Of a stretch of DNA of 64,000 nt, positions 1 to 64,000 are shown one piece after another. The notes under the pieces are model-generated. The model did no database searches. It had not been told where the DNA came from and saw nothing but the letters and a program-made list of their open reading frames with translations. The first letter of the stretch is position 1. Each line of letters begins with the position of its first letter. This DNA comes from Cellulomonas phragmiteti (lineage in GTDB: Bacteria > Actinomycetota > Actinomycetes > Actinomycetales > Cellulomonadaceae): assembly GCF_016862775.1 (NCBI RefSeq), contig NZ_BONP01000006.1, positions 62,001 through 126,000 on the forward strand, given 5' to 3'. The position numbers and the translations under genes are program-made.

Positions 1-908
1 GTCAGGCCCTCGACGGTCTGGACCAGCAGCGGTGCGCCCCCCCACGCGAACGCGTGGTTGAGCTTGGTACCGCCGTGGCCCGGCACCTCCACGAACGAGT
101 CGCGGGGGAGCGAGATCATCGCGGTCGGGCCGTCGGCGGGCACGTGCAGCAGCAGGATCGTGTCCGTGCGCTGCCCCTCGGTGCCGTCCTCCGCGATACC
201 GCCCTCGTCGCCGCGCGCGTCGGACCCTGCGAGCAGGTACGTGGTGCCCGGTGTCCCGGGCGCCCCGGACAGTGCGGGGGTCTTCTGCAGCAGACCGTTC
301 GCCCAGATCAGCAACCCGACGGGCCAGGCGACGAGCGCCGCGAGGACGAGGAGCGCGACCACGCCGGCGATGCGCCGACGGCGTCCGCCTCCCGCACCCT
401 CGGAGGGTGCGACCGGCGGTCGGGGAGCCCGTGGCGTGGCCGCGGCCGGTCGCCCCGGGCTCCCGGGCGCGCCGGGTCCGGCGGCACGTGCCGTCGCGGG
501 CGACGACGAGCGGGGCGGGGTGGACCGCGCCGTGGCACCCGCCGGGGGGATGCGCGGGGCGTCGCCCGGGCGGGCCCGCCCCGCGGGTGCGAACGAGGCC
601 GGCGCGCCGGTGCCGGGTGCAGCAGGCCCGGGTGCGTCAGGTCGGGACGCGGCAGGTGCGGGAGCGGGCCGGGTGGCGCCGTCGCGGCGCACACCGGTGC
701 CGCGGGGCGCGGGCGCCGGTGGCGGCGTCCGGCCGCGGCTCGGTGTGCCGCCCTCGCGGGGCGCAGGTCGGGAGACCCGGGTCGGCGCCGCGGGGCGTCC
801 GGCCGACCTGCCGACCACGCGGGCGCCGTCCGCTACCGGCCGGTCGCGCCCGCCGTCCGGCGCGAAGCTGGGGGGCGGGGTCGCGTCGTCGTCACGGCGG
901 CCGGTCAC
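1..908 (-). CDS. LCP (LytR-CpsA-Psr) family glycopolymer ligase, 3' end outside window
   Basis: The visible 302 residues begin with a long Pro/Ala/Arg-rich cytoplasmic tail of about 178 residues. One membrane helix follows near residues 179-202, then the start of an extracellular LCP domain. The domain shows the family signatures AGSDAR, QRTDTILLLH and SLPRDSFVEVPG, followed by KLNHAFAWGG. LCP enzymes move undecaprenyl-linked glycopolymers onto peptidoglycan on the outer face of the membrane. The gene runs off the left edge, so the C-terminal half is not seen. The GTG start overlaps the stop of the upstream LCP gene as GTGA, which implies translational coupling. The unusually long basic tail could interact with cytoplasmic partners; that is inference. 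Confidence 0.88.
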   Translation of the reverse strand, partial: MTGRRDDDATPPPSFAPDGGRDRPVADGARVVGRSAGRPAAPTRVSRPAPREGGTPSRGRTPPPAPAPRGTGVRRDGATRPAPAPAASRPDAPGPAAPGTGAPASFAPAGRARPGDAPRIPPAGATARSTPPRSSSPATARAAGPGAPGSPGRPAAATPRAPRPPVAPSEGAGGGRRRRIAGVVALLVLAALVAWPVGLLIWANGLLQKTPALSGAPGTPGTTYLLAGSDARGDEGGIAEDGTEGQRTDTILLLHVPADGPTAMISLPRDSFVEVPGHGGTKLNHAFAWGGAPLLVQTVEGL

Positions 909-2161
909 GGGACTGCTGAACAGCTCGTCGTCGTGGCGTCGGCGGCCGTGAAGGCGTCGACGCCGGGCGTCTTCGTCTCCGTGGGGGCCGGCTCCGCCTC
1001 GGGCGGTGCGGGGGGTGCCTCGGGCTCCCCGGCCGCGGGCGGCGCGGCGGGTGGCTCCGGCGCGGCCGGCGGCTCGGGCTCGCCGAGCATCGGCACGTCC
1101 GCCGCGATGTTCGCCCACAGGGTGTCGGCCTCCGCGGTCCACTCCACGCGGTTCTTGTCGCTGCTGGCGGGTGCCCACGGCACGGTCATGAGGGTGATGT
1201 TCGCACGGTCGATGCCCCGCAGGCTGAAGGCGAGGCCGGTGAGGTCGCCGACGCCGAGGTCGGTCGTCACGGACTTCGTGGCGGCGCTGAGGAACTGCAT
1301 GAGCTGTGCGCCGTCCGTCAGCAGGTTCTTCGACAGGACCTCGTTGGCGACGTTGGCGATGAGCTGCTGCTGGCGTCCGGCACGCATCGTGTCGGAGCCG
1401 TCGAACGTGGTGCCGTGGCGTGCGCGGGCGAACTGCAGCGCGGTGGTGCCGTCGAGCACCTGCTGACCGGCCTTGAGGTCCAGGCCCGTGTACCGGTCCG
1501 ACACGTCCTCCACGATGCACATCGGCACACCGCCGATCGCGTTGATCATGTTCTGGAACCCGGCGAAGTCCACGACGACGACGTTGGTCACCGGCACGCC
1601 GGTGTTGGCCTGGAACGTGCTGACCGTGCACGCGGCCGCGGACTCCAGGTCGCCGCCGTAGTCCCACCCGATCGCGAACGCGGAGTTGAACATCGCGTTG
1701 CGCTGGGCCCGGGTGGTGTTGCCGTTGGTGAGCGTGCACGACGGCACCTCGACCAGCGAGTCGCGCGGGATCGACACCATCTCCACGCGCGTGCGGTCCG
1801 CCGACACGTGCACGAGGATCGTGGTGTCGGAGCGCATGCCCTCCTCGTCGCCACCGATCTCGGCGTTGACGCCGTCACGCTGGTCGGACCCGAGGACGAG
1901 GACGTTGACCGGCTGACCCGCGTGCAGGTCGGTCGGGTCGGGTGCCCCCTCCGCCGTCGGCGCCGCCTCGACCAGACCGCCGAGGTCCAGCCCGTTGACG
2001 TTGTTGGTGAGCCGGGCCGCGAAGGCCGCCCCGCCCGCGGCACCGAACACCACGACGCTCGTCACCGCGAGCGCGACCGCTCGCAGCAGGCGGTGGGGGT
2101 GCAGGTTGCGGGCGTGACGCGGCGCGCGGAGGCGCCGCGGTGCGGCGTGGCGGGTGGTCAC
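905..2161 (-). CDS. LCP (LytR-CpsA-Psr) family glycopolymer ligase
   Basis: This 418-residue protein has a short basic cytoplasmic end, a membrane helix near residues 26-50 and an extracellular LCP domain. Visible motifs are GSDQRD (about 91-96), MRSDTTILVH, SIPRDSLVEV (about 130) and the conserved ALQFARARHG near 243-250. The C-terminal 55 residues are Pro/Ala/Glu-rich, probably a wall-spanning linker. The family transfers lipid-linked wall polysaccharide to peptidoglycan, which fits the neighbouring glycan genes. I chose GTG at 2161 because a TACGAT element sits 6 bases upstream with no good ribosome site, a leaderless pattern. An ATG at 2209 is the alternative and would add 16 residues. 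A second LCP gene follows with a GTGA overlap. Confidence 0.9.
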   Translation of the reverse strand: MTTRHAAPRRLRAPRHARNLHPHRLLRAVALAVTSVVVFGAAGGAAFAARLTNNVNGLDLGGLVEAAPTAEGAPDPTDLHAGQPVNVLVLGSDQRDGVNAEIGGDEEGMRSDTTILVHVSADRTRVEMVSIPRDSLVEVPSCTLTNGNTTRAQRNAMFNSAFAIGWDYGGDLESAAACTVSTFQANTGVPVTNVVVVDFAGFQNMINAIGGVPMCIVEDVSDRYTGLDLKAGQQVLDGTTALQFARARHGTTFDGSDTMRAGRQQQLIANVANEVLSKNLLTDGAQLMQFLSAATKSVTTDLGVGDLTGLAFSLRGIDRANITLMTVPWAPASSDKNRVEWTAEADTLWANIAADVPMLGEPEPPAAPEPPAAPPAAGEPEAPPAPPEAEPAPTETKTPGVDAFTAADATTTSCSAVP

Positions 2162-2167
2162 GCCCCG

Positions 2168-2173
2168 ATCGTA
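2168..2173 (-). promoter_or_regulatory. Candidate -10 element of the LCP pair
   Basis: TACGAT on the minus strand lies 6 bases before the GTG start at 2161, matching the TANNNT consensus at the distance typical of leaderless actinobacterial transcripts. No clear -35 was seen. Confidence 0.4.
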
Positions 2174-2274
2174 GGAGAGCGACCCGCGCCGCGCGGGGGA
2201 GTGGCGCACGGGCGTCGTGGAGGATCTGTGCAGATGCCCCCACCTGGGGCGTCACTCCCCGCGGCGGGCCTCGG

Positions 2275-4443
<2,169 letters not shown>

Positions 4444-4447
<4 letters not shown>

Positions 4448-5544
4448 GCCAGCACCCGCCGGTACGCGGCCAGCGTGGCGTCGGCCGTGGCGTCCCACGT
4501 GAACCGCGCGGCCCAGGCGGCCCGCGCCGCCCGCGCGGTGTCCCCGTCGTCGGCGTCCAGGACGTCCTGCAGCGCGCCGGCGAGCGCCGTGACGTCGTAC
4601 GGGTCGGCGTAGGTCGCGTGCGGGCCGCCGACCTCGCGCAGCGCCGGCACGTCGCCCGCGAGCACGGGGCGGCCGGCGGCGAACGCCTCGAGCACGGGCA
4701 GGCCGAAGCCCTCGTCGAGCGACGGCAGGAGCACCGCCCGTGCCCCGGCGACCAGGGCGCGCAGCTCGGCGTCCTCGAGCCACCCGGTCCGCACGACGTC
4801 GGCGCCGGCCCCGGCCGCGGCGTCGCTGCCCGCCTGCCCGGCGAGGACGAGGGTCGGGGTGCCGGGGACGTCCGCCCGCAGCGCACGGTGCGCCGCGAGC
4901 AGCCGCGCGAGGTTCTTGCGCGGCTCGAGCGTGCCGACGAACAGCACGTACTCCTCGGGCAGCCCGTGGTCCCGGCGCCAGGCCTCACCCGGGGGTCGCG
5001 CGTCCGACCACCCGGGGTCGACGCCCAGCGGCGTCACGCTCACGCGCTCCGGGTCGAGGGCGTAGTGCTCGCGCACGGCCGCCGCGGTGGCACCCGACGG
5101 CACGAGCACGTGCGCACCGCGCGCCAGCGCCCGCGGCACGAGGGTCCGGTACCGCGCCGCGTCCGCGCTGACGGTCTGCGGGAGGTGCACGTACGCGAGG
5201 TCGTGCACGGTCACCACCTCGCGCGCGTGCCGGGTGGGCGGGGAGACGAAGTTGGTGCCGTGCACGAGGGAGGTGCGCCCCACGAGTGCCTCGACCGGCG
5301 GCACGTCCCAGCGCGCCCACGCCTCCCGCAGGACGCGGGCCGGCACGGGGGGCCCGACCTGGCGCACACCGTCCGGCAGGCCGCGCACCCGGCCGCCGCG
5401 CAGGCTCCACGTCATGACCTCGAGCCGGGCGTCCACGTCGGCCCGGCGCACCGCCGCCGGCAGCGCGTCCAGCACGCGGGCCACGTAGGTCCCGATGCCG
5501 GTGCGACGGCCGAGCAGAGGGGTCCCGTCGAGCGTGATGCGCAC
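4444..5544 (-). CDS. GT4 family glycosyltransferase
   Basis: The 366-residue protein has the GT-B layout of family-4 retaining glycosyltransferases. The N-terminal half begins with a glycine-rich loop (GRRTGIGTY). The C-terminal half carries VGTLEPRKNLARLL and the nucleotide-sugar EX7E region in PSLDEGFGLPVLEAF. It closely resembles the GT4 genes at 25467-26612 and 26726-27862, which share the GTLEPRKN block, so the three look like paralogues. It starts with GTG at 5544 and is followed by a coupled GT2 gene. It is divergent from the methyltransferase gene at 5624. Donor specificity is unknown; many relatives use GDP-mannose or UDP-hexoses. Confidence 0.9.
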
Positions 5545-5589
5545 GCGGCGATGCTCTCACGGGTGACCGTGCGCGGTGCCCCGCTTCGG

Positions 5590-5595
5590 TAGCAT
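5590..5595 (+). promoter_or_regulatory. Candidate -10 element for the methyltransferase gene
   Basis: TAGCAT lies about 29 bases upstream of the ATG at 5624. It would leave a short leader containing the GAGGAAGG ribosome site. Confidence 0.35.
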
Positions 5596-5623
5596 CGGCA
5601 CCCCGGACCGAGGAAGGCAGCCG

Positions 5624-6556
5624 ATGCCCACGTATGACACCGTCGTCGACGAGGCTCTCGAGGACAACTCGCACGCCTACCTCGTGCGGCTCGTGGGCCC
5701 CGGCAAGCGCGTCCTGGACGTCGGGTGCGCCACGGGGTACCTGGGCGAGGTGCTGAAGCGACGCGGCTGCGAGGTCGTGGGTGTCGAGATCGACCCGGCG
5801 GCCGCGGCCCAGGCCGCCGAGGTCCTCGACGAGGTGCTCGTCGCCGACCTCGAGCAGGTGGACCTGCTGGACTCGTTCGAGCGGGGCAGCTTCGACGTCG
5901 TCGTCTTCGGGGACGTGCTGGAGCACCTGCGCGACCCGCTGCGGCTGCTGCGGACGTGCGTGGGCCTGCTGCGCCCCGGCGGGAGCGTCGTCGTCTCCGT
6001 CCCGAACGTCGCCCACGGCGCGGTGCGGCTCGCGCTGCTGCAGGGCCGGTGGACGTACCAGGACCGGGGGCTGCTCGACCGCACCCACGTGACCTTCTTC
6101 ACACGCGTGTCCCTGCTGCGTCTGATGAGCGACGCGGGCCTCGCGGTGGTCGACCTGTGGCCGACCCACGCCGACGCCCTGGCCACCGAGGTGGCCGTCG
6201 ACACGTCGGCGCTCCCGGAGGGGTCGCTGGAGTGGGTGCGCCGGCAGCCCGACGCGGACGTCTACCAGTTCGTGCTGCGGGCGGTCCTCGACGACCGCGA
6301 CGGTGCGGTGGCGCGGCTGCACGCGCAGGTCGAGGCGCTGGTCCTCGAGCGCGACTCGGCCCGCGCCGAGGCCGGGACGGTGCGTGCGCACCTCGACGAC
6401 GTCGAGCGCTCCGGCGCGGAGGCGAAGGTCCGTGCGGAGCGGGCCGAGGCCGAGGTCGAGGCCCTGTACGCCACCCGCGCGATGCGCGCGCTGCGGGCGC
6501 CCCGTCAGGTCTACGCACGTCTGCGACGGCCGTCGCGGGACCGTCCTGGGCGATAG
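5624..6556 (+). CDS. SAM-dependent methyltransferase with C-terminal coiled coil
   Basis: This 310-residue class I methyltransferase has the SAM-binding motif VLDVGCATGYLGEVL near residues 30-45, the acidic motif II segment GVEID, and FDVVVFGDVLEHL. Residues from about 225 to 285 are rich in heptads of Leu, Glu, Ala and Arg and predict a coiled coil, followed by a basic tail. Such proteins often cap or decorate ABC-exported polysaccharides, with the coiled coil measuring or anchoring. Here it directly precedes the Wzm/Wzt transporter genes, which supports a chain-terminating or sugar-methylating role by analogy with O-antigen systems. The ATG is chosen for the strong GAGGAAGG ribosome site. 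Confidence 0.85.
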   Translation: MPTYDTVVDEALEDNSHAYLVRLVGPGKRVLDVGCATGYLGEVLKRRGCEVVGVEIDPAAAAQAAEVLDEVLVADLEQVDLLDSFERGSFDVVVFGDVLEHLRDPLRLLRTCVGLLRPGGSVVVSVPNVAHGAVRLALLQGRWTYQDRGLLDRTHVTFFTRVSLLRLMSDAGLAVVDLWPTHADALATEVAVDTSALPEGSLEWVRRQPDADVYQFVLRAVLDDRDGAVARLHAQVEALVLERDSARAEAGTVRAHLDDVERSGAEAKVRAERAEAEVEALYATRAMRALRAPRQVYARLRRPSRDRPGR

Positions 6557-6572
6557 GCCCCGCTGCGTCGCC

Positions 6573-6578
6573 TAGGAT
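6573..6578 (+). promoter_or_regulatory. Candidate -10 element before the wzm leader ORF
   Basis: TAGGAT lies 7 bases before an ATG at 6586. The expected transcription start would fall at or next to that ATG, giving a leaderless transcript. No -35 resembling TTGACA was found. Confidence 0.45.
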
Positions 6579-6585
6579 CGGGCCC

Positions 6586-6657
6586 ATGCTTCGACCCCTC
6601 ACCCCGGGGCCACGTCCCGGGAACGTCGGCATGTGCGCGCAGGTGACGGCGGCGTGA
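6586..6657 (+). CDS. Candidate 23-residue leader peptide coupled to wzm
   Basis: A 24-codon frame begins with ATG 7 bases after a TAGGAT -10 element and encodes a Pro/Gly-rich peptide, MLRPLTPGPRPGNVGMCAQV plus three residues. Its TGA stop overlaps the GTG start of the ABC permease as GTGA, exactly like other coupled pairs in this window. It could let ribosomes loading on a leaderless message reach the permease start. It may also be a chance frame. The repeated CCCGGG stretches inside it could form a hairpin. The peptide has no recognisable amino-acid bias for attenuation. Confidence 0.4.
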   Translation: MLRPLTPGPRPGNVGMCAQVTAA

Positions 6658-7496
6658 GAGATCCCGTCCGGACGCGTCGCATGCGCGAGCTGCTCATCAA
6701 CCTCACGATGCGTGAGGTCAAGGGGCGCTACAAGCGCACCGCCCTGGGGAACCTGTGGTCGCTGATCAACCCGATCGCCACGATGGTCGTGTACACGGTC
6801 GTCTTCGGCGTGTTCATGCGGGTCGAGATCGAGCCGAGCCGCACGGGCCTGCACGTCTTCGCGCTCTGGCTGATGTGCGCCCTGATCCCCTGGACGTTCT
6901 TCTCGGCCGCGCTCATGACAGGCCTGAACTCGATCGTCGCCAACGCCAACCTCGTGAAGAAGGTCTTCTTCCCGCGGGAGGTGCTCGTCGCCTCGAGCGT
7001 CTTCGCCCTCGACGTGACCACGGCGATCGAGCTCGGCGTGCTGGTCGTCGCGCTGACGCTGTTCGGCCAGATGCTCCTGCCGTGGCTGCCCATGGTCGTG
7101 GTGCTGCTCATCCTGCTGACCGCCATGGCGCTGGGGTTCGCGCTCATGCTCTCGGTCGCCAACGTGTACTTCCGTGACACCGAGCACTTCGTGGCGATCC
7201 TGCTGCAGATCTGGCTCTACGCGACGCCGATCATCTACCCGCTGTCGCTGGTGCGCCGAGCCGAGGGCGACCTCAACGGCTGGCTCGCCCAGCACGGCCT
7301 GTCCTTCCCCCTCGTGGCCTTCTGGGAGCTCAACCCGATGCTGCACTTCACGCAGGCGTTCCGGGCCGTGCTCTACGAGGAGACGTGGCCGTCCCAGACC
7401 GACATGATCTGGTGCGTGTCGTCCGCCGCCATCGTCCTGTTCATCGGCTGGCGGGTCTTCCGCCGCTTCGAGCCGAGGATGGCGGAGGAGCTGTGA
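6654..7496 (+). CDS. wzm: ABC-2 type polysaccharide export permease
   Basis: The 280-residue integral membrane protein has a cytoplasmic amphipathic start (LLINLTMREVKGRYK) and about six membrane helices, the layout of Wzm/TagG-type permeases. It forms the channel that moves a finished lipid-linked polysaccharide across the membrane. Its ATPase partner follows with a GTGA overlap. The start at GTG 6654 is supported by AGGTG eight bases upstream and by the GTGA overlap with a short upstream frame. A GTG at 6633 is the alternative, adding seven residues. The neighbouring methyltransferase, ATPase and two-domain glycosyltransferase suggest one export module. Confidence 0.9.
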   Translation: MRDPVRTRRMRELLINLTMREVKGRYKRTALGNLWSLINPIATMVVYTVVFGVFMRVEIEPSRTGLHVFALWLMCALIPWTFFSAALMTGLNSIVANANLVKKVFFPREVLVASSVFALDVTTAIELGVLVVALTLFGQMLLPWLPMVVVLLILLTAMALGFALMLSVANVYFRDTEHFVAILLQIWLYATPIIYPLSLVRRAEGDLNGWLAQHGLSFPLVAFWELNPMLHFTQAFRAVLYEETWPSQTDMIWCVSSAAIVLFIGWRVFRRFEPRMAEEL

Positions 7497-8698
7497 GCGA
7501 GATCATCGAGGTCGACGGGGTCTCCAAGCGCTTCCGGATGTACCGCGAGCGCAACCAGTCGCTCAAGGCCTCGCTCATGCGTGGCCGCCGCGCCAAGTAC
7601 GACGAGTTCTGGGCGCTGCGCGACGTCGGGTTCTCCATCCCGCAGGGCTCCACCTTCGGGCTCATCGGCGAGAACGGGTCCGGCAAGTCGACGCTGCTCA
7701 AGTGCCTCGCACGCATCCTCGTCCCCGACGAGGGCTCGATCACCGTCGGTGGCTCCGTGGCGGCGCTCCTCGAGCTCGGGTCCGGGTTCCACCCCGAGCT
7801 CACGGGCCGCGAGAACGTCTACCTCAACGGCTCCATCCTGGGCCTGGGCAAGCGCGAGATCGACCGCAAGTTCGACGAGATCGTCGACTTCGCCGGCATC
7901 GAGACCTTCATCGACCAGCCCGTGAAGAACTACTCGTCCGGCATGTACGTGCGCCTCGGCTTCTCCGTCGCGATCAACGTCGACCCGGACATCCTGCTCG
8001 TCGACGAGGTGCTGGCCGTCGGTGACGCCGCGTTCCAGGCCAAGTGCATGGAGAAGTTCGCGGAGTTCCGGGCCGCGGGCAAGACCGTCGTCATCGTCAG
8101 CCACGCCATGGGCTCGATGCGCACCATGTGCGACCACGTCGCGTGGCTCGACCACGGCCGCCTCGTGCAGTCGGGTCCGGCGACGTCGCTGGTCGACGAG
8201 TACGTGGACGCGACCCACGTCGAGCGCGCCGTGCAGGGCGACCAGCCCGAGCACGAGACCGGCCGGCACGGGTCGGGCGAGGTGACGGTCGAGCGCGTCG
8301 AGCTCATCGACGGCGACGGCCAGCCGGTCACGACCCTGCGCACCGGCGACCCGATGCGGATCCGCGTGCACTACGACGCCCACGAGCGGGTCGACAAGCC
8401 GGTGTTCGGCCTGGCCGTCGAGACCCTCGAGGGCGTCTACGTGTGGGCGTACCACACCCGTGACGGTGGCCTGGAGATCGACGCGGTCTCCGGCAAGGGC
8501 TCGGTCGACTGCGTCGTGCCGGCCGTGCCGCTGCAGCCGGGGACGTTCGACGTGATCGCGTCGGTCGTGGACTGGACGACGCAGCACACCTACGACCTGC
8601 GGCGCAAGGTCGTGCGGTTCGACGTGGAGGCCGGGTCACCGCGCGAGTCGGGCGGGATCGTGGCCATGGGGGCGACATGGACGAGGGAGAGCACGTGA
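7493..8698 (+). CDS. wzt: ABC transporter ATP-binding protein with Wzt C-terminal glycan-binding domain
   Basis: This 401-residue protein has an N-terminal ATPase domain (about 1-240) with Walker A GENGSGKST near 59-67, a signature region YSSGMYVRLGF and Walker B ILLVDEVLAVGD. From about residue 260 it continues into a beta-rich Wzt C-terminal domain. In known Wzt proteins this domain binds the modified end of the polymer before export. TagH-type teichoic acid ATPases lack it, so the exported polymer probably carries a recognised end group, perhaps methylated by the enzyme encoded at 5624. It overlaps the permease and the following glycosyltransferase by GTGA at both ends, so expression should be tightly coupled. 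Confidence 0.92.
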   Translation: MSEIIEVDGVSKRFRMYRERNQSLKASLMRGRRAKYDEFWALRDVGFSIPQGSTFGLIGENGSGKSTLLKCLARILVPDEGSITVGGSVAALLELGSGFHPELTGRENVYLNGSILGLGKREIDRKFDEIVDFAGIETFIDQPVKNYSSGMYVRLGFSVAINVDPDILLVDEVLAVGDAAFQAKCMEKFAEFRAAGKTVVIVSHAMGSMRTMCDHVAWLDHGRLVQSGPATSLVDEYVDATHVERAVQGDQPEHETGRHGSGEVTVERVELIDGDGQPVTTLRTGDPMRIRVHYDAHERVDKPVFGLAVETLEGVYVWAYHTRDGGLEIDAVSGKGSVDCVVPAVPLQPGTFDVIASVVDWTTQHTYDLRRKVVRFDVEAGSPRESGGIVAMGATWTREST

Positions 8699-11208
8699 GC
8701 AGCACGAAGGGCCGGACGGGGGAGATCCGCCGCGGCGTGGTCACCGTCGTCCTCGTGAACTACAAGGGCGCCCAGGACACGATCACGGCGCTGCGTGCCT
8801 TCGACGACGTCGACTGGCCGCGTGAGCAGCTCGAGCTCGTGGTCGTCGACAACGACTCGCAGGACGGCAGCGTCCAGGAGATCCGGGCGGCGGTGCCGGA
8901 GGCCCTCGTGGTCCCCGCCGGCAGCAACACCGGGTTCGCCGGCGGCTGCAACCTCGGCGTGCGCCACGCGACCGGTGAGTACGTCGCCTTCCTCAACAAC
9001 GACGCGCGGCCGGGCCGCGAGTGGATCCGTGCCGCGGTCGAGGTGCTGGCCGCCGACCGCACCGTCGGTGCCGTCGCCAGCAAGGTCCTCGACTGGGAGG
9101 GCGAGCGGATCGACTACGTCGACGGGTCGCTCACCTGGTTCGGCATGGGCTACAAGCGTGAGGTCGAGAGCCTCGACACCGGCGAGTGGGACACCGCCAA
9201 GGACGTGCTGTTCGGCACGGGCGCGGCGATGTTCATGCGGACGGAGCTGTACCGCGACGTCGGCGGGTTCGACGAGCGGTTCTTCATGTTCTACGAGGAC
9301 GTGGACCTCGGCTGGCGGCTGAACCTGCTCGGGTACCGCGTGCGGTACGTGCCCGGCTCGGTGGCGTACCACAAGCACCACGTCACGATGAAGAAGTTCG
9401 GCAACTTCCGCGAGACGTACCTGCTCGAGCGCAACGCGCTGATGTCGATGTACAAGAACCTCGACGACGAGTCGCTGGCCCGGGCGCTGCCCGCCGCGAT
9501 GGCGCTCGCGGTGCGCCGGTCGTTCGCCCGCGTCGACGTCGACACCTCCACGCTCGACCTGCAGCGGTCGCCGGGCAACGACGACGTCGGGACGCTCGAG
9601 CTGCCGAAGATGGCGCTGACCGGCCCCTACGCGATCGACTACTTCGTCGACCAGCTCGAGTCCCTCGCCCAGACGCGCAAGGACCTGCAGGTGCGCCGCC
9701 GCCGGCCGGACACCGACCTGTTCCCCCTGTTCCGGCAGGCGATGGAGCCCGCGTACGCCATCGACAGCTACCTCGAGGCTCACCGCGTGCTCGTCGAGGC
9801 GTTCGACGTGGCGTCCCGGTTCGAGACCCGTCGCCGCGTGCTCGTGGTCACCGGGGAGCCGCTGAAGTCCACGATGGCCGGCCCGGCGATCCGGGCCTGG
9901 GAGATCGCACGGACGCTGAGCACCGAGCACGAGGTCCGTCTCGCGTCGACCAGCGGCAACGCGATCGAGCCCGAGGGCTTCACGGCGGAGTACATCTACG
10001 GCAAGAAGCTCGTGGACGCCACGGAGTGGGCCGACGTCATCATCTTCCAGGGGTTCCTGCTCGAGGCCGCGCCCTGGCTCAAGGACAGCGACAAGATCGT
10101 CGTCGCCGACATCTACGACCCGATGCACCTCGAGCAGCTCGAGCAGGCCAAGGACCAGGGTCCCGGCGGCCGCGAGATGGCGGTGCGGGAGACGACCCGG
10201 GCGCTCAACGAGCAGATCGCCCGTGCCGACCTCATGCTGTGCGCGTCGGACAAGCAGCGCGACTTCTGGCTCGGGCAGCTCGCCGGGCAGGGGCGCGTCA
10301 ACCCGGCCGTGTACGACGAGGACGAGTCGCTGCGGTCGCTGCTGTCGGTGGTGCCGTTCGGCATCGCCGACACGGACCCGGTGCAGCGGCGCCACGCGAT
10401 CAAGGGCGCGACCGAGGGCATCTCGGTCGACGACAAGGTCATCCTGTGGGGCGGTGGGATCTACAACTGGTTCGACCCCCTGACGCTCATCCGCGCCGTC
10501 GACGTGCTGCGCCGCGAGCACCCCGAGGTGCGCCTCTACTTCATGGGCCTCAAGCACCCGAACCCGGGCGTCCCGGAGATGAAGATCGCCTGGCGCACGC
10601 GCGAGCTGGCGGCCGAGCTCGGCCTGGTCGACAAGCACGTGTTCTTCAACGAGGGCTGGGTGCCCTACGACGAGCGGGCGGACTACCTGCTCGACGCGGA
10701 CGTCGGCGTGTCGACGCACTTCGAGCACATCGAGACCGCGTTCAGCTTCCGCACCCGCATCCTCGACTACCTGTGGACCACGCTGCCGATCGTCGCGACC
10801 AGCGGCGACACCTTCGGTGAGCTCATCCGCACGCACGACCTGGGCCGTGTGGTGCCGCCGCAGGACGTCGACGCCCTCGTCGAGGCGCTCGAGCAGATGC
10901 TGTACGACCAGCCGGCGATCGACGAGGTGCGCACCAACGTGCGCGCGTTCGCGGAGTCGTACCGCTGGGAGCGGGTGCTGCAGCCGCTCGTGGAGTTCTG
11001 CCGCGCACCCCGGCGTGCGGCCGACCTCACGAGCAGGCTCGGCCCCGTGACGACGGCGATGTACGTGTCGCCCCCGCCGCCGATCTCCGTGCGCGGTGAC
11101 CTCCACCTGCTGCGTGAGTACATGGCGCAGGGCGGGGTGCGCGAGGTGGCGCGCCGGGCGGCCGGTCGGGTCCGGCGGCTCACGGGCTCGGGGCCGGGCT
11201 CGCGCTGA
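8695..11208 (+). CDS. Two-domain glycosyltransferase (GT2 plus GT4)
   Basis: The 837-residue protein joins two glycosyltransferases. Residues about 12-260 are GT2 (VTVVLVNYKG, VVVDNDSQDGS, FLNNDARPG, RFFMFYEDVDLGWRL). Residues about 375-810 form a GT-B fold resembling GT4 (VLVVTGEPLKSTMAGPAIRA, VILWGGGIYNWFDPLTLI, THFEHIETAFSFRTRILDYL). A helical linker lies between them. Bifunctional polymerases of this type build alternating repeats or add two sugars in one complex. The GTG at 8695 gives a GTGA overlap with the upstream ATPase gene and has GGGAG just upstream. An in-frame ATG at 8677 would add six residues. It is the last gene of the export operon, followed by a strong hairpin. Confidence 0.88.
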   Translation: MSSTKGRTGEIRRGVVTVVLVNYKGAQDTITALRAFDDVDWPREQLELVVVDNDSQDGSVQEIRAAVPEALVVPAGSNTGFAGGCNLGVRHATGEYVAFLNNDARPGREWIRAAVEVLAADRTVGAVASKVLDWEGERIDYVDGSLTWFGMGYKREVESLDTGEWDTAKDVLFGTGAAMFMRTELYRDVGGFDERFFMFYEDVDLGWRLNLLGYRVRYVPGSVAYHKHHVTMKKFGNFRETYLLERNALMSMYKNLDDESLARALPAAMALAVRRSFARVDVDTSTLDLQRSPGNDDVGTLELPKMALTGPYAIDYFVDQLESLAQTRKDLQVRRRRPDTDLFPLFRQAMEPAYAIDSYLEAHRVLVEAFDVASRFETRRRVLVVTGEPLKSTMAGPAIRAWEIARTLSTEHEVRLASTSGNAIEPEGFTAEYIYGKKLVDATEWADVIIFQGFLLEAAPWLKDSDKIVVADIYDPMHLEQLEQAKDQGPGGREMAVRETTRALNEQIARADLMLCASDKQRDFWLGQLAGQGRVNPAVYDEDESLRSLLSVVPFGIADTDPVQRRHAIKGATEGISVDDKVILWGGGIYNWFDPLTLIRAVDVLRREHPEVRLYFMGLKHPNPGVPEMKIAWRTRELAAELGLVDKHVFFNEGWVPYDERADYLLDADVGVSTHFEHIETAFSFRTRILDYLWTTLPIVATSGDTFGELIRTHDLGRVVPPQDVDALVEALEQMLYDQPAIDEVRTNVRAFAESYRWERVLQPLVEFCRAPRRAADLTSRLGPVTTAMYVSPPPPISVRGDLHLLREYMAQGGVREVARRAAGRVRRLTGSGPGSR

Positions 11209-11242
11209 CGGAGTCCGCGCCGGCGCTCGCCGCGCCGGCACC

Positions 11243-11287
11243 ACGAGGGCGGGGCCCGGGCACCAGGTGCCCGGGCCCCGCCCTCGT
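11243..11287. terminator. Bidirectional terminator, perfect 22-bp inverted repeat
   Basis: Positions 11243-11264 and 11266-11287 are perfect reverse complements around a single central base, a 45-base near-palindrome. It lies between convergent genes (stops at 11208 on plus and 11311 on minus). It is much stronger than a typical hairpin but lacks a T tract, as usual in actinobacteria. Confidence 0.8.
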
Positions 11288-11310
11288 CGTCGTCCGTCAG
11301 GTGCCGTCCG

Positions 11311-13368
11311 TCAGGACGTCGTGAACGTCCGGCAGCCGACGTCCGTGTGGGGCCCCCCGGCGGTGTCGATCGAGTAGACGCACACGGTGTGCCGACCCGG
11401 TGCGAGATCTCGGCTGTGCGTGTACCCACGCTGCGGCGAGGTCTGGTGCGCGGCAGCGACGTCCGGCCGTGGCAGGTTCGCCGACAGCGCGACGCCGACC
11501 CCGTCGACGTAGATGTGGACCTCGTTGGGGCTCGCCGTGTCCGGGTCCCACGTCCAGCCGCTGACGGTCATGCGCGACCCGTCCACCTGGAGCACGTCGA
11601 TGAAGCCCATCGGCCGGGCGTTGGTGATCGCGAAGCTGCGGCACCCGAGCAGCGTGTTCGCCCCACCCGCGGTGTCGATCGCGTACACGCACGCCTGGTG
11701 CTGACCGGGGGCGAGCGTGCGGGTGTCGCTGAACCCGCGAGCGGGGGACACGCCGAAGGCGGCAGCGACGTCCGGCCGGTTCTGGTCGGCCCACACGGAC
11801 ACCCCGACACCGTCGACGTACACGTGCGCCTCGGTGCGGGCGTCCGTGTCGGGGTCGAGCGTCCAGCCCCACACCGTGGCACGCGAGCCGCTGACGCTGA
11901 CCCCGTCGAACGAGCCGATGGGCGGCCTCGAGGCTCCGACGACGACCGTCCGGCAGTCGAGGAGGGTGTTCGCCCCGGCTGCCGTGTTGATCCCGAACAC
12001 GCAGACGCTCCGCGCGCCGGGCTTGGCCTTGACGGTGTGGGTGAACCCGTGGTTGTCGCCCCGGCCGTGCGCGGCGTTCAGTCCGGCGACCGGGCGGTCG
12101 GCGCGCACGGCGACCCCGACGCCGTCGACGTAGATGTGCGCCTCGGTGGGTGCGCTGGTGTCGGGGTCGAGCGTCCAGCCGACGACGGTGAGCGAGTCGG
12201 GACCGGCGGTCACAGAGGTCACGGCCCCGATGGGGACGGCGTCGGGCACGACGACGGTCCGGCAGTCCAGGAGCGTGTTGTTCCCCGGTCCCGAGGAGAT
12301 GCCGAAGGTGCAGACGGAACGGGGCCCCGGGGCCGCCGGGACGGTGACGAGGAAGCCGTGCCGGTCACCCTTCCCGTATGCCGCCGCGACGTCGGGCCGG
12401 GAGCGATCGGCCATCGCCGAGGTCCCTACCCCGTCGACGTAGACGTGCACCTCCGTCGACGCGGAGGTGTCGGGGTCGAGCGTCCACCCGGACACCGTGA
12501 GCGTGGTGTTGGTGGCGGTCACCGCCTCGACGACGCCGATGGGGTCGGCGCCGTCCGGGCGGCCGAACCAGTCCGTGAAGTAGTTCCAGAAGTTGCGGTT
12601 GCCGTACGAGGAGCACGCGTCGCCCGTGCCGTACCCGGCAGCGAGCGCCGCCGCGTTGGGCTGGTACGGCGTGTAGTTGTACAGGCTGGCGGTCGCCTGG
12701 TTCTGGATGAGCACCGGGGAGCTGCCGCACGCCGCGTTGGGGTGGAACCGGACGTTGTTGACCATGCCGGCGCGGTGCGCGTACCGGGTCGGGTTCAACG
12801 CGTAGTTGTTGAGCTGCCACGCCGCCTGGTACAGCTGGTTGTAGAAGCCGTAGTAGCGCGTGTCGCAGGGTGCGGTGTCCGGGCAGCCGAACCCCATCGC
12901 CTTCTGGTAGCGCGAGGCCGTCAGCGAGCTGCCGGAGGCCGTGATGAGCCCCTGCTCCTTCTGCAGCATCACCAGCAGCACCCGGGGGTTGATGCCGCAC
13001 GCCTGTGCGACCTTCGTGATCACGGCCGCCGCCGATTCGTTGCCGGCACCGACGTACGTCCCGCGGCACCGGTCGTCCGCGGGGCGGGTCCAGGTGTCGA
13101 AGCGCGCCGTCCGCAGGCAGGGGGTGCCGTCGTTGCCCGGACGGCAGCTCGGGGCACGGGCGTCGAGGAACGCCTGGACGTCGGCCGCGCTCATCGCGCC
13201 GCTGGCGACGAAGGTGGCGTCCGAGATGATGTACCCGGGCCGGAACTGCGTCAGGTCGGCCGCTGCGGCGCCGCTCGCCGTCGTGACGCCGACCAGTCCG
13301 GAGACGAGCAGCACCAGCGCGAGGAGCGACCTCGTGGCGCGACGGGGCGAGGTGCGACGTTCTGTCAT
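11311..13368 (-). CDS. Secreted lysozyme-like protein with four GW/DPDT repeats
   Basis: This 685-residue secreted protein begins with a twin-Arg-like basic stretch and a signal peptide (about 1-37). Residues about 38-270 form a Cys-rich domain with VLLVMLQKEQGLIT, where Glu138 is a plausible catalytic acid as in lysozyme-like or glucosaminidase folds. Four tandem repeats of about 102 residues follow from residue 276. Each has the core PIG-x-V, V-x-GWTLDPDT, VHVYVDGVG, RPDVAAAYG and a Cys pair framing F-I-T-A-x-NTLLDCR. The same repeat occurs five times in the amidase at 27870-30680. Related proteins are often labelled hemagglutinin or hypothetical. The ATG overlaps the stop of the upstream lipoprotein gene as ATGA. 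Confidence 0.8.
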   Translation of the reverse strand: MTERRTSPRRATRSLLALVLLVSGLVGVTTASGAAAADLTQFRPGYIISDATFVASGAMSAADVQAFLDARAPSCRPGNDGTPCLRTARFDTWTRPADDRCRGTYVGAGNESAAAVITKVAQACGINPRVLLVMLQKEQGLITASGSSLTASRYQKAMGFGCPDTAPCDTRYYGFYNQLYQAAWQLNNYALNPTRYAHRAGMVNNVRFHPNAACGSSPVLIQNQATASLYNYTPYQPNAAALAAGYGTGDACSSYGNRNFWNYFTDWFGRPDGADPIGVVEAVTATNTTLTVSGWTLDPDTSASTEVHVYVDGVGTSAMADRSRPDVAAAYGKGDRHGFLVTVPAAPGPRSVCTFGISSGPGNNTLLDCRTVVVPDAVPIGAVTSVTAGPDSLTVVGWTLDPDTSAPTEAHIYVDGVGVAVRADRPVAGLNAAHGRGDNHGFTHTVKAKPGARSVCVFGINTAAGANTLLDCRTVVVGASRPPIGSFDGVSVSGSRATVWGWTLDPDTDARTEAHVYVDGVGVSVWADQNRPDVAAAFGVSPARGFSDTRTLAPGQHQACVYAIDTAGGANTLLGCRSFAITNARPMGFIDVLQVDGSRMTVSGWTWDPDTASPNEVHIYVDGVGVALSANLPRPDVAAAHQTSPQRGYTHSRDLAPGRHTVCVYSIDTAGGPHTDVGCRTFTTS

Positions 13369-13970
13369 GGGATGTCCATCGGCGGGACATCGCCCCGACC
13401 TGAGGCATTCGACCCGACGTACTCGACGGTCCCCGACCACGTGCCGCTGGAGAGCCGTGCGCGCGGGACGCTCAGACCGTCGCAGCTGACGGTGCTCGCG
13501 TCCGCCACGGTGGGGACGCTCACCTCGGCGGACGCGCCGCGGGGGCCGGTCAGCCGCAGCGTGCACGTGCCCGGCGTGAGGGTGGCGGCGTAGGCGCCGA
13601 CCTCGGCTGCCGAGGTGGTCGTGTTCCAGCCCGAGAAGGTCACCACGACGTCCACCGTGGTGGCCGGCTGTCCCGGTGCCCCGTCCGCGGGCGCCGGCGC
13701 GGCACCGCCCGACGCCTCCGGGGTGGGGCTCGTCGCAGGGGCGGGCGTCGCGGTGGTCGTGCTCGTGGGCGTCGTGCCCGCGGCCGTGGGGCTCGCCGTG
13801 GCAGGGCTCGCCGAGCGCGTGGGGTCGTCCGTCGCCTGCGGCGTCCCCGTGGTGCAGGCGCCGAGCAGGAGGCCCGCGGTGACCACGAGCACGGGGGGCA
13901 CGAGGCCGTGGCGGCGCGCACGCACGGGACGGGACGTCGGACGGGGGGTGCGGGGAAGCGGCGCGGTCAT
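13365..13970 (-). CDS. Small secreted lipoprotein with Thr/Ala/Pro linker
   Basis: The 201-residue protein has a basic N-terminus, a hydrophobic stretch and a lipobox LLLGAC near residue 37. A low-complexity Ala/Thr/Pro/Ser linker of about 60 residues follows. The C-terminal domain of about 90 residues starts at VDVVVTFSGWNTT, contains two Cys and looks like a small beta sandwich. It is probably anchored on the outer membrane face. The gene overlaps the lysozyme-like gene by ATGA, so the two products likely work together. I do not recognise the C-terminal domain. The ATG start has GAGAG upstream and a TAGCGT element at 14010-14005 (minus) that could be its -10. Confidence 0.75.
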   Translation of the reverse strand: MTAPLPRTPRPTSRPVRARRHGLVPPVLVVTAGLLLGACTTGTPQATDDPTRSASPATASPTAAGTTPTSTTTATPAPATSPTPEASGGAAPAPADGAPGQPATTVDVVVTFSGWNTTTSAAEVGAYAATLTPGTCTLRLTGPRGASAEVSVPTVADASTVSCDGLSVPRARLSSGTWSGTVEYVGSNASGRGDVPPMDIP

Positions 13971-14004
13971 GGTCTCTCGGTCCGGGCGGTGGGGTGTCGC
14001 GCCC

Positions 14005-14010
14005 ACGCTA
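14005..14010 (-). promoter_or_regulatory. Candidate -10 for the lipoprotein/lysozyme-like operon
   Basis: TAGCGT on the minus strand lies about 35 bases before the ATG at 13970. No obvious -35 was seen. Confidence 0.3.
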
Positions 14011-14061
14011 GCGCCGAGCAGGGACCGCCCCCGGGGGTGCGCCCCGGTGTGTCGCCGACCG

Positions 14062-15249
14062 TCAGCCGATCGCCGCGTCGAGCTCCCGCTCCAGGTGGGC
14101 CGCGATCTCGAGCGCTGCCGTCGCCGCGGGGGACGGTGCGTTGAGCACGTGCACCTGGCGGGGCGCGCTCTCGACGAGGAAGTCGTCGACGAGGCTGCCG
14201 TCGCGGTGCAGGGCCTGCGCGCGCACGCCGGCCGGGGCCGGCGCGAGGTCCTCCGCGCGGATGCCGGGCACCAGCTGCGCCAGGCTGGCCGCGAACAGCC
14301 GCCGCGACGCCGACCGTGCCATCTCCTTGGCCCCGGGCACCACGTTCCGGGCGGCCAGGCGCCACAGCCCGGGCCAGGCGAGCGACTGCGCGAGCTCCGC
14401 GGGCACGACGTCGCGCCACCGGTAGCCCTCACGGGCGAGCGCCAGCACCGCGTTGGGCCCGGCGTGGACGCCGCCGTGCACCGAGCGGGTCAGGTGCACG
14501 CCGAGGAACGGGAACCGGGGGTCGGGCACCGGGTACACCAGGCCGCGCACGAGGTGCTCCTGCGCCGGGACGAGCTCGAAGTACTCGCCGCGGAACGGCA
14601 CGATGCGGGCGTCGGGCTCCAGCCCGGACCGGCGCGCGAGGAGGTCGCTGTGCAGCCCGGCGCACGAGACGAGGGCGTCGACGCGCTCCTCGCCGCGGGA
14701 CGTGGTCAGCCGCACCGTGTCCCCGACGGTGGTCGCCCGCTCCACGGCCGTGCCGACGCGGACCTCGCCGCCGTGCTCGCGGACCTCGTCGGCCAGCGAC
14801 CGGCAGACGGCGGGGTAGTCGATGATCCCGGTGGCGGTGACGCGCAGCGCCTCGACGGCGCGCACGTAGGGCTCGTGCTCGCGGGCCTCGGCCGGCGAGA
14901 GCAGGTGCGCGTCGATGCCGTTCTCCTCGGCGCGTCGGGCGAGCCGACGCAGGCCCGGGACCTGCTCGGCCGTCGTGGCGACCACGAGCTTGCCGGTCCG
15001 CTCGTGCGCGATGCCCCGCTCGCGGGCGTACGCCAGCATCGACTCCGCCCCGGCGCGGCTCATGCGCGCCTTGTGGCTGCCCGGTGCGTAGTACAGGCCC
15101 GAGTGGACCACGCCGGAGTTGCGTCCGGTCTGGTGGCCGGCGAGCTGCTCGTCCTTCTCCAGCACCAGCACCTCGTCGCCGCGCCGTGCGAGGCGGGCCG
15201 CCGTCGCCAGTCCCACGATGCCGCTGCCGACCACCGCGATACGCGCCAC
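14062..15249 (-). CDS. lhgO: FAD-dependent L-2-hydroxyglutarate oxidase-like protein
   Basis: The 395-residue protein opens with the FAD-binding loop VVGSGIVGLATA and has the family block GRNSGVVHSGLYY close behind. CAGLHSDLLA and FRGEYFELVP follow further on. This matches LhgO, which oxidises L-2-hydroxyglutarate to 2-oxoglutarate and passes electrons to the membrane. It is a metabolic repair enzyme with no obvious link to the surrounding glycan genes. I place the start at GTG 15249 because a TAGGAT -10 candidate at 15298-15293 (minus) overlaps the alternative ATG at 15294, and a GA-rich ribosome site precedes the GTG. It is divergent from the membrane protein gene at 15452. Confidence 0.88.
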   Translation of the reverse strand: MARIAVVGSGIVGLATAARLARRGDEVLVLEKDEQLAGHQTGRNSGVVHSGLYYAPGSHKARMSRAGAESMLAYARERGIAHERTGKLVVATTAEQVPGLRRLARRAEENGIDAHLLSPAEAREHEPYVRAVEALRVTATGIIDYPAVCRSLADEVREHGGEVRVGTAVERATTVGDTVRLTTSRGEERVDALVSCAGLHSDLLARRSGLEPDARIVPFRGEYFELVPAQEHLVRGLVYPVPDPRFPFLGVHLTRSVHGGVHAGPNAVLALAREGYRWRDVVPAELAQSLAWPGLWRLAARNVVPGAKEMARSASRRLFAASLAQLVPGIRAEDLAPAPAGVRAQALHRDGSLVDDFLVESAPRQVHVLNAPSPAATAALEIAAHLERELDAAIG

Positions 15250-15292
15250 GTCGTCCGTCCCGTCCTCGTCGTCGGCCCGAGCGGCCGGCGCC

Positions 15293-15298
15293 ATCCTA
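15293..15298 (-). promoter_or_regulatory. Candidate -10 for lhgO
   Basis: TAGGAT on the minus strand would start transcription near 15286 and leave a 36-base leader before GTG 15249. It argues against the overlapping upstream ATG. Confidence 0.4.
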
Positions 15299-15411
15299 GT
15301 CGCGCCGTCGCGGCCGTCGACGGCCCGTCGGTCCCACGGCGGGACGGGGCGTGCGCGGTGCCCCCCGGGCGGCCGACGGTGGACGTGGACGTCGCCACGG
15401 GCCCCGCCGTC

Positions 15412-15417
15412 TATGAT
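15412..15417 (+). promoter_or_regulatory. Candidate -10 for the 15452 membrane protein gene
   Basis: TATGAT, a near-consensus -10, lies 34 bases upstream of the GTG at 15452 in the 200-base divergent region. A weak TGGACG upstream could act as -35, although the spacing is long. Confidence 0.5.
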
Positions 15418-15451
15418 CGGTTGCCGTTCCGTCTGTCAGCCGAAGGACGCC

Positions 15452-17512
15452 GTGACCGAGAAGACCGAGGTTCCGACATCGTCGTCGGCGACCGATCCGA
15501 CCGTGCCCCGCGCACCGGTCCCCGGGGCGACGGCCCGCGACCGCTGGGACGCGTGGACCGGGCCCCGCCCGGACGGCCTGCCCCGCGTGCGGGTGCTCCT
15601 CGCGTACCCCGCCCTCCTGCTCGTCGTGCTCGTCGGCCTCGTCGCCGCCGGACTGTCGGGCACGTCGACGGGCGTCGTCCACGGCTGGTTCGAGGAGGGG
15701 GCGGACGGCAACCTCGTGGCGTTCGAGCCGCAGGCGATCCGCAGCGACGAGTGGTCCGTGCAGACGACCTACACCGTGTCCCAGGTGCAGGAGGGGCTGC
15801 CGCTGCACAACGACACGCTCCCCGGCGGCGTCGACATGTCCCTCAACTGGGAGGCGCCGTACGCGGAGTGGTCCGCCGCGTTCCGCCCCCACAACCTGGG
15901 GTTCTTCGTCCTGCCGTTCGACCAGGCGTTCGCGCTGAAGTGGTGGCTGCCGGGACTCGCCCTGGCCGCGGCGGCCTACATGCTCCTGGTGTCGGTGCTG
16001 CCGCGACGGCCGCTCGCCTCCGCCGCGCTCGCCACCGCGTTCCTGTTCTCCCCGTTCTTCCAGTGGTGGTACATCCCGCAGACGCTGTGGCCCGTCGCGT
16101 GGGCGCTGCTGACGATGACGGCGATCGTGTGGACGACCGCGCTCGCGCCGGCACGTGCGCGCTGGCTCTGGGCGCTGCCGGTCGGCTACGTGACCGTGAC
16201 CGCGGCGCTCGGCATCTACGCGCCCTTCCTCATCCCCGTCGCGTACGTCACCGCCGCCTTCGGCGTCGGCTGGGTGCTGCGTCGCGACGGCACCGGGACC
16301 GTCCGCGACCGGCTGCGACGCGTGCTGCCGGTCCTGGCCGGCGGTGCGGCCGGTGGGGTGGTCGTCGTCGTCTTCCTGCTCACGCGGTGGTCGACCATCG
16401 AGGGGTTCCTCGGGACCGTGTACCCCGGGCAGCGGCTCACGCCGCCCGGTGAGGCGCTCGCGGACCCCGACCGGCTCGCCGGCTTCCTCGGGGTGTTCTC
16501 CCTCGCGCTGCACGGCGGGGGGTCGCACGGGATCCGCCCGAACAGCTCGGAGGCGTCGACGTTCGTCTTCCTGGGGGCGTTCGTCGCACTCGGAGGCGTG
16601 TGGCTCCTGCTGCACCTGTGGCGCACCCGTTGCGTCGTCGACGCGCCCCTGGTCGCCGCCCTCGCGTGCGGGGTGCTGTTCGCCGCGTTCCTCTACGTGC
16701 CCGGCTGGGCCCCGATCGCGCACCTGCTGCTGCTGGACCGCGCCACACCGGGACGCATGCTCATCGGGCTGGGTCTGCTGTCGCTCCTGCTCGTGGCGCT
16801 CGTCGTGCGCGCGCTGGACGTGCACGACCTGCGCGCACCGTGGTGGGTGGCCGTCGCCGGCGGGGTCGTCGTGCTCGGCTCGCACGCGGTGCTCGCCGAC
16901 CGTCTGTCGCACCGGCCCGGGGCGCTCGAGGCCTCCGGTCCCTGGTGGCTGTTCGCCCTCGTCCTGGCGGCCGCGGTCGTGCTCGTCCTGCGCCGGCGCC
17001 TGCTGCCCGGGGCCGTCGCCTACCTCGCGCTGAGCCTCGTGTTCGGTGCGTGGGTCAACCCGCTGTACCGCGGCGTGTTCGACCTGCGCGAGACCGACGT
17101 CGCCCAGGCGGTCAGCACGCTCGACGAGCAGGTGCCGGGCAGGTGGGTCGGCGTCGGCGACGCGATGGTCGGGCCCATCCTCACCGCCACGGGCGTCGGC
17201 GCGTTCAACGCGTTCCAGGGTGCCCCCGACGTCGACACCTGGCAGCGGCTCGACCCGTCCGGCCGGTACGAGGTGCACTGGAACCGCTTCGGCAACGTCG
17301 GCTGGATCGTCGACGACGAGGCGCCCCGCATCTCCAACCCCGCGCCCGACCAGGTCCGCGTCAACTTCGACTCCTGCGCCCGCTACGAGCAGTCCGAGAT
17401 CACGCACGTGCTCTCGGACCGGCCGATCGAGCAGCCCTGCCTGCGCCTCGTCGACGAGGTCGACGAGCCCGTCACCACGTTCCACATCTACCAGGTCGTC
17501 GCACGTCCCTGA
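15452..17512 (+). CDS. Large polytopic membrane protein, GT-C-like, paralogue of 47701-49710
   Basis: This 686-residue protein has a first helix at LLAYPALLLVVLVGLVAA, then a large loop (FEPQAIRSDEWSVQTTY). About 10 further hydrophobic helices follow, and a C-terminal extracellular domain of some 150 residues. It aligns by eye with the protein at 47701-49710: both have a R-SDE-[WF] block after the first helix, T-LYPG-[QA]-R in the middle, and SNPA-D-x-[IV]-x-V near the end followed by PCL. The layout resembles GT-C membrane glycosyltransferases that use lipid-linked sugars outside the membrane, but no catalytic motif proves it. The GTG has GAAGGA upstream. The aminotransferase gene follows after 38 bases. 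Confidence 0.82.
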   Translation: MTEKTEVPTSSSATDPTVPRAPVPGATARDRWDAWTGPRPDGLPRVRVLLAYPALLLVVLVGLVAAGLSGTSTGVVHGWFEEGADGNLVAFEPQAIRSDEWSVQTTYTVSQVQEGLPLHNDTLPGGVDMSLNWEAPYAEWSAAFRPHNLGFFVLPFDQAFALKWWLPGLALAAAAYMLLVSVLPRRPLASAALATAFLFSPFFQWWYIPQTLWPVAWALLTMTAIVWTTALAPARARWLWALPVGYVTVTAALGIYAPFLIPVAYVTAAFGVGWVLRRDGTGTVRDRLRRVLPVLAGGAAGGVVVVVFLLTRWSTIEGFLGTVYPGQRLTPPGEALADPDRLAGFLGVFSLALHGGGSHGIRPNSSEASTFVFLGAFVALGGVWLLLHLWRTRCVVDAPLVAALACGVLFAAFLYVPGWAPIAHLLLLDRATPGRMLIGLGLLSLLLVALVVRALDVHDLRAPWWVAVAGGVVVLGSHAVLADRLSHRPGALEASGPWWLFALVLAAAVVLVLRRRLLPGAVAYLALSLVFGAWVNPLYRGVFDLRETDVAQAVSTLDEQVPGRWVGVGDAMVGPILTATGVGAFNAFQGAPDVDTWQRLDPSGRYEVHWNRFGNVGWIVDDEAPRISNPAPDQVRVNFDSCARYEQSEITHVLSDRPIEQPCLRLVDEVDEPVTTFHIYQVVARP

Positions 17513-17550
17513 CGGGCTCGACGCCCGCGGTGCACCACGAGAGGAGAACC

Positions 17551-18690
17551 ATGTCCGAAGTCGTGTCCTTGGGGCAGCCCACGGTCGGCGAGGAGGAGCT
17601 CGAGGCGGTGTCGCGGGTGTTCGCATCGGGCTGGCTGTCCGGCGCCGGACCGGCGTGCCGGGCCTTCGAGGAGCAGCTCGCCGCGACGGTCGGGACGCAG
17701 CACGCCCTCGCGACGTCGAACTGCGGGGCCGCGCTGCACCTCGGCCTCGACGTCCTCGGCGCAGGACCGGGGGACGAGGTGATCGTCGGGGACTACACCT
17801 TCCCCGCGACCGGCCACTCCGTGATGTGGACCGGTGCGACCCCAGTGTTCGCCGACGTGCGCCCCGACATCTGGAGCGCCGACCCGGCCTCCGTCGAGTC
17901 CCTCGTCACCGAGCGGACCGTCGGCATCCTGGCGGTCGACGTGTTCGGGCAGCCGGCCGACTACGACGAGCTGCGGGCGATCGCCGACCGCCACGGCCTG
18001 TGGCTCATGGAGGACGCCGCGTGCTCCGCGGGCGCCACGTACAAGGGCCGGCCGGCGGGGTCGCTCGCCGACGTCGCGACCTTCAGCTTCCACGGCCGCA
18101 AGGGCATCACCGCGGGGGAGGGCGGCGCGCTGACGACCGACGACCCCGAGCTCGCGGCCCGTGCCCGCAAGCTCCACACCTACGGCATCGAGCCCGCCCT
18201 GACGCGGGAGGGCGCACGCGAGCTCCCGGTCCCGAGCTTCGACGAGGCGGGGTACAACTACCGGCTGTCCGACGTCGCGGCGGCCATCATGTCGGTCCAG
18301 CTGCGCCGCCTGCCGGACCTGCTCGCCGCCCGCCGCCGGGTCGCCGGCCTGTACGGCGAGCTCCTCGGCGACCTCGAGCTCGTCACGCTGCCCGTCGCGC
18401 TGCCGGACCGCGAGCACCCCTGGCAGTCCTACGTGGTGGCGCTCGACGGCTCGCTCGACCGGGGTGCGGTGGCCACCGCGCTGCGGGAGCAGGGCGTCCA
18501 GTGCAACTTCGGCACGTACGCGTCCCACGTGCAGCCCGTCTACGGCAGCACGCGCCACCTCCCCGTCTCGGCGGACCTGTTCGCCCGCCACCTGGCCATC
18601 CCCATGCACGCCAACCTGCGTGACGACGAGGTGGAGCGCGTGGCCGACACGCTGCGACGCGTCGTGACGTCGTCCGCCGCCACCCGCTGA
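17551..18690 (+). CDS. DegT/DnrJ/EryC1/StrS sugar aminotransferase
   Basis: This 379-residue PLP enzyme belongs to the sugar aminotransferase family, which converts keto-sugar nucleotides to amino sugars. It has the FASGWLSGAGPACRAFE start typical of the family, the SNCGAALHLGL cofactor phosphate region, MEDAACSAGATYKG, and the internal-aldimine lysine Lys184 in SFHGRKGITAGEGG. The ATG has the strong ribosome site GAGGAG seven bases upstream. The epimerase and acyltransferase genes follow on the same strand with gaps of 23 and -3 bases. The set looks like a route to an N-acylated amino sugar nucleotide used by the GT4 at 20095. The exact sugar is not determinable. Confidence 0.9.
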   Translation: MSEVVSLGQPTVGEEELEAVSRVFASGWLSGAGPACRAFEEQLAATVGTQHALATSNCGAALHLGLDVLGAGPGDEVIVGDYTFPATGHSVMWTGATPVFADVRPDIWSADPASVESLVTERTVGILAVDVFGQPADYDELRAIADRHGLWLMEDAACSAGATYKGRPAGSLADVATFSFHGRKGITAGEGGALTTDDPELAARARKLHTYGIEPALTREGARELPVPSFDEAGYNYRLSDVAAAIMSVQLRRLPDLLAARRRVAGLYGELLGDLELVTLPVALPDREHPWQSYVVALDGSLDRGAVATALREQGVQCNFGTYASHVQPVYGSTRHLPVSADLFARHLAIPMHANLRDDEVERVADTLRRVVTSSAATR

Positions 18691-18713
18691 ACCCCACCCC
18701 CCAGGAGTCACCC

Positions 18714-19643
18714 ATGGCAGACAAGACCGTCTTCTTCACCGGCGGCGCCGGCTTCATCGGCATGCACGTCGTGCCCATGCTGCTCGAGCGCGGCTACAAG
18801 GTCCGCATCTTCGACAACATGTTCCGCGGCGACCGCGACGCCGTCGGCCGCCTCGTCGAGAGCGGCGACGTCGAGCTCATCGACCAGGACGTCCGCTACG
18901 GCGGCGCGGTCCAGCAGGCCATGAAGGGCTGCTCCCACGTCATCCACTTCGCCGCGGTGTCGATCAACAAGAGCCAGGCCGACCCGTACGAGTCCATGGA
19001 CATCAACATGGTCGGCAACCACAACGTCTTCGCGGCCGCCGCGGACCAGGGCGTCGAGCGCCTGGTGTTCGCCTCGAGCGCCTCGGTGTACGGGGACCCC
19101 GAGAAGCTGCCGATGCACGAGGACGACCGCCTGTCCCCGCTGACGCCGTACTGCATCTCCAAGCGCGCCGGCGAGGACCTGCTCGGCTTCTACCAGCGGC
19201 GCGCGGGCCTGTCGTGGGTCGCGCTGCGGTTCTTCAACGTCTACGGCCCCGGCCAGAAGACGACCGCGTACTACACGTCCGTCATCAACCACTTCGTCAA
19301 CCGGCTGCGCAACGGCGAGCCGCCCGTCATCGACGGCAAGGGCGAGCAGTCGATGGACTTCATCCACGTGCACGACATCGCGCGGTCCGCGGTGCTCGCG
19401 CTGGAGTCGGAGCGGGCCAACGTGCCCGTCAACATCGGCACCGGCATCGACACGTCGATCGCCGACCTCGCGCGCATCCTCATCGACGCCGTGGGCGCCG
19501 ACGTCGAGCCCGTCTTCAACCCGCGCGACGTCCTGGTGAGCCGGCGCGCCGCCGACGTGCAGCGGGCCAAGGAGGTCCTCGGCTTCGAGCACACCATCAG
19601 CGTGCGCGACGGCATGACCGACCTCATCCGGAACGGCGGCTGA
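18714..19643 (+). CDS. NAD-dependent sugar nucleotide epimerase/dehydratase
   Basis: The 309-residue extended short-chain dehydrogenase has the NAD motif [12 protein letters not shown]. Its catalytic region includes FASSASVYGD and the YxxxK pair at YCISK, followed by RFFNVYGPGQK. The family includes UDP-glucose 4-epimerases and UDP-sugar 4,6-dehydratases. The order after the aminotransferase and before an acyltransferase suggests it prepares or reshapes the sugar in the same pathway. The ATG has AGGAG at good spacing. The stop overlaps the next start as TGATG. Confidence 0.9.
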   Translation: MADKTVFFTGGAGFIGMHVVPMLLERGYKVRIFDNMFRGDRDAVGRLVESGDVELIDQDVRYGGAVQQAMKGCSHVIHFAAVSINKSQADPYESMDINMVGNHNVFAAAADQGVERLVFASSASVYGDPEKLPMHEDDRLSPLTPYCISKRAGEDLLGFYQRRAGLSWVALRFFNVYGPGQKTTAYYTSVINHFVNRLRNGEPPVIDGKGEQSMDFIHVHDIARSAVLALESERANVPVNIGTGIDTSIADLARILIDAVGADVEPVFNPRDVLVSRRAADVQRAKEVLGFEHTISVRDGMTDLIRNGG

Positions 19644-20098
19644 TGGCGGTCCGCCCCCCGGGGACGCTGCCGCCCAACCCGTACCACGAGCACGCGTGGA
19701 TCGTGGGGGAGCCGACGATCGGTGAGGGCACCTGGATCGGCGCCTTCACGGTCATCGACGGCTCGGGCGGGCTGACCATCGGGGCCGGGTGCGACATCAG
19801 CGCCGGCGTGCAGGTGTACACGCACTCCAGCGCCCGCCGCTGCGTGTCCGGCCGCGCGTGGGACACGGTCGAGCGCGCCCCCGTGGTCATCGGCGACCGG
19901 GTCTTCCTCGGTGCCAACGCCGTCGTGATGATGGGCGTCACCATCGGTGACGAGGCGGTCGTGGGCGCAGGTGCCGTGGTCACGCGGGACGTGCCCGCGC
20001 GCACCGTGGTCACCGGCGTGCCCGCACGCGTCGTGGGCCGGGTCGAGCTCGGCGAGCCCGGCTCGCGGCCCGAGCTCGTCCGGGAGGTCGACGCGTGA
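19643..20098 (+). CDS. Left-handed beta-helix acyltransferase
   Basis: This 151-residue protein is built almost entirely of hexapeptide repeats (IGEGTWIGAF, ITIGAGCDIS-like turns, VVIGDRVFLGANAVVMMGVTIG). It ends in the VTRDVPARTVVTGVPARVVG block of the WbbJ/maltose-acetyltransferase group. His79 in YTHSS is the likely catalytic base. It probably acetylates an amino sugar or a glycan hydroxyl using acetyl-CoA. The ATG overlaps the epimerase stop as TGATG, and its own stop overlaps the GT4 start as GTGA, so all are translationally linked. Confidence 0.88.
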   Translation: MAVRPPGTLPPNPYHEHAWIVGEPTIGEGTWIGAFTVIDGSGGLTIGAGCDISAGVQVYTHSSARRCVSGRAWDTVERAPVVIGDRVFLGANAVVMMGVTIGDEAVVGAGAVVTRDVPARTVVTGVPARVVGRVELGEPGSRPELVREVDA

Positions 20099-21285
20099 GG
20101 ATCGTCGTCGTCAACAACTTCTACCCACCGCGCGTGGGCGGCAGCTCGCACCTCTCGGACGCCCTGGCCCGGGCGTACGCCGCGCGGGGCCACGACGTGC
20201 TCGTGGTCACCGCGGCGTACGGCGACGCACCGCCCGTCGAGCACCGTGACGGCCTGACGATCGTGCGGCTCCCGGCGTTCGCGCTGCCGGAGTCGCGGTT
20301 CGCCGTGAGCTTCGACATCTCGTTCGCCACCCGTCCGAGCCTGGTCCGCCGGCTGTGGCGCCTGCTCGACGGGTTCGCCCCGGACGTGGTGCACCAGCAC
20401 GGGCAGTTCTTCGACCTCACGTGGGCCACCGGTGCCTGGGCGCGCCACCGTGGCGTGCCGACGCTGCTCAGCATCCACACCCGGCTGGAGAACCCCCAGG
20501 CCCACTACCACGGCGTCTTCCGCGGGCTGGACGCGCTCATGGTCTACCCGACGATGCGGGTGCACCGGCCGCACCTCGTCGTCATGGACGCGCTGATGGA
20601 CGACTACGTCAAGGCGCGGTACCGGGGGGCCACCTCCGGTCTCGAGTACATCCCGGTCGGTGTGGACGCCGGGTGGACCGTCGGCGGCGACCGTGCCACG
20701 GGCCGTGCCCGTCTCGGCGTCGACGACGCCACCCCGCTCGTGCTGTCGCTGGGCCACGTCATCCCGCTGCGCGACCGGGTCGCCCTCGTGGAGGCGCTGC
20801 CGGCCGTCCTGGAGCAGGTGCCGGACGTCCGTCTCGCCGTCGTCGGACGGGTCTACTACGACGCGTTCGAGCGACGCGCGGACGAGCTCGGGGTGCGCGA
20901 CCACGTGCTCAGCGTCGGTGCGGTGCCCAAGAGCGAGGTCCCCGACCTGCTGGCCGCCGCCGACGTCGAGTCCCACGAGCAGGGCATCGGGCTGGGGACC
21001 GCGACGCTCGAGGCGATGGCTGCCGGCGTCCCGGTGGTCGCCCCCGGGCGGGTCGACAACTTCCCGACCGTCCCGCTCGGCCACCGTGAGCACCTGTGGG
21101 TGACGGAGCCCGGTGACGTGCCGGCACTCGCCGCGGCGCTGGTCGACGCGCTGACCGACCGCGAGCACGCGAGGCGCGTCGGTCTGGCGGCGCAGCAGGT
21201 GGTGCACGAGAGCTTCGCGCTGGAACGCGTCGTCGACCAGCACCTCGAGGTGCTCGAGCGGCTCGCGGCGTCCCGCCGACGCTGA
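20095..21285 (+). CDS. GT4 family glycosyltransferase
   Basis: The 396-residue GT-B enzyme starts with VVVNNFYPPRVGGSSHLSDA, the classic family-4 acceptor-domain opening. It has VVHQHGQFFDLTWATGAW and LLSIHTRLEN in the first half, then LSLGHVIPLRDRVALVEAL and the HEQGIGLGTATLEAMAAG nucleotide-binding block in the second. The EX7E position reads EQGIGLGT..E, so the first Glu is present in a modified context. It probably adds the sugar made by the preceding aminotransferase, epimerase and acyltransferase. The GTG start overlaps the acyltransferase stop as GTGA. A strong hairpin follows the stop. Confidence 0.9.
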   Translation: MRIVVVNNFYPPRVGGSSHLSDALARAYAARGHDVLVVTAAYGDAPPVEHRDGLTIVRLPAFALPESRFAVSFDISFATRPSLVRRLWRLLDGFAPDVVHQHGQFFDLTWATGAWARHRGVPTLLSIHTRLENPQAHYHGVFRGLDALMVYPTMRVHRPHLVVMDALMDDYVKARYRGATSGLEYIPVGVDAGWTVGGDRATGRARLGVDDATPLVLSLGHVIPLRDRVALVEALPAVLEQVPDVRLAVVGRVYYDAFERRADELGVRDHVLSVGAVPKSEVPDLLAAADVESHEQGIGLGTATLEAMAAGVPVVAPGRVDNFPTVPLGHREHLWVTEPGDVPALAAALVDALTDREHARRVGLAAQQVVHESFALERVVDQHLEVLERLAASRRR

Positions 21286-21290
21286 CGCAG

Positions 21291-21324
21291 CCGCGGCCCC
21301 GACCCGTGAGGGTCGGGGCCGCGG
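21291..21324. terminator. Bidirectional hairpin terminator
   Basis: A perfect 15-bp stem (21291-21305 with 21310-21324) closes a GTGA loop. It sits between convergent genes ending at 21285 (plus) and 21382 (minus). No T tract. Confidence 0.75.
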
Positions 21325-21381
21325 TCGCTCAGGACGGCCGGCCGGGCCGGGACGTCGACGCTGCGGGACGACGCGTCCGGC

Positions 21382-22356
21382 TCATGCGGGAACGGCGGCC
21401 GCCGCGTCCTTGACCCGGGCGACGACCGCGTGCGAGGGCAGGATCGAGTCGCGCTCGGCGGTCGCGTCGACCTCTCCGCGCACGAGCGCGACGAACCGGT
21501 CGAGCTGCGCCGCGAGAGGCTCGCGCGACGTCGCCATCTCGGGGATCTCGATGACGGTCTGCTGGCGGTAGCCGCGGCCGTCGTCGGAGGCCTCGGCGGC
21601 CACGTGGTGGTACACCGTCACGCCACGGCGCAGCAGGTCGATCTCGACCATGCGGTCCAGCTCGTGGATGACGAGCTCGCGGACCTTCTTCTGGCCCACG
21701 CGGCTGGCCGACACCGAGGCCACCCCGCCCTGCGAGAAGCGCAACGACGCCTGGACGACGTCCTCCGCGCCCGGCAGCGAGGACGGGTGGAACTGACCGA
21801 CGACCGCCTCGACCTGCTCGACGTCGCCGGGGAGGAACTGCATGGCGAGGTCGACGTCGTGCACCAGCAGGTCCCACGCGACGCCGGTGCGGATGCGGGG
21901 GGCGTACGGGGAGTGCCGCGTGGCCGTCACGTGCACGGGGGCCTCCACGATGGAGCGTGCCGTGACCACCGCGGGGTTGTACCGCTCGAGCAGGCCGCAC
22001 ATCACCGGGACGTCGCGGACCCGCGCGAGGTCGAGCACCTGGCGGGTCTCCTCGAGGGTCGGCGTCACCGGCTTCTCGACGAGCAGGGGCACTCCGGCCT
22101 CGAGCACCTGGCGGGCCAGCGGGCCGTGCACCTCCGTCGCCGCGGCGACGATCACGGCGTCGATGCCGTCCAGGGAGCCGATCTCGGGGCGCCACGACGC
22201 GCCGAAGCGCTCGGCGACGGCGCCCCCGACGTCGGCCCGGGGGTCGACGACGACCGCCAGCCGGGTGCCGTCGTTCTGGGACGTGACGCGCGCGTGCAGC
22301 GAGCCCATGGACCCGGCGCCCACCAGCAGGACGTTCAGCGGTGCGGTCACGGTCAT
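21382..22356 (-). CDS. Gfo/Idh/MocA-type sugar nucleotide dehydrogenase (GnnA/WlbA-like)
   Basis: This 324-residue oxidoreductase has an N-terminal Rossmann motif VGAGSMGSLHA, the family EKP signature in VEKPVTPTLEE, and the conserved VHDVDL/D-V-D catalytic-region segment. The partner gene upstream is a DegT aminotransferase, joined by an ATGA overlap. In known pathways (GnnA/GnnB and WlbA/WlbE) such a pair oxidises and then aminates C3 of a UDP-GlcNAc-type sugar. The LpxA-like acyltransferase just across the divergent region would complete an acylated 3-amino sugar. The substrate is inference; the enzyme classes are clear. Confidence 0.88.
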   Translation of the reverse strand: MTVTAPLNVLLVGAGSMGSLHARVTSQNDGTRLAVVVDPRADVGGAVAERFGASWRPEIGSLDGIDAVIVAAATEVHGPLARQVLEAGVPLLVEKPVTPTLEETRQVLDLARVRDVPVMCGLLERYNPAVVTARSIVEAPVHVTATRHSPYAPRIRTGVAWDLLVHDVDLAMQFLPGDVEQVEAVVGQFHPSSLPGAEDVVQASLRFSQGGVASVSASRVGQKKVRELVIHELDRMVEIDLLRRGVTVYHHVAAEASDDGRGYRQQTVIEIPEMATSREPLAAQLDRFVALVRGEVDATAERDSILPSHAVVARVKDAAAAVPA

Positions 22357-23453
22357 GCCCCCAGGATGCTGCGCACGGCCGACACGATGGTGTCGACGTC
22401 CGCGTCGGACACCTTGGGGTGCACGGGCAGGGAGACGACCTCGCGGACGATGCGCTCCGCGACGGGGACGTCGCCGACCCGCACGCGCGGGTGGTCGCGG
22501 TAGCAGTCGTAGTCGAACACCAGGCGCGGGTAGTAGATGCCGTTGCCGATGCCCGCCTCCGTGAGGCGTGCGACGAACTCGTCGCGGTCGACGCGCGCGT
22601 CGGGCGTCAGGCGCACGGTGAACTGGTGCCACACGTGCGAGCGGCCGGGCAGCTCGCGCGGCACCACGAGCCCCGGGACGCCGTCGAGGCCCTCGGTGAG
22701 GCGCGCGGCGTTCGCCTTGCGGCGCGCGACGGTCGCCGCGTAGCGGTCGAGCTGGGGGAGCACGACCGCGGCCTGCAGGTCGGTCAGGCGGTAGTTGTGA
22801 CCCGCCACCTCGTACTGGTAGCGGGCGCGCATGCCCTGGTTCCGCAGCACGCGGAGGCGGTCGGCGAGGGTGTCGTCGTCGGTGGTGATGACACCGCCCT
22901 CACCCGTCGTGAGGTTCTTGGTGCCGTAGAACGAGAAGCAGCCCAGGCCGAAGCTGCCCGCGGCCCGGCCCTCGAAGGTCGCGCCGTGCGACTGGGCCGA
23001 GTCCTCCACGAGCGCGAGGTCGTGGGAGTCGGCCAGCTCGCGGAACGCGCCGGCGTCGACGGTCTGCCCGTACAGGTGGACCGGCATGAGCACCGCGGTG
23101 CGGTCGGTGACGGCGGCCGCGGCGGCCGCGGCGTCGAGGTTGAAGTCCGACTCGGCGATGTCCGCGAACGTGGCGGTCGCGCCGGCCTCGAGGATCGCGT
23201 TGAGGGTGGCGACGAACGTGAACGGCGTCGTCAGCACCTCGTCGCCCTCCTGCAGGTCGAGCACCTGCAACGCGGCGACCAGGGCCGTCGTGCCGTTGTT
23301 GACCGCGACGGCGTGGCGCACCCCCGTCAGCTCGGCGAAGCGGCGTTCGAACTCGGCGACCACGGGTCCCTGGGCGACCATGCCCGAGCGCAGGACCTTG
23401 AGGACCTCGGCCTCGACCTCGGGGCCGAGGTCGACGGAGGAGATGGGGATCAC
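22353..23453 (-). CDS. DegT/DnrJ/EryC1/StrS aminotransferase (GnnB/WlbE-like)
   Basis: The 366-residue PLP enzyme begins IPISSVDLGPEV and has MVAQGPVVAEFE, VNNGTTALVAAL, TTPFTFVATLNAIL and VEDSAQSHGA. The PLP lysine is Lys179 in SFYGTKNLTTGEGG. This variant is the one most often seen acting at sugar C3 or C4 in WlbE, WbpE and GnnB pathways. The GTG at 23453 is preceded by AAGGG. Its stop overlaps the Gfo/Idh dehydrogenase start as ATGA, so the two steps are made together. It is a different subgroup from the aminotransferase at 17551, so the locus probably makes two amino sugars. Confidence 0.92.
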   Translation of the reverse strand: MIPISSVDLGPEVEAEVLKVLRSGMVAQGPVVAEFERRFAELTGVRHAVAVNNGTTALVAALQVLDLQEGDEVLTTPFTFVATLNAILEAGATATFADIAESDFNLDAAAAAAAVTDRTAVLMPVHLYGQTVDAGAFRELADSHDLALVEDSAQSHGATFEGRAAGSFGLGCFSFYGTKNLTTGEGGVITTDDDTLADRLRVLRNQGMRARYQYEVAGHNYRLTDLQAAVVLPQLDRYAATVARRKANAARLTEGLDGVPGLVVPRELPGRSHVWHQFTVRLTPDARVDRDEFVARLTEAGIGNGIYYPRLVFDYDCYRDHPRVRVGDVPVAERIVREVVSLPVHPKVSDADVDTIVSAVRSILGA

Positions 23454-23550
23454 GGCTGCCCTTGCTGTGAGTACCGGATGGATTGCCGCCGACCGTACCA
23501 GGCGGCCGGCGGCCGTCCGGGGGACCGGTGCGCCTCGTCCACGCGGTCGG

Positions 23551-23556
23551 TAGCAT
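23551..23556 (+). promoter_or_regulatory. Candidate -10 of a leaderless transcript
   Basis: TAGCAT lies seven bases before GTG 23564, the usual spacing for a leaderless start. No ribosome site is visible. Confidence 0.45.
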
Positions 23557-23563
23557 CGAGCCT

Positions 23564-24283
23564 GTGACACGGACGACACACGACGGAAACACGATCCACC
23601 CCTCGGCGGTCATCGGTGACGAGGTGGAGCTGGGGACCGGCAACGTCATCGGGCCCCACGTCGTCATCCTCGGGCCTGTGCGCATCGGGGACGAGAACTG
23701 GTTCGGGTCGGGCGCCACGATCGGTGCGCCGCCGGAGGTGCGCGGCGCCGCGCACCCCGCGCAGTGGCTGACCGGCGGTGGCGGTGAGGGCGTCGTGATC
23801 GGTGACCGCAACGTCGTCCGCGAGCAGGCGGTCGTCCACCAGGGCTGGCAGGCGGTCACGACGCTCGGCGACGACTGCTTCGTCATGAACCGGGCCTACG
23901 TGGCTCACGACTGCCGGCTCGGTGACGGGGTGACGCTCGCGTCGGGTGTCGCCCTCGGCGGGCACGTCGTCGTCGGCGAGCGCGCCACGCTGGGCATGGG
24001 CGCGCTCGTGCACCAGCGGCGGCTCGTGGCCCCGGGCGCGATGGTCGGCATGGGCGCGGTTGTCAGCCGGGACGTCGCCCCGTTCGCCAAGGTGTACGGC
24101 AACCCGGCGCGGGTCCGGGGCGCCAACGTCGTGGGCATGCAGCGCCAGGGGGTCCTCGAGGACGCCGTCGCCGAGGTCGAGCGCGCGTACGCCCTGGGCC
24201 GACGCCCGGACCCGGAGCTGCTCGACGACGAGCTGCGCGAGGTCTTCGCCCGGTGGGACGAGGCCCACGCGGTCGCACGCTGA
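23564..24283 (+). CDS. LpxA-like UDP-sugar acyltransferase
   Basis: This 239-residue left-handed beta-helix protein resembles LpxA more than small acetyltransferases. It starts IHPSAVIGDEVELG, and has ATIGAPPE, VIGDRNVVREQAVVHQG, AYVAHDC with His115 at the LpxA catalytic position, MGALVHQ, and GNPARVRGANVVGMQRQG. LpxA acylates UDP-GlcNAc or UDP-GlcNAc3N in Gram-negative lipid A synthesis, which this organism should not have. Next to GnnA/GnnB-like genes, it may acylate a 3-amino sugar for the wall glycan. It is slightly shorter than E. coli LpxA (about 262). The C-terminus is helical. The GTG start is chosen for the TAGCAT element seven bases upstream. Confidence 0.85.
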   Translation: MTRTTHDGNTIHPSAVIGDEVELGTGNVIGPHVVILGPVRIGDENWFGSGATIGAPPEVRGAAHPAQWLTGGGGEGVVIGDRNVVREQAVVHQGWQAVTTLGDDCFVMNRAYVAHDCRLGDGVTLASGVALGGHVVVGERATLGMGALVHQRRLVAPGAMVGMGAVVSRDVAPFAKVYGNPARVRGANVVGMQRQGVLEDAVAEVERAYALGRRPDPELLDDELREVFARWDEAHAVAR

Positions 24284-24415
24284 GCCGCGTTACCCTGGTC
24301 GCGGCCCGGGTGCCGCCGATCAGTGCCGACCGGCGGGCGCGGGGCGGTGCCGTGTCCGCCCGAGGGTCGTCGAGCGCCCGACCGGGCGAGATCGCAGGAC
24401 GGGGAGCAGCATCCG

Positions 24416-25462
24416 ATGAGCACCACCGCGCGCCCGGAGCCGGCGCACGTCCCGCCGACCGGCGACCCCTCGGTCGCGCCCGCCTCACGGCGTGCGGTGC
24501 TCATGGCGACGGTCCGCTGGGGCCTCATCGTCGTCGTCCTGGTGGCCGCCGGCTGGCAGGTCGCACGTCAGTGGGGTGAGGTCCGCGAGGCGCTCGTCGC
24601 GGTGCACCCGCTCGCCGCGGCGCTGTCGTTCGTGTGCGTCGTGCTGGGGCTGGGCGCCGGGACGATGAGCTGGCAGACCCTCCTGGACGACCTGGGGCCG
24701 CGCGTCGGCGTCGCGCGCGGTGCGCAGATCTGCCTGGTGGGCCAGCTCGGCAAGTACGTGCCGGGCTCGGTGTGGGCGTACCTGCTGCAGATGGAGCTGG
24801 GGCGCCGGCACGGCGTGGCGCGCGCCCGCGTCTTCGCCGCGAGCCTGTTCGCCGCCGGTGTCGGCGTCGTGGCCTCGTTGATCCTGGGGCTTGCGGCGCT
24901 GCCGGTGCTCGCCGGCCAGCAGCGCGGGCTGCTCTGGCTGTTCGCGCTGCTGCCCGTCGGGCTGGTGTGCCTGCACCCGCGCGTGCTCACGTGGATGGCG
25001 TCCACGATCTTCCGCCTGCTGCGCAAGCCGCCGCTGGACCACACGCTGCGCGTCTCGGTCGTCGCCCGGTCGCTGGGGTGGGCGCTGGTGTCGTACCTGC
25101 TCTTCGGTGTGCACCTGTGGCTGCTCGCCAACTCCCTGGTGGACCCGGGCCCGGCGGCGCTGCTGCTGTGCGCCGGGGCGATCGCCCTCGGCTTCACGGC
25201 CGGGCTGTTCGCGGTGTTCCTGCCCTCGGGCGTCGGCGTGCGGGAGGCCGTCATCGTGGCCGCCCTGGCGACCATGCTGAGCGTGGGCACCGCCACCGGC
25301 ATCGCGGTCGCCTCACGGCTCGTCTTCACGGTGGGCGACCTCGTCGTCGCGGGCATCGCGGCGCTCACCGCCGTCGTGGCGCGGCGCCGGGCTGCTGCCG
25401 CGGGTCTGCCCACGGACGTCCCGGACGAGCTGCGTCAGGGCAGCGCGGCACCGGTCGCCTGA
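24416..25462 (+). CDS. AglD/MprF-type (lysylphosphatidylglycerol synthase TM) membrane protein
   Basis: The 348-residue protein has about eight hydrophobic helices and two hallmark segments: LVGQLGKYVPGSVWAYLLQ near residue 105 and FLPSGVGVREAVIVAAL near residue 270. These define the flippase-like family also found in AglD, MprF N-terminal halves and hopanoid proteins. It likely moves or handles a lipid-linked sugar. There is no synthase domain. GGGGAG lies upstream of the ATG. A second family member is encoded at 42240-43241. It ends four bases before the convergent GT4 gene. Confidence 0.82.
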   Translation: MSTTARPEPAHVPPTGDPSVAPASRRAVLMATVRWGLIVVVLVAAGWQVARQWGEVREALVAVHPLAAALSFVCVVLGLGAGTMSWQTLLDDLGPRVGVARGAQICLVGQLGKYVPGSVWAYLLQMELGRRHGVARARVFAASLFAAGVGVVASLILGLAALPVLAGQQRGLLWLFALLPVGLVCLHPRVLTWMASTIFRLLRKPPLDHTLRVSVVARSLGWALVSYLLFGVHLWLLANSLVDPGPAALLLCAGAIALGFTAGLFAVFLPSGVGVREAVIVAALATMLSVGTATGIAVASRLVFTVGDLVVAGIAALTAVVARRRAAAAGLPTDVPDELRQGSAAPVA

Positions 25463-25466
25463 CGGG

Positions 25467-26612
25467 TCACCCGCGAGCGCGCGGCCCGGCGGCGCGACGG
25501 GGCCCGGCGGCGGCCGCGTCGCGGTACACGCTCGTGTGGGCGTCCGCGGACGCGGCCCAGCTGAACCCGGACGCGTGGGCGCCGCCGCGTGCCCCCAGGT
25601 CCGCGCCCGCGGCCAGCACCTCCTGCAGCCCGGCACGGAGCGCGTCGACGTCGAGCGGGTCCACGAGCACGGCCGCGTCGCCCGCGACCTCGGCGCACGC
25701 CGTGCCGGCCGACGTGAGCACCGGGCAGCCGTGCGCCATCGCCTCCAGCACCGGCATCCCGAAGCCCTCGCGCAGCGACGGGAACGCGAACGCGGTCGCA
25801 CCCGCGTAGAGCGCGTGCAGGTCGGCTGCGTCGACGCGCCCGACCAGGTGGACGCGCGCATCCGGCGCCGCACCCTCCGGCACGGTGACGTCCCCCCAGC
25901 CGGCAGGTCCCACCAGGACGAGGTCGGGGGCCGGGGCGGCGAGCCCGGCCCACGCCGCGACCAGCCGCCGCACGTTCTTGCGGGGCTCCAGCGTCCCCGC
26001 CCACAGCAGGTAGTCGCGGTCCAGGCCGAGCCGTGCGCGGACCTGCTCGACCTGTGCCGGTGCGACGTCCGGGACGCGCACCCCGTGCGGGATCACGTGC
26101 ACCCGGTCGGCGCCGACGCCCTGGGCGAGCAGCGCGTCGGCGCTCGACCGCGACGGGACGACGACGGCGGCCGCGTGGTCGCGGGTGCGGGTGAGCGCAC
26201 GCCGGAAGTAGGCGTTGCCCCGCGGGGTGAAGTGGGTCGGGTCGTCGAGGAAGGCGAGGTCGTGGACGGTGACGACCAGGGGGCGCGCGGTGCCGGGGAC
26301 GGCCCACGTCGGGGCGTGCACCACCTGCGCGCCGGGCACGGCCCACTCCGCGCGCGGCAGGGTCGTGCGCTGCCACGCCTCGTACAGCGCGACGCGCGGC
26401 AGCGGCAGGGCGCGGGTCCGGACCGCGGGGGTCACGTCGGGGGCGGGCAGACCGCGGTGGGAGGCCGACACGCCGGTGACCCGGACGTCGTCCCGCGGGT
26501 CGAGCGCCCGCGTCAGCTCGACGACATACGTCGCCGAGCCGCCCGGCACGGGCTGCCAGCACTGCTCGACGACCATGGCCACGTCGAGGACGTCCGCGCT
26601 GCTCACCGACAC
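25467..26612 (-). CDS. GT4 family glycosyltransferase
   Basis: This 381-residue GT-B enzyme starts with VVEQCWQPVPGGSATYV. The first domain has VVTVHDLAFLDDP. The second has AGTLEPRKNVRRLVAAW and the EX7E motif in FPSLREGFGMPVLEAMAHG. It is a close paralogue of the divergent neighbour at 26726 and of 4444-5544. It probably transfers mannose, rhamnose or glucose within the same wall glycan. The GTG at 26612 lies eight bases after a TAGGCT element on the minus strand, a leaderless arrangement. A GTG six bases further in is possible. The C-terminal tail is Arg/Gly-rich. Confidence 0.9.
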   Translation of the reverse strand: MSVSSADVLDVAMVVEQCWQPVPGGSATYVVELTRALDPRDDVRVTGVSASHRGLPAPDVTPAVRTRALPLPRVALYEAWQRTTLPRAEWAVPGAQVVHAPTWAVPGTARPLVVTVHDLAFLDDPTHFTPRGNAYFRRALTRTRDHAAAVVVPSRSSADALLAQGVGADRVHVIPHGVRVPDVAPAQVEQVRARLGLDRDYLLWAGTLEPRKNVRRLVAAWAGLAAPAPDLVLVGPAGWGDVTVPEGAAPDARVHLVGRVDAADLHALYAGATAFAFPSLREGFGMPVLEAMAHGCPVLTSAGTACAEVAGDAAVLVDPLDVDALRAGLQEVLAAGADLGARGGAHASGFSWAASADAHTSVYRDAAAAGPRRAAGPRARG

Positions 26613-26620
26613 GGTCGCCG

Positions 26621-26670
26621 AGCCTACGTCACGAGCGGACGCCGGGTCGGCGCGGGTGTGCCCGTAGGCT
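26621..26670. promoter_or_regulatory. Divergent promoter pair with identical TAGGCT -10 elements
   Basis: The two strands each carry TAGGCT: 26626-26621 on minus, eight bases before GTG 26612, and 26665-26670 on plus, upstream of GTG 26726. The arrangement AGCCTA-N38-TAGGCT is symmetric. It is probably a divergent promoter pair for the two GT4 paralogues. Confidence 0.45.
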
Positions 26671-26725
26671 GGCTCGTCGGCGACGGGCGCCCGCCCGCAC
26701 GCGAGCGTGATCTCGGAGGTTGTCG

Positions 26726-27862
26726 GTGGCGGACGGTCGGGTACGGGTCCTCGTGGACGCGACGGCGGTGCCGCCGGACCGGGGCGGTGTGGGGCGCTAC
26801 CTCGACGACCTCCTGCCGGAGCTGCCCGGAGGGGACATCGACCTCGTGGTGGTCGCCCAGCAGCGCGACGTGGTGCAGCTGCGGGCGCGTCTCGTCGGCG
26901 CGCGCGTGGTCGCGGCCCCGTCGGCGGTCGCCTCCCGGCCCGTGCGGCTGGCGTGGGAGCAGCTGGCGCTGCCGGTGCTGGCGCGACGCGTGCGTGCCGA
27001 CGTCCTGCACAGCCCGCACTACACGATGCCGCTGCTGACGCGGCGGCCGGTCGTGGTGACGCTGCACGACGCGACGTTCTTCAGCCACCCCGAGCTGCAC
27101 TCGCCGCTCAAGGCCCGCTTCTTCCGCACCTGGATCCGGGTCGCCGCCCGTCGCGCCGCCGTGCTGGTCGTCCCGTCGCAGGCCACCCGGGACGAGGTGG
27201 TGCGGTTCACGGCCACCGACGGCGACGCGATCGTCGTCGCGCCCCACGGCGTCGACGGCGCGGCGTTCCGGCAGGTCGACGCGCAGGAGCAGACGCGGGT
27301 CGCTCGGAGCCTCGGCCTGGAGGGGCGCCGCTGGGTGGCGTTCCTCGGCACCCTCGAGCCGCGCAAGAACGTCCCGGCGCTGGTCCGCGCCTGGGTGCGT
27401 GCGTGCGCCGGGACCGAGGACCCTCCGGCACTGGTGCTGGCCGGGGGCCGCGGGTGGGACACGGAGGTCGACCCTGCCGTGGCGGAGGTCCCGGCGGGGC
27501 TGACGGTGCTGCGACCGGGCTACCTGCCGTTCGAGGACCTCGCGGGCTACCTGTCCGGCGCTGCCGTCGTGGCGTACCCGAGCAAGGGGGAGGGCTTCGG
27601 CCTGCCGGTGCTCGAGGCGATGGCCTGCGGCGCGGCGGTCCTGACGACCCGGGAGCTGTCCCTGACCGAGGTCGGCGGCGACGCGGTCGCGTACTGCGAC
27701 GTGGACGTCGACTCGATCGCCGCGGCGCTCGAGGCCCTGCTGGCCGACGACGCCGAGCGCCACCGGCTGTCGGCCGCGGCCCGCGCGCGGGCGGCGACCT
27801 TCACCTGGGCGGCGTCGGCCGCGCGGCACGCCGAGTCCTACCGGCGCGCCGCGCGGCACTGA
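26726..27862 (+). CDS. GT4 family glycosyltransferase
   Basis: The 378-residue enzyme begins VLVDATAVPPDRGGVGRYL, the glycine-rich family-4 acceptor loop. It then has VVVTLHDATFF, LGTLEPRKNVPALVRAW and the EX7E block in YPSKGEGFGLPVLEAMACG. It is paralogous to the divergent GT4 at 25467 and the one at 4444. GTG 26726 is chosen over TTG 26720 because GGAGG at 26715-26719 is correctly spaced only from the GTG. Its stop is seven bases from the end of the convergent amidase gene, with no room for a separate terminator. Confidence 0.9.
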   Translation: MADGRVRVLVDATAVPPDRGGVGRYLDDLLPELPGGDIDLVVVAQQRDVVQLRARLVGARVVAAPSAVASRPVRLAWEQLALPVLARRVRADVLHSPHYTMPLLTRRPVVVTLHDATFFSHPELHSPLKARFFRTWIRVAARRAAVLVVPSQATRDEVVRFTATDGDAIVVAPHGVDGAAFRQVDAQEQTRVARSLGLEGRRWVAFLGTLEPRKNVPALVRAWVRACAGTEDPPALVLAGGRGWDTEVDPAVAEVPAGLTVLRPGYLPFEDLAGYLSGAAVVAYPSKGEGFGLPVLEAMACGAAVLTTRELSLTEVGGDAVAYCDVDVDSIAAALEALLADDAERHRLSAAARARAATFTWAASAARHAESYRRAARH

Positions 27863-27869
27863 CCCGCGG

Positions 27870-30680
27870 TCAGGGCACCTGGACCCAGCGGCAGTCGAGC
27901 AGGGTGTTGTCGCCGGCGGCGGTGTTGATCGCGAACGTGCAGACCTGACGGCGGCCGCTCGACGCGGGGAGGGTCGCCACCAGGCCGTGACGGTCCCCGA
28001 CGCCGTGGACGGCGTCCACGTCGGGTCGAAGGCGGTCCGCGACGACGGCGGTCCCGACGCCGTCGACGTAGACGTGCACCGCCACGGCCGAACGAGGCGT
28101 GTCAGGGTCGAACGCCCACCCACGGACGGTCACGGAACCGGGTGCAGCCGTCACGGCATCGACGACACCCATGGGGGGACGGTCGGGGACGACGACGGTG
28201 CGGCACTGCAGGAGCGTGTGAGGTCCTGCCGCCGTGTTGATGGCGTACACGCAGAGCGTGTGCGGTCCGGGTCGGGTGTCGACCCGGTGGGTGAACCCCC
28301 GGGCCGCACCCGAGCCGTACGCGGCTGCGACGTCGGGCCGGGAGCGGTCGGCGCGCAGGCCGGTGACGGCCCCGTCCACGTACACGTGGACCTGCGTCGG
28401 CTGGTTCGGGGTGTCGGGGTCCAGGGTCCAGCCGCTGACCGTGAAGCCGGAGTTGTCGGCGACCACCCTGTCGACCACGCCGATGGGCGGCACGTCCGGC
28501 ACGACCACCGTGCGGCACCCGAGCAGCGTGTTGTCGCCCGGACCGGTGTTGATCCCGTACACGCAGACGGTGTGGCTGCCCGGGGTGGCGGCGGCCGTGT
28601 GGCTGTACCCCGTCCGGCTGTCCCGGCGGAAGGCGGCGCCCACGTCGGGGCGGGACCGGTCGGCCATCAGGGCGACCCCCACCCCGTCGATGTAGATGTG
28701 GGCCTGCGTCGGTCCCGGGGTGTCCGGGTCGAAGGTCCACCCGGCGACGGTGATGCTCGAGTTGGTGGCGCTCAGCACGTCGATCGACCCGACCGGTGCC
28801 GTGCGGGGCACGACGGGGCCGACGACGACGCGGCGGCAGTCGAGCAGGGTCGCGGGACCGCTGCCCGCGTCCGTCCCGAAGGTGCACACCTCGTGCTCAC
28901 CGGGAGGCAGCGTGCGCTCGTGCCGGAAGCCGTGGCGCTCACCCTTGCCGTAGGCGGCCGCGATGTCCGGCCGGGGCAGGTCGGCGGCGACGGCCACCCC
29001 GACGCCGTTGACGTAGATGTGGGCCTGGGTCGAGACGGAGGTGTCGGGGTCCAGCGTCCAGCCGACGACCACGATCCCGGTCGCGGTGACCGAGACGGAG
29101 TCCACGACACCGATGGGCGCGGCGTTCCGCACGGTCACCGTGCGACACCCCAGGGACACGTTCGTCCCGTCCGCGACGTTCACCGCCGCGAGGCACACCG
29201 GCCAGGTGCCGGAGGCGATGGGGACCTCGAGGGTGAATCCGTGCCGGTCGCCGAGCCCGGGGTAGGCCGCCGCGACGTCGGGGCGCGGCTGGTTCGCCAG
29301 GACGGTGCTCAGCCCGCCGGCGGCCCTGACCTCGACGACGATCGGGTCGGGGGTCTGCGGGTCGAGCGCCCAGCCGGTGACCGTGAAGGATCCCGACCCC
29401 GTGGTCACCCTGTCCCAGGCTCCCCGCGGGGAGACGTCCACGGCAGCGTTGGCCAGCTCGGCGACGCGCGTCCGCATGTACGGCAGGAGGTTGTAGAGGT
29501 TCTGACCCGGGCACGAGGTGGACTGCGCGTCCCGGTGCCCGAAGATCGTCGACATGGAGACCACGGTCCCCGCCGGGAAGCGCGACGCCCCACCTCCCGA
29601 GACCATCGAGACGTCGACGCCCGCGCGGATGCCGTGGATCGAGAACTTCCAGGCGATCAGCGCGGTCAGGGACTGCACGAGCGCGTCGGGCACGGCAGCC
29701 GCCCCGTACTCCCCGATGGCCGCGACGCCGAACGTCTGGCTGTTGAAGCCGCCGGTGTGGACGCCCACGACGGTGGCCGTCACACCGCCGGCCCGGCCCT
29801 CGAACACCCTCCCGAACTTGTCGACGAGGAAGTTGTAGCCGAGGTCGCACCACCCGCGCCCGCCGGAGGCCTCGGGACGCGTGTGGTAGGCGTAGAAGCC
29901 CCTGATGAGGGCCGGGACGTCCGCCGTCCCGTAGGAGTTGCTCGAGGCGGTGTGGTGCACCGCGGCCGCGCGGACGGTGGTCGACAGGTCCGGCGAGCAC
30001 GTGCGCAACGACTCGTCGGCACCCCACCCCGCGCGGTCGATGATCGGCGGCGCTCCCGGCACCGGGACCGAGGCGAGGGTCGTGGCGTCGGCCGCCTGGA
30101 CACCGGGGTCGATGAGCAGGGCCTTCAGGCCGGTGACCGTGCCCTCCTCGGCGTCGGCGCGCAGCTGCAGCCCGTCCGCGCCCATCGCCACGATGGGGTC
30201 CGTCCCGTCGCGTGCGTCGTCGAGGCCGGACTCCGCCCGGTCGTCGTCCGCCGCGACGTCCCCGCCCTCGGTCTGCTGCCACTCGGTCCACTGCCCGTCG
30301 ACGCGCACGCGGTAGTCGACGGTGACCCCGGTCGGGCCCGCGTCCCAGGTGACTCCGAGCACCGAGAAGTCGTCCGTGTCGAGCTCCTGCGTGACGACGT
30401 CCGCCTCGACGGGTGCCGCGAACGCGCGGGCCTGTGACCCCTCGGCCTCGGGCTCGGTGCCGGCCTCGGGCTCGGTGCCGGCCCCGGGCTCGGCCTCGGG
30501 CTCGGCCGCGACGGCCGCGTCGCTGAGGTCGAGCTCCTGGACGGACAGCGGCCGCGGCGCCTCGGCGGCGACGTGGGCCACCGCTGCGTCCGCCGCGGCG
30601 GGCACGCCGACGGGTATCAGCGCGCCCGACAGGAGAGCGGCGGTCGCACGCAGCACGACCCTTCGGGACGATCCGCGCAT
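27870..30680 (-). CDS. Secreted PGRP-type N-acetylmuramoyl-L-alanine amidase with five GW/DPDT repeats
   Basis: This 936-residue secreted protein has a signal peptide (about 1-33), an acidic EPEAG low-complexity stretch, and a beta-rich region at about 95-195 (VTVDYRVRVDGQWTEWQ). A PGRP/amidase_2 domain spans about 212-405. Zinc-ligand candidates are His242 or His243 in VHHTAS, His382 in GHRDA and Cys390 in TSCPGQ, with FLVDKFGRVFEGRAGG between. Five repeats of about 104 residues fill 418-936, homologous to those in the protein at 11311-13368; the first is the most diverged. It should cut the amide between muramic acid and stem peptide. The repeats may bind wall polymer. The ATG has GAGGCG upstream. 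Confidence 0.9.
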   Translation of the reverse strand: MRGSSRRVVLRATAALLSGALIPVGVPAAADAAVAHVAAEAPRPLSVQELDLSDAAVAAEPEAEPGAGTEPEAGTEPEAEGSQARAFAAPVEADVVTQELDTDDFSVLGVTWDAGPTGVTVDYRVRVDGQWTEWQQTEGGDVAADDDRAESGLDDARDGTDPIVAMGADGLQLRADAEEGTVTGLKALLIDPGVQAADATTLASVPVPGAPPIIDRAGWGADESLRTCSPDLSTTVRAAAVHHTASSNSYGTADVPALIRGFYAYHTRPEASGGRGWCDLGYNFLVDKFGRVFEGRAGGVTATVVGVHTGGFNSQTFGVAAIGEYGAAAVPDALVQSLTALIAWKFSIHGIRAGVDVSMVSGGGASRFPAGTVVSMSTIFGHRDAQSTSCPGQNLYNLLPYMRTRVAELANAAVDVSPRGAWDRVTTGSGSFTVTGWALDPQTPDPIVVEVRAAGGLSTVLANQPRPDVAAAYPGLGDRHGFTLEVPIASGTWPVCLAAVNVADGTNVSLGCRTVTVRNAAPIGVVDSVSVTATGIVVVGWTLDPDTSVSTQAHIYVNGVGVAVAADLPRPDIAAAYGKGERHGFRHERTLPPGEHEVCTFGTDAGSGPATLLDCRRVVVGPVVPRTAPVGSIDVLSATNSSITVAGWTFDPDTPGPTQAHIYIDGVGVALMADRSRPDVGAAFRRDSRTGYSHTAAATPGSHTVCVYGINTGPGDNTLLGCRTVVVPDVPPIGVVDRVVADNSGFTVSGWTLDPDTPNQPTQVHVYVDGAVTGLRADRSRPDVAAAYGSGAARGFTHRVDTRPGPHTLCVYAINTAAGPHTLLQCRTVVVPDRPPMGVVDAVTAAPGSVTVRGWAFDPDTPRSAVAVHVYVDGVGTAVVADRLRPDVDAVHGVGDRHGLVATLPASSGRRQVCTFAINTAAGDNTLLDCRWVQVP

Positions 30681-30783
30681 GACGCCTCATTCCGGTCGGC
30701 GATCGGCCGCGCTGGTGCGCGGCATCACCCCATCGTGGCAGGCAGGACCGCCCGCCGGACGGAGAACGACGCCGAGCGGCGTG

Positions 30784-31401
30784 TCAGCGCTGCAGACCGC
30801 GCACGTACTCCCGCACGACGTCGTCCGCGGGCAGGAGACCCGAGTCGCGCGCCTCGGCCAGCGTGGGAGCGGCGGCGTCCTTGTCGGACAGCAGCGGCGC
30901 CAGGGCGCGGCCCGCGCGGTCGGTGGTCGGCCAGTCGATCCCGATCTCGGGGTCGAGCGGGTGGATGCCGTGCTCGCGGCCGGGGGCGTATCCCGTCGAG
31001 CACAGGTACATCACGGTCGACCCGTCCTCGAGGCTCATGAACGCGTGCCCGAGCCCTTCGGACAGGTAGATCGCACGTCGGTCGACGTCGTCGAGCAGAA
31101 CCGCGTCCCACCGGCCGAACGTCGGGGAGCCGACCCGGATGTCGACGACGACGTCGAGGACCGCACCGGTGGCGCAGGTCACGTACTTGGCCTGCCCGGG
31201 CGGGACGTCCGCGAAGTGGATGCCGCGCAGCACCCCGGCGGCCGACACCGAGCAGTTCGCCTGCTGCAGGTCGAGGCGGTGCCCCACGGCGTCCGTGAAG
31301 GCCTCGTCCTTGAACCACTCGAGGAAGACCCCTCGCGGGTCCGGGAACTGCTTCGGGGTGATCTCCCAGGCGCCCGGCACCTGGAGCTCGCGGAACTGCA
31401 C
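30784..31401 (-). CDS. rmlC: dTDP-4-dehydrorhamnose 3,5-epimerase
   Basis: The 205-residue cupin enzyme performs the third step of dTDP-L-rhamnose synthesis. It shows FPDPRGVFLEWFKDEAF, QANCSVSAAGVLRGIHF with the catalytic His, and SEGLGHAFMSLEDGSTVMYL, all characteristic of RmlC. The GTG start at 31401 follows a strong AGGAGG ribosome site. It is divergent from rmlD, with a shared 107-base promoter region holding symmetric TAGGGT elements. The amidase gene lies 103 bases downstream on the same strand. Confidence 0.95.
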   Translation of the reverse strand: MQFRELQVPGAWEITPKQFPDPRGVFLEWFKDEAFTDAVGHRLDLQQANCSVSAAGVLRGIHFADVPPGQAKYVTCATGAVLDVVVDIRVGSPTFGRWDAVLLDDVDRRAIYLSEGLGHAFMSLEDGSTVMYLCSTGYAPGREHGIHPLDPEIGIDWPTTDRAGRALAPLLSDKDAAAPTLAEARDSGLLPADDVVREYVRGLQR

Positions 31402-31436
31402 GGGGATCCTCCTGCGGATAGGTCGGTCTCGCGCCC

Positions 31437-31459
31437 ACCCTAGCCGCGAGCGGTAGGGT
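31437..31459. promoter_or_regulatory. Symmetric divergent promoter of rmlC and rmlD
   Basis: ACCCTA-N11-TAGGGT gives a TAGGGT -10 on each strand (31442-31437 minus for rmlC, 31454-31459 plus for rmlD). Leaders would be about 30 and 43 bases, each with a ribosome site. The palindrome (CACCCTA/TAGGGTG) could also be an operator that couples both genes. Confidence 0.5.
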
Positions 31460-31508
31460 GACGCCTCGGCGGGGACGGTCGGGAGTGAAGGTCGAGAGTG
31501 GGAGAGTC

Positions 31509-32363
31509 GTGCGCTGGTTGGTCGTAGGTTCGTCAGGGATGCTCGCGCAGGACGTGGTCGACCTCCTGACGTCACGGGGCGAGGACGTCACCGCGGTCGA
31601 CCGTGCCGAGGTGGACATCACGGACCCGGTCGCGGTGGAGTCCGCGGTGGTGGGGCACGCCGTCGTGGTGAACTGCGCGGCCTGGACGGCCGTCGACCCC
31701 GCCGAGGCGCAGGAGCCAGCGGCCTTCGCGGTCAACGCGGTCGGCCCGCAGCACCTCGCGCGTGCCGCGCACCGGGCGCAGGCACGCATGGTCCAGATCT
31801 CGACCGACTACGTGTTCGACGGTCACGCGCAGGTGCCCTACGGCGAGGACGACGCGGCGGCGCCGCGGTCCGCGTACGGGCGGACCAAGCTCGCGGGGGA
31901 GTGGGCCGTCCGGGCGGAGGCTCCCGACCACCTGATCGTGCGCACGGCCTGGCTCTACGGCGCAGGCGGACCGTGCTTCCCCCGGACCATCGCCCGGGCG
32001 GCCGCCGAGCGCGGAGCGCTGCAGGTCGTCGACGACCAGCGCGGGCAGCCGACGTGGACGCGGGACCTCGCCGACCTGGTCGTCCGGCTGGTCGACGCCG
32101 AGGCCCCGGCCGGCACGTACCACGGCACGTCGTCGGGCGAGACGACCTGGTACGGGTTCGCGCGCGCGGTGGTCGAGGCCGCCGGCATGGACCCCGCGAT
32201 CGTGGCCCCGACGACCAGTGAGGGCGCTGCGCGCCCCGCTCCGCGGCCCGCCTACTCGGTGCTGGGCCACGACGCGCTGGTGCGGGCGGGCGTGGCACCC
32301 GTGGGCGACTGGGCCGAGCGCTGGCACGCCGCCGCGGCCGAGGTGCTCGCCGGTCGCCCCTGA
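31509..32363 (+). CDS. rmlD: dTDP-4-dehydrorhamnose reductase
   Basis: The 284-residue reductase makes dTDP-L-rhamnose in the last pathway step. It has the N-terminal dinucleotide site WLVVGSSGMLAQ, VVNCAAWTAVDPAE, QISTDYVFDG and the catalytic YxxxK in SAYGRTKLAGEWAV, all typical of RmlD. The GTG at 31509 has GGGAGAG just upstream; an in-frame GTG at 31458 would overlap the -10. It is divergent from rmlC. A strong hairpin follows. Confidence 0.95.
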   Translation: MRWLVVGSSGMLAQDVVDLLTSRGEDVTAVDRAEVDITDPVAVESAVVGHAVVVNCAAWTAVDPAEAQEPAAFAVNAVGPQHLARAAHRAQARMVQISTDYVFDGHAQVPYGEDDAAAPRSAYGRTKLAGEWAVRAEAPDHLIVRTAWLYGAGGPCFPRTIARAAAERGALQVVDDQRGQPTWTRDLADLVVRLVDAEAPAGTYHGTSSGETTWYGFARAVVEAAGMDPAIVAPTTSEGAARPAPRPAYSVLGHDALVRAGVAPVGDWAERWHAAAAEVLAGRP

Positions 32364-32392
32364 CCCCAGGCGTGGCAGACCGCTCGACGCGA

Positions 32393-32429
32393 CGTCGGGC
32401 GCGTCCGCGTGGTGCGGACGCGCCCGACG
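32393..32429. terminator. Bidirectional hairpin terminator
   Basis: A perfect 16-bp stem (32393-32408 with 32414-32429) with a GTGGT loop lies between convergent rmlD and the CAP/DUF5648 gene ending at 32443. Confidence 0.78.
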
Positions 32430-32442
32430 GGTGGGCTGTGGG

Positions 32443-33486
32443 TCAGCCGGCGACGCGCAGGTAGTACGCGACGCCCTCGTACGTGTAGCCCGGGATCCCC
32501 TTGACCGTCTCCACCTCGCCGGCGTTGGCGGTGTAGAAGTGCGTCCCGGACTTCGGCACGAAGAACCGGTGCATCGCCGTCAGGCCCGAACCGGGGACCG
32601 CCGACACGCGGCCGGCGACGCCGTCCAGGGAGTACTGCGGGTACGTGAGGACCGCGGCGTACTCGTCAGGAGACGACGTGTAGAAGTGCGTGCCCGCCGA
32701 GGGCAGGTAGAACCTATTGAGGTTGCGCAGCGTCGTCGAGCCCGGTGCCTCCTGGGGGCCCCTGATGTAGGCGATCAGGCCCTCGTAGCGGTACTCGGCC
32801 ATCCCGATGACGTTGTTCCGCTCGGCAGCCGAGGTCGAGTAGAAGTGCGTCCCCGCGCTCGGCTTGTAGAACCGGTAGAGGGGCAGCTCGCCGGCGCCCG
32901 CCGTGCTGTGGGGGTACTCCAGCACGACGATGTAGGCGAAGATGCCGTAGGACGACTGCGCGATGGAGATCCCGGAGTCGGTCAGGAACGGGTCCACCCC
33001 GTCGTACTCCAGCTCCTCGGCGAGCAGCTCGAGGAAGACGTTCATGTCCGTGCCCGCCCACCAGTACATGAGCTGGACGCCGCCGTAGGAGCCGGCGGGG
33101 ACCTTCCACTCCAGGTCGCCGTCGAGCTGCGGGTCGTAGGTGGAGGTCTGGCCGCTCAGCCAGCTGGTGGCCACGGCGTTCAGCCCGCCGTTGCGGATCA
33201 CCGGGGCGTAACCCTGGCCCAGGCGGGCCAGGTTGAGGCTGCGGAACGCGGTCCACTCGGCATCGCCGTAGCCCAGGTCGCCGGCCATGGCCGCCTTCGG
33301 TTCGGCGGCCGCCGCCAGCGGTGCCTCCGTCGCCGACTTGGCCGTGGCGCCCGAGGCCCCGACCTCCGTCGTGATCTTCTGGAGCGTGGGTGCCTCGGCA
33401 GCCACGGCGGTGCCACCGAGGGCGCCACCGAGGCCGAGTGCGAGAGCGAGGACCAGGGCGGGCCTGGTCAGGGTGCGAGAGCGCAC
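32443..33486 (-). CDS. Secreted CAP-like protein with three DUF5648 repeats
   Basis: This 347-residue protein has a signal peptide (ending near AVAAEA) and a linker. A CAP/SCP-like domain follows, recognised from LNLARLGQGYAPVIRNGGLN and IAQSSYGIFAYIVVLEYP. Three DUF5648 repeats then run to the end, each with [RH]-R-F-Y/F-x-P-x-[SA]-GTHFYT/S followed by a Y-x-[YL]-[ED]-G-[VL] block. DUF5648 repeats are common at the C-termini of secreted actinobacterial hydrolases and may bind glycans or the cell surface. No enzyme motif is convincing. GTG 33486 is chosen for the AGGAGG site eight bases upstream; a TATCGT -10 candidate lies at 33544-33539 on the minus strand. Confidence 0.82.
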   Translation of the reverse strand: MRSRTLTRPALVLALALGLGGALGGTAVAAEAPTLQKITTEVGASGATAKSATEAPLAAAAEPKAAMAGDLGYGDAEWTAFRSLNLARLGQGYAPVIRNGGLNAVATSWLSGQTSTYDPQLDGDLEWKVPAGSYGGVQLMYWWAGTDMNVFLELLAEELEYDGVDPFLTDSGISIAQSSYGIFAYIVVLEYPHSTAGAGELPLYRFYKPSAGTHFYSTSAAERNNVIGMAEYRYEGLIAYIRGPQEAPGSTTLRNLNRFYLPSAGTHFYTSSPDEYAAVLTYPQYSLDGVAGRVSAVPGSGLTAMHRFFVPKSGTHFYTANAGEVETVKGIPGYTYEGVAYYLRVAG

Positions 33487-33569
33487 GAAGGTCCTCCTAC
33501 GGAGACGATGCCGCGGTACGGCGTGCACGCGGCGGTTCACGATAGGACCTGGGGACGCCGCGGGGGGCC

Positions 33570-33615
33570 CGTTCCGGTGAAAGCCGTGACACGAGCCACA
33601 GCATTCACCGGAACG
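33570..33615. repeat. 12-bp inverted repeat with 22-base loop
   Basis: CGTTCCGGTGAA (33570-33581) is matched by TTCACCGGAACG (33604-33615). It lies just past the stop of the giant glycosyltransferase gene and upstream of the CAP gene promoter. It may be a terminator or a binding site; the long loop is unusual for an intrinsic terminator. Confidence 0.5.
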
Positions 33616-33633
33616 GACGCACGCCCGCCGGTG

Positions 33634-36600
33634 TCAGCGGCTGACGCCAGGGACGGAGGTCTTGGCGAACCGGTAGCCCGCCTGCTCGACGGCGAAGGGG
33701 ATGATCCGCTCCAGCGCGTGCAGCATGGTCCCGTCGATCGGGAGCGGCTCGGCGGGGTACTCGTCCCACGTCAGTCGCGCGTCGAGCAGCGGCCGCAGGG
33801 CGTCGGTGCGGGCCCAGAACATGCCCCCCATGGGGAAGTCCAGGTGCGTGGTCAGGGGCGTGGTCAGCCCGATGCGCTTGGCCAGCCGCTCGCCCTCGTC
33901 GCGGTTGAGGTCCCAGTCGTTGAGGTGGGGGTCCTCCGGTGCCACGAGCCCGAGCGTGTCGTCCGCGGCGAACGCCGCGCAGACCGTGTCCATCATGCTG
34001 GCCCGACCGCCGACCAGGTTCTCCCACAGGAAGGTCCGCCACCTGTCGGCGACGTCCCCGGCGACGTGCGGGCTCCGCTTGCCGTGGACGTGGAGGACGA
34101 CGTCGTAGTCGTCGAGCACCTCGTGGCCCAGCCCGGTGAAGAGGGGTGCGAGGTCACGGCCGCGGTTCTCGACGAGGTCGACCTGCCACCGTTCGATGCC
34201 GGCTCGCTCGAGCCTGCTGCGCAGGTCCATCTCCTTGTGCTCGGAGGTGGTGCTCAGGCGCAGGTCGACCGCCTGGGCGTTGGTGCCCATGCGCTCGATG
34301 AGCTCGTCGACGAGCTCGGGGTAGTGGAAGTGCCCGTGGACGAGGACCCGCAGGTCGGTCGGCGTGGGCTCCGGTGAGGGCCGCAGGACGGGTAGCGCCC
34401 ACGGACCCGCGGGTCGGCCCCGGCGCAGGTAGTCGACGAACGGGTCGCCGTCCCGTTCCTCGACGTAGTCCGGCGACTGCTCGGCGTACACGAGCGGGTG
34501 GAATCCCTCGGCGGGGCGCCGGACGAGCAGACCCGTGCGCGGACGCGCGCGTGGCGCGGTCAGCCGGGAGCGGTGGACGTACTCCTGCACGAGCGCCAGG
34601 TGATCGCCGTCGTTGCCGGAGCCTGCGTACAGGTCGGCGTCGAAGGCCCCCGACTCGAGCAGCGCCTGCACGTCCCGCTGCTCCTGCTCGCGCGCCGCGC
34701 GAGCGCGACGACCCAGCTCGCCGAGACGGTCCGTGTAGGCCGCCATGTCGAACGCCGGGACCGCTGCGGCTCGCAGCCGGTCCCCGTAGGTGAGCCGGCT
34801 CGTCGCGTCGTCGGCGAGGCGGCGGATGGTGGCCGCTGCTGCCGCCGTGTCCAGGTGGGGGACGACGAGGTCGCGGAGCAGCTCGTCCTTGCCCAGCCAC
34901 TCGGCGAACCCGCTCGCGCCGTCGAAGGCGACGATCGGTGTGCCGGACAGCGCCGCGTCGATCGTCACGTTGGGCAGCGGGTCGAGGCGCGACGAGAGGA
35001 AGAAGAGGTCGGCACGCTCGTACAACGGCGTGAGGTCGGAGGTGGGGGCGAGGAACGTCACGACCTCGTCCGCGCCGCTGCGCCGGACCTGCTCGTGCAG
35101 CTCGTCGACGTACCAGCCCAGGGAGGGGATGCGGTCACCGATCCAGGCGAAGCGCACGTCCTTCTCGCCGGCCGAGCGACGGACCTGGTCGGCGGTCTGG
35201 AGGAAGAACTCGACGCCCTTGCGTGGCGAGATCGTGCCCGCCCCCACGACGAGCACCGTCGAGGCGTCCAGGTCGGCGAGCAGGTCCGCCAGCGCGTGCT
35301 CCGGCAGGTCCGTCTCGACGCCGTCCGACCCGAGGCGCATGGCGCGGGGTGCTCGTTCCGTGTCGGTACCGGCCGGCAGCCGCGACTGGCCCTGGGGGAT
35401 GACGTGGTGAGGACGTGCGATGAGGTCGGCGTACTCGCGACGCATCGAGTCCGCCACGATCGGCGCCGAGAAGACCACCTCGGAGACGGAGGCGAACAGC
35501 GCACCGAGGACACCCTCGGGACGCATGCTCGACGGGAACTCGTGCACGAGTGCCACCACCGGGACGCCGGTCGCCTCCAGTGCAGGAGCCATGGGGTGGG
35601 TCGCGGCCGAGTTCGCCAGGGCCCACATCGGCCCGAAGCGCTCCACCAGCTCCTCCGCGAGGATCTGGGCCTCGACCGGGTGCCACGGGTCGGCCTCGAC
35701 GAGCGTCACCGTCGCGGCGGCCGCCCGCTCGATCTCGTGCGAGAGGTCACCGCCCTGGAGCAGCACGACGATGACGTCACGCTGCTCGGAGAACGAGTTG
35801 AGCAGGTTCCATCCCAGCACGGGTGCGCCGGTGCGCGTCGCCTCGTGCAGCAGCAGGAGCATGCGCTCACGGCCGGGCGTGAAGCCGTTCTCCAGGACCG
35901 TGGCGGTGTCGAGGAGCGAGCGTCCACGCCGTCCCTCCGCACGCCCGAACGCGGTGAAGTGGCGGCGGAGCTCGGTGTCGTCCAGGTGGCGGAGGTCGTC
36001 GTTCCGGCGACGGTAGTAGGCGAGATCCGGCTCGACCGCGGTTTCCTGCAGGACCTCGCCCGGGCCGTCCACGACGACCTGACCGGTCGGCGGTGCGACC
36101 GCTGCGACCGTGCGGTCGGCGTACGTCGCGGTTCCGGGGGTGCTCGCGTCCAGGGGACCCGGCCCGGCGGGGCTCGGGCGGAGCCTGAGACGGTTCACCG
36201 CGCGGCGCGCGCGCGCGGCGCGGATGCGTGCGGCGCGCAACGGCGACGTCACGCGCCAGGACAGGGTGTGGGCGTAGGCGTCGAGCTCGGCCCTCAGGGT
36301 CGCGGAGTCGTGCTCGGCGGCCTGGAGCCGACGGGCGCGGTCCGCGAGCTCGCGGCGCAGGTCCTCGGCCTCCCGCCTGGCGGTCGCCAACCGCTGCGAG
36401 CCTTCGACGACCTCCTGCCGGAGGTCCTCGGTGTCGCGCTCGAGCCGGCCGAGAGCGGTCGCGATCCGCTCGCGCGCCTCGCCCGCACGAGCGGTCTCGA
36501 CCTCGGCGTTCTCGGCGACCCCTCGGAGCCGGTCGAGCTCGCGGCCGCGGACCTCGATCTCGTTGCGGAGCTCGGCCTCGAGCTCAGGTGCGACCCCTGC

Positions 36601-38280
36601 CACCGGCTCGGGGGCGGTGTCGGGGTCGGCCCCCAGCACGACGTCCAGGGCCTCGTCGACGGTGACACGCACCGCGGTGCCCTGGACGGTGGACTGGAAC
36701 GCCACCTCGAGCTCCCAGGAGGACGCCAGGCGGTCGTCGTCGAGCACGACACCGTGCGCCGCGGCGACGTCGCGGACGAGGTCCCGGATGGTCGGCGCAG
36801 GTCCGCCGGGGGGCGCGACGGGCCCGACCGCGGCGAGGCTGTCGTAGAGGGCCCGGAACAGCACCCAGCCGAAGGTCGGGGGTTCGAGCATGCGCCACTC
36901 GAGGTCGATGAACCTGCCGGTCCCGCTCAGGAGGTTGCGCGGGAGCGCGTCGACGAGGTCACCCGGCACCTCGATGTCGAGGTCCGTCGTGCCCTCCGGC
37001 AGGCCGGCCCGGGCACGGATCGCCTCGAGCCAGGGGCCGAACCAGTCCACGACGTCGTCGACCGTCCAGCCGGGACGCGCGAGGCGGTCGGCGAGGTCGG
37101 CGGTCCACGGCGCCACGGGGGCGTAGGGCTCGTCCTCGCACACGATCTGCACGCCGCCGACCGTGTCCGGCAGGTCGGGGTGGGCGCGTCGCCGCACCAC
37201 GTCGACGCGCCCGTCGCCGGTGACGAACTCCGTGACCTTGCGGAACTCGGGTCGTCGCGCACCGGACCCGTAGTACCACGCGAGCTGCTCCGGACCGCGC
37301 AGCGCCGATGCCGAGGCGCGGACGAGGAACGAGTTGGACAGGTCGGGGACCAGGTCGTTGCGGTGCACGGGCAGCCACGCGCGGCGGAGGTCGAACGACG
37401 TCGACTCGGGTTGCTGGTGGTCCCCGCCTCCGGTCGCGACGAGCAGAGGCGTGGCGTCGAGTCCCGAGGTCGGGTCGAGAGCCTGCTCGGTGAGCACCGT
37501 GGTCGGCAGCTTGTAGTCCGGGAAGGGGAAGAGCCAGCGCTGCTCGACGAGCCCTGCCGCGCTCAGCCGCGCCCCGAGCTCCTGGCGGCCGAACGTCACG
37601 GCCGTGGACGGTCCGTACCTGTCCTCGATCCCGGTCATCGCCACGCCGAGGTGGTCCTCGGGGAACCCGGCGAAGTACTTGAGGCCGAGCTGGTTCTCGA
37701 TGGCGACGACCAGTTCGCCGTCGGGGAGCAGGAGGCGCGCGACGTGCTCGAGCATGACCTCCACGGGATCCGCGTCCGTCGTCTCGAAGCCGAACATGCG
37801 GGAGTACTCCAGCACGCCGACCATGACGACGGTCGCGAACCGCGCCGGGTGACCGAATCCCTGCACGGTGTCGGCGACGACCTGGACGTTCGGCAGGTCG
37901 CGGCACCGGTCCGCCGCGATCGCGGCGCGACGGGGTGAGCCCTCGACCGCGACGACGTCCAGTCCGTGCTCGCCGAGGACCCGAGTGATCGCGCCGGTCC
38001 CCGCGCCGAGCTCGAGCACGGGCCCGCGCATCGACGCCAGCAGCGGGCGGACGAGGTTCCCGCGCTGATGGCTGAGGTGGTAGAGCGACGGCCAGTCGCG
38101 GATCCCGGCTTCGAGCTCCCGGGAGCTGCTGCCGGTGTCCGTCGCGGAGCGCACGACGTCGGCGACCCACGTCTCGTGCTGGTCCCCGTCGTTGTAGCCG
38201 AACTCCGGAGCGCCCTGCGGGGACCAGGGGCCGGTGGGTGTCGTCCGGCGGTAGCCGAGGTCGGCGAGGTCCGGCGTCAC
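33634..38280 (-). CDS. Multidomain glycan enzyme: methyltransferase, coiled coil, GT4 and RgpF domains
   Basis: This 1548-residue protein has four visible parts. A class I methyltransferase domain has VLELGAGTGAITRVL at 88-102 and YFAGFPEDHLGV later. A coiled coil of Arg/Glu/Leu heptads lies at about 563-675. A GT-B/GT4-like domain follows, with VLVVGAGTISPRKGVEFFLQ near 1005 and LFFLSSRLDPLPNVTIDAAL. Residues 1310-1548 are a rhamnan synthesis F (RgpF) domain with LVHGHFHYPELVDELIE, NRGRDLAPLF, HVHGKRSPH and FPMGGMFWAR. It probably extends and methylates or caps a rhamnose-rich wall polymer in one polypeptide. The GTG overlaps the upstream epimerase stop as GTGA. The region between methyltransferase and coiled coil is unassigned. 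Confidence 0.88.
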   Translation of the reverse strand: MTPDLADLGYRRTTPTGPWSPQGAPEFGYNDGDQHETWVADVVRSATDTGSSSRELEAGIRDWPSLYHLSHQRGNLVRPLLASMRGPVLELGAGTGAITRVLGEHGLDVVAVEGSPRRAAIAADRCRDLPNVQVVADTVQGFGHPARFATVVMVGVLEYSRMFGFETTDADPVEVMLEHVARLLLPDGELVVAIENQLGLKYFAGFPEDHLGVAMTGIEDRYGPSTAVTFGRQELGARLSAAGLVEQRWLFPFPDYKLPTTVLTEQALDPTSGLDATPLLVATGGGDHQQPESTSFDLRRAWLPVHRNDLVPDLSNSFLVRASASALRGPEQLAWYYGSGARRPEFRKVTEFVTGDGRVDVVRRRAHPDLPDTVGGVQIVCEDEPYAPVAPWTADLADRLARPGWTVDDVVDWFGPWLEAIRARAGLPEGTTDLDIEVPGDLVDALPRNLLSGTGRFIDLEWRMLEPPTFGWVLFRALYDSLAAVGPVAPPGGPAPTIRDLVRDVAAAHGVVLDDDRLASSWELEVAFQSTVQGTAVRVTVDEALDVVLGADPDTAPEPVAGVAPELEAELRNEIEVRGRELDRLRGVAENAEVETARAGEARERIATALGRLERDTEDLRQEVVEGSQRLATARREAEDLRRELADRARRLQAAEHDSATLRAELDAYAHTLSWRVTSPLRAARIRAARARRAVNRLRLRPSPAGPGPLDASTPGTATYADRTVAAVAPPTGQVVVDGPGEVLQETAVEPDLAYYRRRNDDLRHLDDTELRRHFTAFGRAEGRRGRSLLDTATVLENGFTPGRERMLLLLHEATRTGAPVLGWNLLNSFSEQRDVIVVLLQGGDLSHEIERAAAATVTLVEADPWHPVEAQILAEELVERFGPMWALANSAATHPMAPALEATGVPVVALVHEFPSSMRPEGVLGALFASVSEVVFSAPIVADSMRREYADLIARPHHVIPQGQSRLPAGTDTERAPRAMRLGSDGVETDLPEHALADLLADLDASTVLVVGAGTISPRKGVEFFLQTADQVRRSAGEKDVRFAWIGDRIPSLGWYVDELHEQVRRSGADEVVTFLAPTSDLTPLYERADLFFLSSRLDPLPNVTIDAALSGTPIVAFDGASGFAEWLGKDELLRDLVVPHLDTAAAAATIRRLADDATSRLTYGDRLRAAAVPAFDMAAYTDRLGELGRRARAAREQEQRDVQALLESGAFDADLYAGSGNDGDHLALVQEYVHRSRLTAPRARPRTGLLVRRPAEGFHPLVYAEQSPDYVEERDGDPFVDYLRRGRPAGPWALPVLRPSPEPTPTDLRVLVHGHFHYPELVDELIERMGTNAQAVDLRLSTTSEHKEMDLRSRLERAGIERWQVDLVENRGRDLAPLFTGLGHEVLDDYDVVLHVHGKRSPHVAGDVADRWRTFLWENLVGGRASMMDTVCAAFAADDTLGLVAPEDPHLNDWDLNRDEGERLAKRIGLTTPLTTHLDFPMGGMFWARTDALRPLLDARLTWDEYPAEPLPIDGTMLHALERIIPFAVEQAGYRFAKTSVPGVSR

Positions 38281-39269
38281 TGCGCGGACCCCACGGTCGG
38301 GGCGGGACGGACACGCGCGGCAGCAGCGTCGCCGCCACCGGCCGCGCGGGCGGCGACCACGGAGGCCCACGTCCCGCGGATGCCCTCGTCCAGCGAGGTG
38401 CCGGCGACCCAGCCGAGCGTCCGGGTGGCGAGCGAGCAGTCCAGCCAGGTGGTGCGGCCGTCGAAGTCGCGGACGGGGTGGTGCACGACGTCGACGACGT
38501 CGGCACCGACGACATCTCTGATCACGTCGAGGAGGGTACCGAGGCTGGTGGGCCGTCCCGAGCCGACGTTGAGGACGTGGGAGTCCGGTGCGGTGACCTC
38601 GACCGCCCGCACGGCCGCCTCCGCGATGTCGTCCACGTGGACGTAGTCGCGGGCCGCACGTGGGTCGCCGAAGACGTGGAGCTCCTGACCCGCGGCGGCG
38701 GCGTGCAGCCAGTGGCTGATGACGCCCTGGCCGGGTGCGACGGGCTGACCCGGTCCGTACGCGTTCGCGACGCGCAGGACGATCGAGCCCGGGGCCTTGC
38801 GCTCCAGTTCCTGCTCCAGGAGCAGCTTCGCGCGGCCGTACGCGCACTCGGGGCCGACCGGGGAGGTCTCCGCGTACGGGGGCTCCACGCTCTGGTCGTA
38901 CACCGTTCCGCCGGAGCTGAGCAGGACCGTGCGGGGGCGCGTGGAGGCCTGTGCCAGCAGGTCGAGGAAGCTGGTGAACGCCTCGATGTCGAGCGCGACG
39001 CGCCCGGGGTCGTGCTCGGCGATCATCGGGTTGATGCTGGAGGCCGCCCACACCACGCGGTCCGAGGCGAGGAGGTGCTCGTCGACACCGTCCGGGCCGG
39101 TGGGGGGACGCGAGCGGTCGAAGGCGTGGACGACGTGCCCGCGACGCACGAGCGCGTGGCAGATGCGCGAGCCGATGAAGCCGCGCGCCCCGACGACGCT
39201 GACCTCCAGGGGGCGCGAGCGTCGGGCGGCGGCCGCGAGCGAAGACAGGTACACCGTTGATGGCCTCAT
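38277..39269 (-). CDS. NAD-dependent sugar nucleotide epimerase/dehydratase
   Basis: The 330-residue short-chain dehydrogenase has VSVVGARGFIGSRICH, SSGGTVYDQ, the YxxxK pair in CAYGRAKLLLEQ, and RVANAYGPGQP. It probably supplies or interconverts a nucleotide sugar for the adjacent multidomain enzyme, to which it is joined by a GTGA overlap. The start is uncertain: ATG 39269 lies just after the end of the YfhO-type gene, while ATG 39320 would overlap that gene and add 17 residues. Neither has a strong ribosome site. Confidence 0.85.
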   Translation of the reverse strand: MRPSTVYLSSLAAAARRSRPLEVSVVGARGFIGSRICHALVRRGHVVHAFDRSRPPTGPDGVDEHLLASDRVVWAASSINPMIAEHDPGRVALDIEAFTSFLDLLAQASTRPRTVLLSSGGTVYDQSVEPPYAETSPVGPECAYGRAKLLLEQELERKAPGSIVLRVANAYGPGQPVAPGQGVISHWLHAAAAGQELHVFGDPRAARDYVHVDDIAEAAVRAVEVTAPDSHVLNVGSGRPTSLGTLLDVIRDVVGADVVDVVHHPVRDFDGRTTWLDCSLATRTLGWVAGTSLDEGIRGTWASVVAARAAGGGDAAAARVRPAPTVGSAQ

Positions 39270-39309
39270 CGCAGGATCGTCGTGGGTCGTCGCATCTGCA
39301 CGGCAGTCA

Positions 39310-42243
39310 TCATGCCGCATCCCCGGACGCCTGTGGGGAGGACCTCGCGGGTCGCGGACCTGCGGTGTCGGCTCGGGACACGTGCTCCGGCCTGCGGCTG
39401 CGCGCCGACCGGTGCGCCAGCACCGCCACCGCGGCGAGCAGAGCGGCAGCCGACAGGGTGCTCGTGACGACCCCGGCGCGCAGTCCGGGAGGTGCGTACA
39501 CGAGCTCCACCCGGTGGGCCCCCGCGGGCAGCGGCACCGCCCACATCGCGTGGTCCGCCCGCACGGGCTCGACCTCGCGGCCGTCGACCACGGCGACCCA
39601 ACCCGTGCGCCACGAGTCGGCGACGACCGCGTAGCCCGCTCCGGTCGACGTCACCCGCAGCTCGACGGCGTCGCCGTCGTCGCGGACGACGCGGACGCTC
39701 GCGCGCGCACCCGGGTCGGTGGGTCGCACGTCCGCCCGGTCACCCAGGAGGACGGTGTCGGGGGCGAGTCGTCCGCCGGCGAGCAGGTCGACCCGCCGCC
39801 CGGGGTCCGTGACGACCTGTGCGCGGGACGCCCAGCGGAACCGCGGCAGCACCGTGGGCCGCTCGTAGACCGTCGCGTCGCCCGTGTGCACGACCACCAT
39901 GTCGTCGTCCGGGAGCACCGCCGTGACGACCCAACGGCCCTCCCCGTCGACGGGCACCACGAGCTCGTCCCCCGCGAGCGACTCCAGGCCCAGGTGCATC
40001 GGCCCGTCGGCGGCAGGAGTCGGCAGCGCGATCCACACGCTGGTCGGCTCGCCCGTCGCCGCGACCCGGGCCACCGTCGCGGACAGGACGCCCCCGGAAG
40101 GGTCGAGGAGCGACAGGCGCAACCGCGCGGTCGCGGACCCGTCCTCGGGGGCGACGCCCACCGGCAGGTCGACGCGTGCCCCCCGGACCGGGGACGGCAC
40201 CGGAGCCGTCACCGCACGCGCACCGGCGGGCGTCGCCCGGTACGTGCGGAGGACGCCGGTGGCGACCTGCTCCCCGGGGATCGGACCGTCGGGCTCGACG
40301 ACCGCGAAGCGCGTGGCCGTGCGGTCGAGCGCGGGGGAGCCGAGCGCCGGCACGCTCATCGTCGAGAACGTGTACGTCAGCATGGCGCCCGGGTCCGCCG
40401 CCTCGAGCAGGGCCCGCCACTCCTCGGTGTGGAAGGCGTGCCCCGTCGTCGACCGCAGCCGGTAGGCGCTGTTGCTCCCCGGGAGCATGGTGAACCCGGT
40501 GCTCGTGAAGCGGTACTGGCCGAGGTTCTCGGCGAGGTAGTCGTGGGTGGCGGTCGCGGGGTAGAACGACTCGACGGGGGCCCGGGGCCACCACGCGGAG
40601 GCGACGGAGGCCGCTTGTCCGGCCATGAGGACGGGCAGGACGAGCACGGCGACGGCGGCGCTCCGGCGGCGGGAGCGGGTGGACGCCAGGACGACGGCGA
40701 CCAGGCTGACCGCGACGAGCAGGATGCCCAGGACGAGCTCGTCGCGTGCGTGCTGGGCGTGCTCGCTCGGTGCCGCCCCGAGACCGCGGTGGACCGCGAC
40801 CGCCAGCGCGACGACCACGGTCAGCCCGACGACGCAGCGGGCGACGACGGTCCTGGTCGGTCGGCGCCACCTGACCGTCCACCGCGCCGCCTCGCCCGCC
40901 GCGGGCGGTCGTCCCGCCCCGGTCGACCGGGTGAGCCGGTCGAACCCGTAGGCCGCGGCGATGGCGAACAGCAGCCCGAGGATCACGCGCAGGCGGCCGA
41001 CGAAGCTCGTGTCGAACCCGGGCAGGGCCTGGACCGGTCCCAGCAGCACGCCCGCGTAGACCAGCGCGGTGCCGGCGGCGGCGCCGACCCCCGCGAACAG
41101 CAGCGGGTGCGCCGCGTGACCGTCGGGCCGCCTCCGCAGGAAGGCGGCGACGACCAGGACGAGGGTCGTGGCGCCGATGAACGAGAACCGTTCCACCGGG
41201 TTGCGGGAGCCTCCCCAGAACTCGGCGTCGATGGCACCGAGCATGCCCGGTGCGAACGCCGTCGCGAGAGCCGACCAGTCCAGGTGCATGTCCGGGGTCT
41301 GGGAGCGACGCTCGAAGCTGATCGCCGTGGCGGCGTTGAACGCGAAGGGCACGAGCTGCCACGCGGCGAGACCCACCCCGAGCACGGCACCGGAGGCGCC
41401 GATCGCGAGGGACCCGAGCCACTGCCGTGCGGTGGCGCGCGCGCGCCACAGCCGGACCGCGCCGTAGGCGATCGAGGTGTACGCCGCGTAGACGACGATC
41501 GCCGGGAACCCCCCGAGCAGCATCGAGGCGAGGATGACGGCGATGAGCAGGACGTCGCGCCGGCGTCGCTCGCACACCACCCGGTCGACCGCCCACAGGA
41601 GCAGGGGGACGAGCGCGGCGACCCGGGTCTGCGGCCACCCCGTCCAGGCGATCATGAAGCCGCTGGACACGAACGCGAGCGCGCCGACGGCCCGTGCCGC
41701 GGGGCTCAGCCCCAGGCGGCGCAGCAGCAGCGCCATCCCGGCGCTGGCGACCGCGACCTCCACCAGCTTGACCCCGCCGGGCGCGTAGGTGTCCGGCAGC
41801 AGGAGCCAGGGCCAGGTCATGGGCGAGAAGAGGGAGGAGTCCGGCAGGGAACCCAGGGGGCTGCCACCGGCCACGTACGGGTTCCACCACAGGATGCGCC
41901 CGCTCAGCAGGGTGTCCTTGAGGAGCAGCAGACGTGGCGTCACGGAGTCGATCGTGTCCCCGGGCCACGGGTTGCCGACGGTCCCGTCCCCGTAGCCGTA
42001 CGTGCTCCACGGGGCCAGCCCGTTGAGGAGGTCGGTCGCGGCGAAGACCGCACGACCGACCAGCGCGGGCCCGATGCCCACGAGGGTGAAACCGACCACG
42101 GCCGCCCAGGCCACGACGCTCGCCGGCGACCAGGCGCGGGCCGTCGTGACGGCGGCTCGGCCGCGCCGACGAGCGGACCGCACCGCGCGGTGCCCCGCCT
42201 CGCGCACGCGGCGTCCCGCGGGACGCGCCGACCCGGCGGTCAC
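39310..42243 (-). CDS. YfhO-family large membrane protein
   Basis: The 977-residue protein starts with a basic tail. The helix FTLVGIGPALVGRAVF is followed by the loop TDLLNGLAPW and LLKDTLLSGRILWWNPYVAGG, the YfhO family hallmark. About twelve membrane helices follow, and then a long extracellular beta-rich region (about 620-930) and a last helix near SAAALLAAVAVLAH. YfhO proteins are GT-C-like and have been linked to glycosylation of teichoic acids or surface polymers in other Gram-positives. The GTG overlaps the stop of the upstream AglD-like gene as GTGA. Confidence 0.85.
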   Translation of the reverse strand: MTAGSARPAGRRVREAGHRAVRSARRRGRAAVTTARAWSPASVVAWAAVVGFTLVGIGPALVGRAVFAATDLLNGLAPWSTYGYGDGTVGNPWPGDTIDSVTPRLLLLKDTLLSGRILWWNPYVAGGSPLGSLPDSSLFSPMTWPWLLLPDTYAPGGVKLVEVAVASAGMALLLRRLGLSPAARAVGALAFVSSGFMIAWTGWPQTRVAALVPLLLWAVDRVVCERRRRDVLLIAVILASMLLGGFPAIVVYAAYTSIAYGAVRLWRARATARQWLGSLAIGASGAVLGVGLAAWQLVPFAFNAATAISFERRSQTPDMHLDWSALATAFAPGMLGAIDAEFWGGSRNPVERFSFIGATTLVLVVAAFLRRRPDGHAAHPLLFAGVGAAAGTALVYAGVLLGPVQALPGFDTSFVGRLRVILGLLFAIAAAYGFDRLTRSTGAGRPPAAGEAARWTVRWRRPTRTVVARCVVGLTVVVALAVAVHRGLGAAPSEHAQHARDELVLGILLVAVSLVAVVLASTRSRRRSAAVAVLVLPVLMAGQAASVASAWWPRAPVESFYPATATHDYLAENLGQYRFTSTGFTMLPGSNSAYRLRSTTGHAFHTEEWRALLEAADPGAMLTYTFSTMSVPALGSPALDRTATRFAVVEPDGPIPGEQVATGVLRTYRATPAGARAVTAPVPSPVRGARVDLPVGVAPEDGSATARLRLSLLDPSGGVLSATVARVAATGEPTSVWIALPTPAADGPMHLGLESLAGDELVVPVDGEGRWVVTAVLPDDDMVVVHTGDATVYERPTVLPRFRWASRAQVVTDPGRRVDLLAGGRLAPDTVLLGDRADVRPTDPGARASVRVVRDDGDAVELRVTSTGAGYAVVADSWRTGWVAVVDGREVEPVRADHAMWAVPLPAGAHRVELVYAPPGLRAGVVTSTLSAAALLAAVAVLAHRSARSRRPEHVSRADTAGPRPARSSPQASGDAA

Positions 42244-43241
42244 CTCGCCGTCCCCGGACGCGTCGCGGGCTGCGCCGTGCCCGTCCGACCGACGTGGCGC
42301 ACGAGGCGTCGACGCAGCAGCAGGCTCGCGACCGCGAGGAACAGGACGTCCACCACGATGCTCCACAGCCGCGTCAGCACCGTGACCACCACGGCCGCCT
42401 CGACCGGCATGAGAGCCGTGAGGAAGAGCACCTGGACCCCCTCGCGCACCCCGATCCCGCCGGGGGCGAAGAACGCGAGCATGCTCACCGCCGAGGCGAT
42501 GCTCGCGGCCCCGACGACGTACCCGAGGTCGGACCAGGGCAGGTCGTGGTACACGGCGCGCGCGACCAGGTAGTACGACGCGCCGGTCAGCAGGGTCCCG
42601 AGCACGAACAGACCGCCACCGCCGAGGACCATCGACCACGTCGGCCTGTCCTCGACGGGCATCGGCCCCCGACGCGTGAGGCGGCGCGCGAGGTCGAGCA
42701 GGCGGCGGAGCACGGGGGGCACCAGGGCGAGGAGGCACAGGACCGCCGCGACGACGGACAGCTGCGTGGCGCGAGGGCCCGCGGCGTCGAGCCGCGGGTC
42801 GAGCGCCAGCAGGGCGAGCCCGACGAGCAGCGTCGAGATCAGCTGCAGGGCGCCCTCCAGCACACCCGACACGGCCAGCTTGGAACGGCTCACGCCGTGC
42901 TGCGCGGCGAACCAGACCTTCCCGAGGATCCAGGTGCCCGCTCCCAGCACGTACCGCCCGAGCCAGGCCTTGGCGTACACGTGGCACAGCTCGCGCCAGT
43001 CGCGGCGCAGGTGCTGCGCGCCCAGGCGGCGCAGCAGGAACAGCCACACCCCCGCCCCCCAGTAGCGGAAGGCGAGGGCGAGGGCCGTGGCGCCCAGCAT
43101 CGGCAGGGCGGCGAACCGCAGGCCCTCGAGGGTCGCCCAGTCGATCGTCGCCAGGTACCCGGCCATCGCGAGCACGACGGCGACGGTGAAGCCGGTCTGC
43201 ACCCAGCGGCGGGTGCGGCTCCCGGGGCCGGCAGGGCTCAT
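42240..43241 (-). CDS. AglD/MprF-type (lysylphosphatidylglycerol synthase TM) membrane protein
   Basis: This 333-residue polytopic protein has YAKAWLGRYVLGAGTWILGKVW near residue 90 and FFAPGGIGVREGVQVLFLTAL near residue 250, the two signatures of the flippase-like family. It has about eight helices and no catalytic synthase domain. It is a paralogue of the protein at 24416-25462. Its ATG overlaps the stop of the GT4 gene and its stop overlaps the YfhO-type start, so the three are made together. Likely roles are lipid-linked sugar movement or support of the flanking glycosyltransferases. Confidence 0.82.
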   Translation of the reverse strand: MSPAGPGSRTRRWVQTGFTVAVVLAMAGYLATIDWATLEGLRFAALPMLGATALALAFRYWGAGVWLFLLRRLGAQHLRRDWRELCHVYAKAWLGRYVLGAGTWILGKVWFAAQHGVSRSKLAVSGVLEGALQLISTLLVGLALLALDPRLDAAGPRATQLSVVAAVLCLLALVPPVLRRLLDLARRLTRRGPMPVEDRPTWSMVLGGGGLFVLGTLLTGASYYLVARAVYHDLPWSDLGYVVGAASIASAVSMLAFFAPGGIGVREGVQVLFLTALMPVEAAVVVTVLTRLWSIVVDVLFLAVASLLLRRRLVRHVGRTGTAQPATRPGTAR

Positions 43242-44533
43242 GCCGGTGCCTGCGCGGGGGTGACGAAGGGCGCGAGCAGGACGTCGTGGTGCCGGCGGGC
43301 CAGCCGCTGCCAGGAGAACTCGTGCGAGAGCTCGACCGCCGCGCGGGCGAGGGTCTCGCGCTCGTCGTCCGCCATGCGGGCCACGCGCACGAGGGCGGCG
43401 GCGAGCCCGGCCGCGTCACGCTCCTCGACGAGGATCCCGGTGCGCCCGTTGTCCAGGACGTCGTCCGCTCCGCTCTGGCGGGTGGCGACGCAGGGCAGGC
43501 CGTACGACAGTCCCTCCAGCAGCGTGACGGGCAGCCCTTCCACGTCGCCGTCGGACGCGACGACGGAGGGGACGACCAGCGCGTCGGCCGCGCGGAACCA
43601 GCTGTCCTTGAGCTCACCGGTCACGTACCCGGTGAACTGCACCCGGTCGGCCAGGCCGAGGCGCTCGGCCCGTGCCGCGAGGTCGTCGCGCAGCGGGCCG
43701 TCCCCGGCGACGACGAGGCGCCACGCCCCGAGGTCGTCGGAGGCGAGGTGCAGCGCCTGCAGCAGGTGCTGCACGCCCTTCTTCTCGACGAGCCTGCCGA
43801 CGACGAGCAGGACGAGCCGGTCGCCGACGCCGTGCGCGTCACGGGCCGCCGCCCGCGCGGTGACGTCGCGCGGGCGCGACGGCAGGTCCGTCCCCATCGG
43901 GATGACGTGGACCGGCGGGCCGACCTCGCCGTCGGGGTCGAAGTGCCGCAGACGCTGCAGGGTGCGGCTGCTCACCGCCGACGCGGCGCGGGCGAGGCGC
44001 AGCGTCGGGCGGACGACCAGAGCCCCGGCGAACGGCACGCGCCGCCACACGTCGACGTCGGAGGCGTGGGTGGTGAAGACGAACGGCACGCCGGTCAGCC
44101 GGCAGGCCCAGGCCGCCACGACGGCCTGCGGTGTGAACCAGTGGGCGTAGACGACGGCGGGACGCCGGCGCCGGGTCTCGCGCAGGGTGGCCACGAGCTC
44201 GCCGAGGAACAGCAGCGGCACCACCGGGTAGAGCCAGGGGTTGCTGCGCAGCGCGGGCATGATGCCGCGGCCGGCGAGCACCTCGGCGCGCCGGGGGAGC
44301 GCGTAGTGGAACCGCACCTCGTCGAACGTGGGGTGGTGCGTCAGCGACCGGGTCCGCGAGCGGCGGTCGTGCGGCGCGACCACGCACACGTCCAGCTCGG
44401 GGTACGCCGCCGTCAGCGCTCGGACCTGGTCGCGCACGAACGCCGGGACGGGGTCGTCGTCCGACGAGGGGAACGTCGAGGCGAGGACGAGGACGCTGGG
44501 CCGCGCGGTGCGGCCGGGGTCACGCGGAGCCAC
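43238..44533 (-). CDS. GT4 family glycosyltransferase
   Basis: The 431-residue GT-B enzyme opens VLVLASTFPSSDDDPVPAFV, with VVYAHWFTPQAVVAAWAC and FVFTTHASDVDVW in the acceptor domain. The donor domain has LVLLVVGRLVEKKGVQHLLQAL and SDGDVEGLPVTLLEGLSYG, carrying the EX7E motif. The profile resembles glycosyltransferases that use UDP-sugars in exopolysaccharide assembly. The GTG overlaps the stop of the HprK-like gene by 14 bases, and its own stop overlaps the membrane protein start as ATGA. Confidence 0.92.
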   Translation of the reverse strand: MAPRDPGRTARPSVLVLASTFPSSDDDPVPAFVRDQVRALTAAYPELDVCVVAPHDRRSRTRSLTHHPTFDEVRFHYALPRRAEVLAGRGIMPALRSNPWLYPVVPLLFLGELVATLRETRRRRPAVVYAHWFTPQAVVAAWACRLTGVPFVFTTHASDVDVWRRVPFAGALVVRPTLRLARAASAVSSRTLQRLRHFDPDGEVGPPVHVIPMGTDLPSRPRDVTARAAARDAHGVGDRLVLLVVGRLVEKKGVQHLLQALHLASDDLGAWRLVVAGDGPLRDDLAARAERLGLADRVQFTGYVTGELKDSWFRAADALVVPSVVASDGDVEGLPVTLLEGLSYGLPCVATRQSGADDVLDNGRTGILVEERDAAGLAAALVRVARMADDERETLARAAVELSHEFSWQRLARRHHDVLLAPFVTPAQAPA

Positions 44534-45557
44534 GGGTCAGCTCGGCGAACCGCGCGCGGTCCGTGTCGGTCAGGGCACGGGAGTTCACGTGCGTGAGGCG
44601 CCCCGTGCCGCGCAGCAGCGTCTCGATCACGTCCAGCTCGAGCTCGGTGAACGCCGTGAGGAACGCGGTGTCGCCGGCGAGGAGGTCACGGAGGCTGTCG
44701 TTGAGGTCGGCCGACTCGGCGATCGCCGCCGCCAGCTCGCGGGCGTTGCCGTCCGTCACGTCGACCGTGGTGAAGGGGGCGCCGTCCTTGCGCAGGAACG
44801 CGATGCCGCCCACGGGCGCCGTCTGCCCGAAGACGTCGTCGGCGAAGAGCTCGTCCGCGTGGATCCGGGTCGAGATGAGGAACTCCGTGCGCAGCACGCG
44901 TTCGAGCACGAACCGCAGCACGTTCTTCGTGTACACCGCGACGCGGTGGCGCAGGGGGATCCGGGCGCCGGCGAGCGAGCGGACGTTGTACGTGAAGATG
45001 TGCAGCGGACGCGGGTAGGGGTGCACGGTGAGGTCGGAGGTGTCGACGAGCAGGAGGTCGTCACCCAGGAAGCGGTAGCCCTGCGCGAGCAGCGCGATGC
45101 TGAGCGTCGTCTTGCCCGTCCCGCCGTACGCGGGCAGCAGGACCGCCTCGCCGTCCTTCGTCACGCCGGCGGCGTGCATGAGGAGCACGCGCTGCTGGAG
45201 CAGCTTGTAGTACATGACCGGCTCGAGGACCTGTGCCTGCAGGTACACGCCGATCGCGTTCATGTACACGCGGTCGACCCAGTGCCGGGCGAAGAACACG
45301 GTGACCCGGTCGGTGTCGAGACCGCGCACGAGGGTCCGGTAGGTGAAGAGGCGCTTGAACCGGGTGACGTGGACGACGTCCCCCGCCTGCTGCAGGGGGA
45401 GCCGGTCCACCAGCTCGACCCGGACCGTGGCGGAGCGCGGCGACGACGTCGTGGCTCGCGCGATCCGCAGGTACTCGTTGTCGAAGTAGCGTCGCCAGCC
45501 GCGGTGGGTCGTGACCAGCTCCACGGTCAGGAAGCCGTAGAAGTTGTACGAGGTCAC
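44520..45557 (-). CDS. HPr kinase-like P-loop protein
   Basis: This 345-residue protein has an HPr serine kinase-like core: a P-loop PAYGGTGKTTL at about 142-152 and YRFLGDDLLLVD at about 161-172, which matches the HprK catalytic-aspartate region. The N-terminal 120 residues are unique and the C-terminal 150 are helical. True HprK phosphorylates HPr at Ser46; this variant lacks the long HprK N-terminal domain and heads a glycan operon, so its target is probably different. It could phosphorylate a sugar, protein or lipid, or regulate polymer assembly. The GTG has GGGGAG upstream. A TGATAAAGT extended -10 lies about 90 bases upstream. Confidence 0.75.
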   Translation of the reverse strand: MTSYNFYGFLTVELVTTHRGWRRYFDNEYLRIARATTSSPRSATVRVELVDRLPLQQAGDVVHVTRFKRLFTYRTLVRGLDTDRVTVFFARHWVDRVYMNAIGVYLQAQVLEPVMYYKLLQQRVLLMHAAGVTKDGEAVLLPAYGGTGKTTLSIALLAQGYRFLGDDLLLVDTSDLTVHPYPRPLHIFTYNVRSLAGARIPLRHRVAVYTKNVLRFVLERVLRTEFLISTRIHADELFADDVFGQTAPVGGIAFLRKDGAPFTTVDVTDGNARELAAAIAESADLNDSLRDLLAGDTAFLTAFTELELDVIETLLRGTGRLTHVNSRALTDTDRARFAELTRGSA

Positions 45558-45644
45558 GACGATCTCCCCACCCGTCCCACGATGTCCGGAGCCCGCCGTC
45601 CACCCGTGGCTGCGACCAGGCCGCCTCCCGGCGATGCGCAGGCG

Positions 45645-45650
45645 ACTTTA
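45645..45650 (-). promoter_or_regulatory. Candidate extended -10 for the HprK-like operon
   Basis: TAAAGT on the minus strand is preceded by TGA, giving an extended -10 (TGATAAAGT), in the most AT-rich patch of the region. The operon would have a leader of about 80 bases. Confidence 0.5.
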
Positions 45651-45707
45651 TCAGCGTGCCTCGGCGCCCCCTCGGGGGTCGTCGTGTCCCGGCGGCGGGC
45701 CGCCTCG

Positions 45708-45713
45708 TAGACT
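45708..45713 (+). promoter_or_regulatory. Candidate -10 for the 45745 GT2 gene
   Basis: TAGACT lies 31 bases before GTG 45745, with AGGA in the short leader. Confidence 0.35.
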
Positions 45714-45744
45714 CGTCCGATCCCCTCTGCCACCAGGACGTGAC

Positions 45745-46764
45745 GTGAAGGTCTTCATCCAGATCCCCTGTCTCAACGAGGAGACGACGCTGCCCGCGGT
45801 CCTGCGCTCGGTGCCGCGCACGATCGAGGGCGTGGAGACGGAGATCCTCGTCATCGACGACGGCTCGACGGACCGCACGGTGGAGGTGGCGCGCGCCCAC
45901 GGTGTCCGGCACTTCGTGCGGCACACCCGGAACATGGGGCTGGCGAGGTCGTTCCGGGACGGTGTGCACTACGCGCTGACCCACGGCGCGGACATCGTCG
46001 TCAACACGGACGGGGACAACCAGTACCCGCAGGAGCGCATCCCGGACCTGGTCGCGCCGATCCTGGCCGGTGAGGCGGACATCGTCATCGCCGACCGCCA
46101 GACGGCGACGATCGCCGAGTTCTCGGCGTTCAAGAAGCTCATGCAGCGCGTGGGCAGCGCCGTGGTCAACGGCGCCGCCGACACGGACCTGCCCGACGCC
46201 GCGAGCGGGTTCCGCGCGTACTCGCGGTCGGCCCTGATCCGGTTGAACGTGGTGACCGAGTTCTCCTACTGCATGGAGACGATCATCCAGGCGGGGCACA
46301 AGCGGCTGAAGATCGCCAGCATCCCGGTCACCACGAACGCCAAGACCCGCGAGTCCCGGCTGTTCACGAGCATCACGCAGCACATGAGCAGGTCGGCTGC
46401 GGCGATCATCCGCAGCTACCTGATGTTCAAGCCCCAGGCCGTCTTCGCGACGCTGACGGCCCTGTTCGGCACCCTGGCGCTGGTGCCGATGGTCCGGTTC
46501 CTCGTCCTGTGGGCGGTGGAGGGCAACGGCGACGGCAACGTGCAGTCCCTGATCTTCGGCGCGATCATGGCGGTCGCCGCCCTGCTGTCGCTGGCGCTGG
46601 GCGTGCTCTCCGAGCTGCAGCGGACCAACCGCATCCTGCTCGAGGAGCAGCTCGAGCGGATCAAGGAGATGCAGTACCGCGGTGCCCTGCGGGTGACGCC
46701 CTCGTGGGAGAGCTGGTCGACCGAGGTCGCCCGCGCCACCGAGCAGCCCACCGACCGCGCCTGA
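45745..46764 (+). CDS. Membrane-anchored GT2 (polyprenyl-phosphate glycosyltransferase-like)
   Basis: The 339-residue enzyme has a GT-A domain with FIQIPCLNEETTLPAVL, VIDDGSTDRTVEVA and NTDGDNQYPQERIPDL. Two C-terminal membrane helices follow near 230-300 (LTALFGTLALVPMVRFL and a helix at LIFGAIMAVAALLSLAL). This layout is shared with GtrB/ArnC/DPM1-type enzymes that load a sugar onto polyprenyl phosphate. The product would feed GT-C-like membrane enzymes such as those at 15452, 39310 and 47701. The C-terminal tail is a charged helix. It stands alone on the plus strand and is followed by a hairpin. Confidence 0.88.
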   Translation: MKVFIQIPCLNEETTLPAVLRSVPRTIEGVETEILVIDDGSTDRTVEVARAHGVRHFVRHTRNMGLARSFRDGVHYALTHGADIVVNTDGDNQYPQERIPDLVAPILAGEADIVIADRQTATIAEFSAFKKLMQRVGSAVVNGAADTDLPDAASGFRAYSRSALIRLNVVTEFSYCMETIIQAGHKRLKIASIPVTTNAKTRESRLFTSITQHMSRSAAAIIRSYLMFKPQAVFATLTALFGTLALVPMVRFLVLWAVEGNGDGNVQSLIFGAIMAVAALLSLALGVLSELQRTNRILLEEQLERIKEMQYRGALRVTPSWESWSTEVARATEQPTDRA

Positions 46765-46792
46765 CGGCCACCGGGCAGCGGCGCCCAGGACG

Positions 46793-46820
46793 CGGCGACC
46801 GGCCCGCAGGCCGGTCGCCG
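46793..46820. terminator. Bidirectional hairpin terminator
   Basis: A 12-bp perfect stem (46793-46804 with 46809-46820) with a CGCA loop lies between the convergent GT2 and rmlA genes. Confidence 0.75.
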
Positions 46821-46824
46821 TGCG

Positions 46825-47694
46825 TCAGTGCCCCTCGTCCAGCAGGCCCAGCAGGTAGCTGCCGTAGCCCGACTTCACCAGCTTCTCCGCGCGCACGCGC
46901 AGCTCGTCGTCGGAGAGGAACCCGCGCCGCCAGGCGACCTCCTCGGGGGAGCCGACCTTGAGTCCCTGCCGGGCCTCGACCGTCCGGACGAACTCCGAGG
47001 CCTCGAGCAGGGAGTCGAACGTCCCGGTGTCGAGCCACGCGGTGCCGCGGGGCAGGACCTCGACCTGCAGGCGACCCTGCTCGAGGTACGCGCGGTTGAC
47101 GTCGGTGATCTCGTACTCGCCGCGCGCGGACGGCTCCAGGTCGCGTGCGATCGCGATGACGTCGTTGTCGTAGAAGTACAGGCCGGGCACCGCGTAGTTG
47201 CTCTTGGGGTGGGCGGGCTTCTCCTCCAGCGACAGCGCACGGCCGTTCGCGTCGAACTCGACGACGCCGTACGACGTCGCGTCGGCCACGCGGTAGGCGA
47301 ACACCGCGCCGCCGTCGATGTTCTCGAAGCGCTCCAGGCGGGACCCGAGCCCGGCGCCGTAGAAGATGTTGTCGCCGAGGACGAGCGCGGCGGCGTCGTT
47401 CCCGACGAAGTCCGCTCCCAGGACGAACGCCTGCGCGAGCCCGTTCGGCTCGGCCTGCACGGTGTACTCGATCGAGACGCCGAACTGCGACCCGTCGCCG
47501 AGGAGCCGGCGGAACTGGTCCGCGTCGTGCGGCGTCGTGATGATCAGCACGTCGCGGATGCCCGCGAGGATCAGGGTCGACAGCGGGTAGTAGATCATCG
47601 GCTTGTCGTACACCGGGACGAGCTGCTTGCTGACGCCGAGCGTGATGGGGTGCAGCCGGGTGCCCGAGCCGCCGGCCAGGATGATTCCGCGCAT
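46825..47694 (-). CDS. rmlA: Glucose-1-phosphate thymidylyltransferase
   Basis: This 289-residue nucleotidyltransferase makes dTDP-glucose, the first step toward dTDP-L-rhamnose. It has the signature [18 protein letters not shown], the [19 protein letters not shown] block, [10 protein letters not shown] and [20 protein letters not shown]. The length and motifs are textbook for RmlA. It lies six bases downstream of a large membrane protein gene on the minus strand, so they are probably co-transcribed. AGGT lies just before the ATG. Confidence 0.96.
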
Positions 47695-47700
47695 GTCGAC

Positions 47701-49710
47701 CTAGTGTGCCGTATCCGGGAGGTCCACCGTGTACCTCCAGTGGGTCCGGCCCGACCAGACGAACGAGTCGTGCTCGACGAGACAGGGTTCGTCGAGCCGG
47801 TGGCTCGACACGACCGAGGTCATCTCCCGCATGCGCGTCGCGACCTCGCACGCCGGGCCCCGCACCTCTATGCGGTCGGCGGCGGGGTTGCTCACCGTCA
47901 GCGGCACCGTGTCGTCCCAGACGAACAGGACGAACGACCCGCCGCGGTTCCACACGTTCTCGTCCGAGCCCGGGAGCATCCGCTGCCAGGCGGCCCGGTC
48001 GGGACCGGCGAGCTGGCGCCCGGACAGCGCGGGCACACCGGTGGCGAGCATGAGGGCGTCCACGGTCACGTCGTCGGACGCCCACGCCTGCCCGTGCTCC
48101 CGCAGCCAGGCGCCGTCGCGCATCATCTGCTGCGCCGTCGAGCTGGCGCGCAGGTCCCCGAGGCCCACGAGGACGGGGTTGACGCGCCACACGAGCGTGA
48201 CGGCCAGGGCGACGGTCACCACGTACGGGACCACGGCCCGGGGCCGCCACGTCACCAGCGCGACGCACAGGCCCGTGAGCACCGAGGCCAGCAGGATGCG
48301 CGGGCTGGACAGCCCGAGCAGGTTGTCGCGCTGCAGGAACAGGCCGGCGACGCCCACGACGGCGGTCACCGCACCGCCGGCGACCACGGCACGCACGACC
48401 CCGGGGCGCTCGACCAGCCCGGGGAGCAGGAGGCAGAGAAGGGCGACGGCCAGGTAGCCCAGGACGTCGGCCGCCCGCCCGGGCGGGACGAGGTTCGCCA
48501 GCGGCACGTGGGTCCCCACCACCCCCCAGTCGACGAGCACCCAGGACGACCAGAACACCGTGGCGGCACCGAGCACCGCGATCGCGGGGCGGTTGACGCG
48601 CCGCCACGCGACGGCGCGCGAGGCGACCAGCACGAGCACCCAGATCGCGGCGACCGCGAACGACGACGAGATCTCCGAGTTGTTGGTGCCCGTGATCGGC
48701 AGGTACTCCTGCCAGCCCAGCAGCGTGGCGCCGAACACCTCCTGCAGCGGCTGCGACTCGCCCGTGACGACCCGGGCGCCCGGGTAGAGGGTGCTGGTGA
48801 TCGCCTGGAACGAGGCCCAGTTCTCGGCCAGCACGGCACCGGCGAGTGCGAGCGCGCCGCCCCCGACGGCGGCCGTGACGACCAGGCCGGTGCGACGGGT
48901 CTCCCGGTCGCGCAGGACGGTCAGCACCGCCGCGACGAGCAGCGGCAGGACGACCACGATCGTCCACGGCTGGTAGTGGAAGGGCGTGCGGGCGAGCAGC
49001 ACCGCGGCGGTGAGGCCGTACGCGACCGCGACCGCCCTGCGGTCCTGCGTCCAGCGGCGTGCGCACAGCAGCAGGGCCGCCGCACCCGCGAGCGTGTACC
49101 CGAGCATCGTCACCGGCCCGAGCGACCACCAGGCCGTCGCCGGGGACGCGAGCATCAGGCCGGCGGCGAACCAGCCGACCCAGCGGTTGCCGGTGACCTC
49201 GCGGAAGAACGCCGGGGCGCCGAGCAGCAGCAGCAGGACGGGCAGCCACCAGCGGGCGGCGAGCAGGGACGCGTCGGGCAGCCACGGCCCGAGCCGCAGC
49301 AGCGTCGCGTCGTGCAGCACGACCGACGACACCGGGCCGGAGGACAGCAGCGACGTGAACCCGTGGGGTGCCGCGAGCGGGTTGAGGTCGTCGGTCGAGC
49401 CGGTCGCGGTGACGCCGAGGTTGAGCGGGGTCGAGGTGAGGAACTCGTCGCTGCGCAGCGCGAGCGGCTCCCCGATCTGGTGGCCGTACGGCTGCGCGGG
49501 GTCCTGCCGCAGCTCCCAGGTGCCGATGGAGGACAGGGTGACGCCCAGGACGACGAGCAGGAGGTACACGGCCACCGGGCCGACGACGTGCCAGTGCCGC
49601 CGCAGCACGTCGCGCCACGTGCGCCCGCCGGCGGCAGCCGGCCCCGGCGTCGCGCCGGGTGCGGCGGGACCGGCAGGGGGGAGGGTCGGGTCAGCGCTCT
49701 CGAGGTGCAT
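47701..49710 (-). CDS. Large polytopic membrane protein, GT-C-like, paralogue of 15452-17512
   Basis: The 669-residue protein has a Pro/Ala-rich cytoplasmic start, a first helix at VAVYLLLVVLGVTL, a large loop with EPLALRSDEFLTSTP, about eleven more helices, and a C-terminal extracellular domain. It shares the RSDE, TLYPGAR and SNPAADRIEV-PCL landmarks with the protein at 15452. It probably acts outside the membrane on lipid-linked sugars, but no catalytic residue is certain. Its ATG lies inside the last 20 bases of the upstream GT2 gene and has GGAG before it. rmlA follows six bases after its stop. Confidence 0.82.
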   Translation of the reverse strand: MHLESADPTLPPAGPAAPGATPGPAAAGGRTWRDVLRRHWHVVGPVAVYLLLVVLGVTLSSIGTWELRQDPAQPYGHQIGEPLALRSDEFLTSTPLNLGVTATGSTDDLNPLAAPHGFTSLLSSGPVSSVVLHDATLLRLGPWLPDASLLAARWWLPVLLLLLGAPAFFREVTGNRWVGWFAAGLMLASPATAWWSLGPVTMLGYTLAGAAALLLCARRWTQDRRAVAVAYGLTAAVLLARTPFHYQPWTIVVVLPLLVAAVLTVLRDRETRRTGLVVTAAVGGGALALAGAVLAENWASFQAITSTLYPGARVVTGESQPLQEVFGATLLGWQEYLPITGTNNSEISSSFAVAAIWVLVLVASRAVAWRRVNRPAIAVLGAATVFWSSWVLVDWGVVGTHVPLANLVPPGRAADVLGYLAVALLCLLLPGLVERPGVVRAVVAGGAVTAVVGVAGLFLQRDNLLGLSSPRILLASVLTGLCVALVTWRPRAVVPYVVTVALAVTLVWRVNPVLVGLGDLRASSTAQQMMRDGAWLREHGQAWASDDVTVDALMLATGVPALSGRQLAGPDRAAWQRMLPGSDENVWNRGGSFVLFVWDDTVPLTVSNPAADRIEVRGPACEVATRMREMTSVVSSHRLDEPCLVEHDSFVWSGRTHWRYTVDLPDTAH

Positions 49711-50638
49711 CGTGCTCCGGTCGTGACGGGGGTGACTGCCGCGTGCCGGGGCCCTGCGGATCGGGACCGACGATCCCGCGCAGGCCGTCGGCGGCACCAC
49801 GTAGGGTCGCACGCCAGCGTGCCCGCCGACCCGGGACCAGCAGGGTCGTCACCGCGAGGTGGCGGACGTCACGCAGCACGGCGCCCACCGCCCAGCCGGG
49901 TGCCCGCCGCCCGTACCGGCGCACGAGGTGCACGCGGTTGCGGGCGATGTAGTAGTAGCGGAACGGCGCGGCGTGGACGAGCCGGGGTCCGCGGCCGCCC
50001 CCGGCCACGGTGCCGAGGCGGTGCCCGAGCTTGGCACCCGCGGCGGCGACCACCGCACGGCCCGTCGTGCGGGCGCGCAGGTAGAGGTCGGTGTCCACGC
50101 CGTCGATGAAGAGGTCGGCGTCCAGGAGCGATCCGCCGGGAGCGGGGGACAGGTCCGCCGCCACGAGCAGCCCGGACTGCAGCGGCTCCCTGCTCAGCAG
50201 CACGTCGCCCCGGCGGCCGGCGACCCGCGAGCCGACGTCCTCGACGTGCTCGGGCCCGACCAGCGCGACGTCGAGCCCGGCGGCCCGCGCGCCGTCCGCC
50301 GCCGCGAGCAGGGCGTCGACGTAGCCGCCCGGCAGCGCGGAGTCCTGGTCCACCGTGAGGTACCAGGCGGGAGCGACGGCGGCGTCGGCGTGCGCGACGC
50401 CGGTGCCCAGGGCGGCGCCGATGCCGCGGTTGCGCGGGTGGCGCACGACGACGGCGCCGGCGGCGGCGCAGTCGGCGAGCACCGCGTCGGCCTCGTCCCC
50501 CGTGCCGTCGTCGACGACGACGACGAGGTCGACCTGCCCGGCCAGTGCCGTGCAGAGGTCCGTGAGGCGCGCGTCGGGGTGGTAGGAGCTGACCACTGCG
50601 GCGACCCCGCGGAGCGGACCGGGAGCGTCCGAGGACAT
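49691..50638 (-). CDS. GT2 glycosyltransferase, RfbF-like rhamnosyltransferase
   Basis: This 315-residue GT-A enzyme starts AAVVSSYHPDARLTDL and has VVVVDDGTG, LTVDQDSALPGGYVD and LFIDGVDTDLYLRAR, a set typical of RfbF-type rhamnosyltransferases. The rest is basic with a probable membrane-associated stretch. A dTDP-rhamnose donor is plausible given four rml genes in the window. The ATG has no strong ribosome site; TACGTT lies seven bases upstream, so the message may be leaderless. It is divergent from the Wzx-like gene. Confidence 0.88.
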   Translation of the reverse strand: MSSDAPGPLRGVAAVVSSYHPDARLTDLCTALAGQVDLVVVVDDGTGDEADAVLADCAAAGAVVVRHPRNRGIGAALGTGVAHADAAVAPAWYLTVDQDSALPGGYVDALLAAADGARAAGLDVALVGPEHVEDVGSRVAGRRGDVLLSREPLQSGLLVAADLSPAPGGSLLDADLFIDGVDTDLYLRARTTGRAVVAAAGAKLGHRLGTVAGGGRGPRLVHAAPFRYYYIARNRVHLVRRYGRRAPGWAVGAVLRDVRHLAVTTLLVPGRRARWRATLRGAADGLRGIVGPDPQGPGTRQSPPSRPEHDAPRER

Positions 50639-50645
50639 GGCGCAC

Positions 50646-50655
50646 AACGTACACT
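50646..50655. promoter_or_regulatory. Overlapping divergent -10 elements
   Basis: The ten bases AACGTACACT contain TACGTT on the minus strand (seven bases before ATG 50638) and TACACT on the plus strand (upstream of ATG 50730), overlapping by two bases. Polymerase binding in the two directions should be mutually exclusive. Confidence 0.45.
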
Positions 50656-50729
50656 CCGACCGGCGCGGCAGATCGCACGCGCCGGGACGGCGCGCTGCGC
50701 GCTGCCGGCGGGCGCCGGGAGGGGCCAGG

Positions 50730-51977
50730 ATGGGCGACACCGCGGTGCCCGCGGTCGTGGGTCGACGCGACGCGGTGGGGATCGCCGTCGCGACAGGTGT
50801 CTCGGCCCTGAGCGGCTACGCCGCCCTCGCCGTGGCCACCAACACCCTCGACGACGACGCCGGCACGGTCTTCGTCACCTGGTGGTCCCTGCTGTTCGTG
50901 CTGTTCGGCCTGCTGAGCGGGTTCTCGGTCGAGACGACGCGTGCCGTGGCCGCCGCGCGGCGCGACGGTGCCCCGGCGGGCGCCCCGACCGTGCGTCGGG
51001 TCGCGGTCGGTGTGGCGGTCGCCACGCTCGCGCTCTGCGCGGCGGCGACCCCGCTGTGGACGCACGTCGTGCTCCCGGCGGGGCACGCCGGTCTCGTCGT
51101 GCCCGTCGTCGTCGGGGCCCTGGCGTTCGCGGTCCACTCGGCGCTCGTCGGCGCGCTCGCGGGGACGCGGCGGTGGGCCGCGTACGCGCGCCTCGTCGGT
51201 GCCGAGGCGGTGTGGCGGCTGGTCCTGGTCGGCGCGGCGGCCCTGCTCGGCCTCGGTCTCGGTGGTCTGGCATGGGGCGCGGCGCTGGCCGCGACGGCCT
51301 GGGTCCTGGTCGTCCTGCTGTCGTCGGCCACGCGGGAGGTCGCCGGCCAGCGCCTGGACGCGGCCGCCGGTCCGGTCGCGCGGCGCGTCGCCGCGGCCAC
51401 CGTCGCCGCGGGCGCGAGCGCGGTCCTCGTCGTGGGCTACCCGGCGCTGCTGGCCGCGACCACGGCGCCGGCCGACTTCCGCGGGTCCGCGCCGCTGCTG
51501 ATCGCCATCACGGTGACCCGCGCGCCGCTGCTCGTGCCGCTCAACGCCTTCCAGGGCGTGGCCGTCGCGCACTTCGTCGCGCACCAGCACCGTGGACTGC
51601 GGGCGCTGGCCCCCCTGGCGGGCGCGGTCGTGGCCGCCGGCATCGTGGCCGCGGGGCTGGCGACCCTCGTCGGACCTGCGCTGATGTCCGTCTTCGGTCC
51701 CGGGTACCGCGTCGACGGCGCCCTGCTCGGTGTGCTGACGCTCGCGGCCGTCGGCCTGGCGCTCCTGACCCTGACCGGGGCGCTGTGCCAGTCGTTCACC
51801 CGCCACCGGGCCTTCGTCGCCGGCTGGCTCGCGGCGACCGGCGCGGCGGTCCTGGTGCTGCAGCTGCCCGGCGGGCTCGAGCAGCGCGCGGTGCTGGGGC
51901 TCGTCGTGGGGCCTGCCGTGGGCCTGGTCGTGCACCTGGTCGCGCTGGCACGCGGCACCCGGGAGGCGGCACGATGA
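50730..51977 (+). CDS. Wzx-like polysaccharide flippase (MOP superfamily)
   Basis: The 415-residue protein is almost entirely hydrophobic, with about 12 helices and short loops rich in Arg on one side. It fits the multidrug/oligosaccharidyl-lipid/polysaccharide exporter fold by length and layout (GIAVATGVSALSGYAALAVA at the start). It probably flips lipid-linked repeat units. It has no strong sequence motif, so the assignment rests on topology and context. GGGAGGGG lies six bases before the ATG. The GT2 gene follows with an ATGA overlap. Confidence 0.7.
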   Translation: MGDTAVPAVVGRRDAVGIAVATGVSALSGYAALAVATNTLDDDAGTVFVTWWSLLFVLFGLLSGFSVETTRAVAAARRDGAPAGAPTVRRVAVGVAVATLALCAAATPLWTHVVLPAGHAGLVVPVVVGALAFAVHSALVGALAGTRRWAAYARLVGAEAVWRLVLVGAAALLGLGLGGLAWGAALAATAWVLVVLLSSATREVAGQRLDAAAGPVARRVAAATVAAGASAVLVVGYPALLAATTAPADFRGSAPLLIAITVTRAPLLVPLNAFQGVAVAHFVAHQHRGLRALAPLAGAVVAAGIVAAGLATLVGPALMSVFGPGYRVDGALLGVLTLAAVGLALLTLTGALCQSFTRHRAFVAGWLAATGAAVLVLQLPGGLEQRAVLGLVVGPAVGLVVHLVALARGTREAAR

Positions 51978-52747
51978 CGGGCGTCGACCGCGGCGCGGCC
52001 CGCGTCAGCGTCTGCATGGCGACGTTCCGCGGCGCCCGCTGGGTCGAGGAGCAGATCGCGTCGGTGCTGGCCGAGCTGGGGCCCGACGACGAGCTCGTCG
52101 TCGTCGACGACGCCTCCGACGACGCGACCCCGCAGGTGCTGGAGGCGCTCCGCGACCCGCGGGTCCGTGTGCTCCCGCAGTCCGTGAACCGCGGCTACGT
52201 GCGGACCTTCGAGGCCGCGCTGCAGGCGGCGCGGGGGGACGTCCTGCTGCTGGCCGACCAGGACGACGTCTGGGTGCCCGGCCGGCTCGCCCGCATGGTG
52301 GACGACCTCGCGGCGGGCGACGTCGTCGCGACCAACCTCGCCACGCTGGGGGGCCCCGACGCGATCCCCGGGCCGTACGGGCAGCGTGCGTGGCGGCTGC
52401 GCGGCAAGGTCGGGGGACGCGGGGCGCGCGACGTGCTGGGCGTGCTCGCGGGCAACCGCCCCTACTTCGGGTGCGCGATGGGGGTGCGCCGCGAGGCGCT
52501 CGACGTGCTGCTGCCGTTCCCCGACTTCCTCGTGGAGTCCCACGACCTGTGGATCGCCCTGTACGGCAACCTCACCGGCTCGATGGTGCACGACGAGACC
52601 GTGAGCGTCCTGCGGCGGTACCACGAGGACAACACCAGCCCGGCCCGGCCGCGCGGGGTGCGCGCGGCCGTGGGGTCACGGCTCCTGCTGCTGAGGTGCC
52701 TCGTCGAGCTGGGCCGCCGGGTCCGGCGCCGTCGGGCCGGGCGCTGA
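51974..52747 (+). CDS. GT2 glycosyltransferase
   Basis: This 257-residue family-2 enzyme has VSVCMATFRGARWVEEQIAS, LVVVDDASDDATPQVL and LLADQDDVWVPGRLARM, the DQDDVW form seen in many rhamnosyl- and glucosyltransferases of surface glycans. Further along are FGCAMGVRREAL and ESHDLWIAL. The start overlaps the Wzx-like stop as ATGA. Its last 72 bases overlap the 3' end of the convergent DUF2304 gene and run into a 15-bp tandem repeat. Confidence 0.92.
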   Translation: MTGVDRGAARVSVCMATFRGARWVEEQIASVLAELGPDDELVVVDDASDDATPQVLEALRDPRVRVLPQSVNRGYVRTFEAALQAARGDVLLLADQDDVWVPGRLARMVDDLAAGDVVATNLATLGGPDAIPGPYGQRAWRLRGKVGGRGARDVLGVLAGNRPYFGCAMGVRREALDVLLPFPDFLVESHDLWIALYGNLTGSMVHDETVSVLRRYHEDNTSPARPRGVRAAVGSRLLLLRCLVELGRRVRRRRAGR

Positions 52748-53143
52748 CGACGGGGCTCCTGACGACGGGGCTGCTGACGACTGGGCTGCTGAGGCCTGGG
52801 GGCCGATGGCGCCGCGCTCGACGTCGAGGCGCAGCAGCGCGACCTCCTCCGCGAGCGTGCGCGTCTCCTCCTCCAGCGCGGTGATCTCGGCGCTGAGCTG
52901 GATGCACACGAGCAGCAGGACGAGCAGCGACGCGGCGAACAGCAGGTTGACGGGCGTCTGCACGCCCGCCCACCGGGCCAGCGGGCCCACCACGCCGGGG
53001 AACAGGCTGAGGACGCTCACGCCGAGCGCGAGCACGAACCACATGACCGCGTACTTCTCGCGCAGCTTGCGGGTGCGCAGCAGGACGAGCAGGAACGCGA
53101 CGAGCGCAAGGCACGACCCGACGGCGAACGCGTACCCGGTCAT
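52676..53143 (-). CDS. DUF2304 small membrane protein
   Basis: The 155-residue protein has three helices (LALVAFLLVLLR, FVLALGVSVLSLF, LLFAASLLVLLLVCIQL) and the KLREKYAVMWF motif of DUF2304. A short coiled coil (ITALEEETRTLAEEVALLRL) follows, then a Ser/Ala/Pro low-complexity tail encoded by a tandem repeat. DUF2304 genes often sit next to GT2 genes, and here the GT2 at 53140 overlaps it by ATGA. Its role may be to assist that enzyme at the membrane. The ATG start is secured by the overlap. Confidence 0.85.
   Translation of the reverse strand: MTGYAFAVGSCLALVAFLLVLLRTRKLREKYAVMWFVLALGVSVLSLFPGVVGPLARWAGVQTPVNLLFAASLLVLLLVCIQLSAEITALEEETRTLAEEVALLRLDVERGAIGPQASAAQSSAAPSSGAPSSAPGPTAPDPAAQLDEAPQQQEP
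52744..52803. repeat. 15-bp tandem repeat, about four units
   Basis: Units at 52744-52758, 52759-52773 and 52774-52788 differ by one or two bases (CTGACGACGGGGCTC type); a fourth is degraded. It begins at the stop of the GT2 gene and encodes the SSxAP repeats of DUF2304 on the minus strand. Confidence 0.75.
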
Positions 53144-53895
53144 GCGGCGGCTCCTGCCGGTCGGGGCACCGGTGGCGGTGCCATGGGGCGGGTCAGGGCG
53201 ACGACGAGGGCGAGCACGGCGCGGCCCAGGAACACCGCGGCCTTCAGCGGGCTGTGCGACGGGGTGCCGCCCGCCCGGACGCGCATCGTCACCGGGACCT
53301 GGCGGATGCGCAGGCCGGCGCGGCAGGCGATGACGAGCGACTCGACGGTGTCACCGAGGTACTCGGCGGGGTAGTCGCGCGCGAACAGCGCGATCGCCCG
53401 GGAGTTCGCGCCGCGGAACCCGGACGTGGTGTCCGTGAGGCGGGTGGCCGCGGTCCGCGACAGCACGGCCGACAGCAGGCCCATCGCCCAGCGCCGCGGG
53501 CCGCGGACGCGGTAGTCACCCTCGCCGGCGAATCGCGCGCCGATCGCGACGTCCGCGCCCTCGTCGAGCAGGGCGACGACGCGCGCGACGTCGGCGGGGT
53601 TGTGCTGCCCGTCCGCGTCGAGCTGCACGACCCGGTCGTAGCCGTGGCGCTGCGCGAACCGGAAGCCGGCGCGCATGGCCCCGCCCACGCCGAGGTTGAG
53701 GGGCAGGTCCAGCAGCATCGCCCCGGGGTGCGCGCGCACGGCCGCCGCGGTGCCGTCGGTGGAGCCGTCGTTGACCACGAGGACGTCGGCCTCGGGGACG
53801 TGCGCGGTCAGCTCGTCCAGGACCTGCGGCAGGACGGCCTCCTCGTTCCATGCCGGCACGACGACGAGGAGACGCGGGTGGACGGGTGCGGTCAC
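53140..53895 (-). CDS. GT2 glycosyltransferase, dolichol/polyprenyl-phosphate mannose synthase-like
   Basis: The 251-residue GT-A enzyme has LLVVVPAWNEEAVLPQVL, VVNDGSTDGTAAAVRAH and QLDADGQHNPADVARVV, then DTTSGFRGANSRAIALF. It has no membrane helix of its own except a weak one near the end (AAVFLGRAVLALVVAL). It probably makes a polyprenyl-phosphate sugar together with the adjacent DUF2304 protein. The GTG at 53895 lies eight bases after TAGGCT on the minus strand, which suggests a leaderless start. It is divergent from the next GT2. Confidence 0.9.
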   Translation of the reverse strand: MTAPVHPRLLVVVPAWNEEAVLPQVLDELTAHVPEADVLVVNDGSTDGTAAAVRAHPGAMLLDLPLNLGVGGAMRAGFRFAQRHGYDRVVQLDADGQHNPADVARVVALLDEGADVAIGARFAGEGDYRVRGPRRWAMGLLSAVLSRTAATRLTDTTSGFRGANSRAIALFARDYPAEYLGDTVESLVIACRAGLRIRQVPVTMRVRAGGTPSHSPLKAAVFLGRAVLALVVALTRPMAPPPVPRPAGAAA

Positions 53896-53903
53896 GGCCG
53901 CCC

Positions 53904-53948
53904 AGCCTAACGGCCCGCGGCCCCGCACCGGCCGCACACGGCTAGCCT
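53904..53948. promoter_or_regulatory. Divergent leaderless promoter region between two GT2 genes
   Basis: TAGGCT on the minus strand (53909-53904) lies eight bases before GTG 53895. TAGCCT on the plus strand (53943-53948) lies six bases before GTG 53955. Both fit leaderless starts. Confidence 0.45.
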
Positions 53949-53954
53949 TCCCCC

Positions 53955-54815
53955 GTGCCGCTCGACATCCTCGTCCCGTACTGGGGTGACCCGCGCCTGC
54001 TGCAGGAGACCGTGCGCAGCGTGCTGGCCCAGGACAGCCCGGACTGGCTGCTCACCGTGGTCGACGACGCCTACCCCGACCGGACCGTCGAGCAGTGGAT
54101 GGCGACGATCGACGACCCCCGGGTGCGCTACGTCCGCAAGGACGGCAACGAGGGGATCACGGCGACGTTCCGCACGTGCGCGGAGCTGGCCACGCAGGAG
54201 CGCGTCGTGCTCCCGGGCTGCGACGACGTGCTGCTGCCGGGGTACGTGCGCACCGTGCTCGCGGCGCACGCGGCCCACCCGGACGTGGCGGTGATCCAGC
54301 CGGGCGTCCGGGTGATCGACGCCTCGGGGGCGCCCGCGACGCCGCTCGCCGACCGGGTCAAGGCCGTGCTGCGGCCGCGGGGCACGGGGCGGCTGCTGTC
54401 CGGCGAGGATCTCGCGGTGAGCCTGCTGCACGGCGACTGGATGTACTTCCCGTCGCTCGCGTTCCGGCGCGAGACGCTGCTCGCCACGCCGTTCCAGGAG
54501 GGGCGTGCCGTCATCCAGGACCTCGCGCTCGTCATCGACATGGTCGCGGCGGGCGAGGGCCTGCTGCTGGAGTCGGAGGTCTGCTTCCTGTACCGCCGGC
54601 ACGCGAGCGCGTCGTCGCCCGGGACGGACCGGTTCGACGGCGAGGTGGCCTACTTCCGCCACGCGGCCGCCCAGATGCGGGCCCTCGGGTGGCGGCGTGC
54701 GGAGCGCGCGGCGCGCTGGCGGCTGACGTCGCGGCTGCACGCGCTGGCGACGCTGGCCGCGCCGCGGGCGGTCGACCGCCGTGCGCTGTGGCGGCTCGCC
54801 GTCTCACGCGGGTGA
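53955..54815 (+). CDS. GT2 glycosyltransferase
   Basis: This 286-residue family-2 enzyme has LDILVPYWGDPRLLQETVRS, VVDDAYPDRTVEQW and VLPGCDDVLLPGYVRTV, where the usual DxD metal site reads CDD. The last 100 residues are basic and helical and may bind the membrane face. The acceptor and donor are not known. The GTG start fits a leaderless transcript (TAGCCT six bases upstream). Its 3' end overlaps the TIGR03089 gene by 12 bases. Confidence 0.88.
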   Translation: MPLDILVPYWGDPRLLQETVRSVLAQDSPDWLLTVVDDAYPDRTVEQWMATIDDPRVRYVRKDGNEGITATFRTCAELATQERVVLPGCDDVLLPGYVRTVLAAHAAHPDVAVIQPGVRVIDASGAPATPLADRVKAVLRPRGTGRLLSGEDLAVSLLHGDWMYFPSLAFRRETLLATPFQEGRAVIQDLALVIDMVAAGEGLLLESEVCFLYRRHASASSPGTDRFDGEVAYFRHAAAQMRALGWRRAERAARWRLTSRLHALATLAAPRAVDRRALWRLAVSRG

Positions 54816-55574
54816 GGCGGCGTCCGTCAACCGGTCGTCGGTGACCTGCTCGGACCCGAGCACCCGGGCGCGACGGGCGGGGTCGGCCCGCAGCTCGTCG
54901 GCCGTGGTGCGGTCGACGAGCACGACGGAGCCGTCGGCGGCCCAGACCTGCAGGGCGGCGCGCAGCAGCGTCGGCAGGTCGTCGGCGACGAGCGCGGCCC
55001 GGACCGCGGGGCCGCCCGGGTCGGTGACGAGCCCGGCGTGGCCCACCGTCGCGCCTGCGGTGACCAGGGCGGGGGAGCCCGGGTCGGTCGGTGGCGCCCA
55101 GGTGACCACGTCCGCGTAGGACAGCACCGCCGCGCCGTCGACGACGTCGGGGGGCAGCGGCGCGTCGAAGGAGCGCGCGAGCGCCGGCAGCGCGACGGCG
55201 ACGACCAGCGGCGCGCGCTCGGTCGCCGGCGCCGGGCGGTCGGTCACGACGACGTCGACCGGTACGCCGTCGGGGGCGGCGCCGTCCGCGTCCAGCACCA
55301 CGCACGCACCGGCGCGCCACGACGCGAGCGCCCACACGAGCGCGCGCCAGTGCGGCGGCAGGTCCAGCAGGACGCGCACCCCCGGTGCGGCGTCGACCTC
55401 CTCGACCAGGAGGTTGGTGGACTTGCTCACCCAGTTCGCCAGGACGGCGCCGGAGAGCTCGACGCGCTCCCCGCCGGTGCCGTACCACGTGATCCGCGGT
55501 CGTCCCGGGTCGCGCTGCAGGAGCTCCAGGAGGCTGCTGACGTCGGTCGGCGGGCGGTGCGTCGGAGTCCCCAT
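54804..55574 (-). CDS. TIGR03089 family protein
   Basis: The 256-residue protein matches the actinobacterial TIGR03089 family, which resembles a truncated AMP-binding enzyme: it has ITWYGTGGERVELSGAVLAN, NWVSKSTNLLVEE and LPPHWRALVWALASWRAG. It lacks the full adenylating motifs. In mycobacteria its orthologue lies near rmlD and an LCP gene, so wall assembly is a plausible setting. ATG 55574 lies eight bases after TAGCCT on the minus strand. Confidence 0.85.
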   Translation of the reverse strand: MGTPTHRPPTDVSSLLELLQRDPGRPRITWYGTGGERVELSGAVLANWVSKSTNLLVEEVDAAPGVRVLLDLPPHWRALVWALASWRAGACVVLDADGAAPDGVPVDVVVTDRPAPATERAPLVVAVALPALARSFDAPLPPDVVDGAAVLSYADVVTWAPPTDPGSPALVTAGATVGHAGLVTDPGGPAVRAALVADDLPTLLRAALQVWAADGSVVLVDRTTADELRADPARRARVLGSEQVTDDRLTDAASPA

Positions 55575-55582
55575 GGGGCCCA

Positions 55583-55588
55583 AGGCTA
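55583..55588 (-). promoter_or_regulatory. Candidate -10 of the TIGR03089 gene
   Basis: TAGCCT on the minus strand, eight bases before ATG 55574, fits a leaderless start. Confidence 0.4.
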
Positions 55589-55660
55589 GACTCGCGGGCA
55601 CGCCACGCCGACGTCACGGAACTTTCACCCGGACAACTCGGGCATCTAGCACGTCCCCGG

Positions 55661-55689
55661 TTGACGAGCGCGAACGACACGCGTGTAAT
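55661..55689 (+). promoter_or_regulatory. Promoter of whiB2, near-consensus -35 and -10
   Basis: TTGACG (55661-55666) is separated by 17 bases from TGTAAT (55684-55689), the best housekeeping-type promoter in the window. It leaves a leader of about 140 bases before whiB2. The 258-base region 55575-55833 otherwise contains no gene that I can support. Confidence 0.6.
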
Positions 55690-55833
55690 TCCTGAGAAGT
55701 GGTTCATCGACGCGTTGCACGTCGCGGCCTCCGCGCCGCACACGCCGGGTCGGACGCCATCAGCAGGACGACGCACCTGGCACCACCCGGCCGGCACGAG
55801 CACCACCGAGCACGACTTCCCGCGGAGGCACGT

Positions 55834-56163
55834 ATGTGGCACCTGCTCGACGACGAGAGCTTCCCCAACGACGTCGCCACACCCGCACCCGTCCAGGCCG
55901 CGTCCAACGTGCTGCCGATCTTCGGCACCCCCGACGACGACGGCCCCATGGGGTGGCAGGAGCGCGCGCTGTGCGCCCAGACCGACCCCGAGGCCTTCTT
56001 CCCGGAGAAGGGCGGCTCGACCCGGGAGGCCAAGAAGGTCTGCACGCAGTGCGACGTGCGCTCCGAGTGCCTCGAGTACGCGCTGGAGAACGACGAGCGC
56101 TTCGGGATCTGGGGCGGGCTGTCCGAGCGCGAGCGGCGCAAGCTGAAGCGACGCGTGGTCTGA
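55834..56163 (+). CDS. whiB2: WhiB-family iron-sulfur regulator, WhiB2/WhmD type
   Basis: This 109-residue regulator has four cluster-binding cysteines, Cys47, Cys70, Cys73 and Cys79 (C-x22-C-x2-C-x5-C), the GIWGG turn at 91-95 and a basic C-terminus. The ERALCAQTDPEAFFPEKGGS block is that of WhiB2 (WhmD), which controls cell division and septation in mycobacteria and streptomycetes. GGAGG lies six bases before the ATG. A strong upstream promoter and a long leader suggest regulated expression. Its neighbours (GT2/membrane giant, DUF5719, metallopeptidase family, DUF3499) match the conserved actinobacterial block. Confidence 0.93.
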   Translation: MWHLLDDESFPNDVATPAPVQAASNVLPIFGTPDDDGPMGWQERALCAQTDPEAFFPEKGGSTREAKKVCTQCDVRSECLEYALENDERFGIWGGLSERERRKLKRRVV

Positions 56164-56247
56164 CGGTGCTCGCTGCGTCGCCGCGGCGCGCCACGACCGG
56201 GCGGCCTGCCGCTCGTCGTGGCCCCACGACGGCATGATGGCGCGAGC

Positions 56248-59200
56248 ATGACTGAGACGCTGTCCCCCGTGGACCCCATCACGACCGCCGCGGTACCGGT
56301 GACGACGCCGGTGACCGCGGTCGTGGTGACGCGCGGTGCCACGACGTACCTCCCGGTGACGCTGCGGGCGCTCGCCGAGCAGTCCCGGCGTCCGCTGCGC
56401 GTCCTCGTCGTCGACGTCGCGCCGGACGACGAGCACGTCGGTGCCCTGCTCGACGCGGCGTTCGTCGGCGTCTCCGCCCCCACGCCGCGGCTGTCGACGG
56501 TCCGCGTGCCGCAGGCCCGCACGTTCGGTGAGGCGGTGCGGGCCGGTCTGGAGATCCTCGCGCAGGCCCTCGACGAGCGTCCGACGCCGTGGCTGTGGCT
56601 CCTGCACGACGACAGCGCGCCGGCACCCGCGGCGCTCGCGCGCCTCGTGCGCACCGTCTCGAACGCGCCGTCCGTCGCGGTCGCCGGGTGCAAGCAGCGC
56701 ACGTGGACCGACCCCGAACGGCTGCTCGAGGTCGGGGTCCGCACGACGCGCTCGGGCCGCCGCATGACGGACGTGGAGCCGGGCGAGCTGGACCAGGGCC
56801 AGCACGACGGCCGCACGGACGTGCTCGGTGTCGGTCTGGCCGGTGCGCTCGTGCGGCGCGACGTGTGGGACGCCCTCGGCGGCACCGATCCCGCGCTGGG
56901 CCCCTACGGCGACGGGCTCGACCTGTCGCGCCGGGCGCGGCTGGCCGGTCACCGGGTGGTCGTGGTGCCGACCGCGGTCGTGCGGCACGCCCAGGCGGCG
57001 TACCACGGCCTGCGCCCCGCCCGCGGGGGCGCGGCCCGCGCGGACCGGGTACCCGGACGTGAGGTGGACCTCGACGGTGACGGCGAGCCCGACACCGCCG
57101 ACCCCACCCGCTCCTTCGCGGGCCGCCGGCGCTCGCTGCTGCACCAGCGGCTCGTCGGTGCCCCCCTGCCCTTCGTGCCCGTGGTCGTGGCGCTCACCGT
57201 CGTCGCCGCGGTGCTGCGCAGCCTGGGCCAGGTCGCCGCCAAGCACCCGCAGCTCGCGGTCGCGGAGCTGCGGGTGGCGCTGGTGGTGCTCCTGCGCCCG
57301 CGCGACGTCGTGCGGTCCCGGCGCACGGCGCGCGCCACGCGCGTCCTGTCCCGGCGCACGCTGCGCCCGCTGCAGGCCACGTGGCGCGACGTGTGGCGCC
57401 AGTCCCGCGACCGCAGGCTCGCACGCCTCGAGGCCCGGCGGGTGGTCCGCGCGCCCAGCGAGCTCGAGCTGCGGGAGCTGGCGGGCGTCGCGACACGGCG
57501 CCGCGTCACGCTGGCCGTGCTCGTGGGTGCGCTCGCGCTGCTGTCCGTCACGGCCGTGGGACGGCTCGTGGGACCGGTCGCCGCCGGCGCCCCGCTGGTG
57601 GGGGACGCCCTTGCCCGGACGACCACCGACTGGCAGGACCTGTGGGCGGCGGCCACGTCCGGCTGGGTCGCGGGCGGACTCGGTGCACCGGGCCCGGCCG
57701 ATCCGTTCCTCGTCGTCCTGGCCGCGCTCGCGCTGCCGGTCGGCGGGTCGCCGGGTGCGGCCGTCGGCGTCCTCGTCCTCGGCGGCGTGGTCGTCGCGGG
57801 TGCGGGCGCGTGGGCCGCCGCGGGCGCGGCCACGCGCTCCGCGGGCGTGCGCGCGTGGGCGGCGGTGGTCTGGGCGACCGCGCCCGCGCTGCTGCTCGCG
57901 ATCGGCGACGGGCGGGTCGGCGCCGTCGTCGCGCACGCCGCCCTGCCGTGGGTCGCCCTGGGTCTCGCGCGCGCCGTCGGGGTCCAGCGCGTCGACCAGG
58001 TGCAGTCCGCGGTCGCGACAGCGCGCCGCGACGACGGTGCCCCCGACGCGGACGCCGCGGCGGAGGAGCGCGCCGCCCAGGCGGCGGCACGCGCCGCCGG
58101 CCGGCGGTGGATCGATGCGGCCGTCGTCGACGGCTCCGGTCCGGTGCCCGCGGACGACGCCGACGGCGAGATCGACGTCGTGACACCGGTGCGCGGGGTG
58201 CCGGCCGTCGCCGCCGTCCCGTCGCCGCGTGCGCCGGTCTCCGGTGTCGTGCCGGTGGCGTCGACCCGTGCCACGGTCGCGCAGGTGCCGCAGGACGTGC
58301 CGGCGCTCGTCGGCGCACCCGACCCGACGGGCTCCGTCGCGGCGGCCGCCGGTGCGGCCCTCGCGCTCGCGGTGGCGGTGGCGGCGGCCCCGGTGCTGCT
58401 CGTCCCCGCGGTCGTGCTGCTCGCGGTCGTCGCGTGCGCCGTGCCCCGCTCCCGGGTGCGTGTCGTCGGCGTCCTGGTCCCCGCCCTGGTCCTGCTCGCA
58501 CCCCTGCTCGCGGAGGCCGGGGTCCGCGGCGTCGCCGGGGTGCGCCTGCTCCTGGCCGACCCCGGACCGACCGCGGCGGTGCCGCCGGCGCCCGCGCTCG
58601 CGCGCGTCCTCGGGGTGCCCGCCGACCCGTCGGCGCTCGTCCCCGACGTGCTCCCCGACGCGCTCGCGGCGGCCTGGCCGTACCTGACGGGTGCCGTGCT
58701 CCTGGCGCTCGCGGCCGCGGCGCTGCTCCGGGGGCGCAGCGTCGCCCGCGGAGTGCGCGTGTGCTGGGCGGTCGCCGCCGCCGGGGTCGCGTCCGGGGCC
58801 GCGGTGGCGGTCCTGCCCGCGTCGGTGACCTCGGACGCGGTCGTCCCCGCGTGGACCGGTGCCACCGTCTCGCTGACGACCCTCGGGCTCCTCGGGGCCG
58901 CGGTCCTCGGCAGCGACCGCCTCACCGCCACGCTCGCCGAGCGCTCCTTCGGCTGGCGGCAGCCCGTGGTGGCGCTCGCCACCGCGGTCGCCGTGGCCGC
59001 CGTCACGACCGCGACCGTCGGGTGGGCGTGGACCGCCCGCACGGGCGACGCCGTCCCGCTGCGGGCCTCGGCCACCCCCGTCGTGCCCGTCGTGGGCCAG
59101 CAGGGAGCCGGCTCCGCGGCCTCGTCGCGGGTGCTCGCGCTCGGCGTCGGGGCCGACGGCGCGGTCGACTGGTCCCTGCTGCGCGCCGACGGCGACCAGC

Positions 59201-59901
59201 TGGTCGACCACGCCGCGAGCGTCGCCACGCGCACCCTGCGCGGCACGCTCTCCGCCCCGCTGCCCGAGGGGCCGGACGCCGCGAGCGACGAGGTCGGTGC
59301 GCTCGCCGCCCGTCTCGTGCAGGGCGCCGCCGGCGACGTCGCGCCCGACCTCACGGCGCTCGGGGTCGGCGACCTGCTCGTGCCCGCGGCGGGCGACGAC
59401 GCACCGGCGAGCCGCGACGCCCGCGCCCGCCTCGTCGGGGTCCTCGACGCGACCGCGGGGCTCGAGCGCGTCACCCACGAGGGATCCGGCACGCTGTGGC
59501 GCGTCCGCGCCGCGCAGGACGGGCCGGACGCGTCCTGGGCCCGCGTGCTGGCGGACGGCGCGGACCCGGGCGCCGCCGACGTGGCGGCTGCTGACGCGTC
59601 GGCCGTCGCGGCCGACCGCCGCACCGTCGACACGGTCGTGCCGGCGGGTGACGGCCCCCGCGTGCTCGTGCTCGCGGAGCGTGCCGACGCCGGCTGGCAG
59701 GCCCGGCTCGACGGCCGCCGCCTCGCGCCGGTGGACGCCGGGTGGCGGCAGGCGTTCGAGCTGGGTCCGGACGGCGGCGCGCTCGAGGTGCGGTACGTCG
59801 TGCCCTACCGGACCGCCTGGCTCGCCGCCCTGGGGCTGACCACGCTCGTGACGGTGCTGCTGGCCGTCCCGCTGCGGCGCCGGCGGGGGGTGCGGACGTG
59901 A
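56248..59901 (+). CDS. GT2 glycosyltransferase fused to a large membrane region
   Basis: This 1217-residue protein begins with a family-2 domain (about 20-270) showing TAVVVTRGATTYLPVTLRAL, VLVVDVAPDD and LLHDDSAPAPAALARL. A long membrane part with about 12 helices follows (from FVPVVVALTVVAAVL near 310 to the last at LTTLVTVLLAVPL), and then an extracellular beta-rich end. It also holds a cytoplasmic Ala/Asp-rich insert near 590-690. The architecture is conserved next to whiB2 in actinobacteria and is likely a wall-polymer enzyme, perhaps adding sugars at the membrane. Its stop overlaps the DUF5719 start as GTGA. Confidence 0.85.
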   Translation: MTETLSPVDPITTAAVPVTTPVTAVVVTRGATTYLPVTLRALAEQSRRPLRVLVVDVAPDDEHVGALLDAAFVGVSAPTPRLSTVRVPQARTFGEAVRAGLEILAQALDERPTPWLWLLHDDSAPAPAALARLVRTVSNAPSVAVAGCKQRTWTDPERLLEVGVRTTRSGRRMTDVEPGELDQGQHDGRTDVLGVGLAGALVRRDVWDALGGTDPALGPYGDGLDLSRRARLAGHRVVVVPTAVVRHAQAAYHGLRPARGGAARADRVPGREVDLDGDGEPDTADPTRSFAGRRRSLLHQRLVGAPLPFVPVVVALTVVAAVLRSLGQVAAKHPQLAVAELRVALVVLLRPRDVVRSRRTARATRVLSRRTLRPLQATWRDVWRQSRDRRLARLEARRVVRAPSELELRELAGVATRRRVTLAVLVGALALLSVTAVGRLVGPVAAGAPLVGDALARTTTDWQDLWAAATSGWVAGGLGAPGPADPFLVVLAALALPVGGSPGAAVGVLVLGGVVVAGAGAWAAAGAATRSAGVRAWAAVVWATAPALLLAIGDGRVGAVVAHAALPWVALGLARAVGVQRVDQVQSAVATARRDDGAPDADAAAEERAAQAAARAAGRRWIDAAVVDGSGPVPADDADGEIDVVTPVRGVPAVAAVPSPRAPVSGVVPVASTRATVAQVPQDVPALVGAPDPTGSVAAAAGAALALAVAVAAAPVLLVPAVVLLAVVACAVPRSRVRVVGVLVPALVLLAPLLAEAGVRGVAGVRLLLADPGPTAAVPPAPALARVLGVPADPSALVPDVLPDALAAAWPYLTGAVLLALAAAALLRGRSVARGVRVCWAVAAAGVASGAAVAVLPASVTSDAVVPAWTGATVSLTTLGLLGAAVLGSDRLTATLAERSFGWRQPVVALATAVAVAAVTTATVGWAWTARTGDAVPLRASATPVVPVVGQQGAGSAASSRVLALGVGADGAVDWSLLRADGDQLVDHAASVATRTLRGTLSAPLPEGPDAASDEVGALAARLVQGAAGDVAPDLTALGVGDLLVPAAGDDAPASRDARARLVGVLDATAGLERVTHEGSGTLWRVRAAQDGPDASWARVLADGADPGAADVAAADASAVAADRRTVDTVVPAGDGPRVLVLAERADAGWQARLDGRRLAPVDAGWRQAFELGPDGGALEVRYVVPYRTAWLAALGLTTLVTVLLAVPLRRRRGVRT

Positions 59902-61472
59902 CCGGACCGACGAGTCCCACGGCGACGCCCGCAGCGCCGGCGCGCGAGCGGGTCGTGGCGCGCGTGCTGCGTGCCGCGTCCGGGCTGCTGGTGCTCGGCC
60001 TGACCGGAGGTGCCCTCGCGGGTGCCGCGCACCTCGGTGCCGCCGACCCGGTCCCGCGGCCCGCGGCCGAGGTGGACGTCGCACCGACCCCGGCGACCCT
60101 GCAGTGCCCGGGACCCGTGCTGCTGTCGCAGCGGACCGAGCGGGGCGACGCAGCCTTCGACCCGGCACCGGTGGCTCCCGAGGTGGGCCTCGACGCGGTC
60201 ACCACCCCGGGATCGGGCTCGCTCGCGGTCCTGCCCCTCGGCGGCGCCGACGCCGTGGGCGACCTGGCGGCGGGGGGCGGTGCCCTGCACCTCGACGGTG
60301 TCGCCGCGCCCCTCGTGGTCCGCGCGCAACCGCAGGACGCACCGCCGGTCGTCGCGGCCACCAGCACGTCGGTCGTCTCCGCCGGCGACGCCCGCGGCCT
60401 GGCGGCGGCGTCGTGCCGCGCGCCCGCGAGCGACGACTGGTTCGTCGGGGGGTCGACGGCCGTCGGGGCGACCGCGACCCTCGTGCTCGCCAACCCCGGC
60501 CTGACGGCCGCCCAGGTCGAGCTCGAGCTCTTCGGTCCCAACGGGCGGGTCGAGCCGACCACGACGCAGCACGTCGTCGCCCCCGGGGCCACCAAGACCG
60601 TCGACCTGGGCGGCGCCGCGGCCGACCAGGCCGCGCTGGTCGTGCACGTCACGGTCACCGGCGGCATGGTGTCCGCCCACGTGCAGGACACGGCCGTGCG
60701 CGGGTTCACGCCCGCGGGCACGGACCTCGTCGTGCCCGGCGCGCCGCCGGCGACACGCCAGGTGGTCACGGGCCTCGTCGCGGCGGAGTCCGAGGTCGGC
60801 GGCCCGGACGCGCCCATGCTGCGTCTGCTGGCACCCGGCGACGCGAGCACCACCGCGAGCCTCGTGCTCCTCGGCGCCGACGGCCCGGTGGACCTGCCGG
60901 GCGCGCAGCGCGTGCCGCTCACCGCCGGCGAGGTCACCGACGTCCCGCTCGGGGGGCTGCCGGCCGGTGCCTACACCGTCGTCGTCGACGCGGACGTGCC
61001 CGTCGTCGCCGGTGGCGTGGTGTCCGCGACGGGGGCACCCGGCGTGCTCGACGACGCCCCGCGGGTCGAGCGGGCGTGGTCCCCGGCCACCGTGGTGGGG
61101 GAGCACGGGACCGTCGCCCTGCCGCGGGACGTGCAGGCGCGCGTCGTCGTCGGTGCCGTCGGCGGGTCGGCGGACGAGGACGGCGAGGGGTCCGCGACGC
61201 TGCGTGTGCTGGGCCGCGACGGGCGCGTGCTGTCCGAGCACCGGGTGCGGGTCGACGCGGGCACGACCGGGGCGTGGGACGTCGCGGACCTCGCGCCCGA
61301 CGCCGCCGCCGTGGAGCTGGAGCCGGACGGCGGTGTCCCGCTCGCGTGGGCCGTCGCGCTGACGGTGCAGCAGGAGGACGGCCCCCTGCTCGCGACGCTG
61401 AACCCGGTGACGGTGCCGCGCACGTCGCCCGCCCTCGCGGTCCGGGAGGACGCGCGGCTCGCCCGCGGCTGA
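59898..61472 (+). CDS. DUF5719 family protein, probably membrane-anchored outside
   Basis: The 524-residue protein has a single N-terminal helix (GLLVLGLTGGALAGAAHL) followed by an extracellular domain of about 470 residues composed of repeated beta sandwiches (ATLVLANPGLTAAQVELELF, SLVLLGADGPVDLPG, ATLRVLGRDGRVL). This is DUF5719, usually linked to the preceding large membrane glycosyltransferase, with which it overlaps by GTGA. It may form a complex with that protein at the cell surface; its activity is unknown. Confidence 0.85.
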   Translation: MTGPTSPTATPAAPARERVVARVLRAASGLLVLGLTGGALAGAAHLGAADPVPRPAAEVDVAPTPATLQCPGPVLLSQRTERGDAAFDPAPVAPEVGLDAVTTPGSGSLAVLPLGGADAVGDLAAGGGALHLDGVAAPLVVRAQPQDAPPVVAATSTSVVSAGDARGLAAASCRAPASDDWFVGGSTAVGATATLVLANPGLTAAQVELELFGPNGRVEPTTTQHVVAPGATKTVDLGGAAADQAALVVHVTVTGGMVSAHVQDTAVRGFTPAGTDLVVPGAPPATRQVVTGLVAAESEVGGPDAPMLRLLAPGDASTTASLVLLGADGPVDLPGAQRVPLTAGEVTDVPLGGLPAGAYTVVVDADVPVVAGGVVSATGAPGVLDDAPRVERAWSPATVVGEHGTVALPRDVQARVVVGAVGGSADEDGEGSATLRVLGRDGRVLSEHRVRVDAGTTGAWDVADLAPDAAAVELEPDGGVPLAWAVALTVQQEDGPLLATLNPVTVPRTSPALAVREDARLARG

Positions 61473-61496
61473 CACCACGCGGGAGCCGGCCGGGGC

Positions 61497-62405
61497 TCAG
61501 CCGGCGGCGTCGCGCATCTGCAGCCGCTCGCGCACCCCGAGGCCGGTGCGCAGGGCCCAGCGCACCGGCGCCTGGTACCAGCGGCCGTACCGCCGCTCGA
61601 GGTACTGGCGTGCGCTGGCGTGGTGCGCACGGATCATCGGCGCGGGCCGCTCGCGCCACGACGTGCCGCCCACGTGCGTGACACGCACGTCCGGCACGTA
61701 GAGGTTCTCCCACCCGGCGCGGCCGAGGCGCTCGCCCAGGTCCACGTCCTCGAAGAACATGAAGTACGACTCGTCGAAGCCGCCGACCTGCTCGAACGCC
61801 TCGCGTCGCAGCAGCAGGCACGCGCCGGACAGCCAGCCGGCCTCGCGCAGGTAGCCGCCGGTCGACTCCTGCCGTGCGTGGTAGGCGCGCGTCCACGGGT
61901 TGCCGGGCCAGATGCGCGCGAACAGCGCGTGGCCGGCGCCCTGCCGCAGCGACGGCAGGGCCCGCGCCGACGGGTAGGTGGTGCCGTCCGTGTTGAGCAG
62001 CATCGGGCCCAGGGCGCCGGCGCTCGGCTGCTCGTCCCCGGCGGCGACGAGCCGCTCGAGCGCGCCGGGCGTCCACTCGATGTCCGAGTTCGCCACGACG
62101 ATCCAGGGCGTCCGAGCCCCCGCGGCCCCGAAGTTGGCGGCGGCGCCGTAGCCGACGTTGGTGCCGGGCACCACGAGGCGTCCCCCGACCCGGTCGACGA
62201 CGGTCCGGGCGACGTCGTGGTCGGTGCCGTTGTCGACGACGACGAGCTCGACCGGCGCGCTCGACGCTGTGGCCAGGGTCGTCGTGAAGCGGTCGAGCTC
62301 GTCGCCCGGGTGGTACACGACGCAGACGACCCGCACGAGCGGGGCAGCCGTGTCACGCGCGGGGGTGCGCACGTCGACCGGCTCGGGGGAGGGGGGCGTG
62401 GTCAT
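61497..62405 (-). CDS. GT2 glycosyltransferase, WbbL-like
   Basis: This 302-residue GT-A enzyme has VRVVCVVYHPGDELDRF, VVVDNGTDHDV, WIVVANSDIEWTPGALERL and the acceptor motif SYFMFFEDVDLGERL. These features are those of WbbL-type rhamnosyltransferases that add rhamnose to a GlcNAc-PP-lipid. In mycobacteria the WbbL gene belongs to the same conserved neighbourhood. The primary donor here is probably dTDP-L-rhamnose, but the enzyme at 3377 is a second candidate. ATG 62405 lies eight bases after TAAGGT on the minus strand. Confidence 0.88.
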   Translation of the reverse strand: MTTPPSPEPVDVRTPARDTAAPLVRVVCVVYHPGDELDRFTTTLATASSAPVELVVVDNGTDHDVARTVVDRVGGRLVVPGTNVGYGAAANFGAAGARTPWIVVANSDIEWTPGALERLVAAGDEQPSAGALGPMLLNTDGTTYPSARALPSLRQGAGHALFARIWPGNPWTRAYHARQESTGGYLREAGWLSGACLLLRREAFEQVGGFDESYFMFFEDVDLGERLGRAGWENLYVPDVRVTHVGGTSWRERPAPMIRAHHASARQYLERRYGRWYQAPVRWALRTGLGVRERLQMRDAAG

Positions 62406-62413
62406 CGACGGTC

Positions 62414-62419
62414 ACCTTA
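62414..62419 (-). promoter_or_regulatory. Candidate -10 of the WbbL-like gene
   Basis: TAAGGT on the minus strand, eight bases before ATG 62405, fits a leaderless start. Confidence 0.4.
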
Positions 62420-62430
62420 GTGCGCGCACG

Positions 62431-62952
62431 TCAGTGCCCGTCGTCGTAGCCCGGGTCGACCTCCTCCGGGCTACGGCCGAGGAGGTGCGCGACCTGCTCG
62501 ACGACGACGTCGCGCACGAGGTCCGCCAGGTCCGCGGGGTCGGACGCGCGCGCCTCCACGGGCCGTCGGTACACGACGACGCGGTGCGGCAGGCCGGCGT
62601 CGGCGGGGAAGTAGCGGCCCAGCGGGACACCGCCGTGCTCCCACGGGGCGGGGTTGGACGGGGGGACGTCCTCGACCGCGAACTCCGCACCGTCGATCTG
62701 GCGCGCCCACCGCCGCTCCAGGTCCTCGACGGCGTCGAGGACGAGCTCGTCGAAGCGCTCGGCACGGGTCCGGTAGCCGGGCGTGCTCATCGGCAGGACG
62801 GGGCCGCGCAGGCCGCGCCCACGACGGTCGCGCCGGCGCACGGGGGCCGCCGCGACGACCGGCGGCGCGACGCCCGTGGAGCGGCGCCGCAGCGCGGGCG
62901 TGCGGCCGCCCTCACCGGGTGCGGACGGGCGACGGGGGCCGAGCGGACTCAC
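62431..62952 (-). CDS. Metallopeptidase-family protein (zincin-like) with degenerate HExxH
   Basis: The 173-residue protein has a basic disordered start, then RFDELVLDAVEDLERR and LPHRVVVYRRPVEARA, typical of the zincin-like family found beside whiB2. The expected HExxH reads VEQVAH, so the first metal-binding His is absent while the Glu and second His remain. It may therefore be catalytically inactive or use another ligand. The GTG at 62952 lies six bases after TACAGT on the minus strand. It is divergent from the DUF3499 gene. Confidence 0.78.
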   Translation of the reverse strand: MSPLGPRRPSAPGEGGRTPALRRRSTGVAPPVVAAAPVRRRDRRGRGLRGPVLPMSTPGYRTRAERFDELVLDAVEDLERRWARQIDGAEFAVEDVPPSNPAPWEHGGVPLGRYFPADAGLPHRVVVYRRPVEARASDPADLADLVRDVVVEQVAHLLGRSPEEVDPGYDDGH

Positions 62953-62958
62953 CCCGTC

Positions 62959-62964
62959 ACTGTA
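62959..62964 (-). promoter_or_regulatory. Candidate -10 of the metallopeptidase-family gene
   Basis: TACAGT on the minus strand, six bases before GTG 62952, fits a leaderless start. Confidence 0.4.
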
Positions 62965-63037
62965 GCCACGGGCCCCGCCGGCGCGCGCGCGTCCGACACG
63001 CGGCACGTGCGCGTGACGCCCGACGGGCAGTCAGGGG

Positions 63038-63043
63038 TACCGT
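63038..63043 (+). promoter_or_regulatory. Candidate -10 of the DUF3499 gene
   Basis: TACCGT, six bases before GTG 63050, fits a leaderless start. It is divergent from the TACAGT element at 62964-62959. Confidence 0.4.
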
Positions 63044-63049
63044 CTGCTC

Positions 63050-63439
63050 GTGAGATCCGTCCGGCAGTGCTCGCGCACGGCGTGCCCGCACGCTGCGGTC
63101 GCGACGCTCACCTACGTCTACGCCGACTCGACGGCCGTGCTGGGCCCGCTCGCGCAGCTCGCCGAGCCGCACTCCTACGACCTGTGCGTCGAGCACGCCG
63201 ACCGGCTGACGGCACCGCGCGGGTGGGAGGTCGTGCGGCTGCTGCCCGACCTGCAGGCCGCGGCACCGAGCCACGACGACCTCGTGGCGCTCGCCGAGGC
63301 GGTGCGGGAGGCCGGACGGCGCCGTGCGCCCGAGCCGGCGCCGACGCTGGCGCCCGTGAGCACCCCGGCGGCCGAGACGTCGCGCCGGCGCGGCCACCTG
63401 CGGGTCGTGCCCGGGTCGGCCCAGGGCGAGCAGCCGTGA
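63050..63439 (+). CDS. DUF3499 family protein
   Basis: This 129-residue actinobacterial protein starts RSVRQCSRTACPHAAVATLTYVYAD, with Cys pairs that could bind zinc, followed by YDLCVEHADRLTAPRGWEVV. The C-terminal third is an Ala/Pro/Arg-rich tail. DUF3499 is conserved beside whiB2 and mannose metabolism genes. No activity is known. Its stop overlaps the next start as GTGA. The GTG is chosen for the TACCGT element six bases upstream. Confidence 0.85.
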   Translation: MRSVRQCSRTACPHAAVATLTYVYADSTAVLGPLAQLAEPHSYDLCVEHADRLTAPRGWEVVRLLPDLQAAAPSHDDLVALAEAVREAGRRRAPEPAPTLAPVSTPAAETSRRRGHLRVVPGSAQGEQP

Positions 63440-63690
63440 GCGCCCCGCGCGACCGGCGGCCCCCGGCGGACGAGCCCCTCGGCTCGATCACCCGGCCCGT
63501 GGTCGACGACTCCGCGACCGCGCCGGCGTGCTACGCGTGCGGCGCACGGGACCTGACCCGGCTGCGCCTCGCGCTGCCGGACGGGCGACCCGCCGTGTTC
63601 GCGTCCTGCCCGGACTGCGAGGCGACCGCGTGGTTCGTCGTCGACGGCGACGGCACCGCCCTCGGCCCCGACGGTGCCCCGCGCCGCTGA
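63436..63690 (+). CDS. Small Cys-pair (zinc-ribbon-like) protein
   Basis: The 84-residue protein has two CxxC pairs, ACYACGARD and ASCPDCEATAW, spaced by about 24 residues, a probable zinc ribbon. It shows no similarity that I recognise. It overlaps the DUF3499 gene by GTGA and is therefore probably co-expressed with it. Confidence 0.72.
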   Translation: MSAPRDRRPPADEPLGSITRPVVDDSATAPACYACGARDLTRLRLALPDGRPAVFASCPDCEATAWFVVDGDGTALGPDGAPRR

Positions 63691-63744
63691 CGCACCCCGG
63701 CCGGCCCCTCGCGGCCGCAGGACCACCCCGACCCTGGAGATCGC

Positions 63745-63954
63745 ATGACGTCGACCGACCGCCCCGCGACCGACCTCGAGCCGTGGGCGCGCGCCCTGCT
63801 GCGGTGCCCCGTCTCGGGCGCCGAGCTCGTCGACGGCGTGGCCGCGGACGGGTCGCCCGTCCTCGTCTCGACCGATCCGGAGCGTCCGCTGCAGTACCCG
63901 GTCGTCGACGGCATCCCGGTGCTGCTCGTGGACGAGGCGCGCCCGGCCTCCTGA
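63745..63954 (+). CDS. Trm112-like small protein
   Basis: The 69-residue protein has the family layout: LLRCPVSGAELVDGV near residue 19, then LQYPVVDGIPVLLVDEARP. Trm112 proteins act as partners of methyltransferases. Only one of the usual Cys residues is present, since the second position of CPxC reads S, so metal binding is doubtful. GGAG lies before the ATG. It lies 54 bases after the zinc-ribbon-like gene. Confidence 0.82.
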   Translation: MTSTDRPATDLEPWARALLRCPVSGAELVDGVAADGSPVLVSTDPERPLQYPVVDGIPVLLVDEARPAS

Positions 63955-63979
63955 GCGGGTGACGGGCCGCCGCGCGCGG

Positions 63980-64000
63980 TCAGACGTCCGGGTCGGGCAC
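63980..64000 (-). other. Possible 3' end of a minus-strand gene beyond the right edge
   Basis: The last 21 bases read VPDPDV and a stop on the minus strand. This could be the end of a neighbouring gene, but the stretch is too short to decide. No terminator hairpin is clear in 63955-63979. Confidence 0.15.

What the first reader, a model, noticed from the sequence alone, without database searches (positions are those of the whole stretch)
21382..24283. GnnA/GnnB-like pair beside an LpxA-like acyltransferase in a Gram-positive
A Gfo/Idh dehydrogenase and a DegT aminotransferase overlap by ATGA, and an LpxA-like beta-helix acyltransferase (AYVAHDC with His115, GNPARVRG ending) starts just across a 110-base divergent region. 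In Acidithiobacillus and Leptospira, GnnA and GnnB make UDP-GlcNAc3N and LpxA acylates it for lipid A. An actinobacterium makes no lipid A, so this set may build an acylated 3-amino sugar for a wall glycan. The WlbA/WlbE/WlbD uronic acid route is the main alternative.
Basis: partly seen in the sequence, partly recalled or inferred. Interest (0 to 1): 0.7.

Follow-up and report, generated by a model that had tools for sequence, protein, structure and literature searches.

The report
Actinobacterial 3-amino-sugar acyltransferase gene trio
Three neighbouring genes in a Gram-positive bacterium look like a small assembly line that swaps one hydroxyl of a common wall sugar for an amino group and then caps it, most likely with acetyl, using a cousin of the enzyme that Gram-negative bacteria use to start endotoxin.

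Summary
In detail: a GnnA-type dehydrogenase (21382-22356, -), a DegT aminotransferase overlapping it by ATGA (22353-23453, -) and, 110 bases away and divergent, an LpxA-like beta-helix protein (23564-24283, +). The set is conserved: in the order, the same 6 of 248 genomes carry the LpxA-like gene and the close GnnA, and 69 of 71 actinobacterial genomes found with the LpxA-like gene carry a GnnA-type gene. The dehydrogenase is nearer to GnnA than to WlbA. The acyltransferase falls with LpxA against LpxD but outside the lipid A clade and below the LpxA cut-offs; catalytic residues are kept, several substrate residues are not. It shares four telling residues with Pcryo_0615, a solved N-acetyltransferase for a 2,3-diacetamido sugar. 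Most likely product: UDP-2,3-diacetamido-2,3-dideoxyglucose for a surface glycan. A uronic product or a longer acyl group is not excluded; a Leucobacter locus with GnnA beside a HexNAc 6-dehydrogenase favours the uronic route there.

The parts
21382..22356 (-). GnnA-like Gfo/Idh dehydrogenase (P0001), proposed UDP-GlcNAc 3-dehydrogenase
   Evidence: Best solved relative 7bvj, GnnA of Acidithiobacillus ferrooxidans (named): phmmer 90 bits, profile 142.5 bits, fold rank 1; E95-K96-P97, D163, H167 and D168 invariant in 34 aligned sequences; model pLDDT 95.1
22353..23453 (-). GnnB-like DegT/DnrJ/EryC1/StrS aminotransferase (P0002), proposed 3-aminotransferase
   Evidence: Pfam PF01041 396 bits; PLP lysine K179 in FYGTKNLTTGEGG; next to a close GnnA on the same strand in 33 of 36 loci
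23454..23563 (.). 110-base divergent intergenic region between the two transcription units
   Evidence: Sequence read directly; GnnA and LpxA-like genes are on opposite strands in 33 of 36 loci with a close GnnA
23564..24283 (+). LpxA-like left-handed beta-helix acyltransferase (P0003), proposed 3-N-acetyltransferase
   Evidence: PRK05289 179.4 bits (cut-off 226), TIGR01852 163.8 (cut-off 231); model pLDDT 95.7; nearest folds LpxA (Z 27-30) and Pcryo_0615 (Z 26.6, rmsd 1.3)
24323..25462 (+). LPG_synthase_TM membrane protein downstream of the acyltransferase (an in-frame ATG at 24416 is the likelier start)
   Evidence: Pfam PF03706 47.4 bits; homologue at >=150 bits in the fetched flanks of 26 of 71 actinobacterial loci
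20095..21285 (+). GT4 glycosyltransferase, candidate user of the sugar (context)
   Evidence: Pfam; homologue >=150 bits in 9 of 71 loci
18714..19643 (+). NAD-dependent sugar epimerase/dehydratase (context)
   Evidence: Pfam PF01370; homologue >=150 bits in 12 of 71 loci
6633..8698 (+). Wzm/Wzt-type ABC exporter of a polysaccharide (context; ORFs 6633-7496 and 7385-8698)
   Evidence: ABC2_membrane, ABC_tran and Wzt_C
905..2209 (-). LytR-CpsA-Psr ligase-type protein (context)
   Evidence: Pfam PF03816 134.9 bits

Best explanation
The trio makes a nucleotide-activated, 3-N-acylated 2,3-diamino sugar. Step 1 (inferred from homology): the GnnA-like enzyme oxidises the 3-hydroxyl of UDP-GlcNAc with NAD+. 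Step 2 (inferred; least specific assignment): the DegT enzyme transaminates the 3-keto group to give UDP-GlcNAc3N. Step 3 (inferred): the LpxA-like enzyme, using the conserved His115-Asp116 pair, acylates the new 3-amino group, the same position that LpxA acylates, but with a small acyl group, most likely acetyl from acetyl-CoA, giving UDP-2,3-diacetamido-2,3-dideoxy-D-glucose. Neighbouring glycosyltransferases and the ABC exporter then build it into a surface or wall glycan. Shown here: gene order, family relations, conserved residues, co-occurrence. Not shown: any activity, the substrate or the acyl group.
For: Co-occurrence: the same 6 of 248 genomes of the order hold both genes. Of 71 actinobacterial loci, 36 have the close GnnA in the flanks and 18 a second GnnA type; 14 more genomes carry the close GnnA elsewhere (9, 5) and one the second type: 69 of 71. 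Three of the 18 second-type proteins were scored on the UDP-GlcNAc 3-dehydrogenase model (183-235 bits) and one was taken to the PDB, where 7bvj was best. GnnA rather than WlbA: 142.5 v 50.5 bits (labels of 3q2k and 3q2i recalled), fold rank 1. Acetyl: Pcryo_0615, titled an N-acetyltransferase required to produce a diacetamido-2,3-dideoxy sugar, aligns at 36% over 181 residues, rmsd 1.3, scores higher to 25 of 26 actinobacterial rows than to any of 11 lipid A LpxA rows, and shares E, Y, M and R with the window protein at E. coli LpxA positions 73, 122, 155 and 162. A gammaproteobacterial LpxA-like gene lies among an RmlB, an FdtA and a DegT gene, again a 3-amino-sugar setting. Non-uronic: a UDP-sugar 6-dehydrogenase ORF in the flanks of 2 of 71 loci; both such genes of the window genome score as UDP-glucose type.
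Against: Pcryo_0615 works on a uronic acid (title of its paper seen in a reference list), so its closeness also fits the uronic route. A Leucobacter genome has GnnA beside a UDP-HexNAc-type 6-dehydrogenase. The tree puts the actinobacterial group nearer to LpxA (82/71) than to Pcryo_0615, weakly. The four residues shared with Pcryo_0615 are not general: in 78 rows E 78, Y 62, M 54, R 53, and L214 has none of them. Met at the LpxA chain-ruler position (76 of 78) also occurs in LpxA enzymes that carry C10 chains (P. aeruginosa, recalled). P0002's best solved hits are perosamine synthases; WbpE comes later. The window's GnnA clade lies beside, not inside, the gammaproteobacterial GnnA clade. 2 of 71 genomes, both MAGs (L072, L073), show no GnnA. 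NF040723's cut-off is far from met (131.8 v 450).
Confidence: 0.57

Rival explanations
1. Uronic route (WlbA/WlbE/WlbD-like): the sugar is first oxidised at C6, and the trio acts on UDP-GlcNAcA to give UDP-GlcNAc3NAcA, as in the teichuronic acids of Streptomyces.
For: Actinobacterial precedent: GlcNAc3NAcA and ManNAc3NAcA in Streptomyces wall polymers with a proposed utr pathway (PMC13274773, passages read). Pcryo_0615 is the nearest solved N-acetyltransferase. Leucobacter L186 has GnnA beside a UDP-HexNAc-type 6-dehydrogenase; L196, with a GnnB homologue, has one too; the cut-off ORF in L085 also leans to that type.
Against: Dehydrogenase profile 142.5 bits to GnnA v 50.5 and 40.4 to the structures recalled as WlbA, and those only over the NAD domain. 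6-dehydrogenase ORF in the flanks of 2 of 71 loci, one of them UDP-glucose type. The window genome's two genes over the PF03721 cut-off score as UDP-glucose type (336-386 bits v 143-180 for UDP-ManNAc type; no TviB hit at 1e-20).
Confidence: 0.2
2. Fatty acylation: P0003 keeps LpxA's chemistry and puts a 3-hydroxyacyl or other medium chain from ACP on the 3-amino group, giving a lipidated wall sugar or glycolipid in a monoderm.
For: In the tree the actinobacterial group is nearest to lipid A LpxA, weakly (82/71); LpxA folds head the structural list (Z 27-30); E. coli H125, D126, H160 and Q161 kept in 78 of 78 rows; a C-terminal domain of the LpxA type (Acetyltransf_11).
Against: Lipid A LpxA form their own clade (100/99); scores under both LpxA cut-offs; D74, K76, H122 and R205 not kept in the window protein; G155 to Met as in Pcryo_0615. 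A motif scan of the 71 loci and the window for acyl carrier protein genes gave 11 hits, none ACP-like on reading; a general ACP elsewhere could serve.
Confidence: 0.12
3. The three genes do not form one pathway: the aminotransferase and acyltransferase serve another sugar, for example a 4-amino or dTDP-3-amino sugar, and sit beside the dehydrogenase by cluster shuffling.
For: DegT assignments are unspecific; an LpxA-like gene sits in an FdtA/DegT cluster in a gammaproteobacterium; surface-sugar clusters recombine.
Against: GnnA-type and LpxA-like genes co-occur in 69 of 71 genomes and in the same 6 of 248, also where they are not adjacent and with two unlike GnnA types.
Confidence: 0.08

Closest known systems
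GnnA/GnnB/LpxA route to UDP-GlcNAc3N and its 3-N-acyl derivative in lipid A of Acidithiobacillus, Leptospira and others (recalled, save for passages of PMC5644692)
   Same: GnnA-type dehydrogenase, DegT partner, LpxA-family enzyme acting at position 3
   Different: No match to LpxC or LpxB in the genome; LpxA-like enzyme outside the lipid A clade with changed substrate residues; located in a surface-glycan cluster of an actinobacterium
Pcryo_0615 of Psychrobacter cryohalolentis (PDB 8e62), N-acetyltransferase for a 2,3-diacetamido-2,3-dideoxy sugar
   Same: LpxA-like fold, 36% identity over 181 residues, shared residues E, Y, M, R at four positions where lipid A LpxA differs
   Different: Pcryo_0615 has no counterpart of the first 25 residues of P0003 and has another substrate loop (it keeps the Asp of LpxA position 74); its substrate is a uronic acid according to its paper's title
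Streptomyces griseus utr cluster (teichuronic acid-like polymer with ManNAc3NAcA and GlcNAc3NAcA; PMC13274773)
   Same: 2,3-diacetamido sugar made for an actinobacterial wall polymer by a proposed dehydrogenase, aminotransferase and N-acetyltransferase
   Different: Uronic, with a UDP-sugar dehydrogenase (utrD) in the cluster; none found near the trio here
WlbA/WlbE/WlbB (WbpB/WbpE/WbpD) of Bordetella and Pseudomonas
   Same: Same three kinds of reaction at C3
   Different: The structures recalled as WlbA and the one titled WlbB are more distant than GnnA and LpxA from P0001 and P0003

Membership tests
Lipid A LpxA (UDP-GlcNAc acyltransferase) | Score over the curated cut-off of the LpxA models | tested here: not met
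   179.4 v 226 and 163.8 v 231 bits
Lipid A LpxA (UDP-GlcNAc acyltransferase) | Place inside the clade of lipid A LpxA proteins | tested here: not met
   11 LpxA rows form a clade 100/99 without the 26 actinobacterial rows; both together split from LpxD at 100/99
Lipid A LpxA (UDP-GlcNAc acyltransferase) | Catalytic His-Asp and Gln (E. coli H125, D126, Q161) | tested here: met
   78 of 78 aligned rows, two of them duplicates of one genome record each
Lipid A LpxA (UDP-GlcNAc acyltransferase) | Residues D74, K76, H122, R205 (roles recalled) | tested here: not met
   Window V, G, Y, Q; in 78 rows D74 0, K76 0, H122 6, R205 4
Lipid A LpxA (UDP-GlcNAc acyltransferase) | LpxC and LpxB in the same genome | tested here: not met
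   No match to PF03331 or PF02684 at E<=0.001
GnnA | Nearer to solved GnnA than to other solved Gfo/Idh enzymes | tested here: met
   7bvj first by phmmer, profile and Foldseek
GnnA | Curated UDP-GlcNAc 3-dehydrogenase model | tested here: inconclusive
   NF040723 is the best model at 131.8 bits, cut-off 450; a GnnA encoded beside lpxB, lpxA and lpxD scores 212.5, also under it
GnnA | Inside the clade of GnnA encoded beside lpxB | tested here: inconclusive
   Window's type and the gammaproteobacterial GnnA are neighbouring clades (96 and 98 SH-aLRT), not nested; midpoint root
GnnA | Oxidation of UDP-GlcNAc at C3 | not testable with these tools
   Needs enzyme assay
GnnB | DegT family with PLP lysine | tested here: met
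   PF01041 396 bits, K179
GnnB | Same clade as GnnB encoded beside lpxB | tested here: inconclusive
   Actinobacterial rows form their own clade (SH-aLRT 100) beside, not inside, the gammaproteobacterial GnnB
WlbA/WbpB | Nearest to WlbA structures | tested here: not met
   3q2k 50.5 and 3q2i 40.4 bits v 142.5 for GnnA; that these two entries are WlbA is recalled
WlbA/WbpB | Partner UDP-GlcNAc 6-dehydrogenase in the genome | tested here: inconclusive
   Two PF03721 genes over cut-off, both scoring as UDP-glucose type; specificity not assayed, genome in 67 contigs
Pcryo_0615-like 3-N-acetyltransferase | Residues that set Pcryo_0615 apart from lipid A LpxA | tested here: met
   Window E58, Y112, M145 and R152 match at E. 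coli positions 73, 122, 155 and 162; not general in the family
Pcryo_0615-like 3-N-acetyltransferase | One clade with Pcryo_0615 without LpxA | tested here: inconclusive
   Placed nearer LpxA with support 82/71; blastp scores of Pcryo_0615 say the opposite for 25 of 26 rows
Pcryo_0615-like 3-N-acetyltransferase | Uses acetyl-CoA and a 3-amino UDP-sugar | not testable with these tools
   Needs enzyme assay

The most novel reading that the evidence does not exclude
A monoderm lineage has turned an LpxA sister enzyme and a GnnA/GnnB pair into a dedicated route that puts a fatty or hydroxy-acyl chain on a 3-amino sugar, giving a lipid-A-like acylated sugar in a wall glycan or glycolipid outside lipid A.
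Probability: 0.12. Interest if true: 0.85.

Novelty: new variant of a known kind. Interest (0 to 1): 0.5.

Why it matters
It links an LpxA sister family, found in 71 actinobacterial records by one scan, to UDP-GlcNAc 3-dehydrogenases of two separate types. That predicts a neutral 2,3-diamino sugar in the envelope of monoderm bacteria; as far as I recall, this sugar is best known from lipid A, and its uronic forms from O-antigens and from Streptomyces teichuronic acids (the last in PMC13274773). It also offers a natural set of enzymes for asking how the LpxA fold changed between acetyl and long-chain donors at the same sugar position. One enzyme assay would decide substrate and acyl group.

Tried and rejected
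Rejected or weakened: (1) lipid A proper, since no match to LpxC or LpxB is in the genome. (2) NeuD/PglD-type acetyltransferase, which groups apart. (3) LpxD, split at 100/99. (4) WlbB-type acetyltransferase, Z 22 against 27-30 for LpxA. (5) A local ACP gene: 11 motif hits, none ACP-like on reading.

Led nowhere: paper searches for 2,3-diamino sugars in the walls of the relatives gave nothing on point; one search gave PMC13274773. Searches for GnnA and LpxA in Gram-positives found no report of such a trio; I say no more about print than these three searches of an open library. PMC3087551 (passages) says that none of its seven Gram-positives had the lipid A genes. A search for PDB codes and WlbA gave no paper that names 7bvj, 3q2k or 3q2i on this subject. 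PMC8040287 (a find) does not mention Pcryo_0615. The paper on Pcryo_0615 was not held; its title was seen in a reference list. The original GnnA/GnnB, Leptospira LpxA and WlbA papers were not read; what I say of them is recalled. Pcryo_0615 as a query found one relative at E<=1e-25 in 369 gammaproteobacterial genomes.

Errors of mine: the tree row L213_G441 was a wrong reading frame; that tree is not used, only the blastp list for Pcryo_0615. The right ORF (L214, 8087-8764) is used. The tree held L112 on a long branch. LpxA trees used every second row of A2 (25 of 50, plus the window). The GnnA tree used 21, 7 and 12 chosen rows; the GnnB tree 39 chosen rows. PDB and fold lists show the best 50 or 60 rows only, so absence from them is not evidence.
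Full report
What is there. The three genes are at the stated places. The Gfo/Idh gene runs from 22356 down to 21382, the DegT gene from 23453 down to 22353; stop and start overlap in ATGA. After 110 bases the LpxA-like gene runs from 23564 to 24283 on the other strand. Pfam names all three. Around them lies a surface-glycan region: an LCP-type protein, a GDP-mannose-dehydratase-like enzyme, GT4 and GT2 glycosyltransferases, a Wzm/Wzt exporter with a Wzt C-terminal domain, an epimerase and an LPG_synthase_TM membrane protein directly downstream of the acyltransferase, and rhamnose-type genes further on.

Dehydrogenase. The best NCBIfam model is UDP-GlcNAc 3-dehydrogenase (NF040723, 131.8 bits, under its cut-off of 450). 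Among solved structures the best is 7bvj, GnnA of Acidithiobacillus ferrooxidans: 90 bits with one sequence, 142.5 bits with a profile of 34 sequences, and rank 1 by fold (model pLDDT 95.1). The entries I recall as WlbA (3q2k, 3q2i) reach 50.5 and 40.4 bits over the NAD domain only. Six gammaproteobacterial homologues encoded near a DegT gene and lpxB, in one case also near lpxA, fabZ and lpxD (L176), give 110-129 bits to P0001 and serve as lipid A references. In a tree of 40 chosen rows the window's type, the gammaproteobacterial GnnA and a second actinobacterial type form three clades; the window's type is beside, not inside, the lipid A GnnA.

Aminotransferase. It is a DegT enzyme with the PLP lysine. 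Its closest solved relatives are perosamine synthases, then others including WbpE. The GnnB tree gives the actinobacterial proteins a clade of their own. So GnnB is a role inferred from the neighbour, not from the sequence.

Acyltransferase. It scores 179.4 and 163.8 bits on the LpxA models, under cut-offs of 226 and 231. The model (pLDDT 95.7) matches LpxA at Z 27-30 and Pcryo_0615 at Z 26.6 over 181 residues with rmsd 1.3. In a careful tree of 52 rows, LpxA, the actinobacterial rows, Pcryo_0615 and L214 split from LpxD at 100/99; 11 lipid A LpxA rows form a clade at 100/99; 26 actinobacterial rows group at 89/62; Pcryo_0615 groups with L214 at 90/76; the order of the three is weak (82/71). 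In 78 aligned rows (71 loci plus 7, two of them duplicates) E. coli H125, D126, G143, H160, Q161 and N198 are kept in all 78, R204 in 77 and H144 in 75; Q73 is E in 78, G173 is M in 76, H191 is P in 78; D74 and K76 are kept in none, H122 in 6 (Y in 62) and R205 in 4; position 155 is M in 54 and position 162 R in 53. Pcryo_0615 has E, Y, M and R at 73, 122, 155 and 162, as the window protein does, though it keeps Asp at 74; L214 has none of the four.

Conservation. One scan of the genome collection with six orthologues returned 80 loci; 71 (L036-L106) are actinobacterial, 9 are from Gram-negatives. Eight of these nine lie beside lpxD, and most beside lpxB; L112, a Saprospiraceae contig, does not, and is closer to the window protein (120 bits) than to E. 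coli LpxA (71 bits). Of the 71, 36 have the close GnnA in the fetched flanks and 18 a second type. Three of the 18 were scored on NF040723 (183-235 bits, more than the window's own) and one was taken to the PDB, where 7bvj was best; the other 15 are called second type because they match that of L082 at 59-84%. The remaining 17 genomes were searched whole with P0001: 14 hold the close GnnA elsewhere (317-411 bits; 9, 5). By matching contig lengths, it lies 14-21 kb from the LpxA-like gene in L052, L055, L071, L085 and L086 and about 319 kb away in L077. Of the other three, the genome of L038 holds a second-type GnnA (69% over 325 residues, some 29 kb from the LpxA-like gene if the contigs of equal length are one), and the best hits of L072 and L073, both MAGs, match neither type well. 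That makes 69 of 71. In the window's order, 6 of 248 genomes hold the LpxA-like gene at >=200 bits and the same 6 the close GnnA at >=300 bits; one more holds a 201-bit GnnA. None of the 4 other genomes of the genus in that sample has either. In the phylum sample, 6 of 396 genomes matched at E<=1e-25; of these G888 is a lipid A type LpxA beside a FabZ-like gene and G834 an LpxD-like protein, so 4 are members of this family, and all 4 have a GnnA homologue nearby.

Which sugar. Against the uronic route: a UDP-sugar 6-dehydrogenase ORF lies in the flanks of 2 of 71 loci, one UDP-glucose type and one cut-off ORF leaning to HexNAc type, and the two such genes of the window genome score as UDP-glucose type. 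For it: L186 (Leucobacter) has GnnA beside a UDP-HexNAc-type 6-dehydrogenase and L196 one near a GnnB homologue; Streptomyces walls hold GlcNAc3NAcA and ManNAc3NAcA (PMC13274773, passages); the Pseudomonas and Thermus pathway includes a 6-dehydrogenase (PMC10622841, passages). I keep the neutral sugar first and the uronic one second.

Which acyl group. Closeness to an N-acetyltransferase, changed LpxA residues, and no nearby ACP gene found favour acetyl. The Met at the chain-ruler position does not decide, since LpxA enzymes with Met carry C10 (recalled). An LpxA-like gene among RmlB, FdtA, a DegT gene and an ORF that begins like RmlA (read, not searched) in a gammaproteobacterium (L214) suggests that this wider family acylates 3-amino sugars in general; 3-hydroxybutyryl is then also possible.

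Verdict. Real, conserved and functionally coherent; a new variant of known sugar chemistry rather than a new kind of system.

Noticed in passing
L187:7006-8977 and L188:7726-11757 (Leucobacter genomes): The close GnnA lies near an LpxD-like acyltransferase (93 and 102 bits to E. coli LpxD; 178 and 191 bits on PRK00892); in L187 the two ORFs are divergent and overlap at their starts.
   Followed up: partly
L186:5992-8579 (Leucobacter, genome of L101): A UDP-HexNAc-type 6-dehydrogenase directly precedes GnnA, which suggests a uronic 2,3-diamino sugar in that lineage.
   Followed up: partly
L196:1880-10161 (phylum-mate G834): An LpxD-like protein over the PRK00892 cut-off (244.7 v 207) with a GnnB homologue (57%) and a UDP-HexNAc-type 6-dehydrogenase.
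   Followed up: partly
L195:134-2289 (phylum-mate G888, 3,294-base contig): A full LpxA over its cut-off (312 v 226) beside a FabZ-like gene in a genome placed in the phylum; contamination or a lineage with lipid A genes.
   Followed up: no
L214:6550-10734 (gammaproteobacterium G441): RmlB, RmlA-like, LpxA-like, FdtA and DegT genes in a row: an LpxA relative where an FdtC/QdtC-type acetyltransferase would be expected.
   Followed up: partly
L112:1259-1975 (Saprospiraceae contig): LpxA-like protein nearer to the actinobacterial family than to E. coli LpxA, with no lpxD, lpxB or fabZ match on its short contig.
   Followed up: no
window 33634-39051: 1,805-residue ORF joining methyltransferase, GT4 and RgpF (rhamnan synthesis) domains.
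   Followed up: no
window 15119-17512 and 47701-49812: Two large proteins with DUF7657 and DUF7654 in the same glycan region.
   Followed up: no
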